Assembly: GCA_016879935.1 (NCBI GenBank)
Contig: JAACJQ010000388.1
Location: 1 to 41,177, forward strand
Origin: Archangiaceae bacterium
GTDB taxonomy: Bacteria; Myxococcota; Myxococcia; Myxococcales; Myxococcaceae
Direction of reading: 5' to 3'
Length of the DNA: 41,177 nucleotides
The notes beneath the pieces are model-generated. The model made no database searches. It was not told the DNA's origin and worked only from the letters and a program-made list of their open reading frames with translations. The position numbers and the translations under genes are program-made. This document shows positions 1 through 41,177 of the stretch, one piece after another. Numbering within the stretch: position 1 is the first letter of the stretch; each line of letters begins with the position of its first letter.

Positions 1-1262
1 CGGCAGGCAGCGGCCTCGGCGGCGGCGCTTCGGGCGGAACGGGCACCGCTGGAGGTACGGGAGGAAGCGGGCTCGGTGGCGGAACGGCGGGAGGCGCTGG
101 CACGGCGGGAGGCTCCGGCACGGCAGGCGGACTCGGCGGCGGCACGACCGGCGGCGGCACGGGCGGTAGCGGTGGTGGCATCGGGACGGGCGGCGGAACC
201 GGAGGTGCGGGTGGTGGCGCCGCGCCCGTCGAGCGCAACTGCAGCAACAACCTCGACGACGACGGCGACAACGCGACCGACTGCGACGACCCCGACTGCT
301 TCGGCATCACCTGCGGCATGGGCTGCAGCTGCGGGCCGAGTCGGCGCATCGAGACGAACTGCTCCGACAACCTCGACAACGACGGCGACACGCTGCGTGA
401 CTGCGCAGATCCTGACTGCGTGGGCGCCGGCACCGAGTCGTGCGACGACGGCATCGACAACACGTGCGATCGCGCCATCGACTGCGGAGACCCCAAGTGC
501 ATCAGCAGCGGCGCCTGCCTCGGCGTGCAAGACGGCAGGCCCTGCCTCTCGTCGAACCAGTGCGCCTCGGGGCGCTGTCAGAGTGAACAGCTCGACGGCA
601 TTCCCAACGGGCAGTGCACCAACGCGACGGCGTGCAACCTCACCACGAACGCCGGCTGCAACGGCGGGCGCTGCGTCACCATCGCGGGCCAGCCCACCTG
701 CCTCGCGGGCTGCACGGGAACGGGGCTCGGCGCCGGAGGCTGCCGCGCGGGCTTCACCTGCGTCGACGCCGACTCGAACCCGAACAACGGAAACAACACG
801 TGCCGCGCGTTGTGCTCGAACGACTCGGAATGCAGCGGCGGTGGCATCGGTTACGGCTGCAACCCATGGAGCAAGCTCTGCGAGAGCCGCGATCGCGGTT
901 TGTTGCGCTACGGCGCAGCGTGCACCACCGGAACGCAGTGCGAAGGCGGCATCTGCATGACGGGCCCCGACTTCCCCAACGGGTACTGTCTGGGCGTCTG
1001 TCGCGGCGACACGCGCAACTGCGGGCCCAACGGCTACTGCTCGTTCGACACCTCGTTCGGCGACAACCTGGGCTTCTGCTACCAGTCGTGCACGGGCGCC
1101 GGCACCACGTCGACCTGCCGCGCCGTCGACAACTACAAGTGCTGGCCCATGTTCCAGGGTGGGCCGACCGCCTGCGTCTGCATCGGGCTCGGCGGCCCCT
1201 GCGTCATCGGGGGCAACAGTGATTGCTGCAGCGGGGTCTGCCAGTTCGGAACGTGTCAGTGA
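1..1262 (+). CDS. Cys-rich, Gly-rich surface or secreted protein, 5' end cut by the window
   Basis: The reading frame is open from base 3 to the TGA at 1260-1262, so the start and any signal peptide lie outside the window. About 75 residues of Gly/Thr/Ala/Ser low-complexity linker come first. Then come about three imperfect repeats of a Cys-Asn-Asp-rich unit, two with the pattern C-S-x-N-L-D-x-D-G-D-x(4)-D-C-x-D-P-D-C (around 238-300 and 358-420) and a third more diverged one (around 438-500). The rest is a Cys-dense region with pairs suggesting many disulfides. The Asp/Asn spacing resembles calcium-binding repeats of large myxobacterial surface proteins. No enzyme motif is visible. The protein ends in Cys-Gln with no MYXO-CTERM helix, so anchoring, if any, would be at the missing N-terminus, for example as a lipoprotein. 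Reading frame firm; function not assigned. Confidence 0.8.
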   Translation, partial: AGSGLGGGASGGTGTAGGTGGSGLGGGTAGGAGTAGGSGTAGGLGGGTTGGGTGGSGGGIGTGGGTGGAGGGAAPVERNCSNNLDDDGDNATDCDDPDCFGITCGMGCSCGPSRRIETNCSDNLDNDGDTLRDCADPDCVGAGTESCDDGIDNTCDRAIDCGDPKCISSGACLGVQDGRPCLSSNQCASGRCQSEQLDGIPNGQCTNATACNLTTNAGCNGGRCVTIAGQPTCLAGCTGTGLGAGGCRAGFTCVDADSNPNNGNNTCRALCSNDSECSGGGIGYGCNPWSKLCESRDRGLLRYGAACTTGTQCEGGICMTGPDFPNGYCLGVCRGDTRNCGPNGYCSFDTSFGDNLGFCYQSCTGAGTTSTCRAVDNYKCWPMFQGGPTACVCIGLGGPCVIGGNSDCCSGVCQFGTCQ

Positions 1263-1311
1263 TCGGGCAGCGTCGGTACGGCCGCCAGGCAATCAAGTAG
1301 CCTCTGACGCC

Positions 1312-2685
1312 GTGAGCACCACCGTTCTCGTCGTCGACGACGACTCTGCCAACCTCGACTCCGTCTGCCGCATCTTCCAGAAGGAAGGCGTCGCCACCCT
1401 GCCCGCCTCCGATGGGCAGAAGGCGCTCGAGCTGCTGCGCAAGCCCGAGGTCGGCGTGCTCGTCACCGATCTGATGATGCCGGGCCTCGATGGCCAGGCG
1501 CTGCTCAAGGCCGCGCGCGCGATGCGCCCCGACGTCGAGGTGGTGCTGATGACCGCCTACGCCACCGTCGAGACCGCGGTGAGCGCGATGCGAGACGGCG
1601 CGTACGACTTCATCACCAAGCCGCTCAAGCGCCACTCGCTGCTCAAGGCCGTGCAGAAGGCCATGGAGAAGCAGCAGCTGTCGGCCGAGAACCGCGACCT
1701 CAAGGCGCAGATCGCCGCGATGGGCCAGAAGAGCATCGTCGGCAACTCGCCAGCGTTCCGCGCGTTCATGGATCTGCTCGAGCAGGCGTCGCCGTCGACG
1801 GCCACCGTGCTGCTGCAGGGAGAGTCGGGGACCGGCAAAGAGCTGGCCGCGCGCTTCATTCACGAACACTCGCCTCGCGCGAAGACGGCCTTCATCGCGG
1901 TGAACTGCGCCGCGCTGCCCGAGAGCATTCTCGAGGCCGAGCTCTTCGGCGTCGAACGTGGCGCCTTCACCGGAGCCGTCGCCCGCAAAGAGGGCCGCTT
2001 CGAGCGGGCGAACGGCGGCACGCTCTTCCTCGACGAGGTCGCCGAGATGAGCCCGTCGGCGCAGGTGAAGCTGCTGCGCGTACTGCAGGAGGGTGAGCTC
2101 GAGCGGCTCGGCGGCACGCAGACCATCAAGGTCGACGTTCGCCTCGTGGCCGCCACCAACAAGGACCTCGCGACGGAAGTGAAAGAGGGCCGCTTTCGCG
2201 AAGACCTCTACTACCGGCTCAACGTCGTCGAGGTGCGCATTCCTTCGCTGGCCTCACGACGTGAAGACATCTCGCTGCTGGCCGAGCACTTCCTGCGTCG
2301 CTTCGCCGCGAAGAACGGCAAGCCGCTGAAGGGCTTCTCCGACGAGGCGCAGGCGTTGATGGAGAACTACGCGTGGCCCGGCAACATTCGTGAGCTCGAG
2401 CATGCGGTCGAGCGCGCGGTGGTGTTGTGCCGTGGCGATCTCGTCAACGCCGGCGATTTGCCCGAGGGCGTACGCAAAGGCCCGATGGGCGCCGCGCAGC
2501 AGATCGTCATTCCCATCGGTACGCCGATGGAAGAGATCGAGCGGCGCGTGATTCACGAGACGCTGCGGCACACCCGTGGCGACAAGAACCTCGCCGCCCG
2601 CATGCTGGGCATCGCCGCGCGCACCATCTACCGAAAGCTCGCGGCGGAAGACGAGCCGAAGCCCGCCGAGCCGCCGGCGAGCTGA
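1312..2685 (+). CDS. NtrC-family sigma-54 response regulator
   Basis: This 457-residue regulator has the classic three-part layout. The receiver domain (about 1-120) has acidic residues D9-D11, phosphoacceptor D53 and K103. The AAA+ sigma-54 activator domain (about 140-375) has Walker A GESGTGKE and the GAFTGA loop that contacts sigma-54. A Fis-type helix-turn-helix lies near the C-terminus. The GTG at 1312 is chosen because it puts the receiver beta-1 strand (TVLVVDDD) at the N-terminus. The open frame extends upstream to 1159 but that part overlaps the preceding gene. No sensor kinase is adjacent, so its partner is unknown. Its stop codon directly abuts the stop of the convergent gene. Family assignment is very secure; the target genes are not known. 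Confidence 0.95.
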   Translation: MSTTVLVVDDDSANLDSVCRIFQKEGVATLPASDGQKALELLRKPEVGVLVTDLMMPGLDGQALLKAARAMRPDVEVVLMTAYATVETAVSAMRDGAYDFITKPLKRHSLLKAVQKAMEKQQLSAENRDLKAQIAAMGQKSIVGNSPAFRAFMDLLEQASPSTATVLLQGESGTGKELAARFIHEHSPRAKTAFIAVNCAALPESILEAELFGVERGAFTGAVARKEGRFERANGGTLFLDEVAEMSPSAQVKLLRVLQEGELERLGGTQTIKVDVRLVAATNKDLATEVKEGRFREDLYYRLNVVEVRIPSLASRREDISLLAEHFLRRFAAKNGKPLKGFSDEAQALMENYAWPGNIRELEHAVERAVVLCRGDLVNAGDLPEGVRKGPMGAAQQIVIPIGTPMEEIERRVIHETLRHTRGDKNLAARMLGIAARTIYRKLAAEDEPKPAEPPAS

Positions 2686-3576
2686 TCAACCTTCGCCGTG
2701 CTCGGGGCCCAGCTCGGCCGCGAGCTTCTCGATGCGGGCGCGCAGCTCTTTCTTCTCGGGCATCGACGGGTCGAGCTCGAGCAGGTGCGCGAGGCGCTCG
2801 ACGATGGCCGAGAGAAACTCGAGGTCTTTCGTCTTTTCGGCGTCGTCGAACAGCGGCAGCGCGGCCTTCTTCGCGAGCTCGTTCTCTTCGAAGTCGAACA
2901 ACGCATCGACGGCCGAGAGCCGGTTCCACACGTCGCGCTTCGGGTCGTTGGCGATGTCGGCGATGGTCTTCACCGCGCCCGCACGATCGCCCCGCTCTGC
3001 CTTGACGATGGCCGACGAGATGCCCGCGCGCTGCGTGATGAGCGCCTCTTCGATGAGCACGAAGCGGTCGGCGAACGCGTCGAGCTTCTTCTTGGTGAGG
3101 GCCTCGCCCATGCCGTCGAGCGGCTCCATCCACTCCGACATCGCGCCGATCATCTCGCCGATGAACAAGTCGCGTCGCTCGGCGCCGGTGGGAATGCTGG
3201 GCAGGTAGGCCTCGACCACCTTGAAGCGCGTGTCGAGCGTGCCTTCGTCGGGTTTGCCGTCGATGGCGGCCGCGAGGTCTTTGATGAGGTTGATGACCGC
3301 GAGCGCGACGTCGGTCGGAGCGATCTGCCCTGGCATCCACCGGCGCCACAGCTCTTCAGCCGCCGCTGCGGGGAAGCGCGAGAACTGGCCCGTGCCCTTC
3401 CAGTCGGCGTGCCACTGCATCGCGATGCCGAGAGGAAAGCCCTCGCCCGCGAGCGTCTTGAACGCGGCCTCGTCGGTCTTCACGCCGTAGTGCGCCAGCG
3501 TGCCGATGATGGCCTCGACCGAGTACGTGTCGATGCCGCGCTGCTGCCAGCCCTTGTCGACGCGCTCAGTGGCCAT
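2686..3576 (-). CDS. Unknown protein, tandem paralogue B
   Basis: I do not recognise this 296-residue protein. It has no signal peptide, membrane helix or obvious catalytic motif and looks soluble, helical and charged in its C-terminal half. It is a clear paralogue of the gene just upstream (3566-4459): by hand, 48 of the first 87 residues are identical, including ERVDK near the start, GTL-x-HYG, WKGTG and AAA-x-EL-x-RR. The C-terminal halves are much more diverged. Its ATG start at 3576 overlaps the upstream paralogue by 11 bp, so the two are probably translationally coupled. It is last in a minus-strand operon that begins with a crotonase gene. Confidence 0.85.
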   Translation of the reverse strand: MATERVDKGWQQRGIDTYSVEAIIGTLAHYGVKTDEAAFKTLAGEGFPLGIAMQWHADWKGTGQFSRFPAAAAEELWRRWMPGQIAPTDVALAVINLIKDLAAAIDGKPDEGTLDTRFKVVEAYLPSIPTGAERRDLFIGEMIGAMSEWMEPLDGMGEALTKKKLDAFADRFVLIEEALITQRAGISSAIVKAERGDRAGAVKTIADIANDPKRDVWNRLSAVDALFDFEENELAKKAALPLFDDAEKTKDLEFLSAIVERLAHLLELDPSMPEKKELRARIEKLAAELGPEHGEG

Positions 3577-4459
3577 GGTGGCCGACCCTTCGGTGCGCCT
3601 CTTCGAAGCGCGAGACGACGGCCTCGACGAACGCGGGATCGTTCTTGAACGCGGGAGACCGCTCGAGGTGCCGCGCCATCAGGTGAATGACGCTGTCGGC
3701 GAGCGGCCAGCGGTTCTCCTTCGCGGCGTCGTCGAAGAGCGAAAGCCCGTTCGCCTTGAGCGCGTCGACGGCCTCGAGCTGCGAGAGCGCATCGAGCGCC
3801 CAGTACCGCGTGAAGATGGTGCGATCGGCGTTCGGCACGACGAGCGCGGTGAGCTTCGCGATGCCTGCGTCGCGTGAACCGGCTTGCGCCTCGAGCAACG
3901 CGGTGACGACGCCCTTGCGATCGAGGAACAGGTTCTCTTGCAGCGCGGCGGTGCGCTGGGCGATGGCGGGGTGACCCGCCGCCTGGAGCGACGACGGCAG
4001 CTGCTCGAACGCCTCGGCGAACCGGTCGAGGAAGCTGACGAGCTCGCTGGTGAACAACGTGCGCGTCTCACCCGCGGGCGGCAGCGAACCGAGCAGCTTC
4101 TCGACGTCGGCGAGCGACGGCTCGAGGTCGGCCTGCTTGCCGTGGAGCAGCTCCGACGCCTTGCCGAGCACCATGACGATCTTCTCGGCGAGGTGCGCCG
4201 GCGTCACGCGGTCTGGGTAGATGCGACGCATGAGCTCGTCGGCCGCAGCGTACGGAAACGGCGCGAACGGGCCCGTGCCCTTCCAGGTGAGCTTCCACTC
4301 ACCGGCGATCTGCAGCGGGTACTGCTTCTCGGCGAGCACCTTGAAGCTGGCCTCGTCGACCTTCGCTCCGTAGTGGTTCAGCGTTCCGAGGATCGCTCCC
4401 GTCGAGTACCCCGAGAGGCCCTTCGTCTTCCATTGCTTGTCGACTCGTTCAGCGCTCAT
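3566..4459 (-). CDS. Unknown protein, tandem paralogue A
   Basis: This 297-residue unknown protein is homologous along its N-terminal third to the next gene (2686-3576). The frame is open up to 4540, but the ATG at 4459 is preferred because it gives MSAERVDK, aligning exactly with MATERVDK of the paralogue, and avoids overlap with the crotonase gene ending at 4482. The conserved N-terminal block (ERVDK, GTL-x-HYG, DEA-x-FK, WKGTG) looks like a compact domain. The remainder is predicted helical by eye. No transmembrane segment is seen. The spacing of 22 bp to the crotonase gene and 11 bp overlap with paralogue B indicate one operon. Function cannot be assigned. Confidence 0.85.
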   Translation of the reverse strand: MSAERVDKQWKTKGLSGYSTGAILGTLNHYGAKVDEASFKVLAEKQYPLQIAGEWKLTWKGTGPFAPFPYAAADELMRRIYPDRVTPAHLAEKIVMVLGKASELLHGKQADLEPSLADVEKLLGSLPPAGETRTLFTSELVSFLDRFAEAFEQLPSSLQAAGHPAIAQRTAALQENLFLDRKGVVTALLEAQAGSRDAGIAKLTALVVPNADRTIFTRYWALDALSQLEAVDALKANGLSLFDDAAKENRWPLADSVIHLMARHLERSPAFKNDPAFVEAVVSRFEEAHRRVGHHGH

Positions 4460-4481
4460 GCGCGCGGGCTGTACCGCAGGG

Positions 4482-5243
4482 TCATTCGAATTGCCCGTGT
4501 CTTCCAGCGCCCGACGCGAAGCGCGCCGCGCCCGCCACACCCTCGGCTTTCAGCGCCTCGAGCCCACCGTCGAACTCGCGCGAGAGCGCCTTGGGCAGGT
4601 CGAATTCCCACTGGGTCAGCGCCGACAGGCGATCGGCCCGCATGCACTGCTGCGGAAAGGCTGCGAGCTGCCTGGCGAGGGCTTCGGCCTCGGCGCGCGC
4701 CTGACCGTTCGGCACCACCCGGTTGGCGAGCCCGATGGCCAGCGCCTCCTTCGCGTCGACGGGGCGGCCCGTGAGAATCAGATCCATCGCGCGCGACTGC
4801 CCGATGAGGCGGGGCAGCCGAATCGTTCCACCATCGATGAGCGGCACACCCCAGCGCCGGCAGAAGACGCCGAACACGGCGCTCTCCTCGACGACGCGAA
4901 GGTCAGCCCAGCACGCGAGCTCGAGCCCGCCTGCGACGGCGTGACCCGCGACGGCCGCGATGACGGGCTTCGAGAGCAACAGCCGTGACGGGCCCATCGG
5001 CCCTGCACCGAACGGCTCGACGCGATTCTGCCGCTCGGTGCCGATGGCCTTGAGATCGGCGCCTGCGCAGAAGACGCCGCCGTCGCCGAACAGCACCGCG
5101 ACGTGGGCTTCGTCATCGGCCTCGAAGGCGCGAAACGCCTCGGTGAGCGCAGCGCCGGTCGGCCCATCGACGGCGTTCTTCGCCTCGGGGCGGTGAAGGA
5201 TGACGGTGGTCACGGCTCCGCTCTTCTCGACGCGCACGGACAT
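4482..5243 (-). CDS. Enoyl-CoA hydratase/isomerase (crotonase) family protein
   Basis: This 253-residue crotonase-fold protein has the CoA-binding and oxyanion region FCAGADLKAI, the AGGLELA helix with one acidic residue, and the FGVFCRRWGVPLIDGGT segment. Classical hydratases carry a second catalytic Glu in a PE-x-x-x-G context in that last segment. Here it reads CRRWGVP, so straightforward hydratase chemistry is uncertain and another crotonase reaction is possible. The start at 5243 (MSVRVEKSG) fits the family; the frame runs on to 5339 but would cross into the divergent kinase gene. It heads the minus-strand operon with the two unknown paralogues. It is divergent, 62 bp apart, from the kinase/DUF6285/dehydrogenase operon, so the two sets may act on the same acyl-CoA. 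Confidence 0.9.
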   Translation of the reverse strand: MSVRVEKSGAVTTVILHRPEAKNAVDGPTGAALTEAFRAFEADDEAHVAVLFGDGGVFCAGADLKAIGTERQNRVEPFGAGPMGPSRLLLSKPVIAAVAGHAVAGGLELACWADLRVVEESAVFGVFCRRWGVPLIDGGTIRLPRLIGQSRAMDLILTGRPVDAKEALAIGLANRVVPNGQARAEAEALARQLAAFPQQCMRADRLSALTQWEFDLPKALSREFDGGLEALKAEGVAGAARFASGAGRHGQFE

Positions 5244-5305
5244 GGCGGAGACCAAAGCCGGAAACCTCACGTGCGTCGATTGCCGTGCGTTACAACCCAC
5301 ACCGC

Positions 5306-6289
5306 ATGGACGAGCGCATTCGAAGCGCGGTCGCAGCACACGGAGCCACGCTCTCGGCGGTGAAGCCCCTGCACGGCGGGGCCTGTCAGGAAAACTTCAA
5401 GGTCGACCTCTCGCTCGACGGGCGCGCGGTGACGATGGCCCTGCGGAGCGACGCGAAGACCTCGCTGCCGGGCAGCATTCGGCGCAAAGCCGAGTTCGCG
5501 GTGATTCAGGCGGCGGTCGCGGCAGGCGTGAAGACACCGGCGGTGCGGTGGCTCTCGGAGGGGCTCTTGCGTGAAGGCGCCGACGCCTACTTTCTCGAGT
5601 GGGTGAGCGGCGAAGCGATCGGCCGGCGCGTCGTTCGCAATCCCGAATTGGCCGAGGCGCGCAAGTCGCTGCCGGTCGAGCTCGCCACCACGCTCGCGAA
5701 GCTCCACACGGTGACGCCGAAGACGACGACGCTGCCGTTGCCCGTGCCGAAGACCTCACCCGCGCAGACCGCGCTCGATGATCTGCGCCAGATGATGGAC
5801 GGCATGCCCGGCGCGTACCCTGCGGTCGAGTTCGCGCTGCAGTGGCTCGCTGCGCGCATTCCCGCCGAGCGCGAGGTCGTGCTCGTGCACGGCGACTTCC
5901 GCACCGGCAACTTCATGGTCGCTCCCGAGGGCCTCACGGCGGTGCTCGACTGGGAGTTCTCGCACTGGGGCTCACCCTATGAAGACCTGTCGTGGATCTC
6001 CGTTCGCGACTGGCGCTTCAACCGACTCGACCTTCCCGTCGGGGGGTTCTCGAAGCGCGCGCCGTTCTACGAGGCGTACGCGAAGACGAGCGGCCGTACC
6101 GTCGACGAAGCCACGCTGCTCTGGTGGGAAGTCATCGGCAACCTGCGCTGGGCGCTCGGGAGCGTGCACCAGGGTGAGCGCTACCTCTCGGGCGAGCAGA
6201 CCGATCTCGAGCTCATCGCCATCGCGCGCCGCAACGTCGAGATGGAGTTCGAAGCGCTGCGCCTCATTCGCCGAGGGAGGCTCGACTGA
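5306..6289 (+). CDS. APH/choline-kinase-like phosphotransferase, LvaA-like
   Basis: This 327-residue kinase-fold protein of the aminoglycoside phosphotransferase family has a catalytic loop H195-G-D197-F-R-T-G-N and metal-binding D215 in LDWEF. Members next to acyl-CoA dehydrogenases, or fused to them as in animal ACAD10/ACAD11, phosphorylate the 4-hydroxyl of 4-hydroxyacyl-CoA rather than antibiotics. Here the gene is followed after 1 bp by a DUF6285-like gene and then an acyl-CoA dehydrogenase, the order of lvaA-lvaB-lvaC in pseudomonads. The ATG at 5306 was chosen; an in-frame GTG at 5285 would add seven residues, and neither has an obvious Shine-Dalgarno. Antibiotic resistance is unlikely. 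Family is secure; the substrate is inferred from context. Confidence 0.85.
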   Translation: MDERIRSAVAAHGATLSAVKPLHGGACQENFKVDLSLDGRAVTMALRSDAKTSLPGSIRRKAEFAVIQAAVAAGVKTPAVRWLSEGLLREGADAYFLEWVSGEAIGRRVVRNPELAEARKSLPVELATTLAKLHTVTPKTTTLPLPVPKTSPAQTALDDLRQMMDGMPGAYPAVEFALQWLAARIPAEREVVLVHGDFRTGNFMVAPEGLTAVLDWEFSHWGSPYEDLSWISVRDWRFNRLDLPVGGFSKRAPFYEAYAKTSGRTVDEATLLWWEVIGNLRWALGSVHQGERYLSGEQTDLELIAIARRNVEMEFEALRLIRRGRLD

Positions 6290-6290
6290 C

Positions 6291-6707
6291 ATGCAGAACC
6301 GACCCGATCACCCCACCCTGCTCGACGCCGTCGCCCAGTTTCTCCTCGGCGAGGTGAGCCCGAAGCTCGAGGCCGACAAGGCGCTGCAGTTTCGCGTGCT
6401 CATCGCCGCCAACCTCGCCAACGTGGTCGCGACCGAGCTGCGCAGCGAGACGACGCGCTTCGACGCCGAGGCCTCGCGGTTGAAGGCGCTGCTCCCTCAC
6501 GAGGCGAAGGCGCTCCCGCTCGACTCCACCGATCGCGCCAAACGGCTCGAAGCGCTCGAGACGTTGAACCGCTCGCTCTCGAAGAAGCTGCGCGACGGAA
6601 CCTTGAACGCCGAACAGCTCACGCAAACCCTCGAGGCCCTCTTCGCGACCGCGAAAGAGACGCTCGAAGTCACCAACCCACGATTCGATCTCACTCACGA
6701 GGCCTGA
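6291..6707 (+). CDS. DUF6285-like small protein, LvaB-like partner
   Basis: This 138-residue soluble protein opens with MQNRPDHPTLLDAVAQFL, then EVSPKLEADKALQFRVLIAANLA split over the next helix. That pattern is typical of the DUF6285 family usually found between an APH-type kinase and an acyl-CoA dehydrogenase. The rest is amphipathic helix rich in Leu, Glu and Arg. In the levulinate pathway the small LvaB protein is needed with LvaA for phosphorylating 4-hydroxyacyl-CoA, so a kinase-partner role is the best guess. A GGGAGG sequence at 6275-6280 serves as the ribosome binding site. It is separated from its neighbours by a single base on each side, so it is part of a tight operon. Confidence 0.8.
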   Translation: MQNRPDHPTLLDAVAQFLLGEVSPKLEADKALQFRVLIAANLANVVATELRSETTRFDAEASRLKALLPHEAKALPLDSTDRAKRLEALETLNRSLSKKLRDGTLNAEQLTQTLEALFATAKETLEVTNPRFDLTHEA

Positions 6708-6708
6708 C

Positions 6709-7902
6709 ATGGACTTCATGCTCAACGAGGTGTTGTCGGCGACGCGCGCGCGCGTTCGTCAGTTCGTCGACGCGCACATCATTCCCGCCGAGGACATCAT
6801 TCTCGCCGAGGACAAAGCCGGCAAACGCGACACGCTCAAAGCGCTGCAGGCGAAGGCACGCGCCGATGGGCTCTGGGTTCCACACCTGCCGCCTGCGCTC
6901 GGAGGCATGGGCTTCGGGCCGATGGGCATGTGCGCGCTCTTTCGCGAGATGGGTCGCAGCCCCGTCGGCGCGAAGGTCTTCAACTGTGACGCGCCCGATC
7001 AAGGGAACATGGACCTGCTGTTGATGGCGGCGAAGAAGGAGCACCAGGAGCGCTACCTGGCTCCGCTCGTGCGCGCCGAGATCACCAGCGCGTTCTGCAT
7101 GACCGAGCCTGCGCCCGGCGCGGGCGCCGACCCGTCGAACCTGCGCACCGCCGCGAAGGAAGTCAGTGGCGGCTGGGAGATCACCGGCCGCAAGTGGTAC
7201 TCGACCGGCGCGCGCAACGCGTCGTTCCTCGTGGTGATGGCCCGCACCAGCGACGACCCGCGCACGGGCGCCTCGATGTTCCTCGTCGACCGCCGCGCGA
7301 AGGGCGTGACGTACGTGCGAGACATTCCGACGTTCGGCGAGCAGGTGCTCGACCATCACGAAGGTGAGGTGAGCTTCGAAGGCGTGCGCGTCACGCCCGA
7401 TGACGTGCTCGGCAACATCGGCGACGGCTTCAAGCTCGCGCAGGTTCGCCTCGTGCCCGCGCGCCTCACGCACTGCATGCGCTGGCTGGGGCTGGCCGAG
7501 CGCACGCTCGAGCTGTGCAAGAAGTACATCAGCGAGCGCACGAGCTTCGGCAAAGAGCTCGCGCGGCATCAGCTCATTCAAGAGATGATCGCGCGCAACG
7601 TGACGGCCATGCACTCGGGCAACCTGATGACGCTGCACGCCGCGTGGATGCTCGAGCAGGGCAAACACAAGGAAGCCAAGCCGTACTCGTCGATGGCGAA
7701 GACACAGGTCGCGCGGTTGCTGTGTCAGGTGCTCGACGACGCGATTCAGATGCACGGCGGGCTCGGCTACTCCGACGACGTGCCGTTCGGTCGCTGGTAT
7801 CGCGCAGCGCGAGCCGCCCGCATCGCCGACGGGCCGGACGAGGTGCACACCATCACCGTCGCGCGTGACTGGCTGCTGGGCCGGCTCGAAGTGCTGGTGT
7901 GA
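6709..7902 (+). CDS. Acyl-CoA dehydrogenase, ACAD10/11 or LvaC-like
   Basis: This 397-residue flavoprotein has the full acyl-CoA dehydrogenase layout: N-terminal helical domain, FAD-binding middle domain (CMTEPAPGAGADPSN and WYSTGA motifs) and C-terminal helical bundle with QMHGGLGYSDD. At the place where classical members have the catalytic Glu (EGT), this one reads ADGPDEVH, with Asp374. That signature is, to my knowledge, associated with ACAD10/11-type enzymes working on phosphorylated 4-hydroxyacyl-CoA. It starts one base after the DUF6285 gene. The operon arrangement suggests it eliminates phosphate to give an enoyl-CoA rather than carrying out ordinary fatty-acid oxidation. Family assignment is very secure; the special chemistry is inferred. 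Confidence 0.92.
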   Translation: MDFMLNEVLSATRARVRQFVDAHIIPAEDIILAEDKAGKRDTLKALQAKARADGLWVPHLPPALGGMGFGPMGMCALFREMGRSPVGAKVFNCDAPDQGNMDLLLMAAKKEHQERYLAPLVRAEITSAFCMTEPAPGAGADPSNLRTAAKEVSGGWEITGRKWYSTGARNASFLVVMARTSDDPRTGASMFLVDRRAKGVTYVRDIPTFGEQVLDHHEGEVSFEGVRVTPDDVLGNIGDGFKLAQVRLVPARLTHCMRWLGLAERTLELCKKYISERTSFGKELARHQLIQEMIARNVTAMHSGNLMTLHAAWMLEQGKHKEAKPYSSMAKTQVARLLCQVLDDAIQMHGGLGYSDDVPFGRWYRAARAARIADGPDEVHTITVARDWLLGRLEVLV

Positions 7903-7908
7903 AGCGGC

Positions 7909-8265
7909 TCAGGCGCCGATGACCCGCTCGAACGGCATCGGGCCCAGCAACGCGAGCACCAACGCACCTGCGGCCATCGCCACCGAGGTCGCGAGCACGC
8001 CTTTTCGGGCGTCGGTCGTGTCGTCACCCCGCAGGTCGCGCTGCCGCAGAATCGACGAGCGCACCGAGAACTGCACCACCGAGAGCGTCGCGATGCCGAC
8101 CGTGGTGAGAAACCACGCGAGGTGCGCCGGCTTCTCGAGCCCGATGGCTCCGTTCGAGAGGGCCAGCCGGAGCGCCGCAGCAGCCAACGCGGCTGCTTCC
8201 GTCAGGGCGACGACCACGAAGTGCTTCTTGTCGAACGGGGCCCGCGCGGTGGTCTGGGGAGGCAT
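7909..8265 (-). CDS. Small integral membrane protein of unknown function
   Basis: This 118-residue hydrophobic protein has three likely membrane helices, at roughly residues 15-37, 47-68 and 88-108, separated by short charged loops (the second loop contains RQRDLRGDD). I do not recognise a family. The start ATG at 8265 follows a short cytoplasmic N-terminus without a signal peptide. It is convergent with the acyl-CoA dehydrogenase, with only 6 bp between the two stop codons. It lies 21 bp downstream of the MYXO-CTERM hydrolase stop on the same strand side, so the two minus-strand genes follow each other with this one last; they need not be functionally linked. Confidence 0.75.
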   Translation of the reverse strand: MPPQTTARAPFDKKHFVVVALTEAAALAAAALRLALSNGAIGLEKPAHLAWFLTTVGIATLSVVQFSVRSSILRQRDLRGDDTTDARKGVLATSVAMAAGALVLALLGPMPFERVIGA

Positions 8266-8286
8266 GACACCAAACGCTACTCCGGC

Positions 8287-9564
8287 TCAGCGCCGGCGAG
8301 TCAGCACCACCATGGCCACCACGAGGAGCACGCCGAGCTCGGAGGTCGCGCCGCAGCCGCAGCCGGGCGTCGGCGTCGAGGTGCAGCGACCCGACTCGCA
8401 CATTTGGCCCGAGACGCAGATGGCGCAGGCAGCGCCGTTTGCGCCGCACGCCATGTCCGACGACTGAACGCACACGGCGCCGTTGCAGCACCCTGTGCAG
8501 TTCGTCGCGTTGCACGTCGAGCTCGACGAGCCGCCACCGGTCGCTGGGCCTCCGCCCGTCGCGCCGCCTCCTCCTGATGCGGCGCCGCCTGCCGCTGCCG
8601 TGCCGCCTGCCGTCGCCGTTCCGCCTGCCGCTGCCGAGCCTCCTGCGGTTGCGGAGCCGCCAGCCGTCGCGTTCCCGCCGCCCGACGCTCGACCTCCCGC
8701 CGTCGCAGTGCCTCCGCCCGCTGCGCCGCCACCCATCGACCCGCCATCGGAGCTGCAGCCCAGCAACATCGTCACCTGGTCGATGGTGGTGCTCGCCACG
8801 TCGGCCGCGACCATCGACTCGACGCAACCGGCGCCGAGCAGAAACTGGCCGAAGAAGGCGCGGGCGTAGCGTTTGTAGACGGCCGACCGCGTCGAGCTCC
8901 ACGTCGCGGGCTGAATGAGCGAGGGCCCACAGCCCGCGAGACAGATCGTGTTCGACGGCTCCTGAGGGTCGCAGTGGTTGGCCATGGGCACGTTGAAGCG
9001 GCCCTTGAGCCCCGTCTTCCCCGTGAACCACGCCACGGAGTTGTTCTGCGTGTTGCACGACTGCGGCGGTGCGAACTCGAACAGCGTCGGCGCCGTCACG
9101 TTGGCGATCTGCGCCGAGCCGAGGCTGCTGCTGTCGACCGGGTCGAGCAGCACGAGCGCCTTCGTCTGCGGGCGACGGGACGCAGCGAGCCACGCCGCAA
9201 GGCCACCGGCGCTGTGCCCCCCAAACCCCACTCGCGTGGCGTCGCCGATTCCAGCGGTGATGGTGGCGTCGACGGCGGCGAGGAGTGCGTCGGCATTGGT
9301 GGAGTGGTTGACGCTGAGCCCACCCGTCAGCTGCGGCGCGACCACCACGATGCCATCGGCCTGCAGCGCCTGCGCGAGCCCTCGAACGTTGTCCTTGTTG
9401 TTCGAGAACCCGTGCCCCAGCGCCACGATGGGGAACGGGCCCGTGCCCGTCGGCGTGTAGCGATCGACCTGAAAGCTGGAGCCGTTCACCGTCACCGAGA
9501 ACGTCGTCTGCGCGTGTGCAACTGAAGCAACACCGATGAGCACCAGCAGGGAGCGGTTGAACAT
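8287..9564 (-). CDS. Secreted alpha/beta hydrolase with MYXO-CTERM surface-sorting tail
   Basis: This 425-residue protein begins with a signal peptide ending near AHAQ (residues 1-19). An alpha/beta hydrolase domain of the chlorophyllase/dienelactone-hydrolase type follows, with oxyanion motif GHG at 50-52 and nucleophile S118 in GHSAGG. After the domain come about 75 residues of Gly/Ala/Thr/Ser repeats (roughly 270-345), a Cys-rich knot, and a C-terminal GCGCGATSE motif followed by one hydrophobic helix and RRR. That last part is a textbook MYXO-CTERM tag, known to route proteins to the cell surface through the type II system with cleavage by a myxosortase. The start at 9564 gives the signal peptide. 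The gene is divergent from the gsp operon. An esterase or lipase activity is likely; the substrate is unknown. Confidence 0.88.
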   Translation of the reverse strand: MFNRSLLVLIGVASVAHAQTTFSVTVNGSSFQVDRYTPTGTGPFPIVALGHGFSNNKDNVRGLAQALQADGIVVVAPQLTGGLSVNHSTNADALLAAVDATITAGIGDATRVGFGGHSAGGLAAWLAASRRPQTKALVLLDPVDSSSLGSAQIANVTAPTLFEFAPPQSCNTQNNSVAWFTGKTGLKGRFNVPMANHCDPQEPSNTICLAGCGPSLIQPATWSSTRSAVYKRYARAFFGQFLLGAGCVESMVAADVASTTIDQVTMLLGCSSDGGSMGGGAAGGGTATAGGRASGGGNATAGGSATAGGSAAAGGTATAGGTAAAGGAASGGGGATGGGPATGGGSSSSTCNATNCTGCCNGAVCVQSSDMACGANGAACAICVSGQMCESGRCTSTPTPGCGCGATSELGVLLVVAMVVLTRRR

Positions 9565-9712
9565 GGTCGCCTCTCTGCCGACACCGACGCTCATTCGCAA
9601 GTCAGCCACGGTTCGCCGTTTGGTCGCTGGCCGAATGCGAGGCCCGACAGGATGTCACTCGCGCGGTCGCTCATCGCCTCGCAAGGCGGCGGAAGCTCGA
9701 ATGAGAGGCAGG

Positions 9713-9728
9713 TGGCACCAGCGTTGCT
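9713..9728 (+). promoter_or_regulatory. Sigma-54 (-24/-12) promoter of gspC1 and the gsp operon
   Basis: The sequence TGGCACCAGCGTTGCT matches the sigma-54 consensus TGGCAC-N5-TTGCW at every defined position, with GG at 9714-9715 and GC at 9726-9727 separated by exactly 10 bases. Transcription would start near 9739, only about 4 bases before the ATG at 9743, so the message would be nearly leaderless if that ATG is the true start. Only two exact matches of this kind were found by eye in the window, and the other sits at the start of the second gspC gene. Confidence 0.65.
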
Positions 9729-9742
9729 CGAGTGACCGCGTC

Positions 9743-10555
9743 ATGCGCCTCCGCACCAGTCTCTTTCTTCATGTGCTGCCCTGGGCCGTGCTCGCGCTCG
9801 CAGCGTGGCTGCTGGTGTCTCCCCTGGGCGTGCTGCTCGAAGACAGCCTCGCCCTGCCCTTCCACGAGCCAGCCTCCTCGCCACCTGCGGCCGTGCGTGA
9901 GCAGGCCACCCTCAGCGAACCTCGGGTGTACGCGCTGCTCGGCATGCCGCTCCCCCGGTCTGAGCAGCTCGTCTCGACGCCCCGCCCGCGGCCACCCTTT
10001 GGCGCGAAGCTGCTCGGAACGCTGTCGTCGTCGCTGCGGGAGCGCTCGGTCGCGACGTTGCTGCTGCCGACCGGCCGCGCTGTCTCGGTGTGGGAAGGCG
10101 ATCAGGTGCTCGACGCCCAGATCGTCGAGATCGCCCGCAATTCCATCACGCTTCGCCGTGAAGGCGTGTTGGAAGAATTGGCGATGCACCCGCCCGCCGC
10201 AATTCCTGCCATCGCCTTCGTGACACCAATCACTGCACAAGACTATGCCGTGTCGCGGATGGAGATCATGACCCGGCTCGGCGACCTGTATTCGCTCTCG
10301 AAAGACGTGCGGGTCATGCCGGCGTTCCGTGACGGCCAGCCCATCGGCTTCCGGTTCGCAGGGCTCTCGGCCGATTCGGCGGTCGCGAAGCTGGGGCTCA
10401 AGACGGGCGACGTGATCCGCTCCATCAACGGTCAGCCGCTCGATTCGATGCAGCGGGTGCTGGGCCTGGTGGGCGCCCTCGATCACACCCCCGAGGTCCT
10501 CGTTCAGGTCGAACGCGAAGGCCAGCTGCTCACCCACCGCTACCGCCTCAACTGA
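9743..10555 (+). CDS. gspC: GspC-like type II secretion inner-membrane protein, first copy
   Basis: This 270-residue protein has one N-terminal membrane helix (about 7-30), a short linker, an HR domain (about 85-150, GAKLLGTLSSS to the LRREGVLEEL strand) and a C-terminal PDZ domain (about 175-270, with IGFRFAGL, GDVIRSINGQPL and a final strand RYRLN). GspC links the inner-membrane platform to the secretin GspD through the HR domain. The frame is open from 9536, but the ATG at 9743 is preferred because it places the helix at the N-terminus and lies just after the sigma-54 element. The next gene is a second GspC-like protein of the same architecture. Which copy is the core subunit is not clear; this shorter copy is the more diverged by eye. 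Confidence 0.82.
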   Translation: MRLRTSLFLHVLPWAVLALAAWLLVSPLGVLLEDSLALPFHEPASSPPAAVREQATLSEPRVYALLGMPLPRSEQLVSTPRPRPPFGAKLLGTLSSSLRERSVATLLLPTGRAVSVWEGDQVLDAQIVEIARNSITLRREGVLEELAMHPPAAIPAIAFVTPITAQDYAVSRMEIMTRLGDLYSLSKDVRVMPAFRDGQPIGFRFAGLSADSAVAKLGLKTGDVIRSINGQPLDSMQRVLGLVGALDHTPEVLVQVEREGQLLTHRYRLN

Positions 10556-10669
10556 CCGCCCTTCCTGATCCAACCTGCCGTTCCGTCATGACGCCCTCCT
10601 TCGCTTTGACAAAATGGCAGAGAACCGCCCAGGACTGGGCCGATTCCCGAGTAATTTCAAGGCACTTGA

Positions 10670-10685
10670 TGGCACCGGGCTTGCT
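10670..10685 (+). promoter_or_regulatory. Sigma-54 (-24/-12) promoter at the second gspC
   Basis: The sequence TGGCACCGGGCTTGCT is a second exact match to TGGCAC-N5-TTGCW, with GG at 10671-10672 and GC at 10683-10684 at the required 10-base spacing. Transcription would start near 10696, just before the GTG at 10702. If the second gspC instead started at the ATG at 10669 or 10588, this element would lie inside the coding region. It mirrors the element in front of the first copy in sequence and in distance to the start codon (14-17 bases between the GC and the start codon). Confidence 0.55.
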
Positions 10686-10701
10686 CTTTGGCCCTCCTGC
10701 C

Positions 10702-11631
10702 GTGGAGTTCCTCTTCAAGCGACATTTCTGGCTGGTCCACCTCGCCTTCATGTTCGGGGTGGCCTTCTTCATCGGGAAGACGGCGAACGCCTTTCTCGAA
10801 GCCCAGCTGCTCCCGCTGCCGACTGGCGAGACGCGGCAGGTGCTCAAACCCCAGGTGGTCGAGCCGGTGCCGCAGCTGGTGCTCGACCGCATCGCCAAGC
10901 TCACGGGCCTGCCGGTGCCGAAGCCCGAGCCCGAGGTGAAGGAGCCGGAGGCGCCCAAGGTCGACATGGAGTCGCCGCCGATTCACTCGTCGCTGCGGCT
11001 CAAGCTGCTCGGCACGCTCGTCTCGGGCAACCCCGAGTGGTCGGTGGCGTCGATTCAAGACGTCGTCACGCTCAAGACCAACACGTACATGGTTGGCGAC
11101 ACCATTCAGGGCGCCGAGGTGCTCGAGATCGAGCGAAAACGCGTCATCATCAAACACAACAATCGCCGCGAGTACATCGACGAGAACCCGGGCGACGGGT
11201 CGATGGCCGCGCCGCCGCCGCCGGTACAGACGATCGCCGCCGCGCCGGCCAAGTACAACGACGCACCGCCGCCTTCGGTGGGCCTGGGCTCGACCATCAA
11301 GCAGATGAGCGAGAACGAGTACGAAGTGCCGCGCGCCGAGATCGACAAGACGCTCTCGAACCTCAACGACGTCGCCATGCAGGCCCGCATCGTGCCCGCG
11401 TTCAAAGATGGCGTCGCCCAGGGCTTCAAGCTGTTCTCGATTCGCCCCGACTCCATCTATTCGAAGATTGGCGTGCAGAACGGTGACGTCATCAAACGCA
11501 TCAATGGCTACGACCTGAACAGCCCTGAGAAGGCGCTCGAGGTCTACTCCAAGCTCAAAGAGGCTTCGCGCATCGACATCGAGGTCGAGCGCAATGGTGC
11601 CTCGGTTCGCAAGACCTACAACGTTCGCTGA
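10702..11631 (+). CDS. gspC: GspC type II secretion inner-membrane protein, second copy
   Basis: From the GTG at 10702 this is 309 residues: MEFLFKRHFW, a membrane helix (about 9-28), a Pro-rich linker, an HR domain (about 94-155, LRLKLLGTLVSG onward) and a C-terminal PDZ domain (about 207-309, with GFKLFSIRPDS and GDVIKRINGYDL). It is 147 bp from the first gspC copy and 12 bp from gspD. Alternative starts are the ATG at 10669, which has an AAGG six bases upstream, and the ATG at 10588. The GTG is favoured because the membrane anchor then follows directly and an exact sigma-54 element sits just before it. The role is secure: it connects the platform to GspD. Confidence 0.88.
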   Translation: MEFLFKRHFWLVHLAFMFGVAFFIGKTANAFLEAQLLPLPTGETRQVLKPQVVEPVPQLVLDRIAKLTGLPVPKPEPEVKEPEAPKVDMESPPIHSSLRLKLLGTLVSGNPEWSVASIQDVVTLKTNTYMVGDTIQGAEVLEIERKRVIIKHNNRREYIDENPGDGSMAAPPPPVQTIAAAPAKYNDAPPPSVGLGSTIKQMSENEYEVPRAEIDKTLSNLNDVAMQARIVPAFKDGVAQGFKLFSIRPDSIYSKIGVQNGDVIKRINGYDLNSPEKALEVYSKLKEASRIDIEVERNGASVRKTYNVR

Positions 11632-11643
11632 AACGACTTGAAC

Positions 11644-14055
11644 ATGAACACCCGCCTGTCCATCGGTCTCCTCTGCGCGCTCGTGCCGGCGTTCGCGCTC
11701 GCCCAGCAGCCCCCTGCCCCCAAAGCCGGAGCGCCCGCCGCCGCGGCAGCCGCTGCTCCCGGCGCCACCATCGCGCCCAAGAAGCCGAGCTGCGAAGAGT
11801 CGCGCCGCAAGGGCCGCTACAACATCTATTTCGACAAGGTCGAGATCGAGAAGCTGGTTCAAACCGTCTCTGACGTCACGTGCAAGACGTTCATCCTGCC
11901 CGAGAACATTCGCGGCAAGATCAGCATCATCGGCCCCGAGAACGGCAAGGTCGAGGTCGACGCCGACCAGTTCTACGCGGCGTTCCTCGCGGCCCTCGAT
12001 GCCAACAGCTTGTCTGTCTATTCGAACGGCAAGTTCATGAAGATCGTGGACAAGCAGCGGGCGAAGCAGTTCCCCATTCAGACCATCTTCGACCCGACAG
12101 AGCAGTACACGATGAACGAGCAGATGGTCACTCGCATGTTCAAGATCAAGAACGTCGAGATCGAGCAGCTGCGTGGCGTGTTGCAGCAATTGGTCACGCC
12201 GTCGGGCGACACCATTCCCTTCCAGCCCGACACCATCATCATCAACGACCTCGCGTCGAACATGCACCGCCTCGAGAGGCTGGTGGAGCAGCTCGACTCG
12301 CGCTCGGCGTCGGACGAGATGCGCGTGATTCAGGTTCAGTACGCGACCGCGCAGGAGATGGCCGACAAGATCACCAAGCTCTTCGAGGCGAAGGTGAACC
12401 GTCCGGGTCAGCGGCCGGGTGGCTTCATTCCGCCGCCTCCGCCGGGCGCCACGGCCGGCACGCCGGCTCCCGAGGCTGGCCCCGCCACGCTGACCCAGCT
12501 CATTCCCGACGAGCGCACCAACAAGCTCATCATCATCGCGAGCCCGGGCGCGATGGCCCGCGTCATGGCGCTCATCCGCGAGATCGACATTCCCATCTCG
12601 GGCGAAGGCCGCATCAACGTGCTCTACCTCGAGAACGCGAACGCCGAAGACGTCGCCTCGACGCTGCAGACGCTGGCGCAGGGCACCGCGAACCGCCCGA
12701 AGACGCCCACGCCGCCCCCGCCCGGTGGCCGGCCCACGACCGCCGCCGAGCTGTTCTCGGGCGAGGTGAAGGTCTCGGCCGACAAGTCGACCAACGCGCT
12801 CGTCATCATCGCCAGCCAGAACGACTACCGCTCGCTGCTGCGCGTGATCGAGAAGCTCGACATTCAGCGCCGCCAGGTCTTCGTCGAGGCGGTCATCATG
12901 GAGGTCAACCTCGATCGCAACTCCGACCTCGGCATCAACTTCCATGGTGGCGTGCCCCTGCCCTCGCAGGACGTGAGCCCGATCTTCTTCGGCACCAAGT
13001 ACTCGAGCCAGGGTCTGCCGCCCAGCCTCAGCCTTGCCAACCTCATCTCGTTGTCCGGCTTCCTCGGAGGCATTCAGAGCTCGCAGACCATCAACATCGC
13101 CGGCCTGACGATTCCCAACTTCGGGCTCGTCATCAATGCGTTGCAGAAGTCGAGCGACGTGAACGTGTTGTCGACGCCGCACATTCTCACCACCGACAAC
13201 GAAGAGGCCGAGATCACGGTCGGCCAGAACGTGCCGTTCCAGTCGGGCTTCTCGGCGGGTGGTCTGGGTGGGCTCGGCGGTCTGGCGGGGCTCGGTGGCG
13301 CGTCGAGTCAGCTCGGCGGCCTCGGTGCGCTCGGCTCGCTCGGTGGTCTCGGCGGCGGCGTGTTCGGCCAGATTCAGCGGCAGAACGTCGACCTCAAGCT
13401 GTCCATCAAGCCGCAGATCAACGAGTCCGATTACGTGCGGCTCGTCATCAACGAGCAGATCGAAGAGATCGCCTCGTCAGACCCGGTGCTCGGCCCCACC
13501 ACCTCGAAGCGCAGCGCGAAGACGACCGTCATCGCGAAGGACCAGGAGACCATCGTCATCGGCGGCATCATGCAGGACCGCCTCGTGGAGTCGGTCTCGA
13601 AGACGCCGCTCCTCGGCGACATTCCACTGCTGGGCAACCTGTTCCGTCAGCAGTCGCGTCGCAAGGTGAAGACCAACCTGCTGCTCTTCCTCACGCCGTA
13701 CATCATTCGTGACGCGGGTGACTTCCGCCGCATCTTCGAGCGGAAGATCAAGGAGCGTCAGCAGTTCGTCGAACAGTTCTACGGCGCCAGCACCACGTAC
13801 GACGTCGCCATCGACTTCAACCGCAAGCCCGGCCCGCTCGCGCGCATGACGCAATTGCTGAACAAGGAACTGAACCGCATCGAGAACGGCGGCCCCGGGC
13901 TTCCAGGCGAGAAGGTGATCGCGCCCGCTCCCGAAGCCAAGCCCGCAGAGTCGAAGCCTGCCACGCCCGTCGTCGAGCCGTCTGGCGCGACGCCGCCGGT
14001 GCCGGTGAAGGAGCCGAGCCCCGAGCAGCTGAAGGTGCAGCCGGAGATTCAGTGA
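11644..14055 (+). CDS. gspD: Type II secretion outer-membrane secretin GspD
   Basis: This 803-residue secretin has a signal peptide (1-20, ending FALAQ) and an Ala/Pro-rich spacer. The N0 domain (about 57-140, NIYFDKVEIEKLV) is followed by N1 to N3 repeats (about 150-400). The secretin core (about 420-710) carries the conserved VGQNVPFQSG and PLLGDIPLLGNLFR motifs. A Gly/Leu-rich stretch at about 535-577 is inserted right after VPFQSG in the gate region, far richer in GLGGLGG units than usual. The C-terminal 50 residues are Pro/Glu-rich. It forms the outer-membrane channel. The ATG at 11644 is preferred over a TTG at 11638. It lies between gspC and gspE. Confidence 0.97.
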   Translation: MNTRLSIGLLCALVPAFALAQQPPAPKAGAPAAAAAAAPGATIAPKKPSCEESRRKGRYNIYFDKVEIEKLVQTVSDVTCKTFILPENIRGKISIIGPENGKVEVDADQFYAAFLAALDANSLSVYSNGKFMKIVDKQRAKQFPIQTIFDPTEQYTMNEQMVTRMFKIKNVEIEQLRGVLQQLVTPSGDTIPFQPDTIIINDLASNMHRLERLVEQLDSRSASDEMRVIQVQYATAQEMADKITKLFEAKVNRPGQRPGGFIPPPPPGATAGTPAPEAGPATLTQLIPDERTNKLIIIASPGAMARVMALIREIDIPISGEGRINVLYLENANAEDVASTLQTLAQGTANRPKTPTPPPPGGRPTTAAELFSGEVKVSADKSTNALVIIASQNDYRSLLRVIEKLDIQRRQVFVEAVIMEVNLDRNSDLGINFHGGVPLPSQDVSPIFFGTKYSSQGLPPSLSLANLISLSGFLGGIQSSQTINIAGLTIPNFGLVINALQKSSDVNVLSTPHILTTDNEEAEITVGQNVPFQSGFSAGGLGGLGGLAGLGGASSQLGGLGALGSLGGLGGGVFGQIQRQNVDLKLSIKPQINESDYVRLVINEQIEEIASSDPVLGPTTSKRSAKTTVIAKDQETIVIGGIMQDRLVESVSKTPLLGDIPLLGNLFRQQSRRKVKTNLLLFLTPYIIRDAGDFRRIFERKIKERQQFVEQFYGASTTYDVAIDFNRKPGPLARMTQLLNKELNRIENGGPGLPGEKVIAPAPEAKPAESKPATPVVEPSGATPPVPVKEPSPEQLKVQPEIQ

Positions 14056-14057
14056 CC

Positions 14058-15845
14058 ATGAGCGAGTCGATGGAGACCAACGAAGAGATCCGCACCGAGC
14101 GCACCCAGATGGTATCGCATGGGCCGGCCTACCTCTTCGGCCGGCCGCTCGGCGAGATCCTCGTCAGTCAGTTTCAGCTGCCGCGCGAGAAGCTCGACGA
14201 AGCGCTCGCGGCGCAGGCCGAGAAGGGCGGCCGCATCGGTGAAGTGCTGATCGGCATGAAGGCCGCGACCGAGGAGCAGATCGCCCGCGCCCTCGCCGCC
14301 CAGCTCGACCTCGAATACGTCGGCACCGTCTCGGCCGACGACGTGCAGCCCGACCTCATTCAGAAGGTCGCCATCGGCTTCGCCAAGACGATGCGCATGC
14401 TGCCGCTCAAGCAGGTGGGCGACGTGGTGAAGGTCGCCGTCGCCGACCCGCTCGACACCGCGATGCTCGATCACGCGCGCATGATGTTCGCGCTCGAGGT
14501 CGAGCCCGTCATGGCCCAGGCCACGACGATCATCGACGCCATCAACGCGGTCTACGACCGCAACATCAACGAGGCCGAGCAGGTCGTTGGTGAGATGGAG
14601 GCGCAGGACATCGACGCCGCCGAGAAGGTGCTCGAAGAAGCACAAGACCTTCTCGACTCGGGCGACGAAGCGCCCATCATTCGTCTGGTGAACTCGCTGC
14701 TGTTCCGCGCCGCCAAGGAGCGCGCGAGCGACATTCACATCGAGCCGATGGAGCGCGAGCTGGTGGTGCGCTTCCGCGTCGACGGCGTGCTGCAGCCCAT
14801 CATTCGCCCGCCCAAACGTTCACAGAAGGCCATCATCAGCCGCGTGAAGATCATGGCGCAGCTGAACATCGCCGAGCAGCGCCTGCCGCAGGACGGCCGC
14901 ATCAAGATCAAGCTGGCCGGCCGTGACATCGACATTCGTGTCTCGACGATTCCCACCGTGCACGGCGAGAGCATCGTCATGCGTCTGCTCGACAAGAGCG
15001 GCACGCTGCTCGACCTCGATCAGATCGGCATGGCGCCCGAGGTGCTCCGTGGCGTGTACGACGTCACCGCGCGCAGCCACGGCATCTTCCTCGTCACCGG
15101 CCCCACGGGCTCGGGCAAGACGACCACGCTCTACGGCGCGCTCTCGCGCATCAACACGACCGAGGTGAAGATTCTCACCGTCGAAGACCCGGTCGAGTAC
15201 CAGCTCAAGGGCATCAACCAGATGGCCATTCAGCCGAAGATCGGGCTGACGTTCGCCTCGGGCTTGCGCTCCTTCCTCCGTCAGGACCCCGACATCATCA
15301 TGGTCGGCGAGATTCGAGACAAAGAGACCGCCGAGATCGCGATTCAGGCCTCGCTCACGGGTCACCTCGTGCTCTCCACGGTGCACACGAACGACTCCGC
15401 CGGCGCCGTCACCCGTCTGGTGGAGATGGGCATCGAGCCCTTCCTCGTCGCGTCGTCGCTCACCGCCGTGCTCGCCCAGCGCCTCGTGCGCCGCGTCTGC
15501 CAGGAATGCCGTCAGCCGTACCGCCCCACCGACGAAGAGATCTCGAAGCTCGGCATGAGCCGCGATCGCTTCATTGCCATGGGCGGCACCGAGATCGCGT
15601 ACCGCCACGTCGGCTGCAGTGCCTGTAACAAGAATGGCTACCGCGGCCGCATGGGCATCTATGAATTGCTGCCCGTCGACGAAGACGTGCGCCAGCTCGT
15701 CTTGAAGAACGTCGACTCGGGCACCATCAAGAAGAAGGCGATGGAGAAGGGCATGCTCACCCTGCTCGACGACGCCGCGCTGAAGGTGGCGCAGGGCCAG
15801 ACGACCATCGCCGAGGTTCTCTCGGTCACCCAGGAAGACATGTAA
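14058..15845 (+). CDS. gspE: Type II secretion assembly ATPase GspE
   Basis: This 595-residue ATPase has an N-terminal GspE/MshE domain (about 25-180) and a central dimerisation region with an RASDIHIEP motif. The ATPase core has Walker A GPTGSGKT (about 348-355), Walker B region DPDIIMVGEIRD (about 408-420), and a His box LVLSTVHTNDSAG. The tetracysteine zinc module typical of GspE is intact (CQEC near 481 and CSAC near 519). It powers pseudopilus assembly at the cytoplasmic face. The ATG at 14058 lies 2 bp after the gspD stop; a GTG at 14052 overlapping that stop would add two residues. Confidence 0.97.
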   Translation: MSESMETNEEIRTERTQMVSHGPAYLFGRPLGEILVSQFQLPREKLDEALAAQAEKGGRIGEVLIGMKAATEEQIARALAAQLDLEYVGTVSADDVQPDLIQKVAIGFAKTMRMLPLKQVGDVVKVAVADPLDTAMLDHARMMFALEVEPVMAQATTIIDAINAVYDRNINEAEQVVGEMEAQDIDAAEKVLEEAQDLLDSGDEAPIIRLVNSLLFRAAKERASDIHIEPMERELVVRFRVDGVLQPIIRPPKRSQKAIISRVKIMAQLNIAEQRLPQDGRIKIKLAGRDIDIRVSTIPTVHGESIVMRLLDKSGTLLDLDQIGMAPEVLRGVYDVTARSHGIFLVTGPTGSGKTTTLYGALSRINTTEVKILTVEDPVEYQLKGINQMAIQPKIGLTFASGLRSFLRQDPDIIMVGEIRDKETAEIAIQASLTGHLVLSTVHTNDSAGAVTRLVEMGIEPFLVASSLTAVLAQRLVRRVCQECRQPYRPTDEEISKLGMSRDRFIAMGGTEIAYRHVGCSACNKNGYRGRMGIYELLPVDEDVRQLVLKNVDSGTIKKKAMEKGMLTLLDDAALKVAQGQTTIAEVLSVTQEDM

Positions 15846-15851
15846 CGCGCC

Positions 15852-17114
15852 ATGCCCGTCTTCGAATACAGAGGCCTCGCGGCCAACGGGAAGACCGTCA
15901 CGGCGCTCAAGGAGGCAGACTCTCCGAAGGCGCTGCGGGCTGCACTGCGCAAAGAGGGCGTGTTCCTCACCGAGGTGGTCGGCGAAGCCGAGGCCGGCCT
16001 CAAGGGAGCGAAAGGCGCGAAGGCCGCTGCGTCGCAAGCGCTCTCGACCGACATCAACCTGCGCCGGCTCGCGCGTGGCCGCGTCAACACCGACGACATC
16101 GCCATCATGACCCGCCAGCTCGCCACGCTGCTCGGCGCCGGCGTCACGCTCGTCGAAGCGCTCGCGGCGATGGTCGATCAGGTCGAGAAGGAACAGCTCA
16201 AGCGCATTCTCTCCGACGTGAAGCAGAAGGTGAACGAGGGCAACTCGCTCGCCGACGCGTTGAGCGCGCACGGCAAGGTGTTCGGCAATCTGTTCATCAA
16301 CATGATTCGCGCCGGTGAGTCGTCGGGCGCGCTCGACTCGGTGTTGTTGCGCCTCGCCGAGTTCACCGAGGGCCAAGCCCGCCTGCGGCAGAAGATCGTC
16401 GGCACCATGATCTACCCGCTCATCATGATGGTGGTGGGCGGCGGCGTGCTCGTGATGCTGATGACCGTCGTCGTGCCGAAGGTGACGAAGATCTTCGACG
16501 ACATGAAGGTCACCCTGCCGTGGACGACGCGGCTGCTCATCTGGTCGTCGAACTTCCTGCAGGACTGGTGGTTCGTGCTGGTGCCGCTGATGATCGCGAC
16601 CGCCATCTTCCTCTTCCAGTGGACGCGCAGCGCGAAGGGCAAGCCCATCTGGGACAAGTTCGTGCTCAAGATTCCCGTCTTCGGGCCGCTCGTGCGAATG
16701 CTGTCGGTCGCCCGCTTCTCTCGAACGCTCGCCACGCTGCTCAAGTCTGGCGTGCCCCTGCTCACCGCGATGGAGATCGTGAAGAACGTCGTCACCAACA
16801 CGGTGATGAGCGACGTCGTCGACAAGGCGCGTGACTCGATTCGTGAAGGCGAGAGCATCGCCAACCCGCTCAAGCGGTCGGGCGAGTTCCCTCCGCTCGT
16901 GTACCACATGGTGTCGATCGGCGAGCGCTCGGGCCAGCTCGAAGACATGCTGCTCAACGTCGCCGACAGCTACGAGTCGCAGGTGAACGTGCGCATCGGC
17001 GCGCTGACGTCGCTGCTCGAGCCGATGATGATCGTGAGCATGGGCGCGGTCATCGCGTTCGTGGCCTTCTCGATTCTCATGCCCATTCTTCAGATGAATT
17101 CGATGGTCCGGTGA
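15852..17114 (+). CDS. gspF: Type II secretion inner-membrane platform protein GspF
   Basis: This 420-residue polytopic protein has two copies of the T2SS-F helical domain: the first begins RQLATLLGAGVTLVEALAAM (about 81-100), the second FSRTLATLLKSGVPLLTAME (about 291-310). Three membrane segments lie at about 183-207, 235-257 and 392-415. GspF is the platform protein that GspE acts on. The N-terminal segment (MPVFEYRGLAANGKTV) is the usual GspF opening. It starts 6 bp after gspE and is followed by a small membrane-protein gene rather than directly by gspG. Confidence 0.96.
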   Translation: MPVFEYRGLAANGKTVTALKEADSPKALRAALRKEGVFLTEVVGEAEAGLKGAKGAKAAASQALSTDINLRRLARGRVNTDDIAIMTRQLATLLGAGVTLVEALAAMVDQVEKEQLKRILSDVKQKVNEGNSLADALSAHGKVFGNLFINMIRAGESSGALDSVLLRLAEFTEGQARLRQKIVGTMIYPLIMMVVGGGVLVMLMTVVVPKVTKIFDDMKVTLPWTTRLLIWSSNFLQDWWFVLVPLMIATAIFLFQWTRSAKGKPIWDKFVLKIPVFGPLVRMLSVARFSRTLATLLKSGVPLLTAMEIVKNVVTNTVMSDVVDKARDSIREGESIANPLKRSGEFPPLVYHMVSIGERSGQLEDMLLNVADSYESQVNVRIGALTSLLEPMMIVSMGAVIAFVAFSILMPILQMNSMVR

Positions 17115-17129
17115 GGTGTTGGAGTGAAC

Positions 17130-17255
17130 GTGAACTCGAACGCAATGACTGACACCCGCCCGCCTTCAGAGAAGTGGCTCTGGCGGCTGGTGACGGCCGG
17201 CCTCGTGGGACTCGCCGTCGGCCTCGTGGCCGTCGGCCTCAACCTGTACGTGTGA
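17130..17255 (+). CDS. 41-codon single-helix microprotein between gspF and gspG
   Basis: This short frame encodes a polar N-terminus (about 15 residues, T-D-T-R-P-P-S-E-K) and one hydrophobic helix (about 18-40, rich in Leu, Val, Gly and Ala) ending Asn-Leu-Tyr-Val at the stop. The GTG at 17130 has GGAG at 17121-17124, five bases upstream. The ATG at 17145 would give 36 residues. It fills most of the 154-bp gap between gspF and gspG, with 13 bp left before gspG. Near-exclusive G/C third positions match neighbouring genes. No prepilin cleavage motif is present. It resembles in size and layout the second small gene after gspG. No family is recognised; it may be an accessory T2SS membrane subunit. 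Confidence 0.6.
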   Translation: MNSNAMTDTRPPSEKWLWRLVTAGLVGLAVGLVAVGLNLYV

Positions 17256-17268
17256 AAGGAAACACCGC

Positions 17269-17685
17269 ATGCTCCGCTCTGCCCTGACCCGTCGCCGCCG
17301 CGCTCGCGGCATGACGCTCATCGAGATCATCGTCGTCATCACCATTCTCTCGCTGCTGATGGCCGCCGTCGGCGTCGCCGTCATTCCCCAGCTGGAGCAG
17401 GCGAAGGTCGACCGCGCCAAGATGGACATTGGCAACATTCAGAACGCGCTGAAGACGTACTACGCGAAGAAGGGCAACTACCCCGACACGGGCCTGGGCC
17501 TCAAAGCGCTGGTCGATGCACAGATTCTCGAGCGCGTGCCGGTCGACCCCTGGGAGACCGAGTACGTGTACATGAAAGAGGGCTCGACGCCCGTCATCAT
17601 CTCGTACGGCAAGGACAAGGCGCCGGGCGGGGCCGAGACCGACGCCGACATCTCGTCGAAGGATCTCGGCGGCAAGAAGCAGTGA
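17269..17685 (+). CDS. gspG: Major pseudopilin GspG
   Basis: This 138-residue major pseudopilin has a basic leader MLRSALTRRRRARG, cleaved by prepilin peptidase after Gly14, giving a mature protein that begins MTLIE with the conserved Glu at +5. The hydrophobic N-terminal helix is followed by the typical GspG globular domain with GNYPDTGLGLKALV and a C-terminal calcium-site-like loop region (DPWETEYVYMKEG). It builds the pseudopilus piston. The ATG at 17269 has a strong AAAGGAAA sequence upstream. It is flanked on both sides by 41-codon membrane-protein genes, an unusual position. Confidence 0.97.
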   Translation: MLRSALTRRRRARGMTLIEIIVVITILSLLMAAVGVAVIPQLEQAKVDRAKMDIGNIQNALKTYYAKKGNYPDTGLGLKALVDAQILERVPVDPWETEYVYMKEGSTPVIISYGKDKAPGGAETDADISSKDLGGKKQ

Positions 17686-17692
17686 GCCACCC

Positions 17693-17818
17693 ATGACCTC
17701 CGACCCGCGCGACCGCGACGACAAGACGACCGGGCTCTCACCTGCGGCCATCGCCGTGGGCGTGGGCGCTGCGGCGCTCGTCTGGCTCGCGCTCGACGTG
17801 CTCAAGAGGATCATGTGA
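17693..17818 (+). CDS. 41-codon single-helix microprotein between gspG and gspH
   Basis: This short frame starts at the ATG at 17693, 7 bp after the gspG stop, and its TGA overlaps the gspH ATG as TGATG, so gspH translation is probably coupled to it. The product has a charged N-terminus (S-D-P-R-D-R-D-D-K-T-T), one hydrophobic helix (about 16-36, Ala/Val/Leu/Gly with one Trp) and a basic tail (L-K-R-I-M). Length is identical to the small gene before gspG (41 residues), but there is no clear sequence identity. No Shine-Dalgarno is obvious, consistent with coupling to gspG. No known family is recognised. Confidence 0.65.
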   Translation: MTSDPRDRDDKTTGLSPAAIAVGVGAAALVWLALDVLKRIM

Positions 17819-18516
17819 TGAAAGCCCGCGCCCGCAGAGGCATCACGCTCATCGAGCTGGTCGTCGCCCTCGGCATCGTCGTGGTGCTGTTCGCTGCCGT
17901 CGTGTTCGGCGTCGGCGCGCTCACGGGCGCAAAGGCCAAGGAGTCGAGCGCCGAGCTCGCGGGCACCATTCGGTCGCTCTACGACTCCGCCGCCCTCTCG
18001 GGGAAGACGTGCCGTCTCGTGTTCGAGCTGCCCGGCAAGGGCGCCGAAGACGACGAGGTGAAGTACCACGCCGAGTGCGCCAAGGCGGGTGTGACGGCCG
18101 GCGCGAACCGTGAAGACGAACAGCGCGAGGCCGACAAGAAAGACAAGAAGCGCAAGAGCGACGAAAGCGACACGCGCTTCCGCTCGCTCTCGGGTGACAA
18201 CAACGGCCCGAACCTGCAGGAACTGATGGCGCGCGAGAAGAACCGCGTCGAAGAGAGCGCGAAATTCTCGACGTTCTCGTCAGAAGACATCGTCGAGCGC
18301 TCGTTGCCCAGCGGCGTCGAGGTCGAGGTGTGGACCTCGAAGCTCAAGACGCCCGTGAAGTCTGGCGTCGCGTATCTGTATTTCTTTCCCCAGGGGTTCA
18401 CCGAGCGCGCGCAGATCTACGTGCGCCAGGGCAAGAACGTGTGGACCATCACCGTCTCACCGCTCACCGGGAAGACCGTGATTCACGCCGACGCGCTGGA
18501 GCTCCCCCGCACATGA
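17818..18516 (+). CDS. gspH: Minor pseudopilin GspH
   Basis: This 232-residue minor pseudopilin has leader MKARARRG cleaved after Gly8, then ITLIE with Glu at +5 and a long hydrophobic helix. The C-terminal globular part has beta-strand character. It is longer than the usual roughly 170 residues because of a highly charged insert (about 95-130, Lys/Asp/Glu-rich, DKKDKKRKSDESD) that looks disordered. Identification as GspH rests on order and the N-terminal helix; sequence outside the helix is weakly conserved in the family. It starts in a TGATG overlap with the preceding microprotein and ends in an ATGA overlap with gspI. Confidence 0.88.
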   Translation: MKARARRGITLIELVVALGIVVVLFAAVVFGVGALTGAKAKESSAELAGTIRSLYDSAALSGKTCRLVFELPGKGAEDDEVKYHAECAKAGVTAGANREDEQREADKKDKKRKSDESDTRFRSLSGDNNGPNLQELMAREKNRVEESAKFSTFSSEDIVERSLPSGVEVEVWTSKLKTPVKSGVAYLYFFPQGFTERAQIYVRQGKNVWTITVSPLTGKTVIHADALELPRT

Positions 18517-19445
18517 GCAAGCGCGCCTTCACCCTGCTCGAGACCGTCGTGGCCATGTCGATTCTGGCCGTGTCGCTGATGGCCATTCTGGACATCAACT
18601 CGACCGCGGTGGCGGCGCACATCTACGCGCGCAAGTTGACCGTCGCGACGATTCTGGCCCGCTCGAAGATGACCGACATCGAGCAGAAGCTGTACGACGA
18701 GCCGCTGCCGGCCGATGACGACGAAGACGCCGGTGACTTCAGCGCCGAAGGCTGGCCCTCGTACAAGTGGCGCGCGAAGATCATCGCGCCGCGAACGAAT
18801 GGCCTGACGCCCGAGCAGCTGTTCACCGCGCTGTTCAATTTGCCCATGGGCGGTGGTGGAAAAGATGGGCAGGCGAGCCCGCTGGCCGCGCTGTTCGGGA
18901 GTGGCGGCGCTCCGGCTGGTGCTGCAGGCGCGGCGGCGGCGGCACTGGGCGGCGGTGCGGCGGCAGGTGCTGGCGGCATGGGCGGCCTCATGGGCGCGCT
19001 CGGTGGCGCCAACCCGCTCACCGCCCAGTTTCAGCAGATGGTCGACATGCTGCAGAAGTCGGTGCGCGAGGTGCACCTGACGGTGACGTGGAAAGAGGGA
19101 AAGCTCACCGAGAGCTTCGACCTCGTCACGCACATCGTCTCGCTCGGGCCCGGCTCCGATCGCAACGGTGGTGCAGCTGGAGCGGCGGGTGCTCCGGCAG
19201 GCGCAGCGGCCGACGTGTACGTCGACTCCGCGACTGGGCAGCCCGTGCCAAACGCGCAGCCCGGCCCCAACGGGCAGATGGTGAACCCGGCGAACAACCA
19301 GCCCGTCATCACCGCGGCGCAGTTCGCTCAGCAGCGTGGCGGCCAGCAGATGCTGCAGAACCCGATTCCCGGCCTGCGCCCCATCGCGCCCGCCATGGTT
19401 CCGCAGGGCATCGGCAACGTCATTCGTGGAGGCGGCTTTCAATGA
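18513..19445 (+). CDS. gspI: Minor pseudopilin GspI, unusually long
   Basis: The leader is MSKRA and the mature N-terminus FTLLE with Glu at +5; the residue before the cut is Ala5 rather than the usual Gly. GspI is normally about 120-130 residues, but this one is 310. The extra length comes from a Gly/Ala-rich insert (about 128-169) and an extended Pro/Gln/Asn/Gly-rich tail (about 218-310). The core strands (YKWRAKI, VHLTVTWKEGKLTESFDLVTHIVSL) remain recognisable. The ATG at 18513 overlaps the gspH stop by 4 bp (ATGA), and its own stop overlaps gspJ in the same way. It forms the pseudopilus tip with GspJ and GspK. Confidence 0.88.
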   Translation: MSKRAFTLLETVVAMSILAVSLMAILDINSTAVAAHIYARKLTVATILARSKMTDIEQKLYDEPLPADDDEDAGDFSAEGWPSYKWRAKIIAPRTNGLTPEQLFTALFNLPMGGGGKDGQASPLAALFGSGGAPAGAAGAAAAALGGGAAAGAGGMGGLMGALGGANPLTAQFQQMVDMLQKSVREVHLTVTWKEGKLTESFDLVTHIVSLGPGSDRNGGAAGAAGAPAGAAADVYVDSATGQPVPNAQPGPNGQMVNPANNQPVITAAQFAQQRGGQQMLQNPIPGLRPIAPAMVPQGIGNVIRGGGFQ

Positions 19446-20113
19446 GCGCGCGCCGCGGCTTCACGCTCATCGAGGTCATCGCCGCCATCGGCATCACCGC
19501 CTTCATCGGCGTCGTCATCGGCGTCACCTTCAGCACCACCATCGCCAACAAAGACGTCATCGAAGGCCAGGCCGAGAAGTACCGCATGCTGCGCGCGGCG
19601 ACGAGCCGCATGGCCCGTGAGATCGGCGCCGCCTTCGTGAGCGATCGGTACGACTCCAAGCGCTACCGCGACGCCTTCGACCGGCCGACGAACTTCGTGG
19701 GCACGCGCGAGAAGCTGCTGTTCACCACGCTCGCCCACCAGCGCCTGTACGCCGACGCCAAGGAGAGCGACCAGATGGTGGTCGAATACTCCGTGAAGCG
19801 CTCGCCAGACCCGAAGGTGCGCGACCGGCAAGACCTCATTCGCCGCGAGAAGACGATTCTCGACGAGCGCATGGAGCGCGGCGGCACGGAGGACATTCTC
19901 TTCGAGGGCATCAAGAAGCTCGAGTTCCAGTACTGGAACAGCGAGCGCAAGCAGTGGGAAGACGAGTGGGACACGCGCCGGAGCGAGCGCCGCACCATTC
20001 TGCCCACGCGCGTGAAGGTGACCATCACCGCCGTCGACGAGAACGGCAAAGACGTGAAGTACGTCACCCAGGCGCGCATCATGTTGAACACCGAGTTCCC
20101 GAGGTTCCAATGA
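19442..20113 (+). CDS. gspJ: Minor pseudopilin GspJ
   Basis: This 223-residue minor pseudopilin has the leader MSARRG, cleaved before FTLIEVIAAIGITAF, with Glu at +5. The body matches GspJ, with an N-terminal helix running into RAATSRMAREIGAAF, then a beta-rich domain and the EFQYWN strand. It shows none of the low-complexity insertions seen in GspI and GspK. The start overlaps the gspI stop as ATGA, and its stop overlaps the gspK start in the same way, implying tightly coupled production of the tip proteins. Confidence 0.92.
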   Translation: MSARRGFTLIEVIAAIGITAFIGVVIGVTFSTTIANKDVIEGQAEKYRMLRAATSRMAREIGAAFVSDRYDSKRYRDAFDRPTNFVGTREKLLFTTLAHQRLYADAKESDQMVVEYSVKRSPDPKVRDRQDLIRREKTILDERMERGGTEDILFEGIKKLEFQYWNSERKQWEDEWDTRRSERRTILPTRVKVTITAVDENGKDVKYVTQARIMLNTEFPRFQ

Positions 20114-21543
20114 GAGCCCGGAGACTCGCCCGCCCGAAGCCGTCGTCGCCCCGCTCGCGCAAGACCGAGCGCGGTGTGGCGCTGCTCCTCGTGCTGGTTG
20201 GAATTGCCGTGTTGTCATTGGTGGCGAACGAGGTTCGCTACAACTCGATGGTCGAGTTGCGGCTGGCGACCAACCAGCGTGACGAGCTGCGGGCGCATTA
20301 TCTCGCCCGCTCCGGCATCGGCATGTCGCGCCTGATGCTGCGCTTCCAGAAGCAGATCGATCAGATGCCCATTCCCAACTTCTCGGGAATGCTGCAGGGC
20401 ATTCTGGGGAGCAACCCTGCCCTGGCCGGGCTGCTCGGCGGCGCGGGTGGCGCTGGTGGGCTCGGCGCACTCGCGGGTGCGCTCGGTGGTGGCGCGGGCG
20501 GCGCGGCAGGGCTGCTCGGTGGAGCCGGCGCAGCTGGCGCTCCCGGCATGAGCACCGCGTCGATTCAGCTCTGGCGCATGGCGAAGATCGACTGCCACAT
20601 GCTGGAGGGCATGGTGCCAGAGGTGACCGACAAGGGCGGCCTCGCCCCGATGGCGAAGAACAAGAAGTTCGAGTTCGACGACGAGAACCCCGAGCTCGGC
20701 AAAGAGATGCAGGCCAAGAAGTTCGGCTCGTTCACCGGCTGCTTCGACACCGTCATCACTGACGAAGAAGAGCGCATCAACTTGAACAAGCTCGACGGCA
20801 CCCAGCTCGTCGCGGCCGTCGTCGTCAGCCAGCTCGTCACCACGCTCAACGACAAGCGCTACGAGTTTCTCTTCGAGAAGGAAGACGCCAACCGTCTCAA
20901 GATCCCCGCCAACGAAGTCATCATCGGCATGAAGGACTGGATCGACGAGGACGAGACGGGCTCGAGCCTGAACCTCACTGGCCAGGGCGACCCGTTCTTG
21001 CGCGGCTTCTCCGACGAGAACGGCGGCTACTCGAACTACGAGACCCGGTACCGCGCGAAGAACGCGCGCTTCGACAGCCTCGACGAGGTCTTCCTCGTGC
21101 ACGGCGTCAACGACCGGTTCATGGCGGCATTCAAAGACAAGTTCACCGTCTACCCAGACATGAACGCCAGGCTGAACATCAACACCGACGACCCGGTGAT
21201 GCTGGAGATCGCGATTCGGTCGATCGTGAACCCGATTCCCGCCGACCCGCGGCTCGCCGACCCGATCTTCATCGACACCGTCATCAAGCGCATTCGCGCG
21301 GCGCGGCTCTTCGCGATGTTCGGCATGAGCGTCGTCGACTTCGCGAACATCGTGGCGTCGACGGGTCTCGCGGTGAACCCGACCATCTTGAACAACCCGC
21401 AGAACCAGCGCTTCATCGGTGACAAGAGCAACACGTACCGCATCGCGGTCACGGGCTCGGCTGGAGACGTCACCCGCACCATCACGGCGATCGTTCGCCT
21501 CGACGACGGCCTCGGCCGGCTCGTCTACTGGAGAGAGGAGTAA
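20110..21543 (+). CDS. gspK: Minor pseudopilin GspK
   Basis: This 477-residue tip pseudopilin has a long basic leader cut after Gly22 (KTERG) before VALLLVLVGIAVLSL. As in other GspK proteins, position +5 lacks Glu (it is Leu27). The large alpha-helical domain follows, with the GspK-typical DEEERINLNKLD and DWIDEDETGS motifs. A Gly/Ala/Leu-rich low-complexity insert sits at about 99-147, early in the globular region. GspK caps the pseudopilus tip with GspI and GspJ. The ATG at 20110 overlaps the gspJ stop by 4 bp. Confidence 0.94.
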   Translation: MRARRLARPKPSSPRSRKTERGVALLLVLVGIAVLSLVANEVRYNSMVELRLATNQRDELRAHYLARSGIGMSRLMLRFQKQIDQMPIPNFSGMLQGILGSNPALAGLLGGAGGAGGLGALAGALGGGAGGAAGLLGGAGAAGAPGMSTASIQLWRMAKIDCHMLEGMVPEVTDKGGLAPMAKNKKFEFDDENPELGKEMQAKKFGSFTGCFDTVITDEEERINLNKLDGTQLVAAVVVSQLVTTLNDKRYEFLFEKEDANRLKIPANEVIIGMKDWIDEDETGSSLNLTGQGDPFLRGFSDENGGYSNYETRYRAKNARFDSLDEVFLVHGVNDRFMAAFKDKFTVYPDMNARLNINTDDPVMLEIAIRSIVNPIPADPRLADPIFIDTVIKRIRAARLFAMFGMSVVDFANIVASTGLAVNPTILNNPQNQRFIGDKSNTYRIAVTGSAGDVTRTITAIVRLDDGLGRLVYWREE

Positions 21544-21546
21544 CTC

Positions 21547-23130
21547 ATGGCCCGCGTCCTCGGCCTCGATCTCGGCAGTCACTCGGTGAAGGCCGTGTTG
21601 CTCGAGACGACCCTTCGTGGCTTTCAGGTGAAGTCATACTCGACGGCGCCCGTGCCGACCGAGGGAGAACGGCTGCCGCGCCTCGAAGCCGCGCTCACGC
21701 AACTGCTTTCACAGAACACGCTCACCGCCGATAGCGTCGTCGTCTCGGTGCCGGGCGTCTCGATGGCGACGCACTCGCTCGCGCTGCCGTTCTCCGATCA
21801 GAAGAAGGTCGAGGCCGCGCTCTCGGGCGAAGTGGCCGACCAGCTGCCGTTCGATCTCGACGAAGCCATCTACGACTACCAGGCGAACGAGACGAAGAGC
21901 GGCGACGTGAAGGGCGCGCAGGTGCTGGTGGGGGTCATGCGCAAGCAGGAGCTTGGCTCGCTGCTCGAGTCGCTCAAGAAGTCGAAGCTCGACCCACGCG
22001 TCGTCACGCACCCCGGCCTCACGTACCAGAACGTGCTCGCCACCCTGCCCGCGACGTCTGACGAAGGCGTGGCCGTCGTCGACATCGGCCACGAACGCAC
22101 GAGCATGGCCATCGGCCGCGCCGGCGGGCCGGTCGATTTCGCGCGCACGTTCATGGGCGGCGGGCTCGCGCTGACGAAGGCGCTGTCGAACGAGTTCAAG
22201 ATTGGCCTTCCCGAGGCGCAGAGCTGGAAAGAGACACATGGCGCGGTGGGCACCGAGGTCGTGGGGCCCGACGCCGAGCGTGCAGCCGGCGCCTTCCTGC
22301 GCGCGCTGCAGCCGGTCATTCGTGAGCTGCGCTCGAGCATCAAGGCGTACACGGCGAAGATGAAGAGGCCGGTGACGAAGCTCCTGCTCTGCGGTGGCAC
22401 GGCGAAGCTGATGGGGCTCGCCAGCCAGCTCGAGAAGGATCTCGGCATCGCGACGACGGTGGTGGCGCTGCCTCCCGATGCGCAGGGGGCGCTGGGCCTC
22501 AACGCCGGGCCCGAAGCGGTTCAGGCGTGGGCGCTGGCGCTGCGCGGCCAGGCGACGGGAGCCAAGGCTCCGCGGTTCAACCTTCGTCGCGGCGAGTTCG
22601 CCTTCAAGAGCGACTTCGACTTCGCGAAGGACAAGCTCGGGCAGATCGGCGCGTTCGCGGTCGTATTGCTGGTGTTGCTCATCGCCTCAGGCATCGCGCG
22701 CAACACGATTCTCGAGCGGCGTGAGAAGGCGGTCGATCAGATCCTCTGTGACGTCACACAGAGAATCCTCGGCAAGTGCGAGAAGAACTTCGACATCGCG
22801 CTCAACCTGCTCGAGGGCAAAGAGAGCCCCACGGCCAGCGTGCCGAAGCGCTCGGCCGTCACCCTCCTCGCTGAGGTGTCTCAGCGCATTCCCGCCGATT
22901 CCCCCGTCACGCTCGACCGCGTCACCGTCGATCTCGATCGCATCGAGGTCGTCTGCCAGGCGCCCAGCGTGAAGCAGATGGAAGACATGATCACGGCGCT
23001 CAAGACGTACAAGTGTTTCCGCGAGATCAGCGAAGGCAAGGTCGAGAAGTCCAAAGACGGTACCAAGGTCACCTTCCGGCTCGACGTGAAGGTGGAGTGC
23101 CCCGAAGACGGCAACGCGGGGCAGGGGTGA
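21547..23130 (+). CDS. gspL: Type II secretion GspL, PilM-like platform protein
   Basis: This 527-residue protein combines a cytoplasmic PilM/actin-like domain (about 1-340, opening RVLGLDLGSHSVKAVLLE, with VVDIGHERTSMAI) with one membrane helix (about 366-388) and a periplasmic domain with ferredoxin-like strands. GspL recruits the ATPase GspE to the inner-membrane platform and pairs with GspM. The cytoplasmic part resembles PilM of type IV pili more closely than enterobacterial GspL does. It begins 3 bp after gspK and is followed by gspM after 3 bp. Confidence 0.92.
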   Translation: MARVLGLDLGSHSVKAVLLETTLRGFQVKSYSTAPVPTEGERLPRLEAALTQLLSQNTLTADSVVVSVPGVSMATHSLALPFSDQKKVEAALSGEVADQLPFDLDEAIYDYQANETKSGDVKGAQVLVGVMRKQELGSLLESLKKSKLDPRVVTHPGLTYQNVLATLPATSDEGVAVVDIGHERTSMAIGRAGGPVDFARTFMGGGLALTKALSNEFKIGLPEAQSWKETHGAVGTEVVGPDAERAAGAFLRALQPVIRELRSSIKAYTAKMKRPVTKLLLCGGTAKLMGLASQLEKDLGIATTVVALPPDAQGALGLNAGPEAVQAWALALRGQATGAKAPRFNLRRGEFAFKSDFDFAKDKLGQIGAFAVVLLVLLIASGIARNTILERREKAVDQILCDVTQRILGKCEKNFDIALNLLEGKESPTASVPKRSAVTLLAEVSQRIPADSPVTLDRVTVDLDRIEVVCQAPSVKQMEDMITALKTYKCFREISEGKVEKSKDGTKVTFRLDVKVECPEDGNAGQG

Positions 23131-23133
23131 TTC

Positions 23134-23682
23134 ATGGCTGACCTCTCGACCACGATTCAGAGTTCTCTCGCGACGCTCTCGGCGCGCGAACGGCGCATGG
23201 TGTTGGCGGCGGGCTTCGCCGTCAGCGTGTTCGTCGTCTTCATGGTGACCTTCAGCTTCTCGAACAAGGCCACGGCGATTCGCACCCGCACGACCCAGAA
23301 GATCGACAAGCTCTCGCGAGTGCAGGAATTGGCCGCCAGCTACAACCAGTCGCGTTCGCAGCGAGAGATGGCCGAGCGACAGCTGGCCGCGTCGAACATT
23401 CGCCTCTCGTCGTTCCTCGAAGACATCGCCAAGCAGAAGGGCGTCGAGCTGCCGACCATCAACCCGAAGGCCGACGTCGCGCTCGAGGGCACGAAGATCG
23501 TCGAGAGCTCGGTCGAGGTGACGCTCACCGACGTGAAGCTGAACCGGCTGCTGGAGTTCCTGCAGGCGGTAGAGGGCGCTCCGGGCGTCGTGAAGGTGAA
23601 GTACATGCGCCTCGAGCCCCGCGTCGCCAGCGAGAGCATCACCGCCTGGCTGCAGATCGCCACGTACCACTTGAAGAACTGA
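23134..23682 (+). CDS. gspM: Type II secretion GspM, PilO-like protein
   Basis: This 182-residue bitopic protein has a short cytoplasmic N-terminus, one membrane helix (about 22-42, LAAGFAVSVFVVFMVTFSF), a coiled-coil-like segment (about 45-90, Gln/Arg/Glu-rich) and a ferredoxin-like periplasmic domain (about 110-182). This is the layout of GspM/PilO, the partner of GspL in the inner-membrane platform. Assignment relies on topology and position between gspL and gspN, since GspM sequences diverge strongly. Confidence 0.88.
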   Translation: MADLSTTIQSSLATLSARERRMVLAAGFAVSVFVVFMVTFSFSNKATAIRTRTTQKIDKLSRVQELAASYNQSRSQREMAERQLAASNIRLSSFLEDIAKQKGVELPTINPKADVALEGTKIVESSVEVTLTDVKLNRLLEFLQAVEGAPGVVKVKYMRLEPRVASESITAWLQIATYHLKN

Positions 23683-23690
23683 CGACCGCC

Positions 23691-24614
23691 ATGGCCTCTT
23701 CGAAGCTCAAAGTCGTTCGAAAGATCTTCGCGTACAGCGGGTTTTTCATTCTTGCCGTCATCGTCGCGTTCTTTCTCACCTTCCCCTACGACGCGCTGAA
23801 AGACCGCGCCCGCCTCGAGGCCGACCAGGCCGGGTATTTTCTCAAGATTGCCTCGATGGGCCCGGGCTTCTTTGCCGTTCGCGCGAAGGGCATCGAGCTG
23901 TCGAAGAAGTCCGACGCCGACCCGCCGCCGGCGCCGCTGAAGGTGGAGTCGGTGAGCGCGGGCCCCACGCTGATTCCTCCCGGCGCGGGTGTGACGGCGA
24001 AGCTGTTCGGCGGAACCGTCGCGGTGAAGATCTCGGGGTTCTCGAACATTCACGTGCGCATCGACGCCGATGATTTGAACCTGGCGAGCTCTGACTTGAA
24101 GGAGTTCTCGGGCATCGACTTCGCGGGCATGTTGGAAGCGCACGTCGACCTCACCCTGCCCCGTGTTCCAGTCGGCGCTGGCCCTGCCGAGCCCGACCTC
24201 GGTCAGGCCTCGGGAACCATCAACATCGACGCGAAGGGGCTCGCGGTGAACGGCGGCACGATGACGATGGTGATTCCGCAGTTCGGGCCTGAGCCGACGC
24301 CGCTCGACCTGCCCAAGATCGTCGTCGGAGACCTCAGCGGGAAGATCAAGTTCGAGAAGGGCGCGGGCACCATCGAGAAGTTCGAGGCGAAGTCGGCCGA
24401 TCTCGAGCTGCAGGCGACGGGCACGCTGAAGCTGGCCAAGCGCCTCGAGTACACCGAGCCGGCCATCGAGGTGCGGTTCAAGCCCGACCCCGAGTTCCAG
24501 AAGCGGCTCGGCCTCATCGGGAGCGCGCTGTCGATGGTGGGCCCCGACCCGAAGGATCCGTCGTGGCGCATGGGCCGGCTGACGGGCTACCTGGGCCGTC
24601 CGAACTTCCGCTGA
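23691..24614 (+). CDS. gspN: Type II secretion GspN
   Basis: This 307-residue protein has one N-terminal membrane helix (about 14-31, SGFFILAVIVAFFLTFPY) and a long periplasmic part rich in beta strands with repeated V/L-x-G patterns, consistent with the GspN family, which has an AsmA/TamB-like fold. GspN is an accessory T2SS component present in only some operons; its exact role is unsettled. It begins 8 bp after gspM and is the last recognisable secretion gene. The following Sel1 gene starts only 4 bp later, so transcription may continue. Confidence 0.87.
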   Translation: MASSKLKVVRKIFAYSGFFILAVIVAFFLTFPYDALKDRARLEADQAGYFLKIASMGPGFFAVRAKGIELSKKSDADPPPAPLKVESVSAGPTLIPPGAGVTAKLFGGTVAVKISGFSNIHVRIDADDLNLASSDLKEFSGIDFAGMLEAHVDLTLPRVPVGAGPAEPDLGQASGTINIDAKGLAVNGGTMTMVIPQFGPEPTPLDLPKIVVGDLSGKIKFEKGAGTIEKFEAKSADLELQATGTLKLAKRLEYTEPAIEVRFKPDPEFQKRLGLIGSALSMVGPDPKDPSWRMGRLTGYLGRPNFR

Positions 24615-24618
24615 AGCC

Positions 24619-25563
24619 GTGGCGAGCAGACGCAGGCCCGCCGAGCCGCCGAAGTCGATCACGTCTGAGAAGGCGCGGTTCGCGTGGTGGTTGAAGTACG
24701 CCGAGCGCGGTGACGGCGATGCGATGGTCGAGGTCGCCGAGCGCTTCGAGCGTGGCCGCGGCGTCGAGCGGAGCATGGAGTCGGCGCTCGAGTGGTACCA
24801 ACGCGCGGTGCGGGCGGGAGTGGCGATGGCTCCGGCGCTCGTGGGCGAGACGATCTTCGAGCACGACCCGATCGCTGGAATCGTGTGGTTGATGTTGGGG
24901 TTCGAGCGGGCTCCGGCGGGTGATGAGGCGAACCCGGTGCTGGCGTCGACGCTGGCGATTCACGAGCCGCGGTTGAGCGACGATGCCGTGATGGCCGCGC
25001 AGGTGTGGGCCGATGCGTGTCGGGAGCGCGAGAGCTGGCCCGATGAGGTCGCGGCGACGCATGGTGTGAAGGCTCCGTTCCGGCCGAGGCCACCGACACC
25101 TGTGTTGCCGACGCGAACGCCGAAGACGAATGATCAGCTGACGAAGAAGACGCGATTCGGGCCGTGGAGCATTGGGCTGCCGCCTGCGGCAGTGGTCGAG
25201 ACGGTGAACGTGAGCATGCACCTGCGCGCGACGTGGGGTGGTGCGTACACGCAACACCTGGTCTGGGCGCGGCTCGCACCTGGTATCGACATCGAGACGT
25301 ATGTGAAGCGTTCAGGGGCAGCGACGGCAAGATTGTGGAAGCCGGTCGAGGAAGCCGAGCGGTTTCTGTTGAACGGCTTCGACACGACGTCGTGCGTGTT
25401 CGACGGGCAGGGTCCGTCAGCCGGTCAGCGTGCATTGAAGCGGTTCATGAATCGAGACGATCAGGTCGCGGTGCTGACCGCCGTCGCAGCCATCGAGCCG
25501 TTCGAGGCCAAGCGCGAGTACCTCGTCGAGATCGCCGACGGCGCGAACGGGGCCGTTGGCTGA
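24619..25563 (+). CDS. Sel1-repeat protein of unknown function downstream of gspN
   Basis: This 314-residue protein carries one or two Sel1-like tetratricopeptide helices near the N-terminus (about 20-66: GDGDAMVEVAERFERGRGVE, then SALEWYQRAVRAG). Sel1 repeats mediate protein-protein contacts. The C-terminal 140 residues form a separate domain I do not recognise (YTQHLVWARLAPGIDIETYV). The start is the GTG at 24619, 4 bp after gspN, with no good Shine-Dalgarno. No signal peptide or membrane helix is seen. Codon use shifts from the C-ending codons of the gsp genes towards G-ending ones, with many TTG and GCG codons, hinting at a different history. It could be an operon passenger rather than part of the secretion machine. 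Confidence 0.78.
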   Translation: MASRRRPAEPPKSITSEKARFAWWLKYAERGDGDAMVEVAERFERGRGVERSMESALEWYQRAVRAGVAMAPALVGETIFEHDPIAGIVWLMLGFERAPAGDEANPVLASTLAIHEPRLSDDAVMAAQVWADACRERESWPDEVAATHGVKAPFRPRPPTPVLPTRTPKTNDQLTKKTRFGPWSIGLPPAAVVETVNVSMHLRATWGGAYTQHLVWARLAPGIDIETYVKRSGAATARLWKPVEEAERFLLNGFDTTSCVFDGQGPSAGQRALKRFMNRDDQVAVLTAVAAIEPFEAKREYLVEIADGANGAVG

Positions 25564-25573
25564 CTGAACGTCT

Positions 25574-26134
25574 TCACGTCACCGCAGGCCTTGCCCAATC
25601 GAGGGCGTTCATCTGCGCAGCCTCGAACTTCGACTCGAGCGCATCGAGCCCAAACTCGATCTTGTAGGCCACTTCACTGTCGGTCACGGGCACCAGCCAC
25701 GCACAGCGAATGCCCCACGTCGGCTCACGCTCGAACTCTGGCCCTTCGAGATACGGGCGAGAAATCAGCCCCCGAGAACAGGCGCCACCAGGTACCCAGG
25801 GTTCGCCGAAGTTGACCGTGTGCCCGATGTCGAGATTGCGCCCGGTGCGATGAAAGTGGGCAGTCACGGTCAGCAGGAACACGCTTCGTGAGCCCGTGGC
25901 CTCGTCGTCGGCCGCGATGATGTGCAGCTCGAGCGGACTCGGATCATCAGCGGCCGACATGCACACCGTCGCGTAGAGCGCGGTATCTCCGCTTCGTCTG
26001 TATTTCCTCACCTCGAACTCGGCTGGAAGTGGCGGCAGCGATGGGTGCGGCGGCTCATGCCAGCGTCGCCCCCAGACTGAGGCAGCGAACCGTCGCTCGT
26101 AGTGGGCCAACAGCGCAGCGCCGGAGGTCGTCAT
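25574..26134 (-). CDS. Suppressor-of-fused (SUFU) domain protein
   Basis: This 186-residue soluble protein resembles bacterial SUFU-domain proteins, judged from remembered family patterns: a strand pair around LDIGHTVNFGEPWVPGG, then SRGLISRPYLEGPEFE, and a terminal block CAWLVPVTDSEVAYKIEFG followed by LDALESKFEAA. In bacteria such proteins occur widely, some linked to toxin immunity, but no toxin partner is visible here. It is convergent with the Sel1 gene (10 bp between stops) and divergent from the FHA activator gene. No signal peptide is present. The family call is moderate; the cellular role is open. Confidence 0.72.
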   Translation of the reverse strand: MTTSGAALLAHYERRFAASVWGRRWHEPPHPSLPPLPAEFEVRKYRRSGDTALYATVCMSAADDPSPLELHIIAADDEATGSRSVFLLTVTAHFHRTGRNLDIGHTVNFGEPWVPGGACSRGLISRPYLEGPEFEREPTWGIRCAWLVPVTDSEVAYKIEFGLDALESKFEAAQMNALDWARPAVT

Positions 26135-26311
26135 GGCCGCTCAAGTGCTATCGACGCGACCACGATGCGGGTCGGAATGGAGGCCCAGGCCGCGAGCTGT
26201 GACTCGTCGTTCATGAGCCCCCCTTGAGGATACATGGGACCAGGCCCCGGAGTGCGGGCTGCGTTTCGACCCTTCCACGCCCCGCAGGCTGGTGCTACCT
26301 CGCGCCCCACT

Positions 26312-27991
26312 ATGGCGGAGCTCGTCTTCCTGCGTCGCGGCGAAGAAGTCCTGCGGTTCACCATCGACAAGCCCCGCGTGGTCCTCGGCCGCGGTGACAA
26401 GTGCGACGTCGCCGTGCCCGACCCGGAGGTCTCGCGTCAGCAGGTCGCCATCACCACCACCGACGCCGGCGCCGAAGCCGAAGATCTCTCGGGCAAGGGC
26501 ATCGTCGTCGAGGGCAAGAAGGTCACCTCGGCTCCGCTCCAGGACGGCGCCGACATCGCGCTCGGCCAGTGGCGTGCCATCTTTCGCGCCAAGTCCTCGT
26601 CGGTCGACGAAGACGCCACGCAAATCGGGCAGCAGACCGAGGTCGCCGAGGTCGGCAGCGACGGCCCGCGAATCACTGCACAACTCCGCGTGCGTGGTCA
26701 GAAAGAAACCGTTCACAAACTGCAGGTCGACAGTTTTACCATCGGTAAAGACACCTCGAACGACCTCGTCGTGAACGAGCGCTACATCTCGAGCCGCCAC
26801 CTCAAGGTCACCCGCTCCGACAATCGTTTCCACCTCGTCGATCAACAATCGACCAACGGCACCTGGGTCGGCCCGGTGCGGGTCTTCGAAGCCGAGATTC
26901 CCCTCTTCTCCACCGTGAAGCTCGGCAGCACCGAGATCGTCTTCGAGCCCACCTCGACCTCGGCCCTCACCGCCAGCAGCAAGGGCGGCACCTCGTACGA
27001 AGGCCTCATCGGCACCGACGGCGCCATGCGTGCGCTCTCTGAAGTCATCGAGCGCGTCGCGCCTTCGACCGCCGCCGTCGCGATCTTCGGTGAGTCGGGC
27101 ACCGGTAAAGAGCTCGTCGCCCGCGCGGTGCACAACCGCTCCACGCGCGCCGAGAAGGCCTTCATTCCCGTCAACTGCGCCGCCATCTCGAAGGAGCTCA
27201 TCGAGAGCGAGCTCTGCGGTCACGAGAAGGGCGCGTTCACCGGCGCCGAGAAGACCCACCGCGGTGCGTTCGAAGAAGCCGACGGCGGCACGCTCTTCCT
27301 CGACGAGATCGGAGAGCTTCCGCTCGAGCTGCAGGCCAAGCTGCTCCGCGCCCTCGAGTCGGGAGAGATCAAGCGCGTCGGCGCCGCCCGCCCCATGAAC
27401 GTCGACGTGCGCATCGTCGCCGCCACCAACCGCGACCTGCTCGACGAGGCCCGCAAGGGCCGCTTCCGCGAAGACCTCTACTACCGCCTCTGCGTCGTGC
27501 CGCTGAACCTGCCGCCCCTGCGCAACCGCAAGTCCGACGTGCCTGCGCTCGCGCAGCACTTCCTCAAGCTCTTTTCGCCCAAGGGAGCGCCCGTCACGAT
27601 GTCGCAAGACGCGCTCGCCAAGCTCGCCAACCACTCGTGGCCGGGCAACGTGCGTGAGCTGCGCAACGTGCTCCACCGCGCCCTGCTCATGCGCCGCGGT
27701 CACTCGGTCGAGGCCGGTGACATCACCTTCCAGAACAACCCGGCCACCGCGATGCCTCCGCCCTCGGCGTCGCCGATGCCCGCCGGCCCCTCGCCCATCG
27801 ATGGTCAGGTCTACCAACCTGGCCGCACGCTCGAAGATCACCTCGCCGCGCTCGAGAAGGAGATCATCCTTCAGGCCCTCAAGTTCCACGGGAACTCGAA
27901 GGAGAAGGCCGGCAAAGAGCTCGGCATCGGCCGCTCCACGATGTTCAAGCGCCTCAAGGACTGGGGCCTGACCACTCCGGGCGAGGAGTAG
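26312..27991 (+). CDS. Sigma-54 activator with two FHA domains
   Basis: This 559-residue enhancer-binding protein has two tandem forkhead-associated domains instead of a receiver. FHA1 is at about 1-95 ([20 protein letters not shown]). FHA2 is at about 125-215 ([28 protein letters not shown]). The AAA+ domain (about 240-465) has GESGTGKE near 260 and GAFTGA near 307, and a Fis-type helix-turn-helix lies at about 515-555. FHA domains read phosphothreonine, so Ser/Thr kinases are the likely input. FHA1 looks the less canonical of the two. The ATG at 26312 gives a start directly at the first FHA strand; the frame is open from 26234. A sigma-54-like element lies 11 bp after its stop. No kinase gene is adjacent. 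Confidence 0.93.
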
Positions 27992-28002
27992 CCGCACCTC
28001 GC

Positions 28003-28018
28003 TGGCACGCGCGCTGCT
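28003..28018 (+). promoter_or_regulatory. Near-consensus sigma-54 promoter behind the FHA activator gene
   Basis: TGGCACGCGCGCTGCT matches the sigma-54 consensus except C for T at the first base of the -12 box. GG at 28004-28005 and GC at 28016-28017 are 10 bases apart. It is nearly identical over 19 bases to the element at 32717 before the mcp gene. The predicted start is near 28029, reading into the direct-repeat region. Confidence 0.45.
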
Positions 28019-28091
28019 CAACCAGCCGCATGGCCCAGCGAAGACCGCTCGAACGTGTCGAAGCAGCCGCACTCTCACGCGTCCCAGCCAC

Positions 28092-28153
28092 GGTCAGCGA
28101 AGACACGCAGGAGCCTCGGCTCATCAGGCTCGGCTCCGGTTCCGTCTCACGCG
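28092..28153. repeat. 62-bp direct repeat, copy 1
   Basis: This copy is 61/62 identical to copy 2 (28200-28261); the only difference is T at 28140 against C at 28248. The unit contains an inverted repeat GAGCCT/AGGCTC with a 9-base loop, and an alternative GGAGCC/GGCTCC pairing, so a transcript could form a hairpin. A shorter flanking match (TCTCACGCGTC) also occurs just before this copy. Confidence 0.95.
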
Positions 28154-28199
28154 TCTCAGGTTCGACCCCGCCTGCGCTCGCCACACTCGCCTCGGCCCA

Positions 28200-28261
28200 G
28201 GTCAGCGAAGACACGCAGGAGCCTCGGCTCATCAGGCTCGGCTCCGGCTCCGTCTCACGCG
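28200..28261. repeat. 62-bp direct repeat, copy 2
   Basis: This is the second copy, offset 108 bp from the first, with the same GAGCCT/AGGCTC inverted repeat. The 46 bp between the copies are unrelated to the unit. Near-perfect identity outside a gene implies a recent duplication or selection on the sequence. Confidence 0.95.
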
Positions 28262-28310
28262 GCCGCCCGGACACGGCGTGGCCGAAATTCGTACCCAGCC
28301 TTTCGGCTCC

Positions 28311-28337
28311 GGTAACCCCACGGATTCACCCCGTTAG
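28311..28337 (+). promoter_or_regulatory. ECF-type promoter before the sigma factor gene, possible autoregulation
   Basis: GGTAAC at 28311-28316 and CGTTAG at 28332-28337 are separated by 15 bases, resembling the GGAAC / CGT pattern of many ECF-sigma promoters. The start codon of the ECF sigma factor gene is 33 bases downstream. Autoregulation would be typical, but this is a pattern match only. Confidence 0.4.
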
Positions 28338-28369
28338 ATCGGCCGCGCGAGAGGGGCGTTGAACGACCC

Positions 28370-28888
28370 ATGACCGCGCTCCCTCCCCTTCACGAGCTCT
28401 ACGCCCAGCATCGCCAGCGGGCGCTCGCCGTGGTTCGCCGCATCGTGAAAGACGCCGACGAAGCCGAAGACGTGGTGCAGGACGTCTTCGTGCGCCTCTT
28501 CTCGAAGGACGTGAACTTCGACGGCAAGGCCGCGTGCACCACCTGGCTGCACCGCATTCTCATCAACTCGTCGATCAACTCCCTGCGCGCCAAGAAGCGC
28601 CGTGGCCGCCTCGAGACGCCGCTGGGCCTCGTCGAAGACCCCGAAGCGCGCGCGGTCGGCAACGAGCGTCACGCGATGCTCCTCGAAGCCCTGCAGCACC
28701 TCTCGGAGCAACACCGCCTCGTCGTCACCCTGCGCGACGTGCGCGGCTACTCGTACCCCGACATCGCCCGCATGCTGGGCCTGCCCGAAGGCACCGTGAA
28801 GAGCGCCCTCAACCGCGGCAGAACCCGCCTCGCCAAAGTCCTCGCGCTCACCGAACCCGAAGCCGGGCTCGAGGCGTGCGCAGACTGA
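28370..28888 (+). CDS. ECF-family RNA polymerase sigma factor
   Basis: This 172-residue sigma-70 family protein has only regions 2 and 4. Region 2 (about 7-75) shows DEAEDVVQDVFVRLF and the TWLHRILIN helix. Region 4 (about 105-160) shows LSEQHRLVVTLRDVRGYSY, then the helix-turn-helix PDIARMLGLPEGTVKSALNR. It would direct RNA polymerase to a small regulon. No anti-sigma factor gene follows: the downstream gene is convergent, and its stop codon directly abuts this one. Regulation may instead be transcriptional, from the ECF-like or sigma-54-like sites upstream. The C-terminal tail beyond region 4 is short, so no fused sensor domain is present. Confidence 0.94.
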   Translation: MTALPPLHELYAQHRQRALAVVRRIVKDADEAEDVVQDVFVRLFSKDVNFDGKAACTTWLHRILINSSINSLRAKKRRGRLETPLGLVEDPEARAVGNERHAMLLEALQHLSEQHRLVVTLRDVRGYSYPDIARMLGLPEGTVKSALNRGRTRLAKVLALTEPEAGLEACAD

Positions 28889-29593
28889 CTACTCGTCGCC
28901 CTTCTGCCCCACGAACTGGTCGTTCTTGTCCTTGAACAGCACGTTGAACGTCGTGAGCGAGCCGTAACACCGTGTGACGTATTGCTGCATTTCGACCTTC
29001 TCGGTGTCGGTCAGCTTCGGGTGCCCGTTGATCTTCTGCTCCAGCGTTCGCAGGCGATCGCGCACCATCACCACCTTGTGAAACAGCGCGTCGATGGGCA
29101 GGTCTTTCGCCTGCAGCTCGGGGTTCGCGGGCACGAGCTTCACGGTGCCCCCCTCCCACTTCTGCGCGAGCGGCACGTCGGCGAGCCCCGACGCCTCGAG
29201 GAAGAGCTCCATCAATTCCTGGCGGGTCATGCTGTCTCCTTCGAAGTCGATCTCGGTGTTCGGGTCGACACGGTGAACGATGGGGGCTGCGACGGTGCGC
29301 GTGGCGCCTGACGACGTGCGCACGACGGGCGCGATGCCCTTGATGACTTTCGGCCGCGTCGACTGCTCGTGCGCGACCTTCACGGCCTCTCCGCGCGGCG
29401 CGAACACGTTGCAGATCGGCGCCGACGGAGCGAACAGCGCCCGCTGCGGCTGCACCCGGCACTCACCAACCCAGCCCTTCACCGGGTCGAGGGAGTGCGG
29501 CCGCCACAGCTTGCAGTTGCCACACACCTTCTCGTGCGGCTCGAACGTGGGCACCGGCGGCTGGGCGCTTCCGGGTGCGTCGGCGTCGCTCAT
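28889..29593 (-). CDS. Unknown protein with an N-terminal four-Cys motif
   Basis: This 234-residue protein begins, after a Pro-rich leader, with CGNCKLWRP, then GWVGECR and PICNVF. The C-x2-C-x(16)-C-x(15)-C pattern is plausible for a small zinc or iron-sulfur knuckle. The middle is variable. The C-terminal half (about 120-234) is helical, with an [14 protein letters not shown] segment and a coiled-coil-like stretch. No signal peptide is present. The ATG at 29593 (MSDADAPG) is chosen over an upstream GTG/ATG at 29614. It is convergent with the ECF gene with no bases between the two stops, and divergent from EF-G. Although Cys-containing, it lacks the H-x3-C-x2-C motif of zinc anti-sigma factors. 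Function not assigned. Confidence 0.8.
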
Positions 29594-29681
29594 CGGCTGG
29601 TGGACGTAGCCCAAACGCCCGCCGCGCCGCCACGACTTGCCGCTGCCATCACGAAGTCACCGAGGGAGACAGGAACGGCGC

Positions 29682-29710
29682 TTGTCTTTCGCAGCACCTT
29701 TCAGTAGGGG
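29682..29710 (+). promoter_or_regulatory. Possible housekeeping promoter of the EF-G gene
   Basis: TTGTCT at 29682-29687 and TAGGGG at 29705-29710 are 17 bases apart. The -10 resembles the G-rich TAAGGG type reported for strong myxobacterial vegetative promoters. The start of transcription would be only about 5 bases before the EF-G ATG. Pattern match only. Confidence 0.3.
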
Positions 29711-29721
29711 CCGCGACCGCC

Positions 29722-31857
29722 ATGGCGAAGATCCCTCTCGAACGAATCCGCAACATCGGTATCTCGGCCCACATCGACTCGGGCAAGACCACCCTCACCG
29801 AACGCATTCTCTATTACACGGGGCGCATCCACGCGATTCACGAAGTCCGCGGTAAGGACGGCGTCGGCGCGAAGATGGACTCGATGGACCTCGAGCGTGA
29901 GAAGGGCATCACGATTCAGTCCGCCGCGACCTACTGCGTGTGGAAGGGCTCGCAGGACCAGATCGCCGAACACAACATCAACATCATCGACACGCCCGGA
30001 CACGTCGACTTCACCATCGAAGTGGAGCGCGCGCTCCGCGTGCTCGACGGCGCCATTCTCGTGCTCGACTCGGGCAAGGGCGTGCAGTCGCAGTCGATCA
30101 CGGTCGACCGCCAGATGAAGCGCTACCGCGTTCCGCGCATCGCGTACGTGAACAAGATGGACAACCCGGGCGCGAACTACGAGCGCGTCGCGGACATGCT
30201 GAAGGAGAAGCTGGCCCACCACCCGGTGAAGCTCCAGGTTCCGATCGGCGCCGAAGACAAGTTCGCGGGCATCATCGACGCGATCACCGGCAAGGCGTAC
30301 TACTTCGACGGCGACAACGGAGAGAACATCCGCGTCGAGGCGCCGCCCGCCGACATGGCTGATCAGGTCAAGGCCGCCCGCGCCGAGATCATCGAGCGCG
30401 TCGCCGACGTCGACGAGACGCTGGCCGAGAAGTTCCTCGCCGAAGAGCCCGTCAGCGACGACGAGCTGCGCGCCGCGATTCGCCGCGCCACGCTCGCCCT
30501 CAAGATGACGCCCGTGATGTGCGGCTCTGCCTTCCGCAACAAGGGCGTGCAGCTGCTCCTCGACGCGGTGTGCTCGTACCTGCCCAACCCGGCCGAGGTC
30601 GAGAACGTCGCGTTCGACCAGTCGAAGGGCGAAGAGAAGGTCGTGCTCGAGTCGACGCCGAACAAGCCGTTCGTCGGCCTCGCGTTCAAGCTCACCCAGG
30701 ACAAGTTCGGTCAGCTCACCTACGTGCGCATCTACCAGGGCAAGATCGCGAACGGCGACACCCTGGTGAACACGTCGAACCAGCTCCGCAAGGCGCGCGT
30801 TCCCCGCATGTTCCGCATGCACTCCGACGAGCGCGAAGAGCTCACGGAAGCCGAGGCCGGCGACATCGTGGCCTTCTACGGCCTCGAGTGCTCGTCGGGT
30901 GAGACGTTCACCGACGGCAAGCTCAACGTGACGCTCACCTCGATGTTCGTGCCCGCCGCCGTGATCAGCCTCTCGGTCACCCCGAAAGACCGTGGCAGCG
31001 AGACGAACTTCTCGAAGGCGCTCAACCGCTTCACGAAGGAAGACCCCACCTTCCGCGTTCACCAGGACGAAGAGAGCGGCCAGACCATCATCAGCGGCAT
31101 GGGCGAGCTCCACCTGGAAATCTACATGGAGCGCATGAAGCGCGAGTACAACTGCGAGGTCGTCGCCGGTAAGCCGCAGGTCGCGTACCGCGAGACGATC
31201 ACCCAGCGCGGCGAGTACGCGTACACGCACAAGAAGCAGACCGGTGGCTCGGGTCAGTTCGCGCGCGTGTGTGGCTTCCTCGAGCCGCTGCCGAACGACG
31301 CCGTCGAGCAGTACGAGTTCGTCAACGAGATCGTCGGTGGCTCGATTCCCCGCGAGTTCATTCCCGCGTGCGACAAGGGCTTCCAGGAGGCCGTCAAGAA
31401 GGGGTCGCTCATCGGCTTCCCCGTCGTCGGCATTCGCTGCGTGATCAACGACGGCCAGTACCACGACGTCGACTCGAGCGAGCAGGCATTCAAGACGGCC
31501 GCCATCATGGGCTTCCGTGAAGGGTACGAGCGCGCCAAGCCGGTGGTGCTCGAGCCGATCATGAAGGTCGAAGTCGAGGCGCCCATCGACTTCCAGGGCT
31601 CGGTCGTCGGCCAGGTGAACCAGCGCCGTGGCGTCATTCAGACCACGACGTCGGCCGATGGCAACGTCACCGTCATCGCCGAGGTGCCGCTGAACACCAT
31701 GTTCGGTTACTCGACCGACCTTCGCTCGGCGACGCAGGGCAAGGGCAACTTCACGATGGAGTTCGCGCGCTACGGCATCCTTCCCCGCGGTGAGCAGGAA
31801 GAGATGATGAAGAAGCACCGCGAGAAGCTCGCGGCGGAGCAGGCGGCCCGGAAGTAA
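29722..31857 (+). CDS. fusA: Translation elongation factor G, spdEFG1/mtEFG1-type
   Basis: This 711-residue EF-G has all five domains and catalyses GTP-driven ribosomal translocation. G1 is AHIDSGKTT (16-24), switch II is DTPGHVDF, and the NKMD specificity motif is intact. The N-terminal segment ([20 protein letters not shown], then [20 protein letters not shown]) is characteristic of the EFG1 subgroup shared by spirochaetes, planctomycetes, deltaproteobacterial lineages and mitochondria, and differs from the canonical AHIDAGKTTTTERIL form. The gene stands alone here, without rpsL, rpsG or tuf, so it is not in an str operon. A second, canonical EF-G elsewhere in the genome would be expected. 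A strong terminator follows. Confidence 0.95.
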
Positions 31858-31879
31858 CAGCCGCACCGCTTTCGCAACA

Positions 31880-31925
31880 CGACGGGCCGGGTTCTCTTTC
31901 GAGAGTTCCCGGCCCGAGTCGTTTC
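31880..31925 (+). terminator. Rho-independent terminator after the EF-G gene
   Basis: A GC-rich hairpin has GGGCCGGG (31884-31891) pairing with CCCGGCCC (31908-31915). The inner part can pair further (TCTC/GAGA around a TTTC loop). A short T-rich run TTTCCT follows at 31922. It lies 26 bp after the stop codon and also faces the convergent cheX gene, so it may serve both directions. Confidence 0.85.
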
Positions 31926-31937
31926 CTGGCTCGCCAC

Positions 31938-32432
31938 CTACTTGCGAACGGGGCCGCGCCACTCGGCGGCGCGCAGCACCACCAGCGCCGCGTCGACCTC
32001 GCCCATGCGAACCTTCGTCACGGCGGCGCGCATGCGGTCGCTCGTCTCGAGGTGCCCGTTCACGAACAGGGGCAGCCCGAGCTGCACCGGGTTCAGGTGG
32101 TCTTGCATGTTGCGCTTCACGTAGCCGGCGAGAATGTTCGCGGCCTCGGCCAGGGCGTCGGCGAGATCGGACTGGCTCAGCGCCTCGCCCTTGGGCAACT
32201 GCATGAGCGAGCGCGCCATCGCCTCACAGCCCGCCATCGTCGAGACGATGCCGACCTGCACCGACTCGTGGTCGGCCACGAGAGGAATGAACGAGCCCGG
32301 CATGCCTTCGGGAATGGTGCCGCAGCGCTCGAGCACTTCGAAGCCCTGAAAGTTGAAGCCGTCGCGAGAGATGTCGGTCGCGCCCGCCTCCACTGCGCCC
32401 TGCCATACGTTCAATGAAACAGAGTCAGCCAT
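31938..32432 (-). CDS. cheX: CheX/CheC-type CheY-P phosphatase
   Basis: This 164-residue protein has the signature D92-x3-E96-x2-N99 in ADALAEAANILAG, the catalytic pattern of the CheC/CheX/FliY phosphatases that remove phosphate from CheY. Only one such motif is present, as in CheX. The N-terminal and C-terminal parts are less conserved (start MADSVSLNVWQG). It is transcribed away from the mcp-cheB-cheA-cheW-cheY-cheR operon that begins 338 bp away, so it likely terminates signalling of the local CheY. It is separated from EF-G by the terminator. Confidence 0.82.
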   Translation of the reverse strand: MADSVSLNVWQGAVEAGATDISRDGFNFQGFEVLERCGTIPEGMPGSFIPLVADHESVQVGIVSTMAGCEAMARSLMQLPKGEALSQSDLADALAEAANILAGYVKRNMQDHLNPVQLGLPLFVNGHLETSDRMRAAVTKVRMGEVDAALVVLRAAEWRGPVRK

Positions 32433-32770
32433 CGCTCCTCCGATTGAGCGCCTGGCTTCGGCGCGTAGGTGATCCAGCGCTCAGGGGAATACAAACGTCA
32501 CGCCACCTTCCTGGGGTCACAGGCTGATCCACCACGGGTGCGCCGAATCGTCAGCGTGCACCGGCAGTTGAGGTGCCCTCGAGCGTGATCGCAGCACCCG
32601 GCGGCGACACGCCCGTGACGCCCCGCTCCGGGGTCAATCGCACGCCGGAGGTGAAGCTGACCCGCTGGGCCCCTGACGACGCCCCGGTAACCGTGCGGAT
32701 CAGCGAGCGCGGCAGGTGGCACGTGCGCTGCTCAAGTCGCAGTCGTTCACCCTTTCCGAGGAACGACTCC
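32433..32770. other. 338-bp divergent region between cheX and mcp
   Basis: No convincing gene is seen. An open frame runs on the plus strand from the in-frame TGA at 32525 into the mcp gene, with high third-position G/C between about 32573 and 32725 and then a drop. It could be a decayed coding remnant or an extended MCP N-terminus, but no family is recognisable. A sigma-54-like element lies at 32717. Confidence 0.5.
32717..32732 (+). promoter_or_regulatory. Near-consensus sigma-54 promoter before the mcp-che operon
   Basis: TGGCACGTGCGCTGCT has the -24 GG (32718-32719) and -12 GC (32730-32731) ten bases apart; the only departure from consensus is C for T at the first base of the -12 box. 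The predicted start is near 32743, giving a leader of about 28 bases that includes the ribosome binding site. It shares 18 of 19 bases with the element at 28003. Confidence 0.5.
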
Positions 32771-34132
32771 ATGAAGGACATCCGTACGCCGATTCGCCGT
32801 CGTCGCCGCGCCCGCCGTGCCGTTCGCGCCGAGACCCGTGCACCCAAGGGCCTCGCCGATGCGGGTCTGCCGCTCGATGCGCCCGAGCCCCGTCGCTCGA
32901 GCCGTCGCAAGGCGCCGGTGCAGGCCGCGGCGGCGACCTTCGAGCCGCTCCCTTCGGCCGCGCCCGAGGCCGCCCCCGTCGCCGACCCGATTCCGTGGCG
33001 AGACATCGTCAACGCGGGTCGCCTGGCCGAGTTCTACGTCACCACCGATGGCGTGATTCGGTTCGCCAACGCGAGCGCGATCGGGGTGACGAAGCTGGGA
33101 GGCTTCTCGGGCGCCGTCGAAGGCTCACGCATCGACGGGTTCGGCATTCCGCCCTCGGTCTTCGGGTCGGCCATCGGCGAGCCGCCGCAGGCCGCGGTGA
33201 TGACGCAGTGCGAGCTGGGCGGTCGTCACTTCGCCACCATCATCAACGGCGTCTTCGACCCGTCGGGGGCCGCCCTGGGGTGCCGCGTCAACTTCTGGGA
33301 CGACACCGACGACATGAAGCTGCGCGACAAGGCCGCGCAGACGACCGCGTCGGTCGAGAGCTCGGCGCGCCGCATCTCGGAGGCCGCGTCGAACCTCAGC
33401 CACATCGCCAACCAGCTCGCCGCCGGTGCCACCGAGACGAGCGCGCAGTCGATGATGGTGAACAGCGCCGCCGAAGAGATCAAAGGCAGCGTCGCGTCGG
33501 TCGCGAGCGCCGCCGAAGAGATGAGCGCGACGGTGAAGGAGATCGCGTCGAACGCCACCGAGTCGGCGAAGACGGCCCGCAGCGCGCGAGAGACGGCCGA
33601 GTCGGCGTCGGCGATGGTGCAGGGCCTCTCGTCGGCCAGCGCCAACATCGGGAAGATCACCAAGGTCATCAGCACCATCGCGCAGCAGACGAACCTGCTC
33701 GCGTTGAATGCCACCATCGAGGCGGCGCGGGCCGGTGAAGCGGGCAAGGGCTTCGCCGTCGTCGCCAACGAAGTGAAGGAGCTGGCGAAGGAGACCTCGA
33801 AGGCGACCGAGGAGATCACCCAGCAGATCGACTCCATTCGCGACGTCGCGCAGAAGAGCATCGACTTCGTCAGCGAGATCAGCCGCGTGATGACGCAGAT
33901 CGACACCTTCGCGTCGTCGATCGCCGCGAGCGTCGAGGAGCAGGCGTCGACCACCCGCGAGATCGCCCGCAACGCGACCGAGGTGTCGAGCGCGGTCTCG
34001 AGCGTCGTCTCGAACATCGCCGGCGTCACCGAGGCCGCGAAAGAAGCCGAGAAGAACGCCACCGCGACGCAGACCAGCGCCCAGGCGTTGTCCGAGATGT
34101 CCACCGAGCTCTCGTCGTTGCTCAAGCGCTGA
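32771..34132 (+). CDS. Soluble methyl-accepting chemotaxis protein with PAS-like sensor
   Basis: This 453-residue chemoreceptor has no membrane helix. The N-terminal 70 residues are Arg- then Ala/Pro-rich. A PAS-like domain follows (about 75-185, [20 protein letters not shown]). The signalling coiled coil (about 195-453) carries the highly conserved hairpin [20 protein letters not shown] and [15 protein letters not shown]. It should be cytoplasmic, like FrzCD in myxobacteria, and sense an internal ligand. The ATG at 32771 has GAGGA about 8 bases upstream; the upstream in-frame extension is not supported. It is first in the operon and 6 bp before cheB. Confidence 0.92.
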
Positions 34133-34138
34133 GGAGCC

Positions 34139-35245
34139 ATGTCGCTCGCCGCCGCCACCCGCCTGCCGTCGGCCAACCCGCAAGCGCTGCGGGTGGTGGT
34201 GCTCGACGACGACCCGGTGTTCCGCACGTTCCTCACGCAGATGCTGACGCGCATCGGGCTCGACGTGGTGGCGCAGTGCGCGAACATCGAGGCCGCGCGA
34301 AAGCGCCTGGCGCAGGGTGGCGTCGACGCGGTGACGGTCGACGTCGTTCTGAAGGGAGAGTCGGGGCTCGACTTCTTGAAGTGGTGCCACCAATCGCACC
34401 GGGCGATCATCACCGTGCTGGTGACGGCCGGCACCGAGCGTGGGGCGCGCACCGGCGTCGACGCGGTGTTCCTGGGAGCGGCGGCGCTGCTCACCAAACC
34501 CGATTCACGAACCATCACGGGCTTCGAGTCGGAGCTGCGCCGCATCTTCGCAGACGGCCGACGCAGCAACCGCCCCCAGGTGGGCATCAGCGTCTCGAGA
34601 CCGATGGCTGCGGCGGGCACCGCGCGAGGCTCGAAGGGGCTTCAGCCCGCGCGCCGGAGCGATCTGCTGGCCATCGGCGCCTCGACGGGCGGGCCACCGG
34701 TGCTCCTCAAGTTGCTCAAGGGCCTGCCCGCCACCTTCGACGTTCCCATCGTCATCACCCAGCACATGCCGGCGCTCCACATTCCGTACATGACCGAGCT
34801 GCTGGCGAGTCAGTCGGGCCGCCGCGTCGTGGTGGCGACCGAGGGCCAGACGTTGATGCGGGGCATGGCCTACGTCGCGATGGCCAAACACCTCACCGTG
34901 GTGCGCGCAGGTGACAAGCTGCACCTCAGGTACGTCGACGGGGCGCCCGAGCACTTCTGCAAGCCGGCCGTCGACCCGATGTTCCGCTCGGTGGCGCAGG
35001 CCTGCAGGGGCACCGCGCTGGGCGTGGTGTTGACGGGCATGGGCTCTGACGGCGCGCGTGGGGCGGTGACGTTGCGCGACTCGGGGAACCCGGTGCTGAT
35101 TCAAGACGCCGAGTCGAGCGTCGTGTGGGGCATGCCTGGCGCGACGCACGCGCTGGGCGCGGCTGATGCGGTGCTGCACGCCGACCGCATTCCCGCTGCC
35201 ATTCAGGAGTGGATGGGCGTGACGCCCAGGGGAGCCAGGCTGTGA
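34139..35245 (+). CDS. cheB: Chemotaxis receptor methylesterase CheB
   Basis: This 368-residue CheB has an N-terminal receiver (about 15-135) with D68 as phosphoacceptor and K120, a linker, and a C-terminal methylesterase domain (about 173-365). Its catalytic triad is S182 (IGASTGGP), H209 (ITQHMP) and D304 (GMGSDGA). It removes methyl groups from receptors and opposes CheR. The receiver acidic triplet (LDDDP) is intact, so phosphorylation by the adjacent CheA is expected. The stop overlaps the cheA GTG start by 4 bp. Confidence 0.95.
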   Translation: MSLAAATRLPSANPQALRVVVLDDDPVFRTFLTQMLTRIGLDVVAQCANIEAARKRLAQGGVDAVTVDVVLKGESGLDFLKWCHQSHRAIITVLVTAGTERGARTGVDAVFLGAAALLTKPDSRTITGFESELRRIFADGRRSNRPQVGISVSRPMAAAGTARGSKGLQPARRSDLLAIGASTGGPPVLLKLLKGLPATFDVPIVITQHMPALHIPYMTELLASQSGRRVVVATEGQTLMRGMAYVAMAKHLTVVRAGDKLHLRYVDGAPEHFCKPAVDPMFRSVAQACRGTALGVVLTGMGSDGARGAVTLRDSGNPVLIQDAESSVVWGMPGATHALGAADAVLHADRIPAAIQEWMGVTPRGARL

Positions 35246-37890
35246 GCAACTTGTCGGACGACGACGAAATCAAGCAGCTGTTCATCGACGAGTCCCTCGA
35301 AGGGCTTCAGCGCTCCGAGCGCCTGCTCCTCGACGCCGAGGAGGGCCGCACCAGGCCCGATCTCGTCGACGTGCTCTTCCGCGACTTTCACACCATCAAG
35401 GGCACCTCGGCGCTGCTGGGGTACGACCGCATCGCGTCGCTCGGCCACGCCGCCGAAGATCTGATGTCGCGGCTGCGCGACAAGAGCATCGACGCCCGCC
35501 CCCACCACTTCGCGCGCATGGTCGACGTGGTCGACACCCTGCGCATGATGATCGAGAGCATTCGCGACGCGAACACCGAGGGCACCGCCGAGGTCGAGCC
35601 GCTGGTGAAGCTGCTGCGCGACGATCTCGAGCGGGGCAACGCCGCGCCCGCCGAGCCGCCACCACCAGCGCCTGCCGCGACCGCGCCCGTGCCCGCTCCC
35701 ACGGCGCCAGCCCCCGTGCCGCCACCTGCGCCCACGGTGCCGACCGCGCCTCCCGTCGCGGCGGCGCCACCGCCCCGCCCCGCGTTCGAAGCGCTGCCCG
35801 CCGAGCCTGCGCCGGCGCCCGCCGACGACGAGAAGCAGAAGCACGACGCCGCCGCTGACGGCACGGTGCGCGTCAACGTCGGCGTGCTCGACAAGCTGAT
35901 GAACCTGATGGGCGAGCTCGTGCTGGCCCGCAACCAGATGATCCAGACGGTGCGCGGGCTGCGCGACCAGTCGGCCCAGGGCGCGGCGCAGCGGCTCTCG
36001 ATCGTCACCAGCGATCTGCAGGAGCAGATCATGAAGACGCGCATGCAGCCGGTGGCGCGCGTCTTCGAGAAGAGTCCCCGTCAGGTGCGAGACCTCTGCC
36101 AGCAGACGGGCAAGCGCGTGAACGCCGAGATCGACGGGACGACGACCGAGATCGACAAGGCGCTCGTCGAGGCCATTCGTGACCCCGTCATGCACATCAT
36201 TCGCAACGCCATCGATCACGGCATGGAGCCGCCAGACGAGCGCGTGCTCAAAGGCAAGCCGCCGGTCGGCAAGGTCTCGGTGCGCGCGGTTCACGAAGGC
36301 AGCACCGTGAGCATCGACATCAAGGACGACGGCCGCGGCATCGACCCCGTGAAGGTGAAGGTCATCGCCGTGAAGAAGGGCGTCATCAGCCAGGCCGAAG
36401 CCGACGGCATGGGCGACCGCGAAGCCATCAACCTCATCTTCCGCCCGGGCTTCTCGACGGCAGAGAAGGTCACCAGCATCTCGGGGCGCGGCGTGGGAAT
36501 GGACGTCGTTCGCACCCACGTCGAGCGCAGCGGCGGTCAGGTCGAGCTCGAGTCGACGCTCGGCAAGGGCACCACCATTCGCCTGAAGATGCCCCTCACT
36601 CTCGCGATCATTCCCGCGCTGCTGGTGAAGGAGGCGGGCCAGCGCTTCGCGATTCCGCAGTCGAACCTGCTCGAGCTGGTGTACCTCGACGACGACTCGA
36701 AGAAGTCCATCGAGTACGTGCGCGGCGCGCCCATCTACCGCTTGCGCGGAGAGATTCTGCCGCTCGTTCGGCTGGCGCCCCTGCTCCGCAAACCGCAGGC
36801 CCCCACCGCCGACGGCGTGAACATCGTCGTCGTGGCCATCGGCCAGCGCCGCTACGGCCTCGTCGTCGAGTCGATTCAAGACACCGAAGAGATCGTCATC
36901 AAGCCGCTGTCGAGCCAGCTCAAGCGCCTCGGCTGCTACGCCGGCGCGACCGTGCTGGGCGACGGCAACGTGGCCCTCATTCTCGACGTCTCGGGCATCG
37001 CGAGCATGGCGGGCATCGACGTGAGCGCGAACGCCGCGACTCGCGAGGCGAAGGCCGCGGCCAGCCTCGTCGATGGGCAACAGTCGATGCTGGTGTTCAA
37101 GGCTGGCGACGACGCCGCCTGCGCCGTGCCGGTCTCGATGGTGGCGCGCCTCGAGACCATCGACCGCACGAAGATCGAAGTGGTCGGCGGCAGCGAGGTG
37201 CTCCAGTACCGCGGGCACATCATGCCGGTGTTGCGGCCCGAAGCCGTGCTGCCCATCGGCCAGGGCGCTGCCTCCGAAGATGGGCTGCAGCGCATGATCG
37301 TCTTCGACTTCGGAACGCCGGTCGGCCTCGCGGTGAACTCCATCGTCGACGTCACCGACGTCGAGTCGAGCAAGGCGGCCAGGAGCGAGCTGCCCCACGT
37401 GATGGGCACCTCGGTCTGCTTCGGGCGCACCACCCTGCTCGTCGACGTGTTCGGGCTCGTGCGCCAGCTGGCGCCCAACGCACTCGAGGCCTCGAAAGAG
37501 AAGGCGCTGCGCCGGCCGCGCGTGCTGCTCGCCGACGAGGTCGATGCCATCAGGGCCTCGCTCGCTGGCTGGCTGCGCTCTTCGGGGGTCGACGTCATCG
37601 AGCTGTCGAGCGACGCGGCCGTCAAGGAGCTGCGCTCGGAGCACGGCGGGCAGGTCGACGCGCTCATCGCCAGCCTCGACGGCAGCGCCCGGGGGCTCGA
37701 GCTGGTGCGCACGGCCCGCCTCGAGCAGCCCTCGCTGCCCATCGTCTGCACGGCGCGTGAAGCCGACAGACACGCCGAGTCGGCGCGCGCCGCCGGAGCC
37801 CTCACGGTCGTCAAGCGCCTCGAGCGTGAAGCCGTGCTCGAGGCCCTCACCAACGCCGGCATCTTCAGCCACGCAGGAGCCGCTCCATGA
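35242..37890 (+). CDS. cheA: Chemotaxis kinase CheA with two CheW-like domains and a degenerate receiver
   Basis: This 882-residue hybrid CheA has an HPt domain with phosphoacceptor H50 (FHTIKGTSALLGY), a long Pro/Ala linker in place of a P2 domain (about 133-205), a dimerisation domain and an HATPase domain (about 290-450, IIRNAIDHGMEPP, DDGRGID, SGRGVGMDVV). A first CheW-like domain (about 455-590) is followed by a second, more diverged one (about 612-745). The C-terminal receiver-like domain (about 756-882) has Ser811 where the phosphoacceptor Asp should be (DALIAS), so it cannot be phosphorylated in the normal way. GTG start at 35242 overlaps the cheB stop (GTGA). It phosphorylates CheY and CheB of this cluster. 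Confidence 0.94.
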   Translation: MSNLSDDDEIKQLFIDESLEGLQRSERLLLDAEEGRTRPDLVDVLFRDFHTIKGTSALLGYDRIASLGHAAEDLMSRLRDKSIDARPHHFARMVDVVDTLRMMIESIRDANTEGTAEVEPLVKLLRDDLERGNAAPAEPPPPAPAATAPVPAPTAPAPVPPPAPTVPTAPPVAAAPPPRPAFEALPAEPAPAPADDEKQKHDAAADGTVRVNVGVLDKLMNLMGELVLARNQMIQTVRGLRDQSAQGAAQRLSIVTSDLQEQIMKTRMQPVARVFEKSPRQVRDLCQQTGKRVNAEIDGTTTEIDKALVEAIRDPVMHIIRNAIDHGMEPPDERVLKGKPPVGKVSVRAVHEGSTVSIDIKDDGRGIDPVKVKVIAVKKGVISQAEADGMGDREAINLIFRPGFSTAEKVTSISGRGVGMDVVRTHVERSGGQVELESTLGKGTTIRLKMPLTLAIIPALLVKEAGQRFAIPQSNLLELVYLDDDSKKSIEYVRGAPIYRLRGEILPLVRLAPLLRKPQAPTADGVNIVVVAIGQRRYGLVVESIQDTEEIVIKPLSSQLKRLGCYAGATVLGDGNVALILDVSGIASMAGIDVSANAATREAKAAASLVDGQQSMLVFKAGDDAACAVPVSMVARLETIDRTKIEVVGGSEVLQYRGHIMPVLRPEAVLPIGQGAASEDGLQRMIVFDFGTPVGLAVNSIVDVTDVESSKAARSELPHVMGTSVCFGRTTLLVDVFGLVRQLAPNALEASKEKALRRPRVLLADEVDAIRASLAGWLRSSGVDVIELSSDAAVKELRSEHGGQVDALIASLDGSARGLELVRTARLEQPSLPIVCTAREADRHAESARAAGALTVVKRLEREAVLEALTNAGIFSHAGAAP

Positions 37891-38330
37891 GCCACACACA
37901 CAACGACGTGCAGACCGGCCAGTGGGCCACCTTTCACGTCGGCGGCGAGCAGTTCGCGCTGCCGGTGGAAGAGGTGCAGGAGGTGCTCCTGAAGCAGCCG
38001 CTGACACCGGTTCCCCTCGCGCCCTCCGAGATTCTCGGGCTGCTCAACCTGCGCGGCGCGATCATGCCGGCCATCGATCTGCGCCGCCGCCTCGGCTTCC
38101 CCGACGGTGACGAGAAGGAGCAGAAGCTGCTCGTGCTGCGCGGCGCCGAGGGGCCCGTGTCGGTGGTGGTCGACGAGATCGGCGACGTGTTCGAGCTCGA
38201 GGGCAAGGGCTGGCGGCCCGTGCCAGACACGCTCGAGTCGAACCACCGCAGCTTCGTCTTCGGCGTCTTCCCGATGCAGGGCCAGGTGCTGCTGGGTCTG
38301 AAGGTCGACGTCATTTGCGCTGATCAGTGA
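37887..38330 (+). CDS. cheW: Chemotaxis coupling protein CheW
   Basis: This 147-residue single-domain CheW has the usual motifs: FHVGGEQFALPVEEVQEVL, the central LLNLRGAIMPAIDLRRRLG and the SVVVDEIGDVFEL strand. It couples the receptor to CheA. The ATG overlaps the cheA stop by 4 bp (ATGA). It is free of extra domains, in contrast to the two CheW-like domains at the CheA C-terminus, so the cluster encodes three CheW folds in total. Confidence 0.95.
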   Translation: MSHTHNDVQTGQWATFHVGGEQFALPVEEVQEVLLKQPLTPVPLAPSEILGLLNLRGAIMPAIDLRRRLGFPDGDEKEQKLLVLRGAEGPVSVVVDEIGDVFELEGKGWRPVPDTLESNHRSFVFGVFPMQGQVLLGLKVDVICADQ

Positions 38331-38340
38331 GAGAACCACC

Positions 38341-38709
38341 ATGAAAGCCCTCGTCGTCGACGACTCCAAGATGGTCAGGCTGGTGCAGCAGCGCGCGCTC
38401 GAATCGCTCGGGTGGGAGGTGAAGCAGGCCGCGAACGGCGAAGAAGGGCTCGAGACGCTCCAACAGATGGGCGAGGTGCAGCTGGTGCTCGCCGACTGGC
38501 AGATGCCCGTGATGGACGGGCTGGCGATGGTGAAGCGCATCAGGGCCGACGCGCGCTTCGCGAACACCATCATCATCATGGTGTCGTCGAACGCGGTGCT
38601 CGAGTCGATTCAAGAGGCGCTCGACGCCGGGGCCAACGACTTCGTCATGAAGCCCTTCAGCGTCGATGCGCTGAAGGAGCGCGTCGCCGGGGCGGTTCCT
38701 CATGCCTGA
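38341..38709 (+). CDS. cheY: Chemotaxis response regulator CheY
   Basis: This 122-residue stand-alone receiver has acidic residues D7-D8, phosphoacceptor D52 (LADWQMPVMDG) and the conserved Lys in FVMKPF. No output domain is attached. Phosphorylation by the adjacent CheA is expected, with CheX as likely phosphatase. The Trp after D52 is unusual but tolerated in the family. It starts 10 bp after cheW and its 3' end overlaps the cheR start by 8 bp. Confidence 0.94.
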   Translation: MKALVVDDSKMVRLVQQRALESLGWEVKQAANGEEGLETLQQMGEVQLVLADWQMPVMDGLAMVKRIRADARFANTIIIMVSSNAVLESIQEALDAGANDFVMKPFSVDALKERVAGAVPHA

Positions 38710-39502
38710 ACCCACGCAGAGCTGGGCCGCCCTGCGCACGTTCATGGCCACGAGCTGTGGCGTGTCGTTGGCCGACGACCAGCACTACCTCATGGAAGCG
38801 CGGCTCTCGCCGGTGGCGAAGACGCTCAACTTCAAGTCGGTCGACGAGCTGGTGCTCGAGGCCGTGCGGCCCGGTGCTCCGAACCGGGTGACGGCGCCGC
38901 TCATCGACGCGATGACGACGCACGAGACCTACTGGTTCCGCGACACGCAGTTCTGGAAGGCGCTGCAGGACCAGGTGATTCCAAAGCTGGGCGTCAACGC
39001 TCCGGGTTCGACGAAGTCGTTCAGCGTGTGGCTGGCGGCCTGCTCCTCGGGGCAAGAGGTCTACTCGCTCACGATGTTCCTCGAAGAGAACTTCCCCGCC
39101 CTGCACGAGCGCACCACCATCATCGCCACCGACGTGAGCGAGGGCGCGGTGAACCAGGCGAAGGAGGGCGTGTACACCGTCTACGAAGCCAACCGCGGGC
39201 TCGCGGCGCCCAGGCTCGTGAAGCACTTCGAGCGGCACCACGCGAACTTCAAGGTGAAAGAGAAGCTGCGCCGCAAGGTGACGTTCCTCACGCACAACCT
39301 CGTCACCCAGCCGCCGCCGGGCATCGGGTTCGATCTCGTGCTCATGCGCAACGTGCTCATCTACTTCCCCGACGCCACGCGGCGCGCCGTCGTGCAGAAG
39401 GCGATGAACGTGCTCAAGCCCAACGGGTTGCTCGGCATCGGAGCCACCGAGCTGCTGCCGCTGCCCGCGCTCTCACCGGGCTGGTACCCGAAGTCGCCCT
39501 GA
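38702..39502 (+). CDS. cheR: Chemotaxis receptor methyltransferase CheR
   Basis: This 266-residue CheR has the N-terminal helical domain (about 1-75), the THETYWFRD motif, the SAM-binding CSSGQEVYSL segment and the LMRNVLIYFPDATR motif. It methylates Glu residues of the receptor using S-adenosylmethionine. No tetratricopeptide repeats or extra domains are attached. The ATG at 38702 lies inside the cheY 3' end. It closes the che operon, and a new gene begins about 80 bp further on. Confidence 0.95.
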   Translation: MPEPTQSWAALRTFMATSCGVSLADDQHYLMEARLSPVAKTLNFKSVDELVLEAVRPGAPNRVTAPLIDAMTTHETYWFRDTQFWKALQDQVIPKLGVNAPGSTKSFSVWLAACSSGQEVYSLTMFLEENFPALHERTTIIATDVSEGAVNQAKEGVYTVYEANRGLAAPRLVKHFERHHANFKVKEKLRRKVTFLTHNLVTQPPPGIGFDLVLMRNVLIYFPDATRRAVVQKAMNVLKPNGLLGIGATELLPLPALSPGWYPKSP

Positions 39503-39525
39503 CGACGAATCACCCGAAATAGCGC

Positions 39526-39553
39526 TTGCGGGCGGTGGCACCGTCCGTACCAT
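39526..39553 (+). promoter_or_regulatory. Possible housekeeping promoter of the acyl-CoA synthetase gene
   Basis: TTGCGG at 39526-39531 and TACCAT at 39548-39553 are 16 bases apart, and the ATG at 39584 follows about 24 bases after the expected start site, with GAAAGGA as ribosome binding site. Both hexamers match the consensus only partly; the placement is what makes it plausible. Confidence 0.3.
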
Positions 39554-39583
39554 GCCGTCCTTCGTTTCCCGAAAGGACGATGC

Positions 39584-41177
39584 ATGGGCTTCCAGACCGT
39601 TCCCGAAGTGTTGCTGCACCGGGTGAGCGCCACCCCGAACAACACCGCGTACTCGTACCCCGCCGGCAGCGGCTGGAAGACGGTGTCGTGGAAGGAGTTC
39701 GGCGAACAGGTGAAGCAGATCGCCATGGGGCTCAAGTCGCTCGGCCTCACGCCCGAGCAGCGCGTCGCGATTCTCTCGGGCACCCGCTACGAGTGGATCG
39801 CCATCGACATGGGCATTCTCTGCGCGGCCGGTGCGACCACCACCATCTACCCGTCGAGCCTCGCCGAAGACTGCTCGTACATCGTCAGCGACTCCGACTC
39901 GGTGTTCGCGTTCGCCGAGAACGAAGAGCAGGTGAAGAAGCTGATGTCGGTGAAGGCCCAGATGCCGGGGCTCAAGAAGATCATCGTCGTCGACGGCAAG
40001 GCGAGCGGTGACGGCTTCGTCATCACGCTCCAGGAGCTGCAGGAGCTCGGCAAGCCGGCCAGCCAGGCCGACTACGAGGCCACCGCGAAGCTCGCGAAGA
40101 ACGATGGCATCGCGACGCTCATCTACACCTCGGGCACCACCGGCAAGCCCAAGGGCGTGATCCTCACCCACGACTGCTGGGTCTACGAGGGCGAGGCCAT
40201 CAACGAGATGAAGCTGCTCGTGCCCGACGACGTGCAGTTCCTCTGGCTGCCGCTGGCGCACTCGTTCGGCAAGGTGCTCGAGGTCGCGCAGATCGTCATC
40301 GGCTTCCACACCGCCGTCGATGGCCGCGTCGACAAGCTCGTCGAGAACCTCGGGCAGGTGAAGCCGACGTTCGTCGCCGCCGTGCCCCGCATCTTCGAGA
40401 AGGTCTACAACAAGGTCGTCGAGGGCACGAAGAAGACGGGCGGCCTGAAGTGGTCGATCTTCAAGTGGTCGATCGAGGTCGGCAAAGAGGTCTCGAAGCT
40501 GCGCCAGTCGGGTCAGGAGCCCTCTGGTCTGCTCGCCATGAAGAACGGCGTCGCGCAGAAGCTCGTGTTCTCGAAGCTGCAGGAGCGCTTCGGTGGCCGG
40601 CTCCGCTACTTCGTCTCGGGCTCGGCGCCGCTCTCGCGCGAGATGGCCGAGTTCTTCCACGCCTGCAACATTCTCATCCTCGAGGGCTATGGCCTGACCG
40701 AGTCGAGCGCTGCGTCGTTCGTGAACCGCCCCACCGGGTTCAAGTTCGGCACCGTCGGCCCGCCGCTGCCCGGCACGACGCTCAAGATCGAGTCCGACGG
40801 CGAGATTCTCATCAAGGGCCGCGGCATCATGCGCGGGTACCACAACAAGCCCGAAGAGACGGCCGCGACGCTCAAAGACGGCTGGCTCTACACGGGTGAC
40901 ATCGGCGAGCTCGACGAGGGTGGCCGGTTGAAGATCACCGACCGCAAGAAGGACCTCATCAAGACCTCGGGCGGCAAGTACGTCGCGCCGCAGAACATCG
41001 AGGGCAAGTTCAAGATGTCGTGCCCGTACGTGTCGAACGCCCTCGTGCACGGCAACAACCGGAACTTCTGCGTCATGCTCATCGCGCTCGACCCCGAGGC
41101 GATCATGGAGTGGGCGAAGGGCAACGGCGTGAACGGCGGCTACGACGAGGTGGTGAAGGACCCCCGCACCCACGCGC
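39584..41177 (+). CDS. Long-chain acyl-CoA synthetase (AMP-forming), 3' end cut by the window
   Basis: The frame runs from the ATG at 39584 to the right edge without a stop, giving about 531 residues of an AMP-forming synthetase of the ANL superfamily. The nucleotide-binding loop YTSGTTGKPKGV is present, with later motifs GYGLTESSA, YTGDIGELDEGG and ITDRKKDLIKTSGGKYVAP (the A5, A7 and A8-type motifs). Overall pattern fits long-chain fatty acid-CoA ligases of the FadD15/ACSL type rather than short-chain ones. GAAAGGA lies six bases before the start. The final C-terminal segment lies outside the window. Confidence 0.93.
   Translation, partial: MGFQTVPEVLLHRVSATPNNTAYSYPAGSGWKTVSWKEFGEQVKQIAMGLKSLGLTPEQRVAILSGTRYEWIAIDMGILCAAGATTTIYPSSLAEDCSYIVSDSDSVFAFAENEEQVKKLMSVKAQMPGLKKIIVVDGKASGDGFVITLQELQELGKPASQADYEATAKLAKNDGIATLIYTSGTTGKPKGVILTHDCWVYEGEAINEMKLLVPDDVQFLWLPLAHSFGKVLEVAQIVIGFHTAVDGRVDKLVENLGQVKPTFVAAVPRIFEKVYNKVVEGTKKTGGLKWSIFKWSIEVGKEVSKLRQSGQEPSGLLAMKNGVAQKLVFSKLQERFGGRLRYFVSGSAPLSREMAEFFHACNILILEGYGLTESSAASFVNRPTGFKFGTVGPPLPGTTLKIESDGEILIKGRGIMRGYHNKPEETAATLKDGWLYTGDIGELDEGGRLKITDRKKDLIKTSGGKYVAPQNIEGKFKMSCPYVSNALVHGNNRNFCVMLIALDPEAIMEWAKGNGVNGGYDEVVKDPRTHA

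Follow-up and report, generated by a model that had tools for sequence, protein, structure and literature searches.

Why should two gspC-like genes lying close together in a myxobacterial genome each begin a few bases after a perfect sigma-54 promoter sequence? The question is raised by a stretch of 41,177 nucleotides from an Archangiaceae bacterium (hereafter the window, an entire contig, C376, of a 9.53 Mb genome), in which TGGCAC-CAGCG-TTGCT stands at positions 9713..9728 and TGGCAC-CGGGC-TTGCT at 10670..10685, both on the + strand. The original prediction had read them as the sigma-54 -24/-12 elements of a repeated promoter-gene unit controlling the type II secretion system (T2SS) operon. 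Our pattern scan recovered both exact TGGCAC-N5-TTGCT elements where they had been reported, found no further match on either strand (a window total of two), and confirmed that the GG-N10-GC core is identical and correctly spaced in both. They end 14 nt before the ATG at 9743 (gspC1) and 16 nt before the GTG at 10702 (gspC2), within the 14–17 bases originally given. The chance expectation, which had been put at about 0.01, is indeed low, with dinucleotide shuffles of the window giving 0.02 exact matches and none of 100 shuffles containing two. The genome also carries rpoN, the gene for sigma-54 itself (Sigma54_DBD, 216 bits, at G000:C70).

The second of the two genes, gspC2 (10702..11631, +), is the orthologue of the GspC found across the phylum; its product exceeds the Pfam cut-off for T2SSC (31.8 bits vs. 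27) and its GTG start fits the conserved N-terminus ME(L/F)LF(K/R)(K/R)xFW. It is followed at 11638..25563 (+) by gspD, gspE, gspF, a pseudopilin gene, a PilM-like gene and further genes, identified by Pfam (Secretin, T2SSE, T2SSF, PilM_2) and as open reading frames. Since the secretin, T2SSE ATPase, T2SSF, pseudopilin and PilM-like genes come after gspC2, this gene opens the T2SS operon, which is presumably driven from the element at 10670. The gene in front of it, gspC1 (9743..10555, +), codes for a divergent protein of 270 aa with a transmembrane segment, an HR-like region and a PDZ domain, and its ATG start is kept in the congeners. Against Pfam it passes the cut-off for PDZ_6 (27.7 bits) and stays under that for T2SSC (21.2 bits, cut-off 27), so it is GspC-like only. 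Relatives at the same place were found in seven genomes of the genus of the window, to which gspC1 in its present form is restricted, and the gene is fast-evolving (a stem branch of 3.5 changes per column). Tandem gspC genes occur in two other families too (L041 in genome G036 and L039 in genome G056), and in G036 both copies are preceded by exact sigma-54 elements. A single ancestral tandem is unsupported, the tandem copies of families f2 and f3 grouping apart from the gspC1 of the genus in a tree with very long branches.

Conservation of the elements in related gsp operons had been named beforehand as the test that could refute the prediction, and it held. All 60 relatives have a gspC orthologue, and the strict element lies shortly before it in 51 of the 58 genomes of the order with readable upstream DNA, a further locus (L047) having a close variant. 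Among 75 named loci, which include Myxococcus xanthus, Corallococcus, Archangium and Anaeromyxobacter, the element is found at most 100 nt upstream of gspC in 67, and the remaining 413,659 bases of these loci hold three copies, all of them before gspC1 of the genus of the window. It is also present before gspC in several families outside the class, and a weaker form precedes the second T2SS gene sets of Myxococcaceae. Within the element the five spacer bases vary among the named loci and the hexamer TGGCAC and pentamer TTGCT are invariant, an invariance that is partly due to selection, as loci entered the comparison only with GG..GC and 9 or more of the 11 positions matching. Counting against the general rule, the element is absent before the main gspC of family f3 (five genomes). 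As judged from this distribution, the gspC operon of myxobacteria and their relatives starts at what we take to be an ancient, strictly conserved sigma-54 promoter.

Further upstream, the gspC regions carry palindromes that look like enhancer (UAS) sites. GACA-N3-TGTC palindromes were found in 50 of 79 non-redundant upstream regions vs. 0.4 in Markov shuffles. They take the form TG(A/C)CAANTTG(T/G)CA, at best TGACAANTTGTCA, and are usually accompanied by a second, weaker copy of the general form TGNC-N5-GNCA. In the window, the putative sites of gspC2 are a proximal one at 10607..10619 (TGACAAAATGGCA), 50 nt upstream of the element, and a distal one at 10576..10588 (TGCCGTTCCGTCA), 81 nt upstream. 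In the six congeners the position of the former is occupied by TGACAA[A/T]TTGGCA; the latter keeps its position in 7/7 congeners and corresponds to the distal site of other genera. For gspC1, the putative proximal site is at 9645..9657 (CGACAGGATGTCA), 55 nt upstream of the element, and together with the one at 10607 it makes up the only two such sites in the window; a UAS-like site 53–55 nt before the gspC1 element is present in all seven species of the genus. A possible, weak distal site at 9614..9626 (CGCCGTTTGGTCG), 86 nt upstream, fits the 31-bp pair spacing seen at gspC2. That the gspC1 sites are weaker than those of gspC2 counts against the model set out below. Each lineage keeps its own distances from palindromes to element: 50 and 81 nt in the genus of the window, 102–104 and 135 nt in Myxococcus, Archangium and Corallococcus, 92 and 132 nt in Anaeromyxobacter, and about 105 and 146 nt in family f13. 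The members of a pair are some 31–33 or 40–41 bp apart, near three and four helical turns. Joint patterns of UAS plus element matched in 43 of the 60 genomes, nearly always at gspC, and control patterns gave zero matches. A scan with the exact palindrome (TGACAAWTTGTCA) matched in only 10 of 60 genomes, chiefly at gspC, since the majority of sites depart from it in one half.

The position of the elements also bears on the messages that would be made. With transcription starting about 11 nt past the last base of the element, the predicted leaders are about 4 nt for gspC1 and about 6 nt for gspC2, in agreement with the 4–6 bases of the original prediction, and the purines at which transcription could initiate point to leaders of about 2–6 nt, or none, in the genus of the window. 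The gspC2 element is 16 nt from the start in all seven species of this genus, with different intervening bases, and that of gspC1 is at 12–14 nt in most of them. That the N-terminus is conserved in lineages with long leaders confirms the start assigned to gspC2. In Myxococcus-type genera the element-to-start distance of gspC is 29–39 nt (a leader of about 20 nt in Myxococcus), so the short leader is lineage-specific and no general feature of gspC promoters. All five exact elements of the genome end 13–16 nt before the ATG or GTG of an open frame, the genes behind them being gspC1, gspC2, two lipoprotein-like genes and one for a signal-peptide protein, and distances of 12–17 nt recur in two sister species at several of the sites, among them orthologous ones. 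Some elements of the sister genomes lie further from a start, which makes the short distance a tendency and not a law. Loci L002 (G000:C214:5902-5917), L239, L242 and L219 bring up what may be a second conserved target of sigma-54, the gene for a signal-peptide coiled-coil protein (MKLRAALL...): in three species a consensus element stands 16 nt ahead of its start, and in genome G022 an orthologous-looking gene has a UAS plus element match beside a response-regulator-type ORF. In two species of the genus, TGGCA(C/T)-N5-TTGCT is found about 90–100 nt before a conserved gene starting MSS(D/E)V(L/V)RL... (L234, L245).

Two genes of the window, one on either side of the T2SS operon, could provide the activator. 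An NtrC-type response regulator and sigma-54 activator (RR-EBP) is coded at 1312..2685 (+; Pfam Response_reg, Sigma54_activat, HTH_8), with a receiver domain carrying the Asp motif TDLMMP, an AAA+ domain with Walker A and GAFTGA, and a Fis-type HTH whose recognition helix, LAA(R/Q)LLGIAxRTIYRKL, is strongly conserved. A close orthologue was present in 35/35 genomes tested, and in most of the order the gene is the immediate upstream neighbour of gspC, on the same strand. In 39 of the 75 named loci it ends 133–288 nt before gspC (215 nt in M. xanthus), and UAS and promoter thus occupy the gap between them; from this adjacency we infer that RR-EBP may bind the gspC UAS. In M. xanthus the T2SS operon includes MXAN_2514, which is GspD (PMC3222651), and the gene order would make MXAN_2515 the gspC and the next gene the regulator. 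The DNA stretch ahead of this M. xanthus regulator showed no gene for a cognate kinase. Against RR-EBP counts its location in the window, where it is not adjacent to gspC and lies about 7 kb away with inserted genes between; such a shift by a few kb is seen in the genus of the window and near relatives. The intervening 2686-9609 holds, by names given from translations, enoyl-CoA hydratase-, phosphotransferase- and acyl-CoA dehydrogenase-like genes and alpha/beta-hydrolase genes. The other candidate is an FHA-domain sigma-54 activator (FHA-EBP) at 26234..27991 (+; Pfam FHA, Sigma54_activat, HTH_8; GAFTGA), and that it is also syntenic with the T2SS cluster speaks against the choice of RR-EBP. 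An ORF resembling an ECF-type sigma factor follows it at 28370-28888.

Could the two matches in the window be accidents of GC-rich DNA? Counted over the whole 9.53 Mb genome, the exact motif occurs five times vs. 12 for the reversed control pattern, and TGGCAY-N5-TTGCW six times vs. 16, so that a genome-wide enrichment of the motif has to be rejected. Since the raw count is not above chance, the case rests on the position of the elements and on their conservation. Two elements in a single 1-kb stretch, each before a gspC-like start, the phylum-wide conservation, the UAS palindromes at fixed spacing and the maintenance of the element while its five inner bases and its flanks vary all contradict coincidence, which we reject on the grounds of conservation and to which we give a practically negligible probability. 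The rarity of consensus elements relative to the reversed control (6 vs. 16) may reflect selection against stray sites. A narrower doubt concerns gspC1, whose element might be what remains of a duplicated unit, decaying or without function, only that of gspC2 being live. The fast evolution of the gene would fit with that, and so would the state of its element, which is retained in 7/7 species of the genus, exact in four and degenerate in three. However, the GG-N10-GC core and the UAS-like site at 53–55 nt are kept in all seven and the distance to the start is 12–14 nt in most, and we regard a relic as improbable. The repeated promoter-gene unit originally proposed is supported, the gspC1 element having its own UAS-like site throughout the genus, with the qualification that gspC1 is divergent, genus-restricted and below the T2SSC cut-off.

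If the elements are sigma-54 promoters, the activator might still be FHA-EBP, answering a phospho-signal from a Ser/Thr kinase. It has both GAFTGA and HTH. In about 25 genomes, one of them from family f6, it shares a contig with gspC, mostly at a distance of 14–19 kb, and G040, G043, G073 and G088 are further cases. In genome G007 it even adjoins gspC directly and divergently, with the UAS between them (L189/L193, G007:C19:8255-10027). However, its orthologue is absent at E <= 1e-95 from four genomes (G026, G041, G047 and G058) that all retain UAS and element and in which RR-EBP is present upstream of gspC on the same contig. On account of these four genomes we rank the receiver-type EBP ahead and consider control by FHA-EBP unlikely. 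A joint action of both at the gspC promoters, as hetero-oligomers or as alternative inputs, would agree with the conservation of both genes with the T2SS cluster, and hetero-oligomeric EBPs in myxobacteria are the subject of Volz 2012, going by its title (cited in PMC9548883); but lineages with RR-EBP only keep the same DNA architecture, leaving joint action a slim chance. RR-EBP is therefore the best candidate for the activator of both promoters, and probably the right one.

We consider it quite likely that both elements are real sigma-54 promoters activated by the NtrC-type protein of 1312-2685 from the paired palindromes, with a near-leaderless gspC1 message. In such a mechanism, sigma-54 RNA polymerase would wait as a closed complex at 9713-9728 and 10670-10685, and the activator would bind the paired palindromes 50–86 bp upstream and open the complex using ATP through its GAFTGA loop. 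Transcription would then begin some 11–15 nt past the element, giving a near-leaderless gspC1 message and, from gspC2 on, the message of the T2SS operon. Most likely the activator would be the 1312-2685 response regulator, whose orthologue immediately precedes gspC in most of the order, and secretion would then be switched on by phosphorylation from a kinase. Sigma-54 control of the T2SS operon, as originally proposed, is supported by the conservation, the paired palindromes and the adjacent EBP gene.

There are precedents for the parts of this arrangement. In Geobacter the gene for the NtrC-family PilR is just upstream of its sigma-54 target pilA (PMC2725144). The PilR-sigma-54-pilA systems of Geobacter, Myxococcus and Pseudomonas resemble the gspC loci in having an NtrC-family gene upstream of a secretion or pilus target with a sigma-54 promoter, and T2SS and type IV pili are related machines; unlike there, the target here is the gspC operon and the putative UAS is a pair of 13-bp palindromes. 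Within the same phylum, the Nla28 promoters of M. xanthus natural-product genes have a -24/-12 consensus TGGCACG-N4-TTGC(T/A), which the elements of the window match, and upstream EBP repeat sites (PMC7910581). However, the Nla28 half site, CT(C/G)CG(C/G)AG, is unlike the TGACAA/TTGTCA at gspC, and most Nla28 promoters lie inside genes (PMC7910581), whereas those of gspC are intergenic. Sigma-54/EBP control, in M. xanthus as elsewhere, and an EBP gene beside its target are thus known; what is unusual is the breadth of conservation. In pseudomonads, T2SS genes are reportedly under sigma-54 control (LipR/xcp), likewise through a sigma-54 activator tied to the secretion of extracellular enzymes; our literature search on sigma-54 control of the pseudomonad T2SS returned nothing specific. 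The literature searched contained no report of sigma-54 control of the T2SS in myxobacteria or the phylum, which subscription papers may mention, nor of any regulator of the myxobacterial T2SS. Jelsbak 2005, an early study of FHA-EBPs and sigma-54, may already mention such control.

The T2SS exports extracellular enzymes, on which predatory bacteria depend. A conserved sigma-54 promoter with paired activator sites indicates that in these bacteria a dedicated activator, responding to a signal, probably turns the system on. We lean, by a little, towards the wider view that the T2SS of the Myxococcota is under an ancient, dedicated sigma-54 circuit, made up of an orphan NtrC-type regulator, paired TGACAANTTGTCA enhancers and the gspC promoter, with near-leaderless sigma-54 transcripts in the genus of the window. 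The analysis names a candidate activator, its likely binding site and a promoter, whose conservation reaches from Myxococcus and Anaeromyxobacter into further families of the phylum, and M. xanthus would allow all three to be put to a direct test. Should the near-leaderless sigma-54 messages be real, they would unite a tightly controlled promoter with translation independent of a Shine-Dalgarno sequence, which would be an unusual combination.

Follow-up and report, generated by a model that had tools for sequence, protein, structure and literature searches.

A single-helix microprotein encoded behind gspF is a candidate accessory subunit of the type II secretion platform in Myxococcia

Does the type II secretion system (T2SS) of myxobacteria contain small membrane subunits that the standard parts list lacks? 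The question is raised by the window, the whole stretch of 41,177 nucleotides from an Archangiaceae bacterium analysed here, in which a T2SS operon carries two short open reading frames on either side of gspG. The operon comprises two GspC-like genes, gspD (start at 11638), gspE (start at 14052), gspF, ORF1, gspG, ORF2, gspH, more pseudopilin genes, gspL, and gspM. On the + strand, gspF (15852..17114; Pfam T2SSF 2.6e-66) encodes the inner-membrane assembly platform, gspG (17269..17685; Pfam T2SSG 1.5e-20; NCBIfam TIGR01710) the major pseudopilin, and gspH (17818..18516; N_methyl match, NCBIfam GspH/XpsH below cut-off) a minor pseudopilin. ORF1 (17124..17255, +) lies between gspF and gspG, and ORF2 (17693..17818, +) between gspG and gspH. 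Separately, the GspC-like genes at the operon head are arranged in tandem (9536-10555 and 10588-11631); both match T2SSC and PDZ, in some cases below cut-off.

An earlier note on this DNA, made from the sequence alone, had proposed that the two frames are matched single-helix genes of identical length, 41 residues. The frames and their signals are where it placed them. A Shine-Dalgarno sequence, GAGGTG (17113..17118, +), is read directly in the sequence, overlaps the gspF stop codon (17112-17114), and stands 5 nt before GTG 17124; the TGAGGTG site of which it is part is also present in most congeners and in Myxococcus xanthus. ORF2 follows the stop codon of gspG at a distance of 7 nt and ends in a TGA that overlaps the ATG of gspH (TGATG, 17816-17820). 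The equal length did not hold up. In an alignment with six congeneric genomes, the homologous ORF1 start codon matches GTG 17124 rather than GTG 17130, which would give 41 aa; a third possible start, ATG 17145, would give 36 aa. Because congener starts align to GTG 17124 and GAGGTG sits just upstream of it, ORF1 most likely starts there and has 43 aa, as judged by this alignment, and the shared length is a coincidence of start-codon choice. Within the family, ORF1 lengths lie between 30 and about 86 aa, some relatives having a longer tail. The ORF1 product from GTG 17124 is VNVNSNAMTDTRPPSEKWLWRLVTAGLVGLAVGLVAVGLNLYV, and that of ORF2 (41 aa) is MTSDPRDRDDKTTGLSPAAIAVGVGAAALVWLALDVLKRIM.

Both frames evolve as coding sequence. 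Across seven genomes of the genus, dN/dS in the sense frame was 0.34 for ORF1 and 0.38 for ORF2, with 0.21 for gspG; values well below 1 are what the proposed check of the short frames had looked for. Most alternative frames gave dN/dS above 1, and one antisense frame of each gene fell below it (0.47 for ORF1, 0.68 for ORF2), an echo of codon position 3 that was to be expected. Variation was concentrated at that position: variable columns at codon positions 1/2/3 numbered 22/11/33 in ORF1 and 18/16/29 in ORF2 (Fisher test of position 3 against position 2, p=4e-6 and p=0.0065, respectively). Amino-acid changes numbered 90 in ORF1 against 130 in a column-shuffled null (0 of 2000 shuffles) and 94 against 126 in ORF2 (1 of 2000), and the shuffling usually created stops in the frames. 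No broken ORF1 frame was found in the 70 read among 71 loci. By sequence comparison, ORF1 and ORF2 are thus under purifying selection, and the dN/dS, codon-position and shuffling tests rule out chance frames. ORF1 is almost certainly a real protein-coding gene, and ORF2 very likely one.

The tight spacing also invites the idea that the frames are leader or relay elements that serve mainly translational coupling, with peptides of little function: the ORF1 Shine-Dalgarno sequence overlaps the gspF stop, and ORF2 fills the space from just behind gspG into gspH. However, selection acts on the amino-acid sequence, motifs are kept across genera and families, and in M. xanthus a gap of about 60 nt separates the end of ORF1 from gspG, so that coupling is not conserved. 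We regard this idea as very improbable.

Neither product resembles a known family. Searches gave no credible Pfam, NCBIfam or PDB family match for ORF1 or ORF2, and neither microprotein was reported in the open-access literature searched, where a search for ribosome profiling of M. xanthus likewise gave nothing of use. As the earlier note had held, they are not standard T2SS parts: the standard list (GspC to GspO, plus GspA, B, N and S) contains nothing like them (PMC10128026). Several identities were tried and rejected. Against phage holin superfamily III (PF16083), the score was 15.7 bits with a cut-off of 28.4, and 1 of 28 ORF1 members matched; hits to other Pfam families were likewise below threshold and confined to single members. 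A pseudopilin identity (GspG/H/I/J/K) fails on the lack of any N_methyl or IV_pilin match and the absence of a prepilin peptidase motif from both alignments. Neither ORF1, ORF2 nor the ORF1 family matched T2SSC, GspL or T2SSM above cut-off, which rejects GspC, GspL and GspM. Mutual duplication is ruled out by an hhalign probability of 0.8%. With this, a differing age and distribution, and equal length under only one choice of start, the matched pair proposed in the earlier note dissolves into two separate genes. Each is single-copy in its own genome: the ORF1 profile has one match (E 2e-15, the next at 0.1) and the ORF2 profile one (E 3e-19), with no paralogue of either.

Each product has a polar N-terminus and a single strongly hydrophobic stretch. 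AlphaFold2, run with homologue alignments, predicted one confident helix apiece (core pLDDT 94-97), spanning residues 15-42 of ORF1 (17166..17249, +) and 17-40 of ORF2 (17741..17812, +); both are therefore proteins of fewer than about 60 residues with exactly one predicted transmembrane helix. In 27 of 28 ORF1 proteins, lysine and arginine are more numerous in the N flank of the helix than in the C flank, and by the positive-inside rule ORF1 is therefore predicted to be bitopic, N-in/C-out. The ORF2 C-terminus carries arginine, and the topology of ORF2 is ambiguous. Conserved residues of ORF1 are D/E16, W18 and R21 in a short N-cap and L34, G38 and Y42 in the helix. The conserved residues tilt toward one face of the helix, a trend that is not significant (p=0.07) and makes a conserved face only suggestive. 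Myxococcus ORF1 has a C-terminal tail that the short forms of the window's genus lack, which leaves the helix and N-cap as the retained core. ORF2 carries the conserved motif GLSPxxIAxxLGxSAxVWLxxDxLRRxL.

ORF1 is old and firmly tied to gspF. This gspF is present in 94 of the 96 family genomes, and in 93 of those 94 ORF1 lies directly behind it, a stable linkage to the operon of its putative partner that ORF2 shares in 18 genomes. The sole exception (G013) lies inside the clade that has both frames; there the gspF stop runs into the gspG ribosome site. In this genome the stretch running from the stop codon of gspF to that of ORF1 is cleanly deleted, and the place of ORF2 holds a non-hydrophobic frame, so that both are lost. 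Stops or frameshifts in close relatives, which the earlier note had named as grounds for dropping the idea, were not found; this one close relative has instead lost both frames outright.

Beyond the family, a one-helix protein occupies the gspF-gspG slot in four families of the same order (f6, f7, f8, f9) and one of the same class (f10). Aligned jointly, these slot proteins match the ORF1 profile (95% probability, E=3.4e-8), and 8 of 11 divergent slot proteins individually beat all 200 shuffles that preserve helix and flank composition. The slot is empty in Anaeromyxobacteraceae (f3) and in families f2 and f4, and ORF1 was found neither in the Myxococcota of other classes that were examined nor in Bdellovibrionales. 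ORF1 must be dispensable for T2SS in general, since it is absent from Anaeromyxobacteraceae, two more families of the order, and the other classes examined. This distribution is best explained if the ancestor of Myxococcia had ORF1 and it was then lost on one or a few occasions. By contrast in age, ORF2 is younger and clade-specific, occurring in its 18 genomes across 8 genera that form one clade, one side of the GspF tree.

Other contents of the spacer were seen as well. The one genome of family f5 has a 92-aa frame in the gspF-gspG slot that is apparently unrelated to ORF1. In four loci of family f13, from another class of the phylum (L203, L204, L212, L213), the spacer encodes a protein of roughly 180-215 aa that by eye resembles signal peptidase II (LspA). 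A 767-kb record titled 'Comamonas sp. KCTC 72670' (BNCN01000003.1; L124) carries a Myxococcus-type T2SS locus whose gspF is 69% identical to that of the window, and is probably a mislabelled genome.

This distribution bears on a further possibility, that the place of ORF1 and ORF2 in the operon serves co-regulation alone and that they work at some other site in the membrane, perhaps as small peptides of stress response or regulation. Many small membrane proteins that have been characterised are indeed regulators (PMC11539335). Yet ORF1 has kept its place behind gspF and ahead of gspG throughout the class, and the genomes searched showed it nowhere else; we consider this possibility improbable.

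The slot between gspG and gspH has a different occupant in other genera. Of the 71 loci, 43 (from Myxococcus, Corallococcus, Pyxidicoccus, Hyalangium and others) encode in this gap a protein of 143-167 residues, which has an ordinary transmembrane helix and, behind it, a T2SSG domain (M. xanthus protein, L131:6952-7398: Pfam E 7e-16). The NCBIfam GspG model scores it below cut-off and matches only from about residue 48, and the prepilin motif is absent from it. By these sequence features the protein is a GspG paralogue that is no longer pilin-like; it looks like a pseudopilin turned anchored accessory protein. It resembles ORF2 in operon slot and in having one helix, but differs in its T2SSG globular domain, its length and its clade, and the two helices are not visibly related (a comparison by eye only). 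Its clade is separate from that of ORF2 on the GspF tree, and none of the 71 loci has both. The GspG row of M. xanthus in the accompanying alignment (L131:6485-6908) is shifted by one base, and no conclusion here draws on it.

Published work on M. xanthus places ORF1 in a transcriptional context. There, the T2SS unit 'MXAN2511', which comprises ten genes and is switched on within the first hour of starvation, has been assigned three half-sites for Nla28 and a putative sigma54 promoter of the form GGGCGCG-N4-TTGCA (PMC9765219). We found exact matches to these elements in the M. xanthus AM003 locus, within the 3' end of gspF: the half-sites at L131:6071-6175 and the promoter at L131:6185-6200, about 72 nt before the start codon of ORF1 (L131:6272-6421). 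As the promoter lies inside gspF and upstream of ORF1, ORF1 is therefore the first frame of the developmentally induced M. xanthus T2SS transcript. A count of ten genes is reached with ORF1, gspG, the GspG-like gene, and gspH, I, J, K, L, M and N. Because MXAN2514 is GspD (PMC3222651) and the count fits, MXAN2511 is probably M. xanthus ORF1 itself, which would then already have an annotation, and MXAN2510 is probably gspG. The remark in the earlier note that such frames are too short for most gene callers is thus plausible in general but may not apply to this species. An insertion in MXAN2510 impairs swarming and viable sporulation (PMC9765219). The phenotype says that the T2SS unit matters and, given possible polarity, does not single out the responsible gene.

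The same promoter supplies an argument for supposing that conservation reflects DNA- or RNA-level signals, such as an internal promoter or spacer structure, with the frames as mere by-products. The sigma54 promoter and Nla28 sites stand just upstream of ORF1, and its -12 element consists of rare codons, ATT GCA, that every one of the 43 loci in the clade having the GspG-like gene retains, against a codon-usage expectation of about 0.35% per locus, although these loci are related and so not independent. But these elements are part of gspF, before ORF1 begins, and the window genome has not conserved them: its equivalent site (about 17042-17058) has the -24 GG and a weaker -12, TCGCG. Within ORF1 and ORF2 it is the third codon position of the sense frame that substitutions track, and the ORF1 protein profile extends to other families. 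We find this explanation barely credible.

What, then, does ORF1 do? On balance it is probably an accessory subunit of the T2SS inner-membrane (GspF) platform, comparable to CydX, KdpF or AcrZ. This reading follows from a conserved bare helix, its linkage to gspF across the class, and a ribosome site set in the gspF stop. For both proteins we infer membrane location, topology, partner and effect. Translated from the site that overlaps the gspF stop, ORF1 would insert with a short cytoplasmic N-terminus, bearing the conserved D/E-x-W-x-x-R motif, and a periplasmic C-terminus. Its helix would most likely pack on the GspF platform, or on the pseudopilin helices that GspF feeds, and would stabilise or tune assembly, as CydX, KdpF and AcrZ adjust far larger partners. 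The C-terminus of GspF faces the periplasm, which makes a read-through GspF-ORF1 fusion unsuitable as a proxy for docking. ORF2, the younger clade-specific helix made between gspG and gspH, would probably act at the same platform/pseudopilus interface.

The main alternative to the GspF platform is binding to GspG or to GspL/GspM. As a dedicated partner or chaperone of GspG, ORF1 would use its helix to shield or present the GspG N-terminal helix before extraction into the pseudopilus. Such a role would suit the position of ORF1 immediately 5' of gspG in the family, its place at the head of a developmental M. xanthus transcript that runs from gspG to gspN and excludes gspF, and the GspG-related protein in the adjacent G-H slot of other genera. 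It sits poorly with the ribosome site of ORF1, which in both the window and M. xanthus shares bases with the stop codon of gspF, and with a distance to gspG that widens to about 60 nt in Myxococcus. Lineages without ORF1, moreover, have GspG with an ordinary prepilin N-terminus at the same position. We judge a dedicated GspG partner unlikely. For ORF1, its place in the operon, its topology and its phylogeny tip the balance only modestly from the pseudopilin toward the platform.

The view set out in the earlier note, of accessory subunits acting on the major pseudopilin or the GspF platform, therefore stands in kind, as genuine small membrane-protein genes in a T2SS operon, and falls in its details of a pair of equal length. 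A broader formulation is that the T2SS of Myxococcia has an undescribed single-helix platform subunit, ORF1, together with an 'accessory socket' between gspG and gspH that is filled by ORF2 or by a non-pilin GspG paralogue; we advance it tentatively, with slightly less than even confidence. Lineage-specific microprotein subunits in a T2SS, and a platform role for ORF1 if true, would be new. A secretion machine whose parts are supposedly fully listed would gain a widely retained inner-membrane component in a whole class, one that includes the predatory, fruiting-body-forming myxobacteria, and the myxobacterial machine would be built differently from the textbook gspC-O system. ORF1 would then give genetics a small entry point to the working of GspF, which a recent proposal models as a trimeric ion channel (PMC10790770). 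If true, the locus would also show how an ancient complex comes to incorporate for good both lineage-specific microproteins and a paralogue of pilin origin. ORF1 and ORF2 also flag genes that automated annotation can miss.

Among the parts of the T2SS itself, GspC and GspM are bitopic proteins with N-in/C-out topology. ORF1 shares this predicted topology with them, as well as its location in the operon. Unlike GspC, GspL, GspM and GspN, ORF1 and ORF2 have no periplasmic or cytoplasmic domain and no family match, and in the window operon GspC (twice), GspL and GspM are already present besides them. With the pseudopilins GspG and GspH, whose genes adjoin theirs, they share a hydrophobic helix preceded by a short N-terminus on the cytoplasmic side, but they lack the prepilin cleavage/methylation motif and the globular domain. 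The closer likeness is to small partners of other membrane complexes. KdpF is encoded in its partner's operon. So is the 37-aa CydX, a conserved one-helix partner of a membrane complex (PMC4325964), and AcrZ is another conserved one-helix partner of this sort (PMC7267776). Like these three, ORF1 and ORF2 are proteins of about 30-50 residues with one helix and few invariant residues; unlike them, they would have a secretion platform as the putative partner, and they share no demonstrated sequence relation with the group.

Follow-up and report, generated by a model that had tools for sequence, protein, structure and literature searches.

Gene arrangement at the locus

The locus lies on contig JAACJQ010000388.1 (assembly GCA_016879935.1) of an Archangiaceae bacterium in the Myxococcaceae. 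Positions 1-41,177 of the contig (forward strand) were analyzed and are called the window here; the interval of interest is 28003-28369. A gene for an FHA-domain sigma-54 activator (enhancer-binding protein) runs along the forward strand at 26234-27991 and encodes the Pfam domains FHA, Sigma54_activat and HTH_8, with GAFTGA at residue 333; its true start may lie downstream of 26234. The next gene on the same strand (28370-28888) encodes a 172-aa ECF sigma factor with Pfam domains Sigma70_r2 and Sigma70_r4_2. All features described below for the gap between these genes are given on the forward strand. This genome (G000) was compared within a set of 96 family genomes that includes it and holds seven members of the genus, and the ECF gene was matched in 86 of the 96.

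A sigma-54 element shared within the genus

The element TGGCACGCGCGCTGCT at 28003-28018 has one mismatch to TGGCACG-N4-TTGCW, bearing out the near-consensus sigma-54 element that the preliminary description placed behind the FHA activator gene. At one-mismatch stringency the window contains four sigma-54-like sites compared to 0.49 expected from shuffles. A match by itself therefore proves little, and conservation in the genus must carry the sigma-54 claim. Further one-mismatch sites lie at 9713-9728, 10670-10685 and 32717-32732.

ECF loci were collected from the best 30 of the 86 matching family genomes, and 28 gave a gap behind an FHA activator gene; L059 (cut at a contig start) and L070 (without an FHA match) were left out, and duplicates L076, L077 and L081 were dropped. 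The pattern TGGCAY-N6-TGC occurred in five of these 28 gaps. All five belong to the genus, where six of seven genomes were readable (in G002 the ECF gene is cut by the contig start), and none of the 22 gaps outside the genus carried it. Across the five loci the -24 and -12 blocks are constant and the intervening letters vary, with the GG and GC dinucleotides 10 nt apart in each species. Counting from GG at -24 and GC at -12 gives a predicted transcription start at 28029, the same position proposed earlier. A 43-nt block beginning there (28029-28071) is kept at 95% identity in two congeners, G003 and G005, and partly in G006, and could be a functional leader. Conservation thus identifies the sigma-54 element as real and makes a sigma-54 input at this position credible, with promoter activity predicted from sequence; the simplest use of the element would be to add an input to the ECF gene that follows.

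A family-wide motif before the ECF gene

A second motif, TAGATC-N16-CGTT at 28335-28360, directly precedes the ECF gene. AGATC-N16-CGTT was found in 26 of the 28 gaps and AGATC-N17-CGTT in the other two, making this motif family-wide among the gaps compared, unlike the sigma-54 element, which was found only in the genus. TAGATC-N16-CGTT is probably the ECF gene's own ECF-type, autoregulatory promoter, and we infer that the ECF factor itself would read it. A conserved two-block motif directly 5' of the gene in 28/28 gaps recalls other autoregulated ECF sigma genes, from which the present locus differs by the second, sigma-54 promoter added in its genus; the TAGATC/CGTT motif here carries no link to a named ECF group.

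The longer pattern TAGATC-N16-CGTTGA occurs five times in G000, three times in G003, twice in G005 and seven times in G006, and these extra sites in four genus genomes point to a possible ECF regulon. The reversed pattern never occurred, a weak control because it contains CTAG, which is rare in many bacteria.

An open frame between the two motifs

A 110-codon frame at 28030-28362 spans both repeats in the gap, and 7 nt separate its end from the start codon of the ECF gene. In all five sigma-54-bearing loci, the distance from the T of TGGC to the start codon of the frame is exactly 27 nt, which puts this codon within one base of the predicted transcription start, and the frame stays open to the same TGA, which overlaps CGTTGA. 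The five frames have 110 (here), 53, 53, 57 and 43 codons, the value for each of the two nearest congeners being 53. This regularity raises the possibility of a leaderless upstream ORF, in which sigma-54 transcripts would start at the codon at 28030 and translation to the TGA would couple the activator's signal to ECF translation, the repeats having lengthened the frame without breaking it.

Against this idea, substitutions between G003 and G005 number 7/6/8 over the codon positions and leave 11 non-synonymous and 5 synonymous changed codons, so that any protein from the frame shows no sign of constraint. An open frame is also likely by chance in this composition (0.34-0.82 per sequence), and both frame ends are fixed anyway by conservation of the promoter and the block. 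We regard the leaderless ORF, which would be compatible with the two-promoter explanation developed below, as possible but doubtful; coupling may also be envisaged with no selection on the protein itself. The earlier view that the region holds no convincing gene mostly stands, since the amino acids look unconstrained, but it needs to be qualified by a frame that is kept in relatives. The preliminary description named, as evidence against an RNA gene, a protein frame crossing the repeats and conserved in relatives. This is half present: the frame is kept and the protein is not.

Two copies of a dispersed palindrome

Two 62-bp repeats that are 61/62 identical (28092-28153 and 28200-28261) are present as previously described, 108 bp apart. 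They prove to belong to an imperfect palindrome of about 108 bp that is dispersed in the genome and is present here twice, once in full and once clipped. The full copy (28154-28265) matched a covariance model of the repeat with 98.5 bits (E 8.4e-21), this unit itself being in the training set of the model. The truncated copy (28076-28153), in which the left arm is degenerate, was matched at 28049-28157 with 45.7 bits. Units end in CAGTTCGACT ... GTCTCACG.

Searching this genome with 28029-28290 returned 27 matches, and the covariance model returned at least 67 on 48 contigs, a lower bound as 150 of 19332 candidates were scored; some of the lowest-scoring matches, with E up to 0.01, may be due to chance. 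The congener G006 has 21 diverged matches, and G004, G013 and G095 each have a single weak one. Any match to the model was found in 5 of the 96 family genomes including G000, under stricter filters than those of the own-genome search. Rfam yielded no credible family at the locus. No earlier report of such a repeat in myxobacteria was found in the literature searched, most subscription papers lying outside it.

In C103 and C62 the units form head-to-tail arrays with a 108-bp period. Identity averages 92% within arrays (10 pairs) and 71% between arrays (315 pairs). Several contigs (loci L022, L024, L030, L031, L032, L037, L039 and L040) begin or end inside repeats or a few bases from them, suggesting that arrays broke the assembly at those ends. 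Head-to-tail order, a fixed period and local homogeneity are what plain local tandem duplication, a minisatellite without mobility, would produce. Homologous units nevertheless occupy dozens of places that are unrelated to each other, a second species has them too, and a single unit in C377 occupies a gap that holds none in a relative. This dispersal already disfavors a minisatellite, which we consider extremely improbable.

Sites with and without the repeat

None of the five other genus gaps that could be read at the ECF locus has the repeats, and relatives without a unit were seen at three loci in total: the ECF locus, C62 and C377. The matched flanks at the C62 site are separated by 35 nt in G001 compared to 348 in G000, and the equivalent site in G001 and G003 holds a small GTCTCAC...GTGAGAC hairpin (G001 C247 9059-9085). 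At the C377 site, the two halves abut in G003 (C283:39561/39562) and G000 has 92 extra bases; the G003 letters at this join resemble the right end of the unit, so a remnant may have been left in G003. A unit of G006 compared with relatives gave no clear orthologous site, and that comparison was left out of the evidence.

Around 2286-2640 of L025, this genome carries an array where relatives carry the small GTCTCAC...GTGAGAC hairpin. A widespread family of such hairpins was considered as a parent of the repeats and rejected, as the hairpin was found at one place each in 4 of 9 genomes.

The placing of units relative to neighboring genes was also counted, with genes called by a home-made GC3 rule and not a gene finder. 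In 11 of 34 arrays with a right-end CTCAC, the TCA (TGA on the other strand) serves as stop codon for a long ORF of coding-like character; the count leaves out 9 of 43 arrays without this right end and those truncated by a contig start. Relative to co-directional neighbor genes, units are opposed in 16 cases and point the same way in three, the ECF locus among the three (p ~0.004, two-sided binomial calculated by hand, leaving out arrays with an unclear flank or inside a called ORF).

Pairing and folding of the units

For 26 aligned units a structure of 23 pairs was drawn by hand, in which the whole unit forms an imperfect palindrome and the loop at its apex varies. In this structure 25 cells are changed on both sides compared to 6.4 in shuffles, none of 500 shuffles reaching 25, and 87.3% of cells are paired compared to at most 44.8% with the partner slid; the structure was drawn from the same 26 sequences that were used for these counts. 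Further pair types were no more frequent than in shuffles (251 of 500 reach the value). Larger model-fitted sets (45 units, and 18 units of G006) agree on the pair counts, though counts from alignments A2 and A3 lean towards the structure because both were fitted to the model. The outer pairs GT/AC and GAC/GTC are kept in nearly all units, and no clean target duplication was seen at the two sites read. The hairpin potential previously noted for the repeats is real, although the free energy of the 341-nt stretch is ordinary (z -0.07 relative to shuffles).

The covariation could come from a selected RNA or DNA hairpin instead of passive spread, and the 108-bp units might then be a structured element, either an RNA 3' end or a protein-binding hairpin, kept beside genes for its function. 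The orientation bias and the shared stop codons would fit such an element. Folding of all eight units examined is within 1.6 standard deviations of shuffles, the wobble pairs left in A2 with one pair set aside (5 GT/TG compared to 13 AC/CA) indicate no clear strand, and presence in the genus is patchy. On balance, a selected function for the units seems rather unlikely.

Why a small RNA is unlikely

The preliminary description proposed a sigma-54-dependent stem-loop RNA built from the repeats, by analogy with Pxr of Myxococcus. Pxr is described as having a sigma-54 promoter and as being flanked by nla19 and a gene for NADH dehydrogenase (PMC5568312). Measured against that account, the present locus shares a predicted sigma-54 start with a sigma-54 activator gene next to it, a likeness of setting and no proof of membership, and differs in being flanked by the FHA activator and ECF sigma genes rather than nla19 and NADH dehydrogenase (PMC5568312). 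The Pxr family model RF01812 gave no match at 27900-28500 up to E 5. Its single match in the genome is at C128:16281-16389 (L192), with 65.8 bits under a cut-off of 80 bits, and is probably this genome's Pxr homolog. Membership of the locus in the Pxr family was rejected on these grounds.

The conserved sigma-54 element beside an activator gene, the conserved block at the predicted start and the ability of the repeats to form hairpins could all be accommodated by an RNA gene. Other observations speak against it: the repeats are dispersed elsewhere and missing from the five congener gaps, folding energy is ordinary, the probable Pxr homolog resides on another contig, and a search for an intrinsic-terminator-like site found none. 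Rfam returned no family over threshold at 27900-28500, where one chance-level match lies inside the ECF gene, and seven repeat loci that were sampled likewise gave none. A small-RNA reading of the locus is unlikely, and a Pxr-like RNA whose stem-loops are the repeats is very unlikely. As full and clipped copies of a dispersed repeat, the units are probably mobile or tandem DNA and not a dedicated regulatory RNA gene. What survives of the proposal is the sigma-54 setting next to an activator gene and, of its suggestion that the ECF gene is regulated, the sigma-54 input but not an RNA made from the repeats.

Likeness to known repeat elements

The units are dispersed, multi-copy, short and imperfectly palindromic, and orthologous sites without the element exist, as in MITE- and ERIC-like elements. 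ERIC is itself an imperfect palindrome, and pneumococcal RUP is about 107 bp long. ERIC, the enterobacterial repeat units RU-1, RU-2 and RU-3, and RUP all lie interspersed between genes, measure roughly 100-170 bp and are regarded as MITE-like. For the RU units, open frames are reported (PMC2759123). ERIC, RU and RUP are the nearest kind to the 108-bp units, set beside them by description only; the 108-bp units differ in also standing head-to-tail, in their sequence setting and in having no known transposase partner.

REP/REPIN sequences mobilized with a Y1 transposase (RAYT) are likewise dispersed, hairpin-capable palindromes beside genes, but they are short hairpins compared to units of 108 nt. 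The Y1 transposase domain (PF01797, Y1_Tnp) was absent from all six genus genomes searched, with a control set matching in 5 of 14, so a REP/RAYT route is not supported and a Y1 partner was rejected. A phage or plasmid source gave no match at the sensitivity used and was rejected. Integron attC arrays were considered because the units are imperfect palindromes, but the units follow directly on one another every 108 bp, with no cassette genes in between. The repeats add a new example, restricted to the genus, to an established class of element, the MITE/ERIC-like interspersed palindrome.

A probable two-promoter leader with an inserted repeat

The gap is probably best explained as an ECF leader with two promoters into which a repeat element was inserted. 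The first promoter would be the sigma-54 element, on which the FHA activator from the adjacent upstream gene probably acts; transcription from it would begin near 28029, cross the leader and continue into the ECF gene. The second, TAGATC-N16-CGTT before the ECF start codon, would probably be autoregulatory. In this lineage one full and one clipped 108-bp palindrome would have been inserted between the promoters, presumably without a regulatory role of their own. The element would behave as a non-autonomous MITE- or ERIC-like repeat, entering new sites by means of a putative mobility enzyme and then multiplying head-to-tail.

A more ambitious picture would give the repeats a part in regulation. 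Genus-restricted, covarying 108-bp palindromes would enter at gene ends, often sharing the neighbor's stop codon or a small pre-existing hairpin, and multiply in tandem without a Y1 transposase; here they would lengthen a leaderless, sigma-54-driven upstream ORF in frame, and the hairpin units would tune coupling between the FHA activator and the ECF sigma factor. We consider this combination a long shot.

On the reading of a two-promoter leader with an inserted repeat, a dispersed repeat accounts for the striking sequence feature, and a false small-RNA candidate falls away. This reading also provides two testable promoter motifs for a family-wide pair of FHA activator and ECF sigma factor. 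With its covarying palindromes, head-to-tail arrays and shared stop codons, the repeat family is a useful case for asking how short palindromes can spread through large myxobacterial genomes when no Y1 transposase takes part.
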